A program made the position numbers and the translations under genes. A stretch of DNA of 32,641 bases from Flexibacter flexilis DSM 6793. Lineage in GTDB: Bacteria; Bacteroidota; Bacteroidia; Cytophagales; Flexibacteraceae. Under the pieces are notes generated by a model. The model made no database searches. It saw only the letters and a list, made by a program, of their open reading frames with translations, and had not been told where the DNA came from. The stretch covers positions 1 to 32,641 of the forward strand of contig NZ_FOLE01000017.1 in NCBI RefSeq assembly GCF_900112255.1, in the 5' to 3' direction. Within the stretch, counting starts at the first letter, position 1; each line of letters begins with the position of its first letter. Of the stretch, positions 1 to 32,641 are shown one piece after another.

Positions 1-102
1 TAAATGTAGGTATTGGTGGTGTAAGATGACCAGTCAAATCGAGCTCCGGTTCCTCCTGGTGTCACGATAACTGGAGAGATAGGGGAACAGGTCGGTGTAC
101 TC
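1..102. repeat. Left arm of a 102-bp terminal inverted repeat of the window
   Basis: Bases 1-102 are the exact reverse complement of 32540-32641. After one mismatch at 103 the match continues to 111, then stops. The repeat encodes the start of an FN3 domain (TPTCSPISP followed by VTPGGTGARFDW) in both edge genes. This is what a contig looks like when assembly stops at a sequence present several times in the genome. Confidence 0.95.
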
Positions 103-2471
103 AAGGTCGTTGCAGAAAGGGTATCCCAGTTGGCATTAACATCACCTGCAATACAACGGCATCTTAATCTGAAATTATACTTTGTATTTGGAACAAGATT
201 AATAATACGATACGCAACTGCCGTACCAGTTGGATTCGCTCCATACCAAACAGACGTTGAGGCTGCTTTCCATTGAACTTCTATCGCATTATAAGAACCA
301 GCATCCCAAGTGAGTTTTATTGCACTTGCGCCTAATATTGCGGCGAAATTGGAGGGGTTATTACAAGAAGCGGCAATCGCACCTACCTGACGGCGTATTA
401 GGCTGCCTGTAGCTGTACCGTTTGGCCAAATGCCATCAGCATCGGTAAGCGCATAGATAATTGCACCTGCGGCATTGCGAACTTCCACGCGACGAACTCC
501 ATTTGGATTGTTAATACCAATTGGTACTACACCTGCAAAATCACCTGTTACACCCGCATTGTCCCAAATAGTTGCAATGTCGGTAGGTAAAGACCCTTGC
601 GATCCATTATCGTCGGTGCTTGTTTGGTTTTGATGAACATACAACGGACGGCCTGTACCTGCTGTGTTGTTATAAATCATTACGTACTGACCAGCATAGT
701 CGTTCAAATAATTGTTTACTTTTACAAAAGCCCCATCATCGGCAGTACTTGCTGTAGAAGCACTTGCACTAATATCAAGTAATTGAATTTGATTTGCACC
801 AACAAACATAGGCGTGCCTGGCATCGTATTGCCGTTAATAGCTACGGCAGCCCTGATAGTTACAAATCTTCCCGCCTTAAACCGTGCATTTCCAGAGGTG
901 CGTAAGTAAACCCAGAATAGGCCACTGTTTCCACTGGCATCTGTTGTAAAGCTCGGATTGGTAGCTCCATAGGCCGAACCACTCCAAATACTACCTGCTC
1001 CAAATGAAGTATTGGCACTACCCAATGTATCTAAGCCTAAACGAATATCGTAAGTAGTGTTTGCTTGCAAATTGCTGATTCTTAAACCAATCGCCATTGG
1101 AGTAATTACATTTTGCATGCCCCAGTATTGTGGTACAAATGCTTCTGTCATTGTAGGTGCTACGCTAATAACAATGTTGGTACTCGTAACAGTGCCAGCT
1201 ACGGAAGTAGCTGTTGCTAAAAGTGTATAAGTTCCTGCTGCCGAGAATGTAATGTCGTTGAAGGTGGCCACTCCGCTGCTTGCAGTTTTGGTAAGTGTGC
1301 CGTCCAATGTGCCAGGACCTGATGCTTTGCTGATAGTTACGTTACCACCATAAGTGTTATCAGTGCTGTTGTCGGTACGCTTGGCTGTTACTGTAAAAGT
1401 ACTTACCATGTTGGTCGCTGTGCCGCTGCTTGGTACGCTACCGAATACCAATTGGCTGGCTGCTTCTTGTACGGTTACCGATTGTGTGGCATTGGTAAAA
1501 CTTGCGCCAGTGGCTGTAAGAGTTGCTAGACCTGCTTGTGTAAGTGAAATACCTGTGAAAGTAGCTGATGTACTACCATTCGAGATAGTGGCAGTGTTTG
1601 TTCCTACGATTGAACCTAAGTTAGTGCTTAATGTTACATTCAAATCGCTACCTACTGCACAAGCTACACCCGTACCAGTTTGCGATTCTACGGTGATGTT
1701 AAATGTTTGACCAACTGTTGGGCTGGCTACCGTAATTGATTTAAGTGCCAATTGCGTAGGCGTACAAGCTGCTGCTGCTGGCGTTACGGTCATCGAAAAG
1801 TCATCTATGGCATAAATACCGTCGTTGCCTGTATCGTTTACATCTTTCCAACGAATCCACAAAGTGCCATTATTTGCCCAGCCTAAGCCGCTAACACTTG
1901 CCGAAATAGCTGTTTTATTGGCTGCCTGATTGCCGTCTAATAAGCCAGAAGAGGTAGAGCCTGTTTGTTTTTCTACCAAATCCATTCCTGTGGCAGCTGT
2001 CCAAGTACCTGTTGTTACTGATGTTGCATCAAAACTGTACTCAAAAGCTACGGTTTCATTAGCTGTGCTGCTGCTGCCTGTTCTCCATTGCTCCATTACA
2101 CCCGTCCAAGCAATATCTGTAATAAGGCTTCCTGTTGTGTTTTGAAAGCTTGCTCCAAAATAGGGCGTTACTGAATTGGAAGCCAATGTTCCAAGTGCTC
2201 TATCGATAGCACCAGCAGATCCTACATTGTACATAGTTCCTGAATTGGCTGAACCTGTTGTTACCGTAAGGGTTGTGATGGCAGTGCCTGTACTTGATGA
2301 TCCTGCCCAACCTGTCGGATAGGCTGTGCCCGTTGTGCCCATGCCATCAAAATTTTGGGTATAGGTCAAATCGCCTGCCGCAAAAGACTTGGCTTGGCCA
2401 AATGATTTCGGGCTACTGAGTGCCAATATGGCGGCACCAATAAGCCACGCGCTTTTTTGTATAATTTTCAT
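1..2471 (-). CDS. Secreted multidomain Ig-like/FN3 surface protein, 3' end cut by the window edge
   Basis: The minus-strand frame opens at ATG 2471 and stays open for 823 codons to base 1 with no stop, so the C-terminus is missing. Residues 1-26 are a signal peptide (basic start, hydrophobic core, cleavage after SFGQ). Residues 27-235 resemble a secreted beta-sandwich module ending in DDFSMTVTP, as in many Bacteroidota exported proteins. Residues 236-335 and 336-437 are two Ig/invasin-like repeats rich in Thr, Ser and Ala. Residues about 440-695 contain an unassigned beta-rich region. An FN3 domain follows at about 705-790, and a second begins near 795, where the DNA becomes identical to the end of the protein at 29019-32641. 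A T9SS sorting tail would be expected beyond the edge but cannot be seen. It is probably a cell-surface or released adhesin; ligand unknown. Confidence 0.85.
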   Translation of the reverse strand, partial: MKIIQKSAWLIGAAILALSSPKSFGQAKSFAAGDLTYTQNFDGMGTTGTAYPTGWAGSSSTGTAITTLTVTTGSANSGTMYNVGSAGAIDRALGTLASNSVTPYFGASFQNTTGSLITDIAWTGVMEQWRTGSSSTANETVAFEYSFDATSVTTGTWTAATGMDLVEKQTGSTSSGLLDGNQAANKTAISASVSGLGWANNGTLWIRWKDVNDTGNDGIYAIDDFSMTVTPAAAACTPTQLALKSITVASPTVGQTFNITVESQTGTGVACAVGSDLNVTLSTNLGSIVGTNTATISNGSTSATFTGISLTQAGLATLTATGASFTNATQSVTVQEAASQLVFGSVPSSGTATNMVSTFTVTAKRTDNSTDNTYGGNVTISKASGPGTLDGTLTKTASSGVATFNDITFSAAGTYTLLATATSVAGTVTSTNIVISVAPTMTEAFVPQYWGMQNVITPMAIGLRISNLQANTTYDIRLGLDTLGSANTSFGAGSIWSGSAYGATNPSFTTDASGNSGLFWVYLRTSGNARFKAGRFVTIRAAVAINGNTMPGTPMFVGANQIQLLDISASASTASTADDGAFVKVNNYLNDYAGQYVMIYNNTAGTGRPLYVHQNQTSTDDNGSQGSLPTDIATIWDNAGVTGDFAGVVPIGINNPNGVRRVEVRNAAGAIIYALTDADGIWPNGTATGSLIRRQVGAIAASCNNPSNFAAILGASAIKLTWDAGSYNAIEVQWKAASTSVWYGANPTGTAVAYRIINLVPNTKYNFRLRCRCIAGDVNANWDTLSATTLSTPTCSPISPVIVTPGGTGARFDWSSYTTNTYI

Positions 2472-2495
2472 AAAGTTATTTTGTTAATTGGTGGA

Positions 2496-2521
2496 CAAAT
2501 GTACATTGAGCTTATTAAGCT
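2496..2521 (-). promoter_or_regulatory. Likely promoter -7 element and adjacent palindrome upstream of the left-edge gene
   Basis: On the minus strand, 2503-2496 reads TACATTTG, matching the Bacteroidota -7 consensus TAnnTTTG, 25 bases before the ATG. Immediately upstream, 2509-2521 is a perfect palindrome, AGCTTA-T-TAAGCT, lying where the spacer and -33 region would be. No clear -33 TTG is seen at the usual spacing. The palindrome could be an operator for a dimeric regulator; that is inference. The rest of the 2472-2674 gap is AT-rich and shows nothing else. Confidence 0.45.
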
Positions 2522-2674
2522 AATGTTTCCCAAAAGTTAGTAATTTTTATTTTAAATAATTAAATACTTTATTCTATATGTTTTTTGTAAGGGGTTGATT
2601 TTTAGTTTTTTATCTGAAAAAGAAAAAATGACTTAGTTTTTTGCCCAAACTCCTGTTATTTCGTACAAAAATGT

Positions 2675-4375
2675 ATGTCAATGGACAATAAAACGATACT
2701 CAAAAATATACGCCTCATCGTCTCGCTGATGGAGCTGCACGAGGAAAATCCTTTCAAAGTAAAGCCTTATCGCGATGCGACTTTTGCCGCTGAACGCAAC
2801 AATGACAATTGGGCAATGCTTTCAGAATCAGAACTTTCTGCTGTTTTTGGTAAAAAAGTAGCACAAAGTATCGCCGAACTTGTCCAGACAGGTTCTTGTA
2901 CGGATTTACAATCTCTTTTGCAGAAAACCCCCGAAGGCGTAACGGGACTTTTGAAAATCAAAGGCTTAGGTGCAAAGAAAGTGCGTGCGCTGTGGTTGGA
3001 GCATAAAATCGAAACAGTAGAGCAGCTTTGGGATGTTTGTCAGACAGGCCAACTGGCCAAGTTCAAAGGTTTTGGTGAAAAAACGCAACAGTCCATTTTG
3101 GAAGCTTTGGTTTTCATTCAGGAAAATAAAGGAAAATTGCATTATTCGGATGCGCTGCCGTTGGCCGAACAGCTTTTGCATTTGTTGCAAGAATGCCCCA
3201 AGACTGTTCAGGCTGATTTTACGGGGAGTTTGCGCCGACAAGATGAAATTATTTCGGTGATAGAAATTTTGGTCGCTTCCGCCAGCCCCGAAATTCTCGA
3301 AGAGGCACTTAACCAATATCCGCATTTGCAGCCAACCCCACAACTTTCTAACCCTTGGACGTGGCGCGGTGTTTGGCTCGAAACGGGTGTTTCGGTTGCT
3401 GTAAATTTTTGTAAACCAGAAGATTACATCAAAAAACAATTGTTGCTTACGGGTACAGCAGCGCATTTGGCCGAGCCTCTGGCCATAGGCCAAACCTTCA
3501 TGCAATGGATTCGCAAACGCGAAACGTTCGCCACAGAGCAAGAGGCCTACGAACAAGCCCAGTTGCCGTACATCGTGCCAGCCATGCGCGAAGGGCGGCA
3601 GGAGTGGGAGTGGAGCAAGCAATTTTCGATTACGGAACTTGTTGAATATCAAGATTTGAAAGGTATTTTGCATAACCACAGCACTTACAGCGACGGCGCG
3701 GACTCACTGGCCGAAATGGCCGCTTACGCCAAAGCACAAGGTTTTGAATATTTGGGAATTTCGGACCATTCCAAAACGGCGTTTTATGCCAATGGCCTGA
3801 CGGAAGAACGCGTGTTGGCACAACTCAAAGAAATAGAACAATTGAACGCACAACTTGCGCCGTTCAAGATTTTTAAAGGCATCGAATCGGATATTCTCAC
3901 GGATGGAAGTTTGGACTACGCGCCTGATATTTTGGCTCAATTTGATTTTGTAGTGGCTTCGGTGCATTCGGTGCTGAATATGGACGAGGCCAAAGCCACG
4001 CAACGCCTCCTTAAAGCCATCGAAAATCCTTATACTACGATTTTGGGTCACCCGACGGGGCGTTTGTTGTTGCGCCGCGAAGGTTATCCGCTTGACCACC
4101 AGAAAATTATAGATGCTTGTGCTGCCAATGGTGTAATGATAGAAGTCAATGCCAACCCTTGGCGACTGGATTTGGATTGGCGTTGGATTGGCTATGCCAT
4201 GCAAAAAGGCGTTCAGATTTGCATCAACCCCGACGCGCACCAAAAAGAACGTTACGACGATATGCGTTACGGCGTGTTGGCCGCGCAAAAGGGCGGTTTG
4301 GTCAAATCCTTTACGTTTAATGCGCTGGGCGCAGAGCAAGTGGCCGCCTATTTTGAAAACAGGAAAAAGAAGTGA
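2675..4375 (+). CDS. polX: PolX-like protein: HhH plus degenerate polymerase X domain plus intact PHP nuclease domain
   Basis: The 566-aa length and domain order match bacterial PolX. Helix-hairpin-helix segments lie at about 90-105 (KIKGLGAKK) and 128-142 (KFKGFGEKT). A Pol X palm remnant follows at about 175-280, and a PHP phosphoesterase domain at 325-560. The PHP metal ligands all look present: H333 and H335 (HNHS), D364-H365 (ISDHS), E404, H431, H459 (GHPTGR), D520 and H522 (NPDAH). The palm has GSLRR at 184-188, but the expected Asp-x-Asp two-metal motif reads V-I-E at 195-197. The strand that should carry the third Asp reads VSVAVN near 239-244. Expected activity is therefore PHP-type 3'-5' exonuclease or AP-endonuclease repair chemistry with little or no polymerisation. 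ATG 2675 is used; a second Met lies two codons later. Confidence 0.9.
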   Translation: MSMDNKTILKNIRLIVSLMELHEENPFKVKPYRDATFAAERNNDNWAMLSESELSAVFGKKVAQSIAELVQTGSCTDLQSLLQKTPEGVTGLLKIKGLGAKKVRALWLEHKIETVEQLWDVCQTGQLAKFKGFGEKTQQSILEALVFIQENKGKLHYSDALPLAEQLLHLLQECPKTVQADFTGSLRRQDEIISVIEILVASASPEILEEALNQYPHLQPTPQLSNPWTWRGVWLETGVSVAVNFCKPEDYIKKQLLLTGTAAHLAEPLAIGQTFMQWIRKRETFATEQEAYEQAQLPYIVPAMREGRQEWEWSKQFSITELVEYQDLKGILHNHSTYSDGADSLAEMAAYAKAQGFEYLGISDHSKTAFYANGLTEERVLAQLKEIEQLNAQLAPFKIFKGIESDILTDGSLDYAPDILAQFDFVVASVHSVLNMDEAKATQRLLKAIENPYTTILGHPTGRLLLRREGYPLDHQKIIDACAANGVMIEVNANPWRLDLDWRWIGYAMQKGVQICINPDAHQKERYDDMRYGVLAAQKGGLVKSFTFNALGAEQVAAYFENRKKK

Positions 4376-4381
4376 TGAGAG

Positions 4382-4413
4382 AAAAAACGCTGCATTTAAT
4401 GCGGCGTTTTTTT
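4382..4413 (+). terminator. Rho-independent terminator after the PolX-like gene
   Basis: Stem AACGC-GCAT / ATGC-GCGTT around loop TTA with one internal bulge pair, preceded by an A-run and followed by seven T. It starts seven bases after the PolX stop codon. The flanking A-run means it could also act on the minus strand. Confidence 0.85.
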
Positions 4414-4476
4414 ATTTATTTGAAAATATAGTTATAAATTTACTTTCTTACTTAAATATAAAAAGAGCCTAAATGT

Positions 4477-5838
4477 ATGAGTATTAGAATTGAAAATCTT
4501 TGGGATGACAATGGAAATCCGTTTGGCAAATGCAAATTGGAAAGAGAACCATACGCAGAAGTGCTGACCAGTTTAGTAGAAAATTATCCGTCAGGTTTTG
4601 TGTTGGCCATTAACAATAAGTGGGGAACAGGTAAAACTACTTTTGTGCAAATGTGGAAGCGATATTTGAAAGAGAAAGCGTTTCAAACTGTTTATTTTAA
4701 TGCGTGGGAAAATGATTTTGAAGATAATCCGTTGGTGGCCATTATTGGCGAGTTGAAAGCCTCGCTTGGCAATGAAGATTCGGAAGGATTTGAGAAATTG
4801 ATAGACGCAGCAGCTACATTCTCAAAAAGTATTATACCCGCTTTACTAAAAGGAGCTATTAAGAATTATATAGATACAGAAGTTGTTGTAGAGGCTATTT
4901 CTCAAGGCTCAAAGGGACTAATAGAAATATTTGATAAAGAAGTAAACGAGTACGCCACCAAGAAGCAAAATATTCAAGCCTTTAAAAACAATTTGACGGA
5001 ATTACTTCAACAAAAAACACCAGAAAAACCATTGGTGTTTATTATAGATGAGTTGGATAGATGCCGTCCCAATTATGCCGTATCTGTACTAGAACAAGTT
5101 AAGCATTTATTTTCTGTGCCTAACATTGTATTTGTGCTTTCGATTGATAAACAGCAATTAGGCCATGCCATTTGTGGCGTATATGGAAGTGCCAATATAG
5201 ATACTACGGAATATTTACGCCGTTTTATTGATATTGAATACAGTTTGCCTGAGCCTAATAATGAGAAATTTTTCAACTATTTGTATCAATATTATGGTTT
5301 AGATAGTTTTTTACAAAGTATTAGCAGCGATGAAATAGAGCTTAAAAATGTTCTAAGACTTTTATTAACCAATGCAACGCTCAGGCAGCAAGAAAAAATA
5401 CTAAGTTACACAAGAATAGCGGTAAGGACACTTGGATATAATACTCAGCTTGATTTACGAATAATTGCGTTTTTGATTTATGTAAAGTTTCTTCAAGAAG
5501 ACTTTTATAATGATTTGAAACGACACATTCCTATTGACAAGATGCACCAACAATTTATTGATATATTGCAAGGTTATACATTTTCTAATGATGAAAATGA
5601 AATTGTTGCTTGGTTAGAATGTTTATTGTTAAAATACTATAGTTATAATTGGGGACGAGCTAAAGGGCATGAGTTGTTGCTAAAACAACCAGTGGAAAAA
5701 CTAAGCGATGTGAAAGTACGAATTTTACTAAAATATAGTAGTGAACAACAAATGATTGATACAATACAACGATTTAGTAGGTTATCACTTGATGATTTTA
5801 TTAAAAAAGTAGATATGTTAGATAATTTTCTTGTCTAA
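4477..5838 (+). CDS. KAP-family P-loop NTPase
   Basis: The 453-aa protein carries the KAP NTPase signature. Walker A is at 47-54 (NKWGTGKT; the aromatic W before GTGK is typical of KAP). The FNAWEND motif is at 74-80 and Walker B at 188-195 (FIIDELDR), followed by VFVLSIDKQQL at 218-228. A mildly hydrophobic stretch at 117-130 lies in the insert where other KAP proteins carry membrane helices, but it is too short to be a confident helix pair. The C-terminal 200 residues are helical, AT-rich in codon use and otherwise unrecognised. It stands alone between two terminators. KAP proteins include the phage-exclusion protein PifA and several defence-associated ATPases, so a defence role is possible, but nothing here proves it. 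Confidence 0.85.
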   Translation: MSIRIENLWDDNGNPFGKCKLEREPYAEVLTSLVENYPSGFVLAINNKWGTGKTTFVQMWKRYLKEKAFQTVYFNAWENDFEDNPLVAIIGELKASLGNEDSEGFEKLIDAAATFSKSIIPALLKGAIKNYIDTEVVVEAISQGSKGLIEIFDKEVNEYATKKQNIQAFKNNLTELLQQKTPEKPLVFIIDELDRCRPNYAVSVLEQVKHLFSVPNIVFVLSIDKQQLGHAICGVYGSANIDTTEYLRRFIDIEYSLPEPNNEKFFNYLYQYYGLDSFLQSISSDEIELKNVLRLLLTNATLRQQEKILSYTRIAVRTLGYNTQLDLRIIAFLIYVKFLQEDFYNDLKRHIPIDKMHQQFIDILQGYTFSNDENEIVAWLECLLLKYYSYNWGRAKGHELLLKQPVEKLSDVKVRILLKYSSEQQMIDTIQRFSRLSLDDFIKKVDMLDNFLV

Positions 5839-5841
5839 ATA

Positions 5842-5886
5842 AATCCGTCCCGCTTTTACGTTGTATGCGCAAAGGCGGGACGGATT
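5842..5886. terminator. Bidirectional terminator between convergent KAP and phaJ-like genes
   Basis: Arms 5842-5857 (AATCCGTCCCGCTTTT) and 5871-5886 (AAAGGCGGGACGGATT) pair over about 16 bp with one G-T wobble. The hairpin starts four bases after the KAP stop and ends four bases before the phaJ stop. Confidence 0.8.
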
Positions 5887-5890
5887 GGTA

Positions 5891-6295
5891 TTAAATCTTT
5901 TCTTTGTGCATGATGGTGGCTTGGCCGTCGAGCACTACTTTTTGGGTGCTAAGGTCAAAGATTTGGGTTTGGACAATAGCGGTATGTTTTTCTGGGTCGG
6001 TGTCAAGTACCGTACAAACGGCCTCATAGTCAGTGTCCACGAACATCGGGCGTTTAAATTCCATGGATTGTTTGAGGTAAATCGTGCCTTCCCCTGGGAA
6101 TTGTGTGCCAAAAATTTTGGAAAAAATACTGCCGCTCAAAAAGCCGTGCATGATGGGTTTCTTAAAAACGGTGTTGGCGGCGTAGGCCTCGTCTAAGTGT
6201 ATAGGATTGTTATCGCCTGTTACGGTTGCAAACGATTTCACATCTTCTTGCGAATACCGCAAAGTTTGCTTAAAAACATTACCTACTGTTACCAT
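5891..6295 (-). CDS. phaJ: MaoC-like (R)-specific enoyl-CoA hydratase
   Basis: The 134-aa length matches PhaJ-type single hot-dog hydratases. The hydratase motif is at 27-33 (GDNNPIH), with catalytic candidates D28 and H33 corresponding to the Asp/His pair of Aeromonas PhaJ; IMHGFLSGS at 48-56 continues the fold. The reaction is hydration of trans-2-enoyl-CoA to (R)-3-hydroxyacyl-CoA, which links beta-oxidation or fatty-acid intermediates to polyhydroxyalkanoate. It is transcribed divergently from the phaE-like gene, whose start lies 205 bp away, which supports the PHA assignment. A general MaoC dehydratase in another acyl-CoA pathway remains possible. Confidence 0.85.
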   Translation of the reverse strand: MVTVGNVFKQTLRYSQEDVKSFATVTGDNNPIHLDEAYAANTVFKKPIMHGFLSGSIFSKIFGTQFPGEGTIYLKQSMEFKRPMFVDTDYEAVCTVLDTDPEKHTAIVQTQIFDLSTQKVVLDGQATIMHKEKI

Positions 6296-6500
6296 AGTTT
6301 TATTTTTTTGGATTAAAAATTGCGTTTTGGTTAAATTTTCTCTTAATATTTTGAATTTATATCAAAATCATACAAATTTGCAGAGAAAAATCTAATTGAC
6401 CAAACAACAATTGTATTTTTTCGCTTGCAAGAAAAACACAATAGCATTTATTACTCTACAATATCTATTCTAATTTTTCATTTAATCACAAGTAATTTTT

Positions 6501-7877
6501 ATGGAGACAGCTAAAAATGTATTGGACGCTTGGGTTGAGACACAAAACAAGGCCGTTAGCAACATGGTTGAAACAACCAAAAAGTTTCAAGAATCTATTG
6601 CCAAAGGCAATGTGCTGGAAAAAGGTACGGACATCTACAAAGACTGGTTCGAAAATCAGAAAACACTGATGGAATCGGCCTTTAGCAGTGCACCTGTATC
6701 GGTTTCGCCACAAGTAACTCAACTGACCAAAAACGCGACCGACACGTACAATGAGTTGCTTAATATGCAACTTTCGTTTGCCAAAACATGGGCAGATACG
6801 TTCAACAAAGCTGCTTCTTCAGCAACTACTCCACCATTTTCGCAAGATGCGTTCTTGAAAGAGGCATCGCGTTTGTACGAAAAATGGAACAGCTTGTATC
6901 AGAGTTGGTTGGGGCAAGCAACGCCTCAATGGTCAGCCCTTAAGCCCGCCGATTGGAGCAAAGCAGGGAATTTTGACCAGCTCATCAATGCAAGTGGTGT
7001 TTATTTCAAACTCTACGAAACTTGGCAGCCGCTTGCCCAACAATGGCAAAAATTTTCGGCATCAGCCACGCAAGTAGATGCAGACTGGTGGAAAAAAGCC
7101 TACAATCCAGAGGCTTATAAGGAAGTGTTCGATAAAATGTTTGGCTTTGCTAATAGCGAGCGCATGAAAGATTATTTCAATGAGCTTTCGCATTTTGTAA
7201 GCAGCTATCAAGATACATTTAAGCATTGGCAAAATACGTTTAATAGCCAAGTGCAAAGTTTTAACAAATCAATGGCGCACCCATCGGCCTATAATTTTGG
7301 CGAATCGTTGCAGCCGTTTGTTAATCAGATAGATAAAGCCTTAGAGCCACTCGGACGCTTGTTGCCTGAAGGAAAAGAAAAAGAATCGTATGAGGCCATG
7401 CTCAAAGTGAAAGAAGACTTTGCGCAGTTCTGGAAAAAATACACGGAGTTTCAATACATGGTGTATAATTCAGGACAAAAAGCAATGGAAATGCTCATGG
7501 CCGAGCAAACCAAAAAAATGTCTGAAGGTGTTCCAACCATTCAGAGCTACAATGAATTTTATTCGCAATGGCTCAACACGACCGAAAAGGTAATGATTGA
7601 GACTTTTGGTACAGAAGAATTTAGCACAACACAAGGCGAAATGTTGCGTTTGGGCTTGGGCATTAAGCACTCGCTCGAAAAACAAATTGAGAAGGCTTTG
7701 TCTTCGTATCCTGTGGTTTCGCGTACGGAAGCCGACGAAATGGCACAAACAATCCATGAGTTGCGCAATCGCGTTCGTCAGCTTGAGAGAGCTTTGGACA
7801 CTACGCCTGCCGCCGCCGTATTGGTAACGGACGAAGAAAAGGCGGTGAAAAAGAACGGTACTAAACCAAAAGCATAA
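6501..7877 (+). CDS. phaE: PhaE-like subunit of class III polyhydroxyalkanoate synthase
   Basis: This 458-aa soluble, helix-rich protein is full of W and Q residues. The N-terminus (DAWVETQNKAV, then YKDWFENQKTLME) and repeated W-x-x-x-(Y/F) helices recall the PhaE family. A heptad-rich coiled coil near 408-436 (EMAQTIHELRNRVRQLERAL) precedes a Lys-rich tail. PhaE has no catalytic residues; it activates PhaC at the surface of PHA granules. It is about 100 residues longer than classical PhaE proteins. No phaC or phasin lies next to it: the next 500 bp downstream are non-coding and then the oxidase cluster begins. The divergent phaJ-like gene supports a PHA role. Alternative: a granule-associated phasin-like protein. 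Confidence 0.75.
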   Translation: METAKNVLDAWVETQNKAVSNMVETTKKFQESIAKGNVLEKGTDIYKDWFENQKTLMESAFSSAPVSVSPQVTQLTKNATDTYNELLNMQLSFAKTWADTFNKAASSATTPPFSQDAFLKEASRLYEKWNSLYQSWLGQATPQWSALKPADWSKAGNFDQLINASGVYFKLYETWQPLAQQWQKFSASATQVDADWWKKAYNPEAYKEVFDKMFGFANSERMKDYFNELSHFVSSYQDTFKHWQNTFNSQVQSFNKSMAHPSAYNFGESLQPFVNQIDKALEPLGRLLPEGKEKESYEAMLKVKEDFAQFWKKYTEFQYMVYNSGQKAMEMLMAEQTKKMSEGVPTIQSYNEFYSQWLNTTEKVMIETFGTEEFSTTQGEMLRLGLGIKHSLEKQIEKALSSYPVVSRTEADEMAQTIHELRNRVRQLERALDTTPAAAVLVTDEEKAVKKNGTKPKA

Positions 7878-7912
7878 AAGTAGTTCCTTGTATTTTGGGG
7901 TAAATTCCCCAC

Positions 7913-7948
7913 AAATAGAGCAAGCACGTTGTGTTTGCTCTATTTTTT
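7913..7948 (+). terminator. Terminator after the phaE-like gene
   Basis: Perfect 11-bp stem AAATAGAGCAA / TTGCTCTATTT (7913-7923 with 7935-7945) and an 11-nt loop, followed by more T. A small GGGG-TAAATT-CCCC hairpin lies just before it at 7897-7910. Confidence 0.85.
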
Positions 7949-8320
7949 ACTTTAAACAAAAAGTTGATAGTTGATTTTGTGCAAATAGTGAGTAGTGTTA
8001 TGTCTTTTTTTGTGATGAAGGTTTGTGAATCCTCAAAAAAGTATTAAAATTGTATTCGATTGATACGCGTGTACTATGTAATATTCGCATCCATTAAGCT
8101 ATAACACAGCCTGTTGATTCATAGAGAGGAATATTGTTGGAGTTGCATAGATGACTATATCGGAGACGCTGTATTGTATTTTATTAGTAAAAGTTTTGTT
8201 TAAAACAACTAAAAACGGAGGTGATAATGTACAACAGCAGTTAGTTAGAATCTATGTTATGATTTTTGTCAGCTTTGGGTTTGTAGAAATATCATGCAGG
8301 CCTGTGTAGCGAATCATTCA
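7949..8320. other. Non-coding stretch between the PHA locus and the oxidase cluster
   Basis: About 370 AT-rich bases with no credible ORF on either strand. A perfect 13-bp palindrome, TTGTTT-A-AAACAA, sits at 8196-8208 and is a plausible site for a dimeric regulator. A good Shine-Dalgarno-like GGAGG at 8218-8222 precedes an ATG that reaches a stop after five codons, so it is not a gene of note. No tRNA or known small RNA was recognised. Confidence 0.5.
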
Positions 8321-8347
8321 GCAGCTTGGGGGCTGCACCTACTTTTG
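8321..8347 (+). promoter_or_regulatory. Probable ccoNO promoter with an overlapping inverted repeat
   Basis: TACTTTTG at 8340-8347 fits the -7 consensus TAnnTTTG, 31 bases before the ccoNO ATG. No -33 TTG is present at the right spacing. In its place is an inverted repeat, GCAGC-6 nt-GCTGC (8321-8336), as might be expected for an activated promoter. Which regulator binds is unknown. Confidence 0.5.
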
Positions 8348-8378
8348 TCTCATTAAATCACAAAAATATTTGCACACA

Positions 8379-10535
8379 ATGGAACTTCAAAAATTTAGTT
8401 ACGACAACCGAATCGTTAAGTTATTTTCGATTGCGACAGTCGTTTGGGGTTTGGTGGGTATGCTTGTGGGGCTTATCATTGCAACACAACTTTTTGTACC
8501 TGCACTAAACTTTGGTGTGGCCTATACTACTTTTGGCCGTATCCGTCCGCTGCATACCAACGCAGTGATTTTTGCGTTCGTGGGTAATGCGCTGTTTGCA
8601 GGCATTTATTACTCCATGCAACGTTTGCTCAAAGCACGTATGTTTTCAGATGCCTTGAGCAGCATTCACTTTTGGGGCTGGCAGCTTATCATCGTGGCTG
8701 CTGCTGTTACGCTTCCTTTGGGTCTTACTACTTCTCACGAATACGCAGAGTTGGAGTGGCCTATCGATATTGCCATTACACTTATTTGGGTAGTGTTCGG
8801 TATCAACATGATAGGTACGATTATCAAACGCCGCGAAAAACACATGTATGTGGCGATTTGGTTCTACATCTCTACTTTCGTAACGGTGGCGGTGCTACAC
8901 ATCGTAAACTCTTTCGAAGTGCCTTTGAGTTTATTTAAAAGCTACTATGTTTACGCTGGTGTACAAGATGCTTTGGTACAGTGGTGGTATGGCCACAACG
9001 CGGTGGCGTTCTTCCTTACTACGCCTTTCTTGGGTTTGATGTATTACTTCATTCCTAAAGCTTCTAACCGTCCCGTATATTCGTACAAACTTTCGATTAT
9101 CCACTTCTGGTCTTTGATTTTCATTTATATCTGGGCTGGTCCTCACCACTTGTTGTATAGTGCCTTGCCAGACTGGGTACAAAGCTTGGGTACTGTATTC
9201 TCTATCATGTTGATTGCGCCAAGCTGGGGTGGTATGCTTAACGGCTTGCTTACTTTGCGCGGTGCTTGGGACAGAGTACGCGAAGATGCAGTATTGAAAT
9301 TCATGGTAGTAGCGGTAACGGCTTACGGTATGGCTACTTTTGAAGGCCCAATGCTTTCTTTGAAAAACGTAAACGCCATTGCTCACTTTACTGACTGGAT
9401 TCCTGCACACGTACACGTAGGTGCATTGGGCTGGAACGGTTTCTTGACTTTCGGTATGCTTTATTATTTGATACCAAAAATGTGGCGTACTGAATTGCAC
9501 AGCAAAAAATTAGCAAACGTTCACTTCTGGTTGGGTACAACTGGTATCATGTTCTATGCTTTGCCAATGTACTTCGGTGGTTTCGTACAAAGTATGATGT
9601 GGAAACAATTTACACCAGATGGTTACTTGCAATATCCAAACTTCTTGGAAACAGTAGTACAACTTATTCCAATGTATGCTTTGAGAGCTTTGGGCGGTTT
9701 GTTGTATTTCATTGGTGTAATCGTGATGACTTACAACCTTTTGAAAACGGCTGGTGCTGGTAGCTTCTTGGCCGATGAGCCTGCTGAAGCTCCTGCTTTG
9801 TCGCCAGTAAATCACCCAGGCGAAAAATGGCACTCTGTATTGGAACGCAAACCTGTTACTTTCACAGTGTTGGCTTTGGTTGCTATTTTGATTGGTGGTG
9901 CTATAGAAATGGTTCCTACTTTCCTTATCAAAAATAACATTCCAACGATTTCTTCTGTAAAACCATATACGCCACTTGAGTTGGTTGGTCGCGATTTGTA
10001 TATCCGTGAAGGTTGCGTGAACTGTCATAGCCAAATGGTTCGTCCGTTCCGCTCAGAAACCGAACGTTATGGCGAATACTCTAAAGCGGGTGAATTTGTT
10101 TATGACCACCCATTCCTTTGGGGTAGTAAACGTACTGGTCCAGATTTGCACCGTGTGGGTGGCAAATACCCAGACAGCTGGCATTACAACCACATGTTAG
10201 ACCCAACGACGATGTCTCCAGGTTCTATCATGCCTTCTTATCCTTGGTTGTTTGATCAAACAATTGATGCTACAAACATCGCTGCCAAACTTGAAATTAT
10301 GCGCAAATTGGGTGTTCCGTATTCTGATGATGCAGTGGCTACTGCTCCTGAAAATATGAAAACACAAGCCAATGGCATCGTTCAAAGCCTTGCTAAAGAT
10401 AAAATTCAAGTAAATGCAGATGCTGAAATTGTTGCTTTGATTGCTTATCTACAACGTTTGGGTACAGATATCAAAAACAAATCGGCAGAAGAGATGGCTG
10501 ACGACGCTGGTTTGTCTGATGCAGCTGCACAATAA
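8379..10535 (+). CDS. ccoNO: cbb3-type cytochrome c oxidase, fused subunits I and II (CcoN-CcoO)
   Basis: The 718-aa protein joins the haem-copper subunit CcoN to the c-type cytochrome CcoO. CcoN part (1 to about 465): low-spin haem ligand H59 (LHTNAVIF), CuB ligands H206 (YGHN) and H256-H257 (GPHH), and haem ligands H344 and H346 (PAHVHV), within about twelve membrane helices. CcoO part (about 495-718): one anchoring helix, then the haem c motif CVNCH at 546-550 and an axial Met candidate at 618 (GSIMPSYPW). It reduces O2 to water with high affinity and pumps protons in the inner membrane. The fusion is usual in Bacteroidota. I chose ATG 8379; the TTG at 8370 in frame has no support. First gene of the cco operon. 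Confidence 0.95.
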   Translation: MELQKFSYDNRIVKLFSIATVVWGLVGMLVGLIIATQLFVPALNFGVAYTTFGRIRPLHTNAVIFAFVGNALFAGIYYSMQRLLKARMFSDALSSIHFWGWQLIIVAAAVTLPLGLTTSHEYAELEWPIDIAITLIWVVFGINMIGTIIKRREKHMYVAIWFYISTFVTVAVLHIVNSFEVPLSLFKSYYVYAGVQDALVQWWYGHNAVAFFLTTPFLGLMYYFIPKASNRPVYSYKLSIIHFWSLIFIYIWAGPHHLLYSALPDWVQSLGTVFSIMLIAPSWGGMLNGLLTLRGAWDRVREDAVLKFMVVAVTAYGMATFEGPMLSLKNVNAIAHFTDWIPAHVHVGALGWNGFLTFGMLYYLIPKMWRTELHSKKLANVHFWLGTTGIMFYALPMYFGGFVQSMMWKQFTPDGYLQYPNFLETVVQLIPMYALRALGGLLYFIGVIVMTYNLLKTAGAGSFLADEPAEAPALSPVNHPGEKWHSVLERKPVTFTVLALVAILIGGAIEMVPTFLIKNNIPTISSVKPYTPLELVGRDLYIREGCVNCHSQMVRPFRSETERYGEYSKAGEFVYDHPFLWGSKRTGPDLHRVGGKYPDSWHYNHMLDPTTMSPGSIMPSYPWLFDQTIDATNIAAKLEIMRKLGVPYSDDAVATAPENMKTQANGIVQSLAKDKIQVNADAEIVALIAYLQRLGTDIKNKSAEEMADDAGLSDAAAQ

Positions 10536-10549
10536 TTAGACTTTCAAAA

Positions 10550-10582
10550 GTTTCTCCGTGAAATACTATTTTGCGGAGAAAC
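10550..10582 (+). other. Intergenic hairpin between ccoNO and ccoQ
   Basis: Perfect 9-bp stem GTTTCTCCG / CGGAGAAAC with a 15-nt loop and no T-run after it. It is probably an RNA-stability or processing element, or a weak attenuator, within the operon rather than a terminator. Confidence 0.6.
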
Positions 10583-10625
10583 TCCAAAACTAAATGATGA
10601 TTTTATTCTAAAAATATTAAAGGTT

Positions 10626-10817
10626 ATGTTCAAGCACTATTTTGAGAGAATTGCCGAGCAAATCGCAATTTATCCGATTATATCCCTTGTGATATTTGTT
10701 GTTTTTTTCGTAGGCCTTACGTGGTGGGTGATTACCGCCGACAAGAATTATATAGCTCATCAGAGCCAATTGCCTCTCGACCTCAACGATGAGTCAAATG
10801 GTGCGACGAACCTCTAA
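10626..10817 (+). CDS. ccoQ: Small cbb3 oxidase subunit (CcoQ/FixQ-like)
   Basis: This 63-aa protein has one membrane helix at about 17-38 (YPIISLVIFVVFFVGLTWWV) and a short acidic cytoplasmic tail. Size, topology and position between ccoNO and ccoP match CcoQ, which stabilises the oxidase complex. CcoQ proteins are too short and variable for motif proof, so the call rests on context. An AAAGG purine run sits six bases before the ATG. Confidence 0.75.
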   Translation: MFKHYFERIAEQIAIYPIISLVIFVVFFVGLTWWVITADKNYIAHQSQLPLDLNDESNGATNL

Positions 10818-10856
10818 TCTAGTTAGTTTAAAAACTTTAACACAAACTCATTGACA

Positions 10857-11660
10857 ATGGAAACTTTATCAGAAATGAGCCAAGAACAAGTAGTTCTGCT
10901 CTCTGTGGTTGGGGTGTTGTTGGCGTTAGTGGTCTTGACGTTGTTTGTCTTGATTCAATTGCTATATGCACTTAATATGCGCTTGGCCAAACAAGCAGGC
11001 GAGGAAGAAGAAACGATGCTTTCTTCGTTTTACAGTGGCCTTACCGACGCTGTACCTATCGCCAAAGAAGATTCAATTTTGTTAGACCATAACTACGATG
11101 GTATTAAAGAATTGGATAACCATTTGCCACCATGGTGGAAATATTTGTTCTATTCAACTATCGTGTTCAGCTTAGTATATGTATTGGTTTATCACATCTA
11201 CGGTATTTCTCCGCTACAAGCTAACGAATATGTGGCTGAAGTAGAAAAAGGCAAAGCAGAAGTTGCCGCTTATCAAGCTAAAAATGCGAACAGCATTGAC
11301 GAAAACAATGTGAAATTGGTTTCGGATGCTAAAAGCCTTGAGTTGGGTAAAACAATTTTCTCTACTAACTGCGCTGCTTGTCATGGCAAAGCGGGTGAAG
11401 GTACAGTAGGCCCTAACCTTACAGATGATTACTGGTTGCATGGCAATAAAGTAAATGATGTGTTCAAAACCATCAAATACGGTGTTCCTGCAAAAGGTAT
11501 GATTAGCTGGCAAGCAAAATTGAAACCAATTGATATTCAAAACGTAGCAAGTTATATTTTGAGCTTGCGCGGTACTAATCCTCCAAACGGTAAAGCCCCA
11601 CAAGGCGACAAAATGGAGCCCGCCGCAGCTACTGGCGACAAAAAAGTAGCTTCATTATAA
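10857..11660 (+). CDS. ccoP: cbb3 oxidase subunit III (CcoP), mono-haem
   Basis: The 267-aa protein begins at ATG 10857; the upstream in-frame TTG at 10851 is unlikely. Two membrane helices lie at about 13-36 and 98-115, the second preceded by the N-terminal CcoP signature LPPWWKYLF (90-98). The periplasmic part has a single haem c motif, CAACHG at 172-177, with axial Met candidate M215 (GMISW). It passes electrons from cytochrome c to the CcoO domain. Proteobacterial CcoP carries two haem c groups; only one CxxCH is present here. The C-terminal tail (TNPPNGKAPQGDKMEPA) is Pro/Lys-rich and low in complexity. Confidence 0.93.
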   Translation: METLSEMSQEQVVLLSVVGVLLALVVLTLFVLIQLLYALNMRLAKQAGEEEETMLSSFYSGLTDAVPIAKEDSILLDHNYDGIKELDNHLPPWWKYLFYSTIVFSLVYVLVYHIYGISPLQANEYVAEVEKGKAEVAAYQAKNANSIDENNVKLVSDAKSLELGKTIFSTNCAACHGKAGEGTVGPNLTDDYWLHGNKVNDVFKTIKYGVPAKGMISWQAKLKPIDIQNVASYILSLRGTNPPNGKAPQGDKMEPAAATGDKKVASL

Positions 11661-11671
11661 TAAATTAACTA

Positions 11672-11716
11672 GATAGGCTTTCCCCACTCAGATTTTTGAG
11701 CGAAGGAAAGCCTATC
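11672..11716 (+). other. Strong hairpin between ccoP and ccoG
   Basis: Perfect 12-bp stem GATAGGCTTTCC / GGAAAGCCTATC (11672-11683 with 11705-11716). Its loop contains a nested CTCA/TGAG stem. No T-run follows, so read-through into ccoG is likely; it may set relative levels of oxidase and assembly factor. Confidence 0.65.
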
Positions 11717-11738
11717 ATCTAAAAACTCAAAAACTAAT

Positions 11739-13184
11739 ATGGAACTCAGTGATAAAAAACAATCGGCAGATGATGAATTCTGGGAAGACTCCGAGATGTA
11801 TCGCGATGCCATCAGTACTGTAGATGCCAACGGCAAACGTATATGGCTTTATCCTAAAAAACCCACTGGCGACTACACCAACAAACGTATATGGTTTAGT
11901 GGTCTTCTCTTAATCATTTTATTTGCTGTGCCATTTGTCAGTATTCATGGCAGGCCATTACTCCGCTTCAATATTTTCGAACGAGAGTTTATTATTTTCG
12001 GAAATTATTTCTTTCCGCAAGATTTTATAATACTGGCAGTTGCCGCCCTCGTTTTCTTTTTATTCATAGCCTTGTTTACGGTAGTTTTTGGCCGCTTATG
12101 GTGTGGCTGGGCTTGTCCGCAAACGCTTTTTATGGAAATGGTTTTTCGCCGCATCGAATATTGGATAGAAGGCGATGCCAATGCACAACGCAAGCTGGAT
12201 GAAGCGGAGTGGACGACCGAAAAAATTTGGAAGAAAACCGCCAAACACGTCATTTTTGCTTTATTCTCGCTCATTATTGGCCATTTGGTAATGGCTTATC
12301 TGATTGGCTGGCCAAAATCAATTGACCTAATCAGCCAACCGCCAACCGCACATTTAAGCGGATTTATCGCCCTGATGGCATTTAGCACTATTTTTTATGT
12401 GGTATTTGCGAAGGCGCGCGAACAAGTTTGTGTGGCGATTTGTCCTTACGGACGCTTGCAAAGCGTGTTGCTTGTCAAAGAAAGTATCGTTGTGATTTAC
12501 GACTTTTTGCGTGGCGAGCCGCGCGGAAAACGTCAGAAAAACGCTCCTACAGTTGCGCCAGCTTTAGGCGATTGTATTGACTGTAAACTATGTGTGCAAG
12601 TATGTCCAACAGGTATAGACATTCGCAATGGTACGCAGCTTGAGTGTGTAAACTGTACGGCTTGTATTGATGCTTGCGATGCGGTAATGGACAAAATTAA
12701 ACAACCTCGCGGACTTATCCGTTTTGATAGCCAACAGGGTGTAACCGACAATATTAAGCTCACTTTTACGGCGCGTATTGCGGCTTACACTGCGGTTTTG
12801 GTGGTACTTGTTGGCCTCGAAGGATTTTTGTTGATGGGCAGAAGCCCCATCGAATCCACTGTTTTGCGCGTGCCTGGTATGCTTTACCAAACGACCGAAA
12901 AGGGAATGCTTACCAATTTGTATAATGTTCAAATTGTAAATAAAACACCCGAAGATTTGGTCGTAGAACCAAAACTCAAAGGTTTTGAAGGTAAAATTTC
13001 GGTTGTTGGCCAACAAAAATTGGAAGTGAAACAAGGAAAAACGCTTGACGTTGTAATGTTTATTGAGCTGAATCCGAAGGATTTGCACGCCGTGAAAACC
13101 AAACTTGACATTGATTTTTATGCCAATGGCAAATTGTTAGAATCAAGTTCGACAAACTTTATGGCTCCTGCTCCACAAAAATAA
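11739..13184 (+). CDS. ccoG: Cytochrome oxidase assembly ferredoxin CcoG (FixG/RdxA)
   Basis: The 481-aa membrane iron-sulfur protein has helices at about 52-70, 95-118, 170-192 and 206-224, and one near 342-362. Cys motifs are CGWACP at 122-127 and CVAICP at 231-236, then two 4Fe-4S clusters with Cys at 279, 282, 285 and 289 and at 303, 306, 309 and 313. The periplasmic C-terminus (about 370-481) is the Ig-like FixG domain. CcoG handles copper reduction during assembly of the cbb3 CuB site. It follows ccoP in the cluster, as expected. Confidence 0.95.
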   Translation: MELSDKKQSADDEFWEDSEMYRDAISTVDANGKRIWLYPKKPTGDYTNKRIWFSGLLLIILFAVPFVSIHGRPLLRFNIFEREFIIFGNYFFPQDFIILAVAALVFFLFIALFTVVFGRLWCGWACPQTLFMEMVFRRIEYWIEGDANAQRKLDEAEWTTEKIWKKTAKHVIFALFSLIIGHLVMAYLIGWPKSIDLISQPPTAHLSGFIALMAFSTIFYVVFAKAREQVCVAICPYGRLQSVLLVKESIVVIYDFLRGEPRGKRQKNAPTVAPALGDCIDCKLCVQVCPTGIDIRNGTQLECVNCTACIDACDAVMDKIKQPRGLIRFDSQQGVTDNIKLTFTARIAAYTAVLVVLVGLEGFLLMGRSPIESTVLRVPGMLYQTTEKGMLTNLYNVQIVNKTPEDLVVEPKLKGFEGKISVVGQQKLEVKQGKTLDVVMFIELNPKDLHAVKTKLDIDFYANGKLLESSSTNFMAPAPQK

Positions 13185-13199
13185 ATAAATCATTCTTTG

Positions 13200-13240
13200 A
13201 GGAGTTGTGAGACTATATTTAGGCTTGCGACTCCTTCTTT
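13200..13240 (+). terminator. Terminator-like hairpin between ccoG and ccoH
   Basis: A stem of about 12 bp (AGGAGTTGTGAG with CTTGCGACTCCT, including G-T wobbles) is followed by a T-rich tract. It probably terminates transcription in part before ccoH. Confidence 0.6.
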
Positions 13241-13289
13241 TTCTACATTTTTTGCAATCAAATTATTTCACCCAAAAAATTTTAAGACG

Positions 13290-13709
13290 ATGAACTGGGG
13301 ACACAAAATCGCTATTTTATATACAAGTTTTGCACTTCTTATATTGTTTATGGTATATATGTGTGTAAAACAAACCGATATTTTTTTGGTAAGTCCAGAA
13401 TATTATAAAGAAGAAATGGCTTACCAAGACCGCATCGACGAGAAGGCCAACGCCCAACAAGCCAACATGGACATTAAGCAAGAAGCGGGCATGTTGCAGT
13501 TGCATTGGAACAAAGGCGCGGCCAGCGGCAGCGTGCTATTTTTCCGCCCATCGGATGCAAACAAAGATTTACAATTGCCTTTGGAACTGGATTCGGCAGG
13601 CAAACAAAACATACCAACGGCAAATCTGGACAAAGGCTTGTGGCGCGTGAAACTTCGCTGGACGCAAGGCAACAAAAACTTTTTTCAAGAAAAAGCCATT
13701 ACGCTCTAA
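13290..13709 (+). CDS. ccoH: FixH/CcoH-family oxidase assembly protein
   Basis: The 139-aa protein starts at ATG 13290 (MNWGHKIAI). A longer frame begins at a TTG at 13197, inside the hairpin, and is rejected. One membrane helix lies at about 6-26, then VSPEYYKEEMAYQDRIDEK, the typical FixH segment after the helix. A periplasmic beta-rich domain ends in GLWRVKLRWTQGNKNF. FixH/CcoH helps mature and stabilise the cbb3 complex. Its position after ccoG is standard. Confidence 0.85.
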   Translation: MNWGHKIAILYTSFALLILFMVYMCVKQTDIFLVSPEYYKEEMAYQDRIDEKANAQQANMDIKQEAGMLQLHWNKGAASGSVLFFRPSDANKDLQLPLELDSAGKQNIPTANLDKGLWRVKLRWTQGNKNFFQEKAITL

Positions 13710-13766
13710 CTGTCTGATTTATAAACTAAAACAAATCGCTGTAAAACAGTGGTTTATCTGTAAAAT

Positions 13767-14462
13767 ATGTTTTGGTCAGCCATTTTGTTAGGAATGGGCG
13801 GCAGCCTGCATTGTGTGGGAATGTGCGGCCCTTTGGTGATGGCCGTTCCTGCTACGCCAAACGTGTGGCTCGGAAGGCTTTTGTATCATGCTGGCCGTAT
13901 CCTGACCTACGCGACGTTGGGCGCGTTGATGGGCGGCTTAGGACAACTCATTTCATTTGTAACGGGGCAGGAGTATTTGTCCGTAATCATGGGCGTAATT
14001 ATGTTGTTAACGGTGGTTTTGCCTGTGGCTTTGCGCAATAAACTCTCCTCCAAAAACCCGATGTTCAAACTGAGCCAAAAAATACGCGGCTGGTTTGGCG
14101 TTTGGTTCAAACAGCGCAGTTATGCGGCGGTGATGGTGCTGGGAATGCTCAACGGCTTGCTGGTTTGCGGCTTGGTGTATGGTGCTTTGGCCATCGCGAC
14201 GGCAACGGGTTCGGCACTTAAAGGCGCGGCGGTAATGGCTGTATTCGGGCTTTCTACCATGCCGATGCTGTTGGGAATACTGGAACTTATGTCTTGGATA
14301 CCGACGGCTTGGCGTGCGTATGTACAACAGTTCTCGACGGCTGTAACCATGCTTGTAGCCATTGTTTTGATAATGAGAGGCTTGCATTTAGGAGTTCCGC
14401 TAAGCCCTGCCGTACAAGTACAATCTGGTACAGACGGCAAAGTAACGTGTTCGCATCGCTAA
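13767..14462 (+). CDS. Sulfite exporter TauE/SafE-family (UreH/DsbD-2-like) membrane protein
   Basis: The 231-aa polytopic protein has about six membrane helices. Near the start, GGSLHCVGMCGPLV (11-24) has the paired Cys motif of this family. A second conserved segment, MLNGLLVCGLVYGAL at about 127-141, repeats the pattern, and the tail ends with C-S-H-R. In Bacteroidota and Epsilonproteobacteria, relatives sit in cbb3 clusters and are implicated in copper or thiol handling for oxidase assembly. That function is inferred from the family and position, not proven by the sequence. Last gene of the cco cluster; a terminator follows. Confidence 0.8.
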   Translation: MFWSAILLGMGGSLHCVGMCGPLVMAVPATPNVWLGRLLYHAGRILTYATLGALMGGLGQLISFVTGQEYLSVIMGVIMLLTVVLPVALRNKLSSKNPMFKLSQKIRGWFGVWFKQRSYAAVMVLGMLNGLLVCGLVYGALAIATATGSALKGAAVMAVFGLSTMPMLLGILELMSWIPTAWRAYVQQFSTAVTMLVAIVLIMRGLHLGVPLSPAVQVQSGTDGKVTCSHR

Positions 14463-14505
14463 GGTTTTTATAGAGTTAAGATAAACAATACGAATAAATT
14501 GCGCC

Positions 14506-14535
14506 ATGGCTTGTGTCTTCACAAGCCATTTTTTA
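14506..14535 (+). terminator. Terminator closing the cco cluster
   Basis: Perfect 10-bp stem ATGGCTTGTG / CACAAGCCAT with a TCTT loop, then six T interrupted by one A. The remaining 126 bases to the next gene show no other element. Confidence 0.9.
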
Positions 14536-14661
14536 TTGCTCAGATAGTTCTTCTTCGTCCGCCTAACTGAACTTTTGCGCAGCGATTGGGCTTTTCAATA
14601 AAGAATTGACGATGAATTAGACCATGCAAAAGCAGCCGTTTTTGCCTCAAATATTTTTACA

Positions 14662-15243
14662 ATGGACAAAAAATTACTTTACCTGAACATACAAACCAAA
14701 TTGGCCATCACGGAAGAGGAGTTCAAGCAGTTTTCGGATTTGTTTGTGCGCCAATCCATCAAGAAAAAACAAAAACTCACCGAAGAAGGAAAAGCCAATG
14801 ACCGACTGTATTTTATCGAAAAAGGGCTGTTGTTTTCGTTCAAAACCCTTGATAACGGCTGCGAACAAGTCATTCAGTTTGCCCAAGAAAATCACTGGAT
14901 TTCGGATTTGTATAGCTTTTTTTCGGGTTCAAAGGCTTTGTTTACGATTCAGGCACTAGAAGACACCGAACTTTTGTCCATTACCAAACAAGAATTTGAC
15001 ATCATTTGCACACAGCATCCCAAAATGGAAACGGCATTCAGGCTCAATTTTCAGTCGGCTTACGTGAATACCTTGTTGCGCCTGTCGGATGTGTATTCGG
15101 AAGATGCCGAAAGCAAATACAATCATTTCGTGGAGCATAATCCGCAGCTCGTGCAACTCGTACCGCAATACCTGATTGCTTCGTATTTGGGGATTTTGCC
15201 GTCTTCGTTGAGCCGAATCAGAAATAAAAAATCCAAAAAATAA
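14662..15243 (+). CDS. Crp/Fnr-family transcriptional regulator
   Basis: The 193-aa protein has an N-terminal cyclic-nucleotide-binding-like jelly roll (about 15-120; GKANDRLYFIEKGLLF is the family core) and a C-terminal helix-turn-helix at about 165-188 (VPQYLIASYLGILPSSLSRIR). Length and layout match the short Crp/Fnr regulators common in Bacteroidota. There is no N-terminal Cys cluster, so it is not an oxygen-sensing FNR with an iron-sulfur centre, and the effector is unknown. Downstream are two NTF2-fold genes, its most likely targets. It lies just after the cco cluster, but the terminator at 14506 separates it from that operon. Confidence 0.85.
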   Translation: MDKKLLYLNIQTKLAITEEEFKQFSDLFVRQSIKKKQKLTEEGKANDRLYFIEKGLLFSFKTLDNGCEQVIQFAQENHWISDLYSFFSGSKALFTIQALEDTELLSITKQEFDIICTQHPKMETAFRLNFQSAYVNTLLRLSDVYSEDAESKYNHFVEHNPQLVQLVPQYLIASYLGILPSSLSRIRNKKSKK

Positions 15244-15284
15244 TTTCTTAGCATAGGCGAACGATTCTCGGCTTGGGGCTACCG

Positions 15285-15292
15285 TAAATTTG
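15285..15292 (+). promoter_or_regulatory. Likely -7 promoter element for the two SnoaL-fold genes
   Basis: TAAATTTG at 15285-15292 matches TAnnTTTG and lies 33 bases before the ATG at 15325. No good -33 TTG is present, which fits a promoter needing an activator such as the Crp/Fnr protein encoded directly upstream. Confidence 0.5.
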
Positions 15293-15324
15293 CATCATCA
15301 AAAACAACATTAATAAATAAAAAG

Positions 15325-15882
15325 ATGAAAAATTTACGAACCGTAGTAATAGCTATGCTATTGAGTGCCTGCGCTGTAAGTGCCAGCGCACAAAGCAAAA
15401 AAGAAGTTGCCAATGCTAAAAAACAACTTCAAGAAATTCTGAAATCGCAAGCCGAAACGCAAGCGCATTTGGTCAAATTTGACACGTTGGATTTTGTGGT
15501 GTACAGCACCCAAAACTGGAAAAGATTGCACGAATCGCACGCCAAAAATATCAAAGTAACGTACCCCGACGGAAGCGTAACCGTAGGTTTAGACGAACAC
15601 ATCAAACAGCTTTCGCCGATGTTTACGTTCGCGCCAGACACCAAAATCACGGAACACCCGATTCGCTTTGGTGCAGGCACTTACACCGCCGTAACGGGTT
15701 ATATCGAAGGTACTTTTTCCAAACCAATGATGCTCCCCAACGGTGGCTCTATTCCTGCCACTGGCAAAAAATTCAAACTCCCGATGTGTACAATCGGCCT
15801 TTGGAAAGATGGCGTGATGTACGAAGAACAATTGTTCTGGGACAATCAGGCCTTTATGAAACAAATCGGCTTAGGAAATTAA
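15325..15882 (+). CDS. Exported SnoaL-like (ester cyclase-type) NTF2-fold protein
   Basis: The 185-aa protein has a signal peptide at 1-22 (AMLLSACAVSASAQ). After a short charged helix, the NTF2/SnoaL fold runs from about 48 to 182: NWKRLHESHAKNIKVTYPDG, GLDEHIKQLSPMF and WKDGVMYEEQLFWD are family-like segments. The SnoaL family includes polyketide cyclases and many small-molecule-binding proteins; no catalytic assignment is safe. It is followed after 27 bp by a second, cytoplasmic NTF2-fold gene, so they form a two-gene operon, probably controlled by the upstream Crp/Fnr regulator. Confidence 0.75.
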   Translation: MKNLRTVVIAMLLSACAVSASAQSKKEVANAKKQLQEILKSQAETQAHLVKFDTLDFVVYSTQNWKRLHESHAKNIKVTYPDGSVTVGLDEHIKQLSPMFTFAPDTKITEHPIRFGAGTYTAVTGYIEGTFSKPMMLPNGGSIPATGKKFKLPMCTIGLWKDGVMYEEQLFWDNQAFMKQIGLGN

Positions 15883-15909
15883 TCTTATAAACCCAAAATA
15901 CACAACAAG

Positions 15910-16263
15910 ATGACTTATTTAGAAAAAGCAACGGAACTATACCGCATGGTAAACGGTGGCCAGTTAATGGAGGCCTTCGAAAAATTTTATCACACAGACG
16001 TAGTGATGCAAGAGCTTGGCGAAGAGCCGCGCGTAGGCAAAGATACCAACCGCCAACACGAACTAAACTTTTTGGGTATGGTGAAAGAGTTTCACGGCGC
16101 GGGCGTAATTGGCATCACCAGCAACGAAGCCGAGCAAAAAACAATGGTAGAGTGTTGGATGGAACTGACGTTCCAAGACGGCAACCGCGTGAAAATAGAA
16201 CAAATCGCGTCCCAAACTTGGAATGGCGAACATATCATCAAAGAAGTGTTTTACCATAAATAA
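15910..16263 (+). CDS. SnoaL-like NTF2-fold protein
   Basis: The 117-aa protein has no signal peptide. It has the NTF2/SnoaL layout: N-terminal helix (ATELYRMVNGGQLMEAFEKFYH), then VVMQELGEEPRVGKDTNR, and curved beta strands ending in IIKEVFYH. It is probably a dimeric cytoplasmic protein binding or converting a small molecule. It is co-directional with the exported SnoaL-like gene 27 bp upstream and ends at a terminator. Substrate unknown. Confidence 0.75.
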   Translation: MTYLEKATELYRMVNGGQLMEAFEKFYHTDVVMQELGEEPRVGKDTNRQHELNFLGMVKEFHGAGVIGITSNEAEQKTMVECWMELTFQDGNRVKIEQIASQTWNGEHIIKEVFYHK

Positions 16264-16287
16264 GAAAAACACACCTAACCTTTTTTA

Positions 16288-16338
16288 GCTCACCGTCCCT
16301 CCGAATGCGTTTGTCATTGGGTGGGACGGTGAGCGTTT
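16288..16338. terminator. Terminator between convergent SnoaL-like and T9SS-exported genes
   Basis: Perfect 12-bp stem GCTCACCGTCCC / GGGACGGTGAGC (16288-16299 with 16323-16334) followed by GTTTTATT. It shares the CCGTCCC/GGGACGG core with the terminator at 5842-5886. Confidence 0.8.
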
Positions 16339-16430
16339 TATTCCAAGAACTATGAAGACGCACAGGCTATTTTTTACGGAAGCCTGCTATGATTCAAATT
16401 GTAGTTGCTTGCGAAGATACAAGACATCAA

Positions 16431-17849
16431 TTATTTAATAATGGTAAATTTTTGGGAGGATTTTCCTTTGTCGGATAGAAGAACACAATAGTAAACTCCA
16501 GCACTCAAATCATCTAATTTTGCATTGATATTGTTATTTGATAAATCATTGATTGGAATATCTTTTAACATTACCCCTTGCACAGAATAAATTTTTATAG
16601 AGGCATTTTTGGTTTTTGTTGGTAATGCTAGTTTAAATGTAACATCGCCATTACTAGGATTAGGAACAATTGATAATTGAGTAACATCTAATTCTGAACG
16701 ATTTGTTGATGTAATATACTGCCCCTGTGAAATGTATATATCATTTTGTTCGAATTGGCCGCTATAGTTTAGCACCATTACCATATATTGTCGGTTTGTG
16801 GTTCTATTATAGTCGCTAAATGAAACTTGTACTGCATTTTGAATTGCAGAACTCCCTTCCCCTTCCATCAAAACATATTTAGAGAAATCATTACTGTGTT
16901 TGATTGCGGAGTCGGGCTGCGTGTAGTTATTTAAATAAGAAGTATTAATGTAGTAAAGTCTATTTAGGCCAGTTGATAAGTTTTTTAATACTGCATAATA
17001 TCGCGTTCCGTCCTTATAGGCCAGTGATCCATCTAAGATACGATAGCTAGTGTTTGTATTATTATCATGGATATTCTCAGCAAGTCTATACTGAAAAACA
17101 AAATGGTTAGTACCTGTAGGGGTTGTATTGTCATATTGTTTTAGATATACAATTCCTTTTTTATTGTCAGATGTTCTATAATGAAGATACAAATCAACCT
17201 GCGAAGTGTGTTGTATCGTAGAGCCATTTATTTGTTCTGTATATACGTAAGGAGCACTATTTCTAATGATAGAGGGAGAATGATAATGCAAAGGATTTAG
17301 GCTGCTATTGATTTCGGTAGAAGTCCAGCAGACAGTATCCAAGTTGTGAGTTACAATTTTAGTTTCATCTGTTATAAATGTATTATTCGGATCTGAGCTA
17401 TTGCAGTTATTTCTTGCAAATAATCTCATTTTTTGAATATTGTTTTCATAGTAAATTGTAAATAAATCCTTTTCAATATTGCAAGTGTTTTCCCCATTGA
17501 GAGAATTGTAGGGGGGAGTTAAATAAAAAGAACTAATATTGTTAAATATATTATTAGTCCCTCCTGTATAGTTGCATTCAGCAGGGAAATTAAAGGCTGA
17601 AAAACCAGAACCGAGGTTGTTTCTTTGTGTTACCATTAGTTGCCCTCTTCCATTATTGCCTCGAATAAAATAAAGCCTCTTAGAGTCGTTAGAAAGGTAA
17701 GGGAATGATTCTCCATAACCTGTGTTAATTGAGGAAATTGGTGTTACGGAGTTGAAAATCGGGCTTTCTCCTGATTGCTGTGCCATAGCTATATTACAAA
17801 GCATGAGGCATGATAATGTACCGATTAAAAATTGACGAAAAATTTTCAC
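16431..17849 (-). CDS. T9SS-exported protein with type A sorting domain
   Basis: The 472-aa protein starts at GTG 17849. Residues 1-23 are a signal peptide (FLIGTLSCLMLCNIAMAQ). The body has propeller-like segments near the start (GYGESFPYLSNDSKRLYFI, as in PD40/TolB-type repeats) and is rich in Asn, Tyr and Thr. The last ~78 residues are a T9SS type A C-terminal domain: IVPNPSNGDVTF, SIKIYSVQG, LSAGVYYCVLLSDKGKSSQKF, IIK end. The protein should therefore cross the outer membrane by the type IX system and be anchored or released. Function unknown. Codon use is more AT-rich than in the housekeeping genes nearby. The 240-bp gap to the divergent gene at 18091 is AT-rich. Confidence 0.85.
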   Translation of the reverse strand: MKIFRQFLIGTLSCLMLCNIAMAQQSGESPIFNSVTPISSINTGYGESFPYLSNDSKRLYFIRGNNGRGQLMVTQRNNLGSGFSAFNFPAECNYTGGTNNIFNNISSFYLTPPYNSLNGENTCNIEKDLFTIYYENNIQKMRLFARNNCNSSDPNNTFITDETKIVTHNLDTVCWTSTEINSSLNPLHYHSPSIIRNSAPYVYTEQINGSTIQHTSQVDLYLHYRTSDNKKGIVYLKQYDNTTPTGTNHFVFQYRLAENIHDNNTNTSYRILDGSLAYKDGTRYYAVLKNLSTGLNRLYYINTSYLNNYTQPDSAIKHSNDFSKYVLMEGEGSSAIQNAVQVSFSDYNRTTNRQYMVMVLNYSGQFEQNDIYISQGQYITSTNRSELDVTQLSIVPNPSNGDVTFKLALPTKTKNASIKIYSVQGVMLKDIPINDLSNNNINAKLDDLSAGVYYCVLLSDKGKSSQKFTIIK

Positions 17850-18058
17850 AGAGAAAAAATTTTAGATGATAAATACTTTTGGTTGGTTTAAAAAAAACTC
17901 AATCGCCAAATTAATGAGTAGCTCTGTTATATAAAAGAATTTAGTGCGTTTTTTTTACATTGAATAAAAGAAAGTTGTTTGTTTAAACTTAATATATAGT
18001 ACCCACAAACTTTCTACGTCTTAGGCTATTTTTAAGTTAAATTCTGCAAAATAACAAA

Positions 18059-18081
18059 TATATTTGCCTTCTGTATATTTG
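18059..18081 (+). promoter_or_regulatory. Two tandem TATATTTG -7-like elements before the MORN-repeat gene
   Basis: TATATTTG occurs at 18059-18066 and again at 18074-18081, both fitting TAnnTTTG. The second lies only 9 bases before ATG 18091, so if used it would give a nearly leaderless mRNA; the first is the better candidate. No convincing -33 element. Confidence 0.4.
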
Positions 18082-18090
18082 CTTATTCCC

Positions 18091-19863
18091 ATGACGAGAA
18101 TAAAATTTTTGATTTTGGTTTGGCTGGTGCTGCCGTTTGCATTGCAAGCACAATATTCTTTTTTACCCGAAACCGCTTGGACAGCCGAAGGCAAAACCCT
18201 TGCAGGCAAAAAGGAAGGAACTTGGCGTTATTTTGATGCCAGTAAAGTGTTACGTTTGCTAATTAATTATAAATCAGATGCTTATTACGGTCAATGCGTG
18301 AGCTATACGCCTGCGGGTGTGGTGGCTTGCGAAGCCGAATTTGTGTCGGGTTTCCGCAATGGCCGTTATAAAGAAAATTACCCAGACGGCAAGCCGCAAC
18401 TCAATACGATGTATATGCTCAATGAGTTGGAAGGAGAATATACAGCGTATTATCCCAACGGGAATATCTCGGAAAAAGGTCGCTACAAAGATAGCATTCG
18501 TACCGACGAATGGACGACTTATTACCAAGATGGCAAACGCCGCACGAACGGTTCTTACTATAATGGTCTGCCCGACGATGTTTGGACGTTTTATTACAAA
18601 AATGGCCAAGTACAACGCCGAGAAGAGTGGGATAGAGGCTTGATTTTGAATGTATTGGAACTGAATACCGAACAAGGAAAGAAACTGGAAGCTGGCACGC
18701 TGCGCGAAGGAAACGGCACGATTAAGCAATATTCGCCCGAAGGCGTGTTGTTGGCCGAACGTACTTGTACTAATGGCGTGGTGTCGGGCAAGGCGTTTAC
18801 CTACACGGACAAAGGCAAGGTGAAAACCGAAGTCATGTACGTGAAAGGCAAGCGACAAGGTACGATGAAAGAGTTTGACGCCAGCGGCAATGTAATCGGC
18901 CAAGTGCAATACATCGACGACAAGGAAGAAGGCGCGAGCAAAGAGTTTTATCCGTCGGGGAAAGTGGCCGCACAAGGTTTTTACAAAGATGGCGAAGAAG
19001 ACAGCACTTGGACGGAATACTACGAAACAGGCGAGACCATGTCCAAAACTTCCTACAAAAAAGGAGAGCCAGACGGCAAATGGACGCAGTATTTTGTGAG
19101 CGGACAAATCGCCACGCAAGGCAGCTATAAGGCAGGTAAAAAAGATGGTTTGTGGCAGATTTTCTATGAGTCGGGCAAAGTATATGAGACTGGTAATTTT
19201 GTAAATGGCAAAAAATCAGGCACTTGGAAAACCTATTACGATAACGGGAAACTCATGTCGGAAGGCAGTTTTGCGGATGGTTATGCCGATGGCATTTGGA
19301 AAAAATATCACCCCAACGGCAAAAAAGAGTCGGAAGGCCGCATGGTCGGCGGCTTGGAAACAGGCTTGTGGCGCGAATACACCGAAAGCGAAGTGTTGAT
19401 TTCGGAAGGAAACTACAACAAAGGCGCGGAAGATGGTGTTTGGAAAAGTTTTTATAAAAACGGCAAAGTGATGCAAGAAGAAACTTGGCAAAACGGCAAA
19501 TTAGTGTCGGTGGGCGAGTTGCTTTCTGCATCGGGCAAACCACTGGACAAAGGTACGTTCAAGGACGGAAACGGCACGCGCAAACAATATCACCAAAACG
19601 GCAAATTGATGTCGGAAGGCGAATATGCGGCAGGCGTTCAGACGGGAACTTGGAAATTTTACCACGACAACGGCAAACTTGCGGGACAAGGTGCGTTTCG
19701 CAGCGGCAGCCGCGACGGGCTTTGGAAATTCTATGATATAAAGGGACGAATAGAGTCGGAAGGATATTACATCAACGACGAAGCCGACGGCCTTTGGAAG
19801 TATTATGACGCAAAAGGCAAAGTTCGTCAGACGCTTAGCCTCAAAGAACCCGAAACCCGCTAA
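18091..19863 (+). CDS. Secreted MORN-2/YwqK-type repeat protein
   Basis: The 590-aa protein starts at ATG 18091; an upstream in-frame TTG at 18064 overlaps a promoter-like element and is rejected. Residues 1-20 are a signal peptide (FLILVWLVLPFALQAQ). The rest is about 21 tandem repeats of roughly 23 residues with the pattern G-x-W-x-x-(Y/F)-Y-x-x-G-K, for example GTWKTYYDNGKLMSEG. Such MORN_2 repeats form long beta-ribbons. The label 'YwqK antitoxin' on relatives does not imply a toxin-antitoxin role here, and no toxin gene is adjacent. Probably a periplasmic or surface scaffold; function unknown. Confidence 0.85.
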   Translation: MTRIKFLILVWLVLPFALQAQYSFLPETAWTAEGKTLAGKKEGTWRYFDASKVLRLLINYKSDAYYGQCVSYTPAGVVACEAEFVSGFRNGRYKENYPDGKPQLNTMYMLNELEGEYTAYYPNGNISEKGRYKDSIRTDEWTTYYQDGKRRTNGSYYNGLPDDVWTFYYKNGQVQRREEWDRGLILNVLELNTEQGKKLEAGTLREGNGTIKQYSPEGVLLAERTCTNGVVSGKAFTYTDKGKVKTEVMYVKGKRQGTMKEFDASGNVIGQVQYIDDKEEGASKEFYPSGKVAAQGFYKDGEEDSTWTEYYETGETMSKTSYKKGEPDGKWTQYFVSGQIATQGSYKAGKKDGLWQIFYESGKVYETGNFVNGKKSGTWKTYYDNGKLMSEGSFADGYADGIWKKYHPNGKKESEGRMVGGLETGLWREYTESEVLISEGNYNKGAEDGVWKSFYKNGKVMQEETWQNGKLVSVGELLSASGKPLDKGTFKDGNGTRKQYHQNGKLMSEGEYAAGVQTGTWKFYHDNGKLAGQGAFRSGSRDGLWKFYDIKGRIESEGYYINDEADGLWKYYDAKGKVRQTLSLKEPETR

Positions 19864-19887
19864 ATCGGACAAGAATTTTTAGCATAT

Positions 19888-19935
19888 AAAAAAACGCAAA
19901 GGCCTTGGAGTTTTCCGAGGCCTTTGCGTTTTTTT
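19888..19935. terminator. Bidirectional terminator; first copy of a 30-nt palindrome
   Basis: An almost perfect 21-bp stem (seven A, CGCAAAGGCCTTGG, loop, CCGAGGCCTTTGCG, seven T) separates the convergent MORN-repeat and Rpn genes. Its core at 19897-19926 is identical to 20957-20986. Confidence 0.9.
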
Positions 19936-19955
19936 GTGGGATTAGATATGCCGTT

Positions 19956-20825
19956 TTACTCTTTTAAATTTCGTAGTTGTTCTATTTGTTCAACGGTTAG
20001 GCCTGTTGCTTTTTCTATAAAATTGTTATCAGAACCTAATGAAATTAAGTTTTTGGCAATCATACTTTTCTCATCTTTCCTTACTTTGTCCTCTGCCTCT
20101 ACTTTCAGCGAAAGAGCTTCACTTGCTTTTACGTGCAAATAATCCAAGTAACGACTGTAGCCGTATTGCTGTTCCTTGTCCAAACGCATAATGTCCAACA
20201 CTTCTTTTGCCTCTGATAATCCTTTTGCCCTGAACTCGTCTTTTACTTCACTGTTTTTGAGGAAGTAAACCCACTCGTCCAGCGTATCTTTTGCTACATC
20301 ATCGAATTGATTGACTTTGATAATGTAGTATTCAGGGAAAATATCCGAAACATTTTGTTTCGTAAAAGTTTCTTTTTGCTTGCTTGAAAGTTGCAAAAGG
20401 TCTTTTTCGTGCAAGCCTTGGAAACTTGTAACTCCTTTATAAACATAATCTTTACCCTGTCCCAAGTCAAAATAAACGATATTGATAGAAATTACTTTTT
20501 TGATTTCAGCATAAGGTTGCCCTAAACTCAAATTTTCAGTCAAAGCCTTTGAAGCACCATAAGCCATACGATGGAAATAATCGATTTCGTAGGTATTTTG
20601 AATTTCTACAATAACTAATTCATTTTTAGAATTTTGTGTTAAAATATCTATGCGGTTATACTTGTCCTCGTCTGTTTCTTGATTGCTTTCACTTTCCAAA
20701 ATCTTCTGGATTTTGATGTCTTCAAACAAAAGTTCTGACAAAAAGCCCTCTAAAACAACAAAGTTAGCCTTGTTACGAAGTAGTTTTTTTACTGCCCAAT
20801 CAAAACGAATTAGCTTTTTGCTCAT
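19956..20825 (-). CDS. Rpn/PD-(D/E)XK nuclease-family 'transposase' protein
   Basis: The 289-aa protein matches the PD-(D/E)XK family related to Rpn recombination-promoting nucleases. The opening (RFDWAVKKLLRNKANFVVLEGFLSELL split at 7-33) is the usual family start, and the nuclease core is at 57-77 with D60, E74 and Q76 (RIDIL, then VEIQN). A Lys/Glu-rich C-terminal region ends in the common IAKNLISLG and TGLTVEQIEQL helices (residues about 257-285). It should cut DNA with Mg2+. Despite the transposase name, such genes often move only passively. It has AT-rich codons and is bracketed by two identical 30-nt palindromes. Lone ORF with its own promoter. Confidence 0.85.
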   Translation of the reverse strand: MSKKLIRFDWAVKKLLRNKANFVVLEGFLSELLFEDIKIQKILESESNQETDEDKYNRIDILTQNSKNELVIVEIQNTYEIDYFHRMAYGASKALTENLSLGQPYAEIKKVISINIVYFDLGQGKDYVYKGVTSFQGLHEKDLLQLSSKQKETFTKQNVSDIFPEYYIIKVNQFDDVAKDTLDEWVYFLKNSEVKDEFRAKGLSEAKEVLDIMRLDKEQQYGYSRYLDYLHVKASEALSLKVEAEDKVRKDEKSMIAKNLISLGSDNNFIEKATGLTVEQIEQLRNLKE

Positions 20826-20851
20826 ATTGTTTGTCTTTTTTTGCTCTGCTA

Positions 20852-20859
20852 CAAAGATA
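20852..20859 (-). promoter_or_regulatory. -7 element of the Rpn-family gene
   Basis: The minus strand reads TATCTTTG (20859 to 20852), a match to TAnnTTTG, 26 bases before the ATG at 20825. A TTG lies 15 bases further upstream, closer than the usual 19-21. Confidence 0.5.
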
Positions 20860-20956
20860 CAAAAAATAAAAAAGCAAGCCTTTTTTGACTTGCTTTCTGA
20901 GACTATTGGCTTTGTATGAGAACATTATTCAACTCATATCATAAAGTTTTAAATCA

Positions 20957-20986
20957 CAAAGGCCTTGGAGTTTTCCGAGGCCTTTG
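20957..20986. repeat. Second copy of the 30-nt palindrome flanking the Rpn-family gene
   Basis: CAAAGGCC-TTGGAGTTTTCCGA-GGCCTTTG is identical in all 30 bases to 19897-19926 and in the same orientation. Here the flanks do not pair, so the hairpin is shorter and has no proper T-run. The surrounding gap 20860-21111 also holds an imperfect hairpin at about 20868-20898 and a CATTTG-CA-CAAATG inverted repeat at 21036-21049, and no gene. Confidence 0.9.
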
Positions 20987-21111
20987 GTTTATGAGATTAG
21001 AAGTGTGAATGTGTTATTGAAGAATGTTAGCCCAACATTTGCACAAATGCCCAATAAAATTATAAATGTTGAATTTACAACTGTCAATCTTATTGTTAGG
21101 CACAGTATATT

Positions 21112-22659
21112 CTAGTTCTTATATGTTGTATTACAATAGGGATGAGTTAACTGTCCATTGTCTGCACTTCCTTTGCCTCCGTCTTCTTTTCTAGTAATGT
21201 GGTCGATGGTCATTGCATTTTTATGGATAAATCCATCGCATATTCCGCATCTTAGACCATTTTTAATTGCTTCTTTAATAAAAACTTCAGATTTAGATTC
21301 AGTAGTGAAATTATTAAATATCTCCTTTTCTTCTGTGAGTGCAGAGAGCGTTAAGTAATTAAATTTAGGAAGTTTAATTATTTCATCTACAGATTTATTA
21401 ATGTCGAGGTTTTGACTTAATAAATTCATCATTTCTATATATAAGTCTACTACATGAGGAATTGCAGCATATGCTCCCCTGTACTTTCTGGTCATTTGTT
21501 GAATTAAATAGTCATAATTCAACAAAAAATCTTCAAACTTTCTTCGAACCTTAATAAAATCATTGTATTTATTTTTTTTATCGAGTTCCTTAATGAAAGC
21601 CAAAGTATAATAGAAAGAGGCTGGTTTATGCTTGCCTTCATTTGAATAAAAATAAACTATCGGATGAAGTCCTAATGAAGAAGGATGAACGCTGTTAATC
21701 CTCCATGCAATTTTTCTTGCACTTTTAAGATATTTAATAGTTTCAGAGCCATCTAAATCGTCTGCTAAAGTTTCAGAAAAATCAGGTCCGATATTATTTG
21801 TGGAATTTACAAATTCGAGAATTAAGGGTAAACTTTGTGCAGAAACTAGTTTGCCACCAAGAGGAATATCTAGTGTTTTAACGGGTGTTTTTAATGTAGG
21901 ATTATATATTATTTCATGTATTTCTTTAGATAGCTTTTGAATTTCAGCCTGCGTCTCTGCGGAAAAATCAGACCAATATTTATGCCCTTGACCTCCGCGA
22001 ATAATTGCACGAGCAGCGATGCAATTTCCTTTTTTTCTTGACTCTAAAATTTTCAATTCAGTCGGGTCAATTTTTGAAGGCTGTTGGTTGATTTTAAAAA
22101 ATGATTTTTCGGCCTTTTTTGCATCACCATCCACCCATTGAACCTGAATTGAATATGCACCTAAATTTTTTGCCTTTTGAATTAATGCTTCATTTGGTTT
22201 TTCTTTATTAGGAGCCTCAATAATATCAATATAACGTCCAATTTTTTTATTGATTAAACTTCTCGTCTTTTCTGCAATTTCTTTATGCTCGTCACTTATA
22301 CTGTCACCATAAAATTTCTTCGAAATTTCTCCATCTCCATAGTCGTCTTTTATCCAACTAATTAAAGCACTCAATCTATGTGCACCATCAATAACAAAAT
22401 ATAGTCCTGAATTATTACGCCAAAGAATTATTGCTGGAATTAATTCTCCGTTGATATAACTTTCTATAAATTCAAGAATTTTTTTTGCGTCCCATTCATT
22501 AGTCTCTCTTTGAAAGTCTGGTTTTCTTAGGAAAGGGTAAAAAAAACCTCCTGTGAAGTTTGATATTGAAATTGAATTAAAGAGGTTCATTGAGTTTTGG
22601 TTTCCGATTACCTCAAAATCTTCTCTCGGAATTATTGCGTCTAAGTTTACTTTTGCCAT
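21112..22659 (-). CDS. DUF262/DGxHR-like domain plus C-terminal HNH endonuclease
   Basis: The 515-aa protein has a ParB/Srx-like N-terminal domain with FQRE at 49-52 and DGAHRLSAL at 91-99 (compare DGQxR of DUF262 and DGQHR of DndB relatives), then SFFKINQQPSKIDPTEL near 187-203. A helical middle follows. The last 45 residues are an HNH zinc module: C471 and C474 (CGIC), D486-H487 (IDHI), N501, H506 and C509 (HPYC). The layout recalls GmrSD/SspE-type nucleases that sense modified DNA and cut it, though this one has a classical HNH instead of DUF1524. It is likely a stand-alone restriction or defence effector. No methylase or partner enzyme is nearby. Confidence 0.8.
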   Translation of the reverse strand: MAKVNLDAIIPREDFEVIGNQNSMNLFNSISISNFTGGFFYPFLRKPDFQRETNEWDAKKILEFIESYINGELIPAIILWRNNSGLYFVIDGAHRLSALISWIKDDYGDGEISKKFYGDSISDEHKEIAEKTRSLINKKIGRYIDIIEAPNKEKPNEALIQKAKNLGAYSIQVQWVDGDAKKAEKSFFKINQQPSKIDPTELKILESRKKGNCIAARAIIRGGQGHKYWSDFSAETQAEIQKLSKEIHEIIYNPTLKTPVKTLDIPLGGKLVSAQSLPLILEFVNSTNNIGPDFSETLADDLDGSETIKYLKSARKIAWRINSVHPSSLGLHPIVYFYSNEGKHKPASFYYTLAFIKELDKKNKYNDFIKVRRKFEDFLLNYDYLIQQMTRKYRGAYAAIPHVVDLYIEMMNLLSQNLDINKSVDEIIKLPKFNYLTLSALTEEKEIFNNFTTESKSEVFIKEAIKNGLRCGICDGFIHKNAMTIDHITRKEDGGKGSADNGQLTHPYCNTTYKN

Positions 22660-22798
22660 TGTTTGCTGTTTCGTTTTTACAATTACTCCTGCAAAATCCT
22701 AAACGCACAGGATAAAACCAAATATTTTTATGTTTTATTTTTTTAATAAGACGGCATCATAAATACTGCTCAAATATGTATGTTAGCCGTCCCAAAGA

Positions 22799-22963
22799 CT
22801 ATTTTAGAGGTGTTTTGAATGTAGCACCGTCTAAAAATTTATTAGCTTCTTCCACTTTTTTAGGAAAAAGTATTTTGCCTTCGTTCAATTTAAGCACCAT
22901 ACGCAGAAGTGCTTTTTCAGGAACGCTTACCATTGGTTCGGATTGTTGTTGCCCTTTTTTCAT
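22799..22963 (-). CDS. Small 54-aa hypothetical protein upstream of the HNH gene
   Basis: ATG 22963 opens 54 codons ending at TAG 22799. The protein is charged (start MKKGQQQSEP, then VPEKALLRMVLKLNEGK and FPKKVEEANKFLDGA), predicted largely helical, with no membrane segment. A second Met at codon 11 could be the true start. It lies 139 bp before the HNH gene on the same strand, so co-transcription is possible. No family recognised. Confidence 0.5.
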   Translation of the reverse strand: MKKGQQQSEPMVSVPEKALLRMVLKLNEGKILFPKKVEEANKFLDGATFKTPLK

Positions 22964-22967
22964 AGTA

Positions 22968-22975
22968 CAAATTTA
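22968..22975 (-). promoter_or_regulatory. -7-like element immediately before the 54-aa ORF
   Basis: The minus strand reads TAAATTTG (22975 to 22968), a TAnnTTTG match, only four bases before ATG 22963. A start site at normal distance would fall on or next to the ATG, implying a leaderless mRNA or translation from the internal Met. Confidence 0.4.
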
Positions 22976-23319
22976 GTGTTTTATTTTTTTTCATTAAAAC
23001 CGCTTTTGTGCGTTGTTACTGCTCTTTTTTGGCCATGACTGTACATTGTTAAAAACAGTGGTTAAACGGCTGTATTACAATTTTTTAATATGGCAATAAC
23101 AACTGAAAAGTACAAGCGATGTACCTGTTTGCCTTACTTTTGTTGAATAAAAAATATACAATTTGTTAGCAAACGATTGCGCGAAATGTGTATTATTGTA
23201 CTTCACAAACACCAAATGGTTGCTTTTCTGTGGAACAGCAGCCATTTTTACAAAAGAGAACCCATTTAGCCAAAAAAATAACACCAATTTTCAATTCAAC
23301 ACAACCATCAGACTATTAC
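22976..23319 (+). promoter_or_regulatory. Intergenic region with candidate accC promoter
   Basis: No gene is seen on either strand. TACTTTTG at 23135-23142 fits TAnnTTTG and would give a leader of about 170 bases before accC. The reading frame of accC extends upstream to a TTG at 23188, but that stretch is Cys- and Asn-rich and unlike biotin carboxylase, so it is treated as leader. Confidence 0.4.
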
Positions 23320-24819
23320 ATGAAAATCACAAAAATCGTAGTTGCTAACAGGGGTGAAATTGCCTTGCGTGTGATGCGTTCTGCACGCGAAATGGGCATC
23401 AAAACTGTAGCCGTATTCAGTGAGGCCGACCGCAACGCGCTGCATGTGCGTTATGCAGACGAATCTGTTTGTATTGGCCCTGCCGCTTCGTCGGAGTCGT
23501 ATTTGCGCGGCGAAAAAATTATTGACGTTTGTAAAAAAACTGGCGCACAAGCCATTCACCCAGGGTATGGCTTTTTGTCTGAAAATGCCAAATTCGCGCA
23601 AATGGTCGCTGACGCTGGTCTTATTTTCGTGGGGCCTTCTCCCAAATCTATCGAGGTGATGGGTAGCAAATTGGGCGCGAAAGCTGCCGTTTCGCATTAT
23701 GATATTCCGATGGTACCAGGTACGCCAGACGCTATTTCGGATATTCCTGCGGCCAAAAAACGCGCTGCCGAAATCGGTTATCCTGTCCTTATCAAAGCCA
23801 GCGCAGGCGGTGGCGGCAAAGGTATGCGTATCGTAGAAAACGAAGAAGAATTTGAAGAACAAATGCAACGTGCTATCAGTGAGGCGATTTCGGCTTTCGG
23901 TGATGGTTCGGTATTTATCGAAAAATATATTCTTTCTCCAAAACACATCGAAATTCAGGTATTGGGCGACCAACACGGCAACGTAGTGCATTTGTTCGAG
24001 CGCGAATGTTCCGTACAACGCCGCCACCAAAAAGTAGTGGAAGAAGCTCCTTCGGCAGTGCTTACGCCTGCTATCCGTGAGGCGATGGGTTTGGCTGCTA
24101 CCAACGTGGCACGTGCTTGTAACTACTACGGCGCGGGTACGGTAGAATTTATCGTGGACAAAGATTTGAATTTCTATTTCTTGGAAATGAACACGCGTTT
24201 GCAAGTGGAACACCCTGTTACTGAGCAAATTTCGGGCGTGGATTTGGTGAAAGAACAAATCAAAATCGCGCAAGGCGAGCCGCTTTCGTTCAAACAAGAA
24301 GACCTCAAAATCTTGGGCCATGCCGTAGAAGTACGCGTTTATGCCGAAGACCCTAAAAATAACTTCTTGCCAGACATCGGACGTTTGCAAACCTATATCC
24401 GTCCGCAAGGCGTAGGCGTGCGCGTGGACGATGGTTTTGAACAAGGCATGGAAATTCCGATTTACTATGACCCAATGATTGCCAAACTCACGACTTTTGG
24501 CAAAGACCGCACCGAAGCCATTGCCCGCATGATTCGCGCCATAGACGAGTATCAAATTACGGGTATCGAAACGACGCTTGGTTTCTGCCGCTTCGTGATG
24601 GAACACCCAGCGTTTGTGGACGGAAGTTTTGGTACAGATTTCGTGAACAAATACTTTACGCCAGAAGTGCTACAAGCTCCAGCCGATGCCGAAGAGTTGG
24701 AAGTGGCGGCTATTTTTGCGGGTATGTTGGCCGAAACCAAGAAACCAAAAACGGCTGCTGCTCAAACAGTTGTTGCCGAAAAACGCGGTAGTGCTTGGAA
24801 ACAAAATCGTACACGCTAA
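23320..24819 (+). CDS. accC: Biotin carboxylase subunit of acetyl-CoA (or acyl-CoA) carboxylase
   Basis: The 499-aa protein starts MKITKIVVANRGEIALRV at ATG 23320. It has the three biotin carboxylase parts: N-terminal domain 1-113, ATP-grasp 114-310 with glycine loop SAGGGGKGM at 161-169 and K159, H209, E276, E289 and R293 at the positions known from E. coli AccC, then the C-terminal domain. It carboxylates biotin on a carrier protein using ATP and bicarbonate. No biotinyl domain is fused, which fits AccC. A C-terminal extension of about 45 residues (AEELEVAAIFAGMLAE, then a basic tail) is longer than in E. coli. accB is not adjacent, so a propionyl-CoA carboxylase partner is possible. Confidence 0.93.
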   Translation: MKITKIVVANRGEIALRVMRSAREMGIKTVAVFSEADRNALHVRYADESVCIGPAASSESYLRGEKIIDVCKKTGAQAIHPGYGFLSENAKFAQMVADAGLIFVGPSPKSIEVMGSKLGAKAAVSHYDIPMVPGTPDAISDIPAAKKRAAEIGYPVLIKASAGGGGKGMRIVENEEEFEEQMQRAISEAISAFGDGSVFIEKYILSPKHIEIQVLGDQHGNVVHLFERECSVQRRHQKVVEEAPSAVLTPAIREAMGLAATNVARACNYYGAGTVEFIVDKDLNFYFLEMNTRLQVEHPVTEQISGVDLVKEQIKIAQGEPLSFKQEDLKILGHAVEVRVYAEDPKNNFLPDIGRLQTYIRPQGVGVRVDDGFEQGMEIPIYYDPMIAKLTTFGKDRTEAIARMIRAIDEYQITGIETTLGFCRFVMEHPAFVDGSFGTDFVNKYFTPEVLQAPADAEELEVAAIFAGMLAETKKPKTAAAQTVVAEKRGSAWKQNRTR

Positions 24820-24845
24820 TTCTGATTAGTGAATAGAATACAATA

Positions 24846-24883
24846 AAAAACGGCTCTGTCTTGCGAAAGATAGAGCCGTTTTT
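24846..24883. terminator. Bidirectional terminator between accC and histidine kinase genes
   Basis: AAAAACGGCTCT / AGAGCCGTTTTT outer stem, with an inner TCTT-GCGA-AAGA stem separated by a G/T mismatch. A-run and T-run flanks suit both convergent genes. Confidence 0.9.
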
Positions 24884-24901
24884 CGTTGGGTTGTGATGGG
24901 A

Positions 24902-26491
24902 TTAGTAAGTAATATGGACGGTAGTGCCTTTGCCCTCATCGCTCACGAATCGGATGTCAATTTTACTTTGTTTCACGATTTGCCCCATGATGTACAGCCC
25001 CATGCCGTTGCCTTCTTCTTGTGCCGTGCCTTTCTCCGAAATGACGGCATCTTTGAGTAAAGTATTAAGTTTTTTGGTCGGAATTCCTGCGCCAAAGTCC
25101 TGAATAGCAAATCCTTCTGATGTATTGAAAAGAATAATTTCACCTTGATAATGGCTGTATTTAATGGCATTGCTCAGTATATTGTAGAGAATAATGCGCA
25201 GCTTTTCGGGCGAAATGGGTACTTCTGTCAGTTCTGTGGTTTGATTAATAACGGTTAATTCTTTGCTCTCAATTTTGGTATGTAAATCTCGGAGTACGTT
25301 GGTGAGTGCGGGGAAAAGCATGGCTGTATTTTGTGCATTACTTTTTCGAATTTCCAGTAGGCTGGTCAGGATGTGATTGACCGAAGAGATTTGTTGTTCC
25401 AAGCTCTGCGAGACTTGCACCATGATTTTGTCCTGAATATTGAGCTTTTTGAGCAGCAGTTTCACGGCCAAAAGCGGCTCTTTGATGTCGTGGGAAATGA
25501 TGCTAATTACCTGCTCATTTACTTTGTATTGTTGCGTAATGGTTTTGTTTTGTTGTTTTACTTTGAAATAAAGAAACATAAAAACGGCTCCTCCCGAAAC
25601 GAGTACGGCCACTATGAATATCAGAAATACTTGTGCTTGTTTTTGAGTTTTAATTTCGAGGTCTTTGCGTTCTATGGCGTATTTTTGCTCTACGTTCGAG
25701 ATTTTGCCCAAATACTTGTATTCGTTGTATGCGTCGTGTAGCGAATCCGTTTTTTTGAGGAAAAAGAAGGCCTCTTCGTATTTTTTCTCTCTTTCAAAAC
25801 AATGTTGCATGGCGTGGTTCATGTACATGGTATATTTGAGAATCTTGCAGCTATCGGCATTTTTTATCCCTAAACGATAGATTTCATACATTTTCTCGAT
25901 GTCATTCTTTTGCCCATACAGCTCAATCATTTTGCCGTAAATCATGGGCAAATCGCAGGGGCTGGATTCTTGGACAAGCTGCGCGGCTAATTGGTAACGT
26001 TTCTCGGCGGCTTCATAATTTTGGTTTTGCATGAGCATAAAGGCCTCAAGACTAATGATTTTGCCTGTATGCTCTTTATCCAAATGCTTATAATGGCTGT
26101 TGCTGAGCAGGAGCATCAGCGAGTCGGAGGCTTTATAATTTTGCCTATCGAACATCGCAAATGCTCGCTGACAAGTAATATTGGCTTGGTAATATTCTGG
26201 GTTGTGGGTGCGCAAACCAAAATACAGTGCTGAATCTAAGTGTACTAACGTTGATTTATAATCAAATAACCGTTTGTATGTATAAGACATATACAGGTGG
26301 CCATAATACCTGTCCGAATCACTTGCGTTGTGGTGCAAAAAATGGTTGAGCAACGCAAAGGAAGAGTCGTATTGTGCGTTATTGTTCAGATTATATACTT
26401 GTTGTTCGGTCAGTAGCGCCTTTTTCGACTGACCATAACTGACCCGCATCGAGCAAATAAGAATGCTAATAGACAAAAGAAGGAAGCGCAT
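24902..26491 (-). CDS. Membrane sensor histidine kinase with TPR sensor (copy A)
   Basis: The 529-aa protein starts at ATG 26491 (MRFLLLSISIL). A longer frame from 26707 reads through the end of the neighbouring kinase and is rejected. Layout: signal peptide 1-20; periplasmic TPR-like helical repeats 25-280; membrane helix about 287-308; short coiled linker; dimerisation domain with H334 (SHDIKEPL); ATP-binding domain with N441 (NAIKYS), D465 (DFGAGIP) and GNGMGLY at 494-500. The protein ends directly after the ATPase fold, with no receiver domain. Third gene of a response regulator-kinase-kinase operon, 67 bp after copy B. Stimulus unknown. Confidence 0.9.
   Translation of the reverse strand: MRFLLLSISILICSMRVSYGQSKKALLTEQQVYNLNNNAQYDSSFALLNHFLHHNASDSDRYYGHLYMSYTYKRLFDYKSTLVHLDSALYFGLRTHNPEYYQANITCQRAFAMFDRQNYKASDSLMLLLSNSHYKHLDKEHTGKIISLEAFMLMQNQNYEAAEKRYQLAAQLVQESSPCDLPMIYGKMIELYGQKNDIEKMYEIYRLGIKNADSCKILKYTMYMNHAMQHCFEREKKYEEAFFFLKKTDSLHDAYNEYKYLGKISNVEQKYAIERKDLEIKTQKQAQVFLIFIVAVLVSGGAVFMFLYFKVKQQNKTITQQYKVNEQVISIISHDIKEPLLAVKLLLKKLNIQDKIMVQVSQSLEQQISSVNHILTSLLEIRKSNAQNTAMLFPALTNVLRDLHTKIESKELTVINQTTELTEVPISPEKLRIILYNILSNAIKYSHYQGEIILFNTSEGFAIQDFGAGIPTKKLNTLLKDAVISEKGTAQEEGNGMGLYIMGQIVKQSKIDIRFVSDEGKGTTVHITY
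25350..25525. repeat. Kinase dimerisation-domain block, copy A
   Basis: This 176-bp stretch matches 27007-27182 at all but about five positions. The part 25404-25498 is identical to 27061-27155 over 95 bases. It encodes the phospho-acceptor helix pair of both kinases, whereas the sensor parts are much more divergent. Confidence 0.9.
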
Positions 26492-26558
26492 GATGATTGT
26501 TTCGAATAACGCGCAATGTAATAAGTTAAGTTTAAATGTAGTGGTGGTGGCAGTGTTT

Positions 26559-28154
26559 TTAATATATGATATGAACGGTAGTCCCTTTCCCTTCTTCACT
26601 AATAAATCGAATTTCAATTTTGCTTTGTTTGGTAATTTGTCCCATGATGTAAAGTCCCATCCCGTTGCCTTCTTCTTGTGCCGTTCCTTTTCCCGAAACG
26701 ACGGCATCTTTCAACAACGTGTTTAGTTTTTGGGCGGGTATTCCTATCCCAAAATCTTGAATAGCAAAGCCTTGTGCTGTATTAAACAAATGGATTTGGC
26801 CTTGATGGTGGCTGTATTTGATGGCATTGCCTAGCAGATTATACAAGATAATGCGAAGTTTTTCGGGAGAGATGGGTACTTGTGTCGCCTCCGTGATTTC
26901 ATTAACAATGGTAAGTTCTTTGTTTTGGATTTTGGTGTCCAAATCTTTGATTACGTTGTTAAGAATGGGCCAGAGTGTAGCGGTATTTTGTGTGTTATTC
27001 TTTCTTATTTCCAGTAGGCTGGTAAGAATGTGATTGACCGAAGAGATTTGTTGCTCCAAACTCTGCGAGACTTGCACCATGATTTTGTCCTGAATATTGA
27101 GCTTTTTGAGCAGCAGTTTCACGGCCAAAAGCGGCTCTTTGATGTCGTGGGAAATAATGCTAATTACCTGCTCATTTACTTTCTGCTGTTGTTGGATGAT
27201 GCGATGTTGTTGTTTTAATTTAAGATAAAGCCAAATGAATATTAGAATAGCCGAGACTAAAATCAGTACAATGGTTAATAAGTATTTTTGTTGTTTTTCT
27301 TGTGTGGCAATTTCTACGTCTTTGCGTTCGATTTCGTTGCTTTGGTTTAATTCTTTGATTTGGTGTTGATAACCGCGCTCATCGTATATGTAAAAAAAGG
27401 AGTCGTATAGTTTGATGTAATAAAAGGCCTCTGCATATTTTTTGTGCACTTCAAGTTCGCGATACATGATCAAGTTAAGATAAACCTTGTATTTGAGGAT
27501 GTTACAAGAGTCTGCATAGTGCATTCCTTTTTCATAAACCTTATACATATTCGGTATGTGATTGGTTTGGCTGTACAAACCAATCAGTTTACCATAAATC
27601 AAGGGCAAATCACACGGATTGGATTGCCTGAGAAGGGGAAGGGTTTGCAAATATTTTTGCTCGGCCTGTTTGTATTGCTTTTTTTGGTATAGCAGGTATG
27701 ATTCTTGTGTCAGTATCTTGGCTTTATTTTCATCGTCGAGGTACTGATAATGAGATGAAATAAGCGGTTGCATCAGCGAATCAGCGGCTCTGTATTGCTG
27801 CACATCAAACATGGCAAATGACTTTTGGCAAAGAATATTCATTGTATAATATTGGGGCTTTTCTGTTTGCAACCCCCAATAGAGTGCCGAGTCTAAATGA
27901 ATCAATACAGCCTTATAATCATAAATACGCTTACTTGTATATGATAAATACAAATATGCGTAGTATCGATCTGTATTCGTAGTGTTAGGCCTATTTAGAA
28001 AATGCCGAATTAAGGCAAACGAAGAGTCGTATTGATAATTATTGTTTAGATTATATACTTGATTTTCAATTGATAACACCTCTTTAGACTGACTATATGC
28101 TAATCGCGCCACTAAAGTTAGAAAGAAGATTAGGGTAAATTGTACCAGACGCAT
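26559..28154 (-). CDS. Membrane sensor histidine kinase with TPR sensor (copy B)
   Basis: The 531-aa paralogue of copy A starts at ATG 28154 (MRLVQFTLIFFL); a Met 13 codons upstream is less likely because it puts a polar segment before the signal peptide. Layout: signal peptide 1-21, TPR-like repeats 27-282, membrane helix about 290-312, dimerisation domain with H336 (SHDIKEPL), ATP-binding domain with NAIKYSH, DFGIGIP and GNGMGLY. Residues 325-385 are identical to 323-383 of copy A, while the sensor regions are only about half identical. It lies 48 bp after the response regulator gene. Both kinases probably signal to that regulator. Confidence 0.9.
   Translation of the reverse strand: MRLVQFTLIFFLTLVARLAYSQSKEVLSIENQVYNLNNNYQYDSSFALIRHFLNRPNTTNTDRYYAYLYLSYTSKRIYDYKAVLIHLDSALYWGLQTEKPQYYTMNILCQKSFAMFDVQQYRAADSLMQPLISSHYQYLDDENKAKILTQESYLLYQKKQYKQAEQKYLQTLPLLRQSNPCDLPLIYGKLIGLYSQTNHIPNMYKVYEKGMHYADSCNILKYKVYLNLIMYRELEVHKKYAEAFYYIKLYDSFFYIYDERGYQHQIKELNQSNEIERKDVEIATQEKQQKYLLTIVLILVSAILIFIWLYLKLKQQHRIIQQQQKVNEQVISIISHDIKEPLLAVKLLLKKLNIQDKIMVQVSQSLEQQISSVNHILTSLLEIRKNNTQNTATLWPILNNVIKDLDTKIQNKELTIVNEITEATQVPISPEKLRIILYNLLGNAIKYSHHQGQIHLFNTAQGFAIQDFGIGIPAQKLNTLLKDAVVSGKGTAQEEGNGMGLYIMGQITKQSKIEIRFISEEGKGTTVHIIY
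27007..27182. repeat. Kinase dimerisation-domain block, copy B
   Basis: Partner of 25350-25525 in the same orientation, 1657 bp away: about 97% identical, with a 95-base exact core at 27061-27155. Confidence 0.9.
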
Positions 28155-28202
28155 AGATGGATGTTGGAAATATGCTACAAGTATAGTAAACAAAATGCAA
28201 AA

Positions 28203-28799
28203 TTACATTTTTAAATACCCCATTTGTAGTAGTCGCAAGGCAAGTTCTGTGGAATTAGTACAATCGAACTTGGCCAGCAAATGACTTTTCTGGTTGTTGA
28301 TGGTATTGACGGATGTATTGGTGAGCAATGCTATTTCTTTGGAGGCTAATCCTTTGGCCAAATAGCGTGCTATTTCGTGTTCTTTGGGTGTGAGTTGTGG
28401 TGGTACAATTTCAGGAGTGTATTGTTTTTTATATCGTTCGTTCAGGTACACCAACTCAATGGCTTCCCATAGTTTCTCTAATGGTTCTTTTTTGTTCACA
28501 AAAGCCATGACACCATATTCAAACAAAAATTGCTTGACAAAATCGCTATGAATGCTGCTGTAAGCTACCACTTTAAGAGGCAGCTTCATTTTCTGAATTT
28601 CTTCAAAAAGACTCAAACCAATTTCTTCGTCGGTGAGTACGTCAGAGATAAGTAAGTCAATTTCTTTATTATTTTTAATCGTCTCGATTACAGTGTTTTT
28701 ATGGGTATAAGTGCCTATTACGTGCGCTCCTTTTGCCCGCAAAAAGGTCGATATCGAATCTAATACAAATTGATGGTCGTCGAAAAGTATAATATTCAT
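28203..28799 (-). CDS. NarL/LuxR-type response regulator
   Basis: The 198-aa protein starts at ATG 28799 (MNIILFDDHQFV); a start 12 codons earlier overlaps the promoter and is rejected. Receiver domain: D7 and D8, phospho-acceptor D53 (LLISDVL), S81/S82 and K103 (FVNKKEP). LuxR-type helix-turn-helix at 136-193: LTPKEHEIARYLAKGLASKEIA, split here as residues 136-157, then TSVNTINNQKSHLLAKF. It is the first gene of the operon with the two kinases, which are its likely partners. In Bacteroidota such regulators often control surface or stress genes; the divergent giant adhesin gene at 29019 is a possible target, by position only. Confidence 0.92.
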   Translation of the reverse strand: MNIILFDDHQFVLDSISTFLRAKGAHVIGTYTHKNTVIETIKNNKEIDLLISDVLTDEEIGLSLFEEIQKMKLPLKVVAYSSIHSDFVKQFLFEYGVMAFVNKKEPLEKLWEAIELVYLNERYKKQYTPEIVPPQLTPKEHEIARYLAKGLASKEIALLTNTSVNTINNQKSHLLAKFDCTNSTELALRLLQMGYLKM

Positions 28800-28820
28800 G
28801 TTGCGGTATTTTTGTGTTAG

Positions 28821-28851
28821 CAAAATTAGATACACCGTTTATGCTTCGCAA
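28821..28851 (-). promoter_or_regulatory. Promoter of the response regulator-kinase operon
   Basis: On the minus strand a TTG (28851-28849) is followed after 20 bases by TAATTTTG (28828-28821), a close match to the Bacteroidota -33/-7 arrangement, 22 bases before ATG 28799. This is the clearest promoter in the window. Confidence 0.65.
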
Positions 28852-28957
28852 TAGTTATTTGTAACTATGTTATTATTGGTTGGTATAATTATGTGGTTGT
28901 TAATGGTTAAATCACTGATTATGAATTGTTTGATTTTTTGATAGTTATAAATTACCA

Positions 28958-28988
28958 TTGCGGGCAATGCTTGAAGAGGAGATATTTG
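28958..28988 (+). promoter_or_regulatory. Likely promoter of the RCC1/lectin giant gene
   Basis: TTG at 28958-28960, a 20-base spacer, then GATATTTG at 28981-28988 (one mismatch to TAnnTTTG), 30 bases before ATG 29019. A CATTGC-GG-GCAATG palindrome at 28956-28969 overlaps the -33 element and could be an operator, perhaps for the divergently encoded response regulator. Confidence 0.5.
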
Positions 28989-29018
28989 GGCATATTTTTC
29001 ACTAAAAACAACAATCAA

Positions 29019-32000
29019 ATGAAAAAAAGAATAACTGATTGGTGGCGGGGTGCAACAATAGTAGCTCTTTTGCTTTTAATGACATTTTTTACCAATCACA
29101 TTACTTATGGACAAGGCAATGTTACTGGTTGGGGTTATAATGGCACTAGCCAACTTAATACTCCCGCAGGACTGACGAGTGTGGCAGGTATTGCGGCAGG
29201 CTATGGGCATAGTGTAGCCCTGAAAAATGATGGAACTGTCGTGGTTTGGGGTTATAATGGTAGCGGCCAAGCCAATATTCCTGCTGGTTTAACAAATGTA
29301 ACCGCTATTGCCGCAGGCGTTTATCACACGATAGCCTTGAAAAGTAACGGTACAGTAGTAGGCTGGGGAAGTAATAGTTTTGGTCAAACGAGTGTTCCTG
29401 CAGGTTTAACAAATGTAGTGGCTATTGCTGCATCAGGCTATTATAGCATAGCTCTGAAAAGTGACGGCACTATAGTGGGTTGGGGGGATAATGGTTCTGG
29501 ACAAATAAGTATTCCCGCAGGCTTAACGGGGGTAAAAGCCATTGCCGCAGGGCTTGGCCATGTTTTAGCCTTAAAAAATGATGGCACTGTAGTGGGTTGG
29601 GGAAATAATAGCGATGGACAAATAAGTATTCCCGCAGGCTTAACGGGGGTAAAAGCCATTGCCGCAGGAGATTTGCATAGCGTAGCCCTAAAAACAGATG
29701 GAACAGTGGTGGGTTGGGGATATAATGGCAGTGGTCAGATAAGTATTCCTGCTGGCCTAGCCAATGTAACCGCTGTTTCTGCCGGGAATTATCATACGGT
29801 AGTTTTAAAAAGTGATGGAACGGTAGCAGCTTGGGGAAGTAATAGTTATGGGCAAACCAACATTCCTGCAGGACAGGCGGGCGTAACAGCTATTAGCGCA
29901 GGGAATTTGCACAATTTAGTAATCATAGGTACTGCTTCCGCTCCAACATTATCCCTTTCACAGGCCAGTTGGTACCCAACTGCGGCAGGCAGTACCCAAA
30001 ATATTACGGTGAGTAGTAATGCAGCTTGGACGGCAAGCAGCAATGCAAGTTGGCTTACGATAAGTCCGAGCAGTGGTAGTGGCAATGGCTCATTTTTACT
30101 TACTGTCGCTGCCAATACGCAAGAAGCTAATCGTACTACGGTTGTCATAGTCAAGACGGGAAGCCAAACAAAATATGTTTTTGTAACTCAAAATGGCATA
30201 GGTGGTCGCGTAACAGCTTGGGGTATTGGTACTGATAATGCACCTGAGACTGCATTGACAGGAGTTACAGCGATTTCAGCGGGTGCTGGTAATAACTTAG
30301 CCCTAAAGAATAATGGCACGGTTGTGGGTTGGGGTGATAATAGTTATGGCCAATCCACTGCACCCGTTGGCCTTACAGGCGTAGTGGCAGTGGCGGCAGG
30401 GCAATTCCACACCTTAGCCCTAAAATCCGACGGAACGTTGGTGTCTTGGGGTAGAAATATTGAAGGCCAAACTAATATTCCTGCGGGCTTGACGGGTGTA
30501 GTTGCCATTACAGTAGGAGCATTTCACTCTGTGGCCGTCAAAAATGATGGCACGGTGGTAGCTTGGGGATATAATGGTCAGGGACAAACCAACGTTCCTG
30601 TGGGGCTTACAGGTGTAATAGCTGTTTCGACAAATGGAAGACATACGGTAGCCCTGAAATCGGACGGCACGGTGGTGTCTTGGGGCTGGAATAGTGCTGG
30701 GCAAAACAATATTCCTATTGGTCTTACGGGCGTAGTAGCGATTGCGGCAGGATTTGAACATAATGTAGCTCTGAAAGCAAACGGCACGGTAACGGCTTGG
30801 GGGGAGAATGAAGATGGCCAAACTACTATTCCTGCGGGTCTAACGAACGTAACAGCGATTACGGCGGGGTATAGTCACACTGCAGTAATTAAAAATGACG
30901 GCACGGTAACGGCTTGGGGGCAGAATGAATATGGCCAAACTACTATTCCTGCGGGTCTAACGAACGTAACAGCGATTTCGGGTGGGAGTACTTATAACTT
31001 AGTGATTTTGCCTTCCTGCCCAACGGTTACACTTTCACCAAGCACATTGAGCAATGTTACACAAGGTGCGACATACTCGGCTACATTGTCTCAAACGGGT
31101 CTTGCTTCTGCAACTTTCTCTGTTACTAGTGGTTCATTGCCAGCAGGTTTGAGCCTTTCGAGTGCAGGTACATTGAGTGGTACGCCAACGGTAAATGGTA
31201 CTTTTAACTTTACGGTTACCGCTACGGATGGTACTTGTTCGGGCAGCAAGGTATATAGTTTTAAAATATGTCCAGTTATTACGGACTTTGGTCAAAGCAT
31301 AGGAGGAACTGCTCCGACAAAATCAGGTTTTACCTACAAAGGTAGCTATAATAACAAATGGTATTATTTGTCTAATAGCACTATCTCTTGGAAAAATGCA
31401 CGTACGGCTTGTCAAAATGCGAGTGGTAATTTGGTGATAATTAATGATGCGGCAGAGAATAGCTATGTGAGTAGCTTAATGAGTAGCGGCAATTATTTAT
31501 TGATAGGCTTAAATGATGAAGTTAGCGAAGGTTCATGGAAATGGGTAGATGGCACATCATTAGGTAGTTATACGAACTGGAACTCAGGCGAGCCGAATAA
31601 CTCACCGTCAGCATGTTCTCCAGGAGGAACTGGCGAAGATTTTGTTCAGTTGGCAACGAGTACAGGAAAATGGAACGATACGCCAGACGATTGGACTGTA
31701 TGTGGATTTACAAATCCTTATGCGGTATTGGAACTGCCACAAATAATGTCGGTGTCGTACCCGTCGAGTGTAGCACAAGGTGGAGTAGCGAAGATAAAAT
31801 TGTACCGTCCACAACCAAATATAAAATATACGTTGCTTTCAAACGGTTCTCCCGTATCAAGCCAAAAAACGACGAGTGCAGATACTTTGATATTTAGTAC
31901 AGGTGCTTTGACGACGGTTAATACCTATACGTTTTTGGCCACCGATACAGTGAGTGGTTGTTCAAAGACACTGAATGCGACGATGACCATTTCAATTATT

Positions 32001-32641
32001 TGCCCAACGGTTACACTTTCACCAAGCACCTTGAGTGCAGGCACGCAAGGTGCGGCTTATTCTGCTACATTGTCTCAAACGGGACTTAGCTCGGCGACTT
32101 TCTCTGTTACTAGTGGTTCATTGCCAGCAGGTTTGAGCCTTTCGAGTGCAGGAGCATTGAGTGGTACTCCAACAGTAAACGGTACCTTTAATTTTACGGT
32201 AACAGCAGCCGATGGTACTTGTTCGGGTAGCAATGCTTATAGTTTGGTGGTGAATACAGTGATTACGCCTCCAGGCATAGTGCCAGATTTGATCGTTGGT
32301 GCTAGAGCAACGAAGGTATTATGGACTTTATCCCCATCCGACTATGATTATGTACAAATACAATGCCGTCTGGAAGGCGCCTCATGGCCTCCCACTTCGG
32401 TGTCATTGGCAACAAGTCAGCATGTAGCGTATCGTTATGTTGAAATGTTGCCAAGCAGTAACTATAACATTAGGTTTAGAGCGCGTAGCACCTCAGGACA
32501 GGACTGGTCGGCATGGGAAACAATGAATCTAACGACCTCGAGTACACCGACCTGTTCCCCTATCTCTCCAGTTATCGTGACACCAGGAGGAACCGGAGCT
32601 CGATTTGACTGGTCATCTTACACCACCAATACCTACATTTA
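29019..32641 (+). CDS. Giant secreted double RCC1-propeller / BACON / C-type lectin / FN3 protein, 3' end cut by the window edge
   Basis: The frame opens at ATG 29019 and runs 1207 codons to the edge without a stop. Residues 1-32 hold a signal peptide (VALLLLMTFFTNHITYGQ). RCC1 repeats of exactly 39 residues follow: Trp of the WG motif at 38, 77, 116, 155, 194, 233 and 272. A BACON domain lies at about 308-393 (AAWTASSNASWLTISPSSG). A second RCC1 set has Trp at 401, 438, 477, 516, 555, 594 and 633. Two putative-Ig (He_PIG) domains lie at about 666-748 and 996-1077 and a C-type lectin domain at about 770-907, with EPN at 858-860 and WND at 885-887. FN3 follows at about 1085-1173, and a second FN3 begins in the sequence shared with the left edge. 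Probably a T9SS-exported, sugar-binding surface adhesin. Confidence 0.9.
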   Translation, partial: MKKRITDWWRGATIVALLLLMTFFTNHITYGQGNVTGWGYNGTSQLNTPAGLTSVAGIAAGYGHSVALKNDGTVVVWGYNGSGQANIPAGLTNVTAIAAGVYHTIALKSNGTVVGWGSNSFGQTSVPAGLTNVVAIAASGYYSIALKSDGTIVGWGDNGSGQISIPAGLTGVKAIAAGLGHVLALKNDGTVVGWGNNSDGQISIPAGLTGVKAIAAGDLHSVALKTDGTVVGWGYNGSGQISIPAGLANVTAVSAGNYHTVVLKSDGTVAAWGSNSYGQTNIPAGQAGVTAISAGNLHNLVIIGTASAPTLSLSQASWYPTAAGSTQNITVSSNAAWTASSNASWLTISPSSGSGNGSFLLTVAANTQEANRTTVVIVKTGSQTKYVFVTQNGIGGRVTAWGIGTDNAPETALTGVTAISAGAGNNLALKNNGTVVGWGDNSYGQSTAPVGLTGVVAVAAGQFHTLALKSDGTLVSWGRNIEGQTNIPAGLTGVVAITVGAFHSVAVKNDGTVVAWGYNGQGQTNVPVGLTGVIAVSTNGRHTVALKSDGTVVSWGWNSAGQNNIPIGLTGVVAIAAGFEHNVALKANGTVTAWGENEDGQTTIPAGLTNVTAITAGYSHTAVIKNDGTVTAWGQNEYGQTTIPAGLTNVTAISGGSTYNLVILPSCPTVTLSPSTLSNVTQGATYSATLSQTGLASATFSVTSGSLPAGLSLSSAGTLSGTPTVNGTFNFTVTATDGTCSGSKVYSFKICPVITDFGQSIGGTAPTKSGFTYKGSYNNKWYYLSNSTISWKNARTACQNASGNLVIINDAAENSYVSSLMSSGNYLLIGLNDEVSEGSWKWVDGTSLGSYTNWNSGEPNNSPSACSPGGTGEDFVQLATSTGKWNDTPDDWTVCGFTNPYAVLELPQIMSVSYPSSVAQGGVAKIKLYRPQPNIKYTLLSNGSPVSSQKTTSADTLIFSTGALTTVNTYTFLATDTVSGCSKTLNATMTISIICPTVTLSPSTLSAGTQGAAYSATLSQTGLSSATFSVTSGSLPAGLSLSSAGALSGTPTVNGTFNFTVTAADGTCSGSNAYSLVVNTVITPPGIVPDLIVGARATKVLWTLSPSDYDYVQIQCRLEGASWPPTSVSLATSQHVAYRYVEMLPSSNYNIRFRARSTSGQDWSAWETMNLTTSSTPTCSPISPVIVTPGGTGARFDWSSYTTNTYI
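29498..29551 (+). repeat. 54-bp exact tandem repeat within the first RCC1 array, unit 1
   Basis: Identical to 29615-29668, spaced 117 bp (one 39-residue repeat). It shows recent repeat duplication or conversion inside the array. Confidence 0.9.
29615..29668 (+). repeat. 54-bp exact tandem repeat within the first RCC1 array, unit 2
   Basis: Partner of 29498-29551. A similar near-identity joins the last two units of the second array (around 30813-30860 and 30930-30977). Confidence 0.9.
31113..31168 (+). repeat. 56-bp exact repeat in the first He_PIG domain
   Basis: Identical to 32097-32152. The surrounding ~240 bp of the two putative-Ig domains are clearly similar but less conserved. Confidence 0.9.
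32097..32152 (+). repeat. 56-bp exact repeat in the second He_PIG domain
   Basis: Partner of 31113-31168, 984 bp away; encodes TFSVTSGSLPAGLSLSSAG. Confidence 0.9.
32540..32641. repeat. Right arm of the 102-bp terminal inverted repeat of the window
   Basis: Exact reverse complement of 1-102; see the left arm. Both copies are in coding sequence, in the same reading frame of two different proteins. Confidence 0.95.

Follow-up and report, generated by a model that had tools for sequence, protein, structure and literature searches.

The gene at the right end of contig NZ_FOLE01000017.1 of Flexibacter flexilis DSM 6793 (the window, i.e. the whole stretch of DNA analyzed, comprises 32,641 nucleotides) encodes a bacterial protein, probably secreted, that carries BLIP-II-type propellers together with the motif of a mannose-type C-type lectin. 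The architecture reported from the sequence is real: searches with Pfam and with our own profile HMMs gave the domain order propeller-BACON-propeller-He_PIG-lectin-He_PIG-fn3-like module along the frame. We read the product, with a probability of roughly 0.6, as a modular exported adhesin, most likely surface-attached, in which the lectin would bind a glycan, the propeller faces would bind another ligand and the remaining domains would act as spacers.

Gene frame, accessory domains and likely export

All features described here lie on the forward (+) strand. The ORF listing places an ATG at position 29019, from which a frame of 1207 codons without a stop reaches the contig end; as the window stops at this end, the gene is cut. 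The start codon and a putative signal peptide occupy 29019..29114 (residues 1–32), the N-terminus being basic and then hydrophobic, which by eye resembles a signal peptide with cleavage near the junction of TYG and QG. The assembly breaks inside the gene at 32531..32641, in sequence shared with other genes; these 111 bases are common to the left contig end (bases 1–111, opposite strand, 99%).

The BACON domain between the propellers spans 29955..30197 (about residues 313–393; Pfam BACON 39.5 bits and BACON_2 37.5 bits, cut-off 25 for each), and a profile scan of the genome returned this frame as the only BACON match (44.4 bits). The stretch has a pLDDT largely below 50 in an AF2 model whose alignment partners carry other domains there. 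Two He_PIG Ig-like domains, the second a near repeat of the first, lie at 31005..31268 (about residues 663–750; Pfam and own HMM) and 32001..32255 (about residues 995–1079; Pfam). The latter is followed by an fn3-like module at 32301..32537 (about residues 1095–1173), which was recognized by our own HMM and, below cut-off, by Pfam fn3 and Ig_Rha78A_N; a paralogue, C6, carries a homologue of this module above the Pfam cut-off. The initial annotation had overlooked both He_PIG domains, the fn3-like module and the truncation at the contig end.

Candidate continuation contigs suggest that the protein likely ends in a T9SS tail beyond the contig end. All three candidates carry the T9SS sorting domain TIGR04183 (44.6 bits on a candidate contig scanned alone); two encode an identical 181 residues, and a 181-residue frame of the third reaches an equal score. 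The domain matches 118 times in the genome, and of the 18 RCC1 frames in the propeller loci fetched from the order, those of the genome itself among them, 13 end in a TIGR04183-type tail detected with our own HMM. Export of the protein is likely on these grounds, and the product is probably an exported multidomain protein. The RCC1-repeat protein THC0290_2385 of Flavobacterium psychrophilum, which resembles it in its RCC1 repeats and carries the TIGR04183 tail predicted here, the two features compared, was present in the wild-type surfome and absent from that of gldD or gldG mutants, according to excerpts of PMC5682007. No report on a C-type lectin domain together with type IX secretion in Bacteroidetes was found in the open-licence literature.

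Two predicted seven-bladed propellers with a putative variable ring

Propeller 1 (29115..29945, about residues 33–309; seven BLIP-II-type 39-residue blades) and propeller 2 (30204..31010, about residues 396–664; seven blades) were each delimited by Pfam, WG spacing, the AF2 model and fold matches. WG pairs were counted at residues 38, 77, 116, 155, 194, 233 and 272 in the first set and at residues 401, 438, 477, 516, 555, 594 and 633 in the second. The step is 39 residues in both sets, apart from one of 37 between the first two repeats of the second set, and the spacing initially described, seven and seven around the BACON domain, matches these positions exactly. The whole frame contains 11 WG pairs spaced 39 residues apart, 6 of which fall in set one; chance is excluded as the source of this spacing, because shuffles of set one yielded at most one such pair (n=2000). 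The corresponding Pfam family, RCC1_2, matched with 5e-119.

In the AF2 model, each propeller opens with one strand, continues through six complete triples of strands and ends with a pair; the opening strand fills the third place in the last blade, so that seven blades are predicted to close. The pLDDT is mostly 80–97 over both propellers; the pTM of the two-propeller model is 0.49, and the mutual orientation of the propellers is not predicted. The fold search aligned propeller 1 with BLIP-II (1jtd_B; Z 40.4, rmsd 1.3 over 265 residues, 43% identity), by far the closest solved structure (sequence match E 3.9e-46), and propeller 2 (model residues 368–639) with the RCC1-like domain of HERC2 (4l1m_C; Z 30.1). 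The model thus supports two complete seven-bladed BLIP-II-type propellers, and the earlier proposal that both sets form closed propellers is borne out at the level of predicted structure. Their designation as RCC1 propellers stood in part: the seven blades and the RCC1 superfamily agree, but canonical eukaryotic RCC1 blades are longer and four-stranded, whereas those found here are 39-residue and three-stranded, and since the closest solved fold is BLIP-II, the term BLIP-II-type propeller fits better. The RCC1, UVR8 and HERC RCC1-like domains share the seven-bladed superfamily fold (Z about 30–34) and differ in the same blade length and strand number. BLIP-II (PDB 1jtd, 3qhy, 3qi0, 9t9p) likewise has seven three-stranded blades with WG repeats of similar length, but it is a stand-alone inhibitor, whereas two copies are found here within a long multidomain protein. 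An origin of the two propellers by whole-propeller duplication was considered but is not claimed; same-index blades were closer when all seven were compared (149 of 5040 permutations reach this value) but not for the inner five (37 of 120).

Sequence variation within the repeat is concentrated at two adjacent positions. Among 504 distinct 39-residue units taken from related loci, the entropy was highest (3.75 and 3.75) at the two residues preceding the blade histidine, which are positions 25–26 of the repeat. Over 11 of the 14 units of the protein itself, the same positions gave 3.10 (highest) and 2.66 (third), with position 6 second (2.85). By alignment, the variable pair coincides with Y73/F74 and W152 of BLIP-II, which we take to be contact residues for β-lactamase. 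The pairs of propeller 1 are YG, VY, GY, LG, DL, NY and NL and those of BLIP-II, by alignment, YF, NY, AW, VY, IF, EW and PN; the residues at the variable positions of BLIP-II mostly differ from those of the present propellers.

The lectin domain and related architectures

The C-type lectin domain was located with our own HMM at 31332..31685 (residues 772–889), with a final strand reaching to about residue 905. It scores 60.1 bits against Pfam Lectin_C (cut-off 22.6), and the profile scan found this family once in the whole genome, in the present frame. Alignment places an EPN motif at 31590..31598 (residues 858–860), a WND motif at 31671..31679 (residues 885–887) and between them Glu873 (31635..31637), a further putative calcium ligand that aligns with a Glu of the C-type mannose receptor 2 (Endo180) at a position invariant in the C-type lectin alignment. 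EPN, Glu and WND together form the pattern of a mannose-type calcium site, and in a comparison confined to sequence each of the five calcium-ligand positions has its aligned counterpart in the second CRD of Endo180; we take E858, N860, E873, N886 and D887 to be calcium/sugar-ligand positions, as in animal CRDs. The lectin model has a pLDDT of 91.1 and matches C-type lectin CRDs with Z 17.9–19.6. The alignment and the predicted fold thus support the original identification of a calcium/mannose-type C-type lectin with putative calcium and sugar binding. The best structural matches include the CRDs of ASGR and MGL, presumably galactose-type, so that the type of sugar bound does not follow from the fold by itself. 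When the model was compared to viral structures, the named matches were mostly animal-virus C-type lectins of low identity.

Fold and calcium-ligand positions are shared with Endo180 CRD2, the mannose receptor, DC-SIGN, SP-D, the collectins and bacterial EPN/WND lectins. Animal CRDs usually keep conserved cysteine pairs that form disulfides, whereas the bacterial lectin described here does not conserve them: the animal cysteine positions are mostly not Cys, and the last-strand one is Leu (alignment inspected by eye). EPN/WND lectins were common in Bacteroidota in our lectin survey, which scored 11 of 12 candidates in genome G593 and 11 of 14 in G662. Four frames were shorter than reported (L122, 5207 of 5803 residues; L132, 5229 of 6686; L134, 3165 of 4436; L251, 4728 of 5394), so that an RCC1 block outside them could be missed.

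Searching the genome collection with the lectin domain produced 87 pattern matches, none of them a relative, and a second scan was therefore made with the propeller part. This returned at least 589 stretches and at least 574 relatives, the best 80 of which were kept; as these loci were picked by their match to a two-propeller query, counts of double propellers are biased upward. The HMM used to look for RCC1 blocks was built from the 14 repeats of the present protein. Among these best 80 of at least 574 relatives, proteins from other phyla repeatedly show seven-blade propellers connected through Ig-like domains. Proteins of an uncultured Verrucomicrobia (L161), an uncultured Acidobacteriia (L162) and a Candidatus Hydrogenedentes (L169) show the same succession of a seven-bladed propeller, a domain of ~90 residues and a second seven-bladed propeller, and Pfam assigns the linkers of L162 and L169 to Ig_3/I-set; all three proteins differ in having more propellers, no BACON linker and no lectin found in those frames.

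RCC1_2 repeats and Lectin_C were found by Pfam in one frame in three other proteins among the loci examined. The lectin follows the propellers in L173 (Roseiflexaceae MAG), as here, and the order is reversed in L185 (Verrucomicrobia MAG) and L124 (genome G662, same phylum); none of the three has a BACON domain by Pfam at E 0.001 or the 7-BACON-7 layout. Our own BACON model matched the query alone among the propeller loci; the RCC1 protein L144 has a Pfam BACON match below cut-off (20.3 bits against 25), which makes the count of proteins combining BACON and RCC1 a lower bound. Nothing joining a C-type lectin and RCC1, in Bacteroidetes or as a domain architecture, was found in the open-licence literature, and the available portions of PMC9166713 and PMC12602537 hold nothing bearing on the present architecture. 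The initial statement that no described protein has this order holds in that none was found, but close combinations exist (L173, L185, L124), and the implied novelty is weaker than claimed. Each part is of a known kind, the exact domain order alone is new among the sequences searched, a modest novelty, and by itself it changes little.

Proposed function and alternatives

As an adhesin, the protein would be sent to the periplasm by its signal peptide and brought to the cell surface by the type IX secretion system, through a C-terminal type A sorting domain lying beyond the contig end. The lectin may there bind calcium via E858, N860, E873, N886 and D887, as its sequence and fold suggest, and through the calcium a mannose/fucose/GlcNAc-type sugar. 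On one face of each predicted propeller, the variable pairs of the seven blades would form a ring to which a protein or some other ligand could bind, and the BACON, He_PIG and fn3-like domains would be spacers keeping the binding heads apart. Should the variable ring of these widespread bacterial propellers serve generally for binding, numerous surface proteins so far unstudied could be tested as binders; no ligand but β-lactamase was found for such propellers in the portions of the BLIP-II literature searched.

A more far-reaching interpretation, which we offer tentatively, is that of a two-specificity surface receptor, in which the propellers would be evolvable binding discs, their specificity set by a hypervariable ring of two residues per blade located where BLIP-II holds its target, and the lectin on the same chain would read a glycan. 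Seven-blade discs would, on this view, have been exchanged in many phyla as cassettes set between Ig-like spacers, and the protein would represent a single sample of a widespread repertoire of non-antibody binding scaffolds.

The propellers could also be stiff spacers only, the fourteen blades forming a stalk that holds the lectin, as the sole binding head, away from the cell. The long arrays of seven-blade propellers and Ig-like domains in other phyla suit such a stalk, but we consider it unlikely: strongest variation at two adjacent repeat positions is more in keeping with a binding face than with a simple rod, and the lectin is also present in just two RCC1 frames among the 80 best propeller loci, so arrays exist without it. 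Somewhat less likely still is a carbohydrate-gathering scaffold, whose BACON and lectin domains would bind polysaccharide and feed sugar uptake or degradation. The presence of a lectin domain speaks for it, as does the prediction of BACON as a carbohydrate binder, told in the accessible part of the review PMC9853417; the same part states that the BACON domain of BoGH5A bound none of the tested substrates, and no glycoside hydrolase, SusC or SusD match was found in any of the 13 frames scanned with Pfam, the present gene included (taken from the 55 window frames of at least 80 residues).

That the propellers act like BLIP-II, as secreted inhibitors of β-lactamases or of rivals' penicillin-binding proteins, appears very improbable. 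BLIP-II, whose inhibition of TEM-1 has a picomolar Ki (excerpts of PMC6121496), is the closest solved structure as given above and shares the variable pairs VY and NY with propeller 1; the other five of the seven pairs in propeller 1 differ, an attached lectin and likely surface anchoring are ill-suited to a diffusible inhibitor, and the related stretches (at least 574) are widespread, the best 80 spanning many phyla. An assembly artefact joining pieces of different repeat genes is scarcely credible: the contig does break within the gene at sequence common to other genes, the two He_PIG domains share an exact 56-base run and exact repeats of at least 30 bases also occur between blades, but the blades are for the most part distinct (DNA identity averages 65% in propeller 1 and 58% in propeller 2, top pair 81%), and the single genomic matches of Lectin_C and BACON both lie in the present frame.

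Domain architecture and predicted folds

The F. flexilis gene starts with an ATG at 29019 and remains open up to 32639, 2 bases short of the contig end, giving 1207 residues. The encoded protein comprises a signal-peptide-like stretch, seven WG repeats, a BACON domain, seven further WG repeats, a He_PIG domain, a C-type lectin domain, approximately 100 residues without Pfam match, a second He_PIG copy and an fn3-like module. The first WG set spans residues 38 to 272 with every step being 39 residues, and the second residues 401 to 633 with an initial step of 37 and 39 for the remainder, exactly the counts and spacings given in the initial annotation. WG pairs 39 residues apart occur six times in set one and 11 times over both sets; as no more than one such pair was found in 2000 shuffles of set one, a chance origin of the spacing is excluded.

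BLIP-II was the top PDB match of both the whole frame (phmmer, E 3.9e-46) and propeller 1 alone (E 2.2e-48). The structure of residues 28–667 was predicted from an alignment of the F. flexilis sequence and 11 propeller-linker-propeller stretches from four other loci (mean pLDDT 81.9). The BACON stretch was of low confidence, and the low pTM of 0.49 means that the relative placement of the two discs is not fixed by the model. In each half, a leading strand is followed by six triples and a closing pair, thus seven three-stranded blades with the first strand completing the last blade, and the two complete propellers that had been proposed from the repeat count both close in the predicted model. 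The predicted blades resemble those of BLIP-II, for which a review describes seven propeller blades of three antiparallel strands each (PMC6121496). Both Foldseek and VIA-align 2 ranked BLIP-II first for the two-propeller model. Propeller 1 (model residues 3–277) superposed on BLIP-II with a Z of 40.4 and an rmsd of 1.3 (265/273 aligned, 43% identity), and propeller 2 (model 368–639) on a HERC2 RCC1-like domain with a Z of 30.1 (269 aligned).

The lectin domain scored 60.1 bits against Pfam Lectin_C (cut-off 22.6). Residues 766–905, modelled together with 16 relatives (pLDDT 91.1, pTM 0.86), gave C-type lectin domains as all 50 best structural matches (Z 17.9–19.6), including collectins, SP-D, MBP, DC-SIGN, Endo180 and ASGR. 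The EPN and WND motifs reported earlier were found in place: E858, N860, E873, N886 and D887, which we take to be calcium ligands, align with their counterparts in the second CRD of Endo180, and the pattern is presumably of the mannose type. In contrast to animal CRDs, the cysteine pattern is lost, as judged by eye from the alignment. Among 63 lectin-domain rows from the first 60 regions (the F. flexilis lectin and fragments counted), 30 carry EPN and 26 both EPN and WND, so the motif pair is ordinary in the phylum.

The He_PIG copies (31017–31292 and 32001–32276) flank the lectin and the stretch behind it, and are alike at 77 of 92 residues and 225 of 276 bases, with an exact run of up to 56 bases. 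Recombination between them could add or remove the lectin cassette.

Distribution of the domain order

Of 390 genomes from the order, 28 matched Lectin_C (E ≤ 0.001) and 74 RCC1_2; of 395 from the phylum, 27 matched Lectin_C at the same threshold. The F. flexilis genome is counted in both sets. All Lectin_C places listed outside the window were fetched and the same frame checked for RCC1 repeats. Among frames of at least 150 residues in the fetched loci L100 to L262 and the F. flexilis gene, 122 had RCC1 repeats and 71 a lectin match, with both occurring in only four: the F. flexilis frame, L124 (same phylum), L173 (a Roseiflexaceae MAG) and L185 (a Verrucomicrobia MAG), Pfam confirming RCC1_2 and Lectin_C in the latter three. 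The lectin is C-terminal of the propellers in L173, as in F. flexilis, whereas it precedes them in L124 and L185. RCC1 repeats were absent from all 58 viral lectin loci.

The best 80 of at least 574 propeller relatives, selected with a two-propeller query that biases double-propeller counts upward, held 94 frames with at least 5 units, 49 of these with at least 13. When unit blocks in these best 80 were split at gaps of more than 25 residues between units, seven was the most frequent block size (71 of 239 blocks) and 26 adjacent 7-7 pairs were found, 11 having linkers of 88–98 residues. The 7-7 linkers of L162 (uncultured Acidobacteriia) and L169 (Candidatus Hydrogenedentes) are Ig domains according to Pfam. 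Propeller-Ig-propeller is thus a recurring layout, which the F. flexilis protein follows with BACON serving as joint and the lectin placed behind. RCC1 repeats with BACON above cut-off were found in F. flexilis only among the loci examined; L144 has a BACON match below cut-off. The initial annotation had known of no protein with this order, which holds for the full order among the loci examined, but the propeller-Ig-propeller part recurs and RCC1 repeats accompany a lectin in L124, L173 and L185. In a survey of highly repetitive propellers, RCC1/BLIP-II ranks third by population among the groups of the set analysed (PMC9218822), which places the protein among known things. The architecture is real and was accurately described, yet unsurprising.

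Probable export and putative binding surfaces

Of the last 150 bases of the window, 111 recur at the contig's own left end (99%), 148 at the right end of contig C6 (87%), and 71 near the C5 start, C18 start and C2 end (83%). An identical 181 residues run from the first base to a stop in C5 and C18, and C2 has a frame of this length, with TIGR04183 at 47.1 bits in all three (44.6 bits when the C5 piece was scanned singly). The C5 piece matched Pur_ac_phosph_N, an fn3-like fold, below cut-off (26.8 versus 30). At the contig ends concerned (window 1–111 and 32531–32641, C6 right, C5/C18 starts, C2 end), the front parts of three genes converge on three similar gene ends. The simplest reading is that a repeated C-terminal module broke the assembly, with three genes entering and three ends leaving; an almost identical C-terminal fn3-like/T9SS module seems common to three large proteins. 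Since all three exits carry TIGR04183, a T9SS tail, one of three candidate copies, is very likely at the end of the gene. The genome totals 118 TIGR04183 matches, one Lectin_C and one BACON.

Among the propeller loci fetched from the order, with the F. flexilis genome counted, 13 of 18 RCC1 frames close with a T9SS-type tail (profile HMM). A Flavobacterium psychrophilum study places an RCC1-repeat TIGR04183 protein in the wild-type surfome, undetected in gldD or gldG mutants (PMC5682007). By analogy with these proteins, export would proceed via T9SS.

Among 504 non-identical repeat units with exactly 39 residues between successive WG positions, taken from the best 80 of at least 574 related loci, entropy was highest at positions 25 and 26 (3.75 each), directly before the blade histidine. 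The F. flexilis units gave 3.10 and 2.66 at these positions and 2.85 at position 6 (11 of 14 units; 7, 8 and 14 omitted as end or shortened). Positions 25–26 correspond to BLIP-II Y73/F74 and W152 (PDB alignments; 1jtd_B numbering 39–311), which we take to touch beta-lactamase, and on this basis the propeller faces are proposed as putative binding surfaces. We favour, with a probability of roughly 0.6, a T9SS-exported modular adhesin: displayed at the surface, its lectin head would bind sugar in a calcium-dependent manner, and the propeller discs may serve as additional binding heads held on Ig-like spacers.

Genomic neighbourhood and viral lectins

Upstream and divergent lie a LuxR-type response regulator (28203–28835) and two histidine kinases (26559–28193 and 24902–26707) identified by Pfam, which may regulate the gene. 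No glycan-degrading enzyme was found in the 13 Pfam-scanned window frames (of 55 listed). A 599-residue frame at 18064–19863, whose MORN_2 repeats match in seven stretches (225.5 bits), adjoins a PDDEXK_2 transposase-type gene (19956–20825) and a GmrSD_N/HNH gene (21112–22659), and a single 721-aa oxidase frame (8370–10535) is a COX1-FixO fusion.

Phage C-type lectins with EPN/WND, at most 54% identical to the window lectin, occur among the viral loci (L263–L320 from IMG/VR contigs; L321, NC_055915.1 3692–18027), and the examined frames begin signal-peptide-like. A T9SS-type sorting domain lies on a separate frame in 38 of 58 viral loci (profile HMM), backed by Pfam in the four scanned (L263, L291, L294, L314), and a cohesin domain was also found in all of these except L291. 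The isolated Flavobacterium phage immuto_2-6A encodes the lectin as gp013, and its gp015 combines cohesin (36.7 bits) with Por_Secre_tail (34.6 bits, cut-off 27). Dockerin was matched weakly in L301 (0.0029). PHROGs gave no family for the scanned viral lectin and cohesin frames, and its sole match on ten L263/L294 frames was an endolysin-type protein. Such phages may display the lectin on the host via host T9SS and a cohesin-dockerin pair. The lectin match is split in two in the frames of L301–L309, L311 and L313–L319; in L301, the one scanned, Laminin_G_3 lies between the pieces, as if the lectin had been interrupted by a whole inserted domain.
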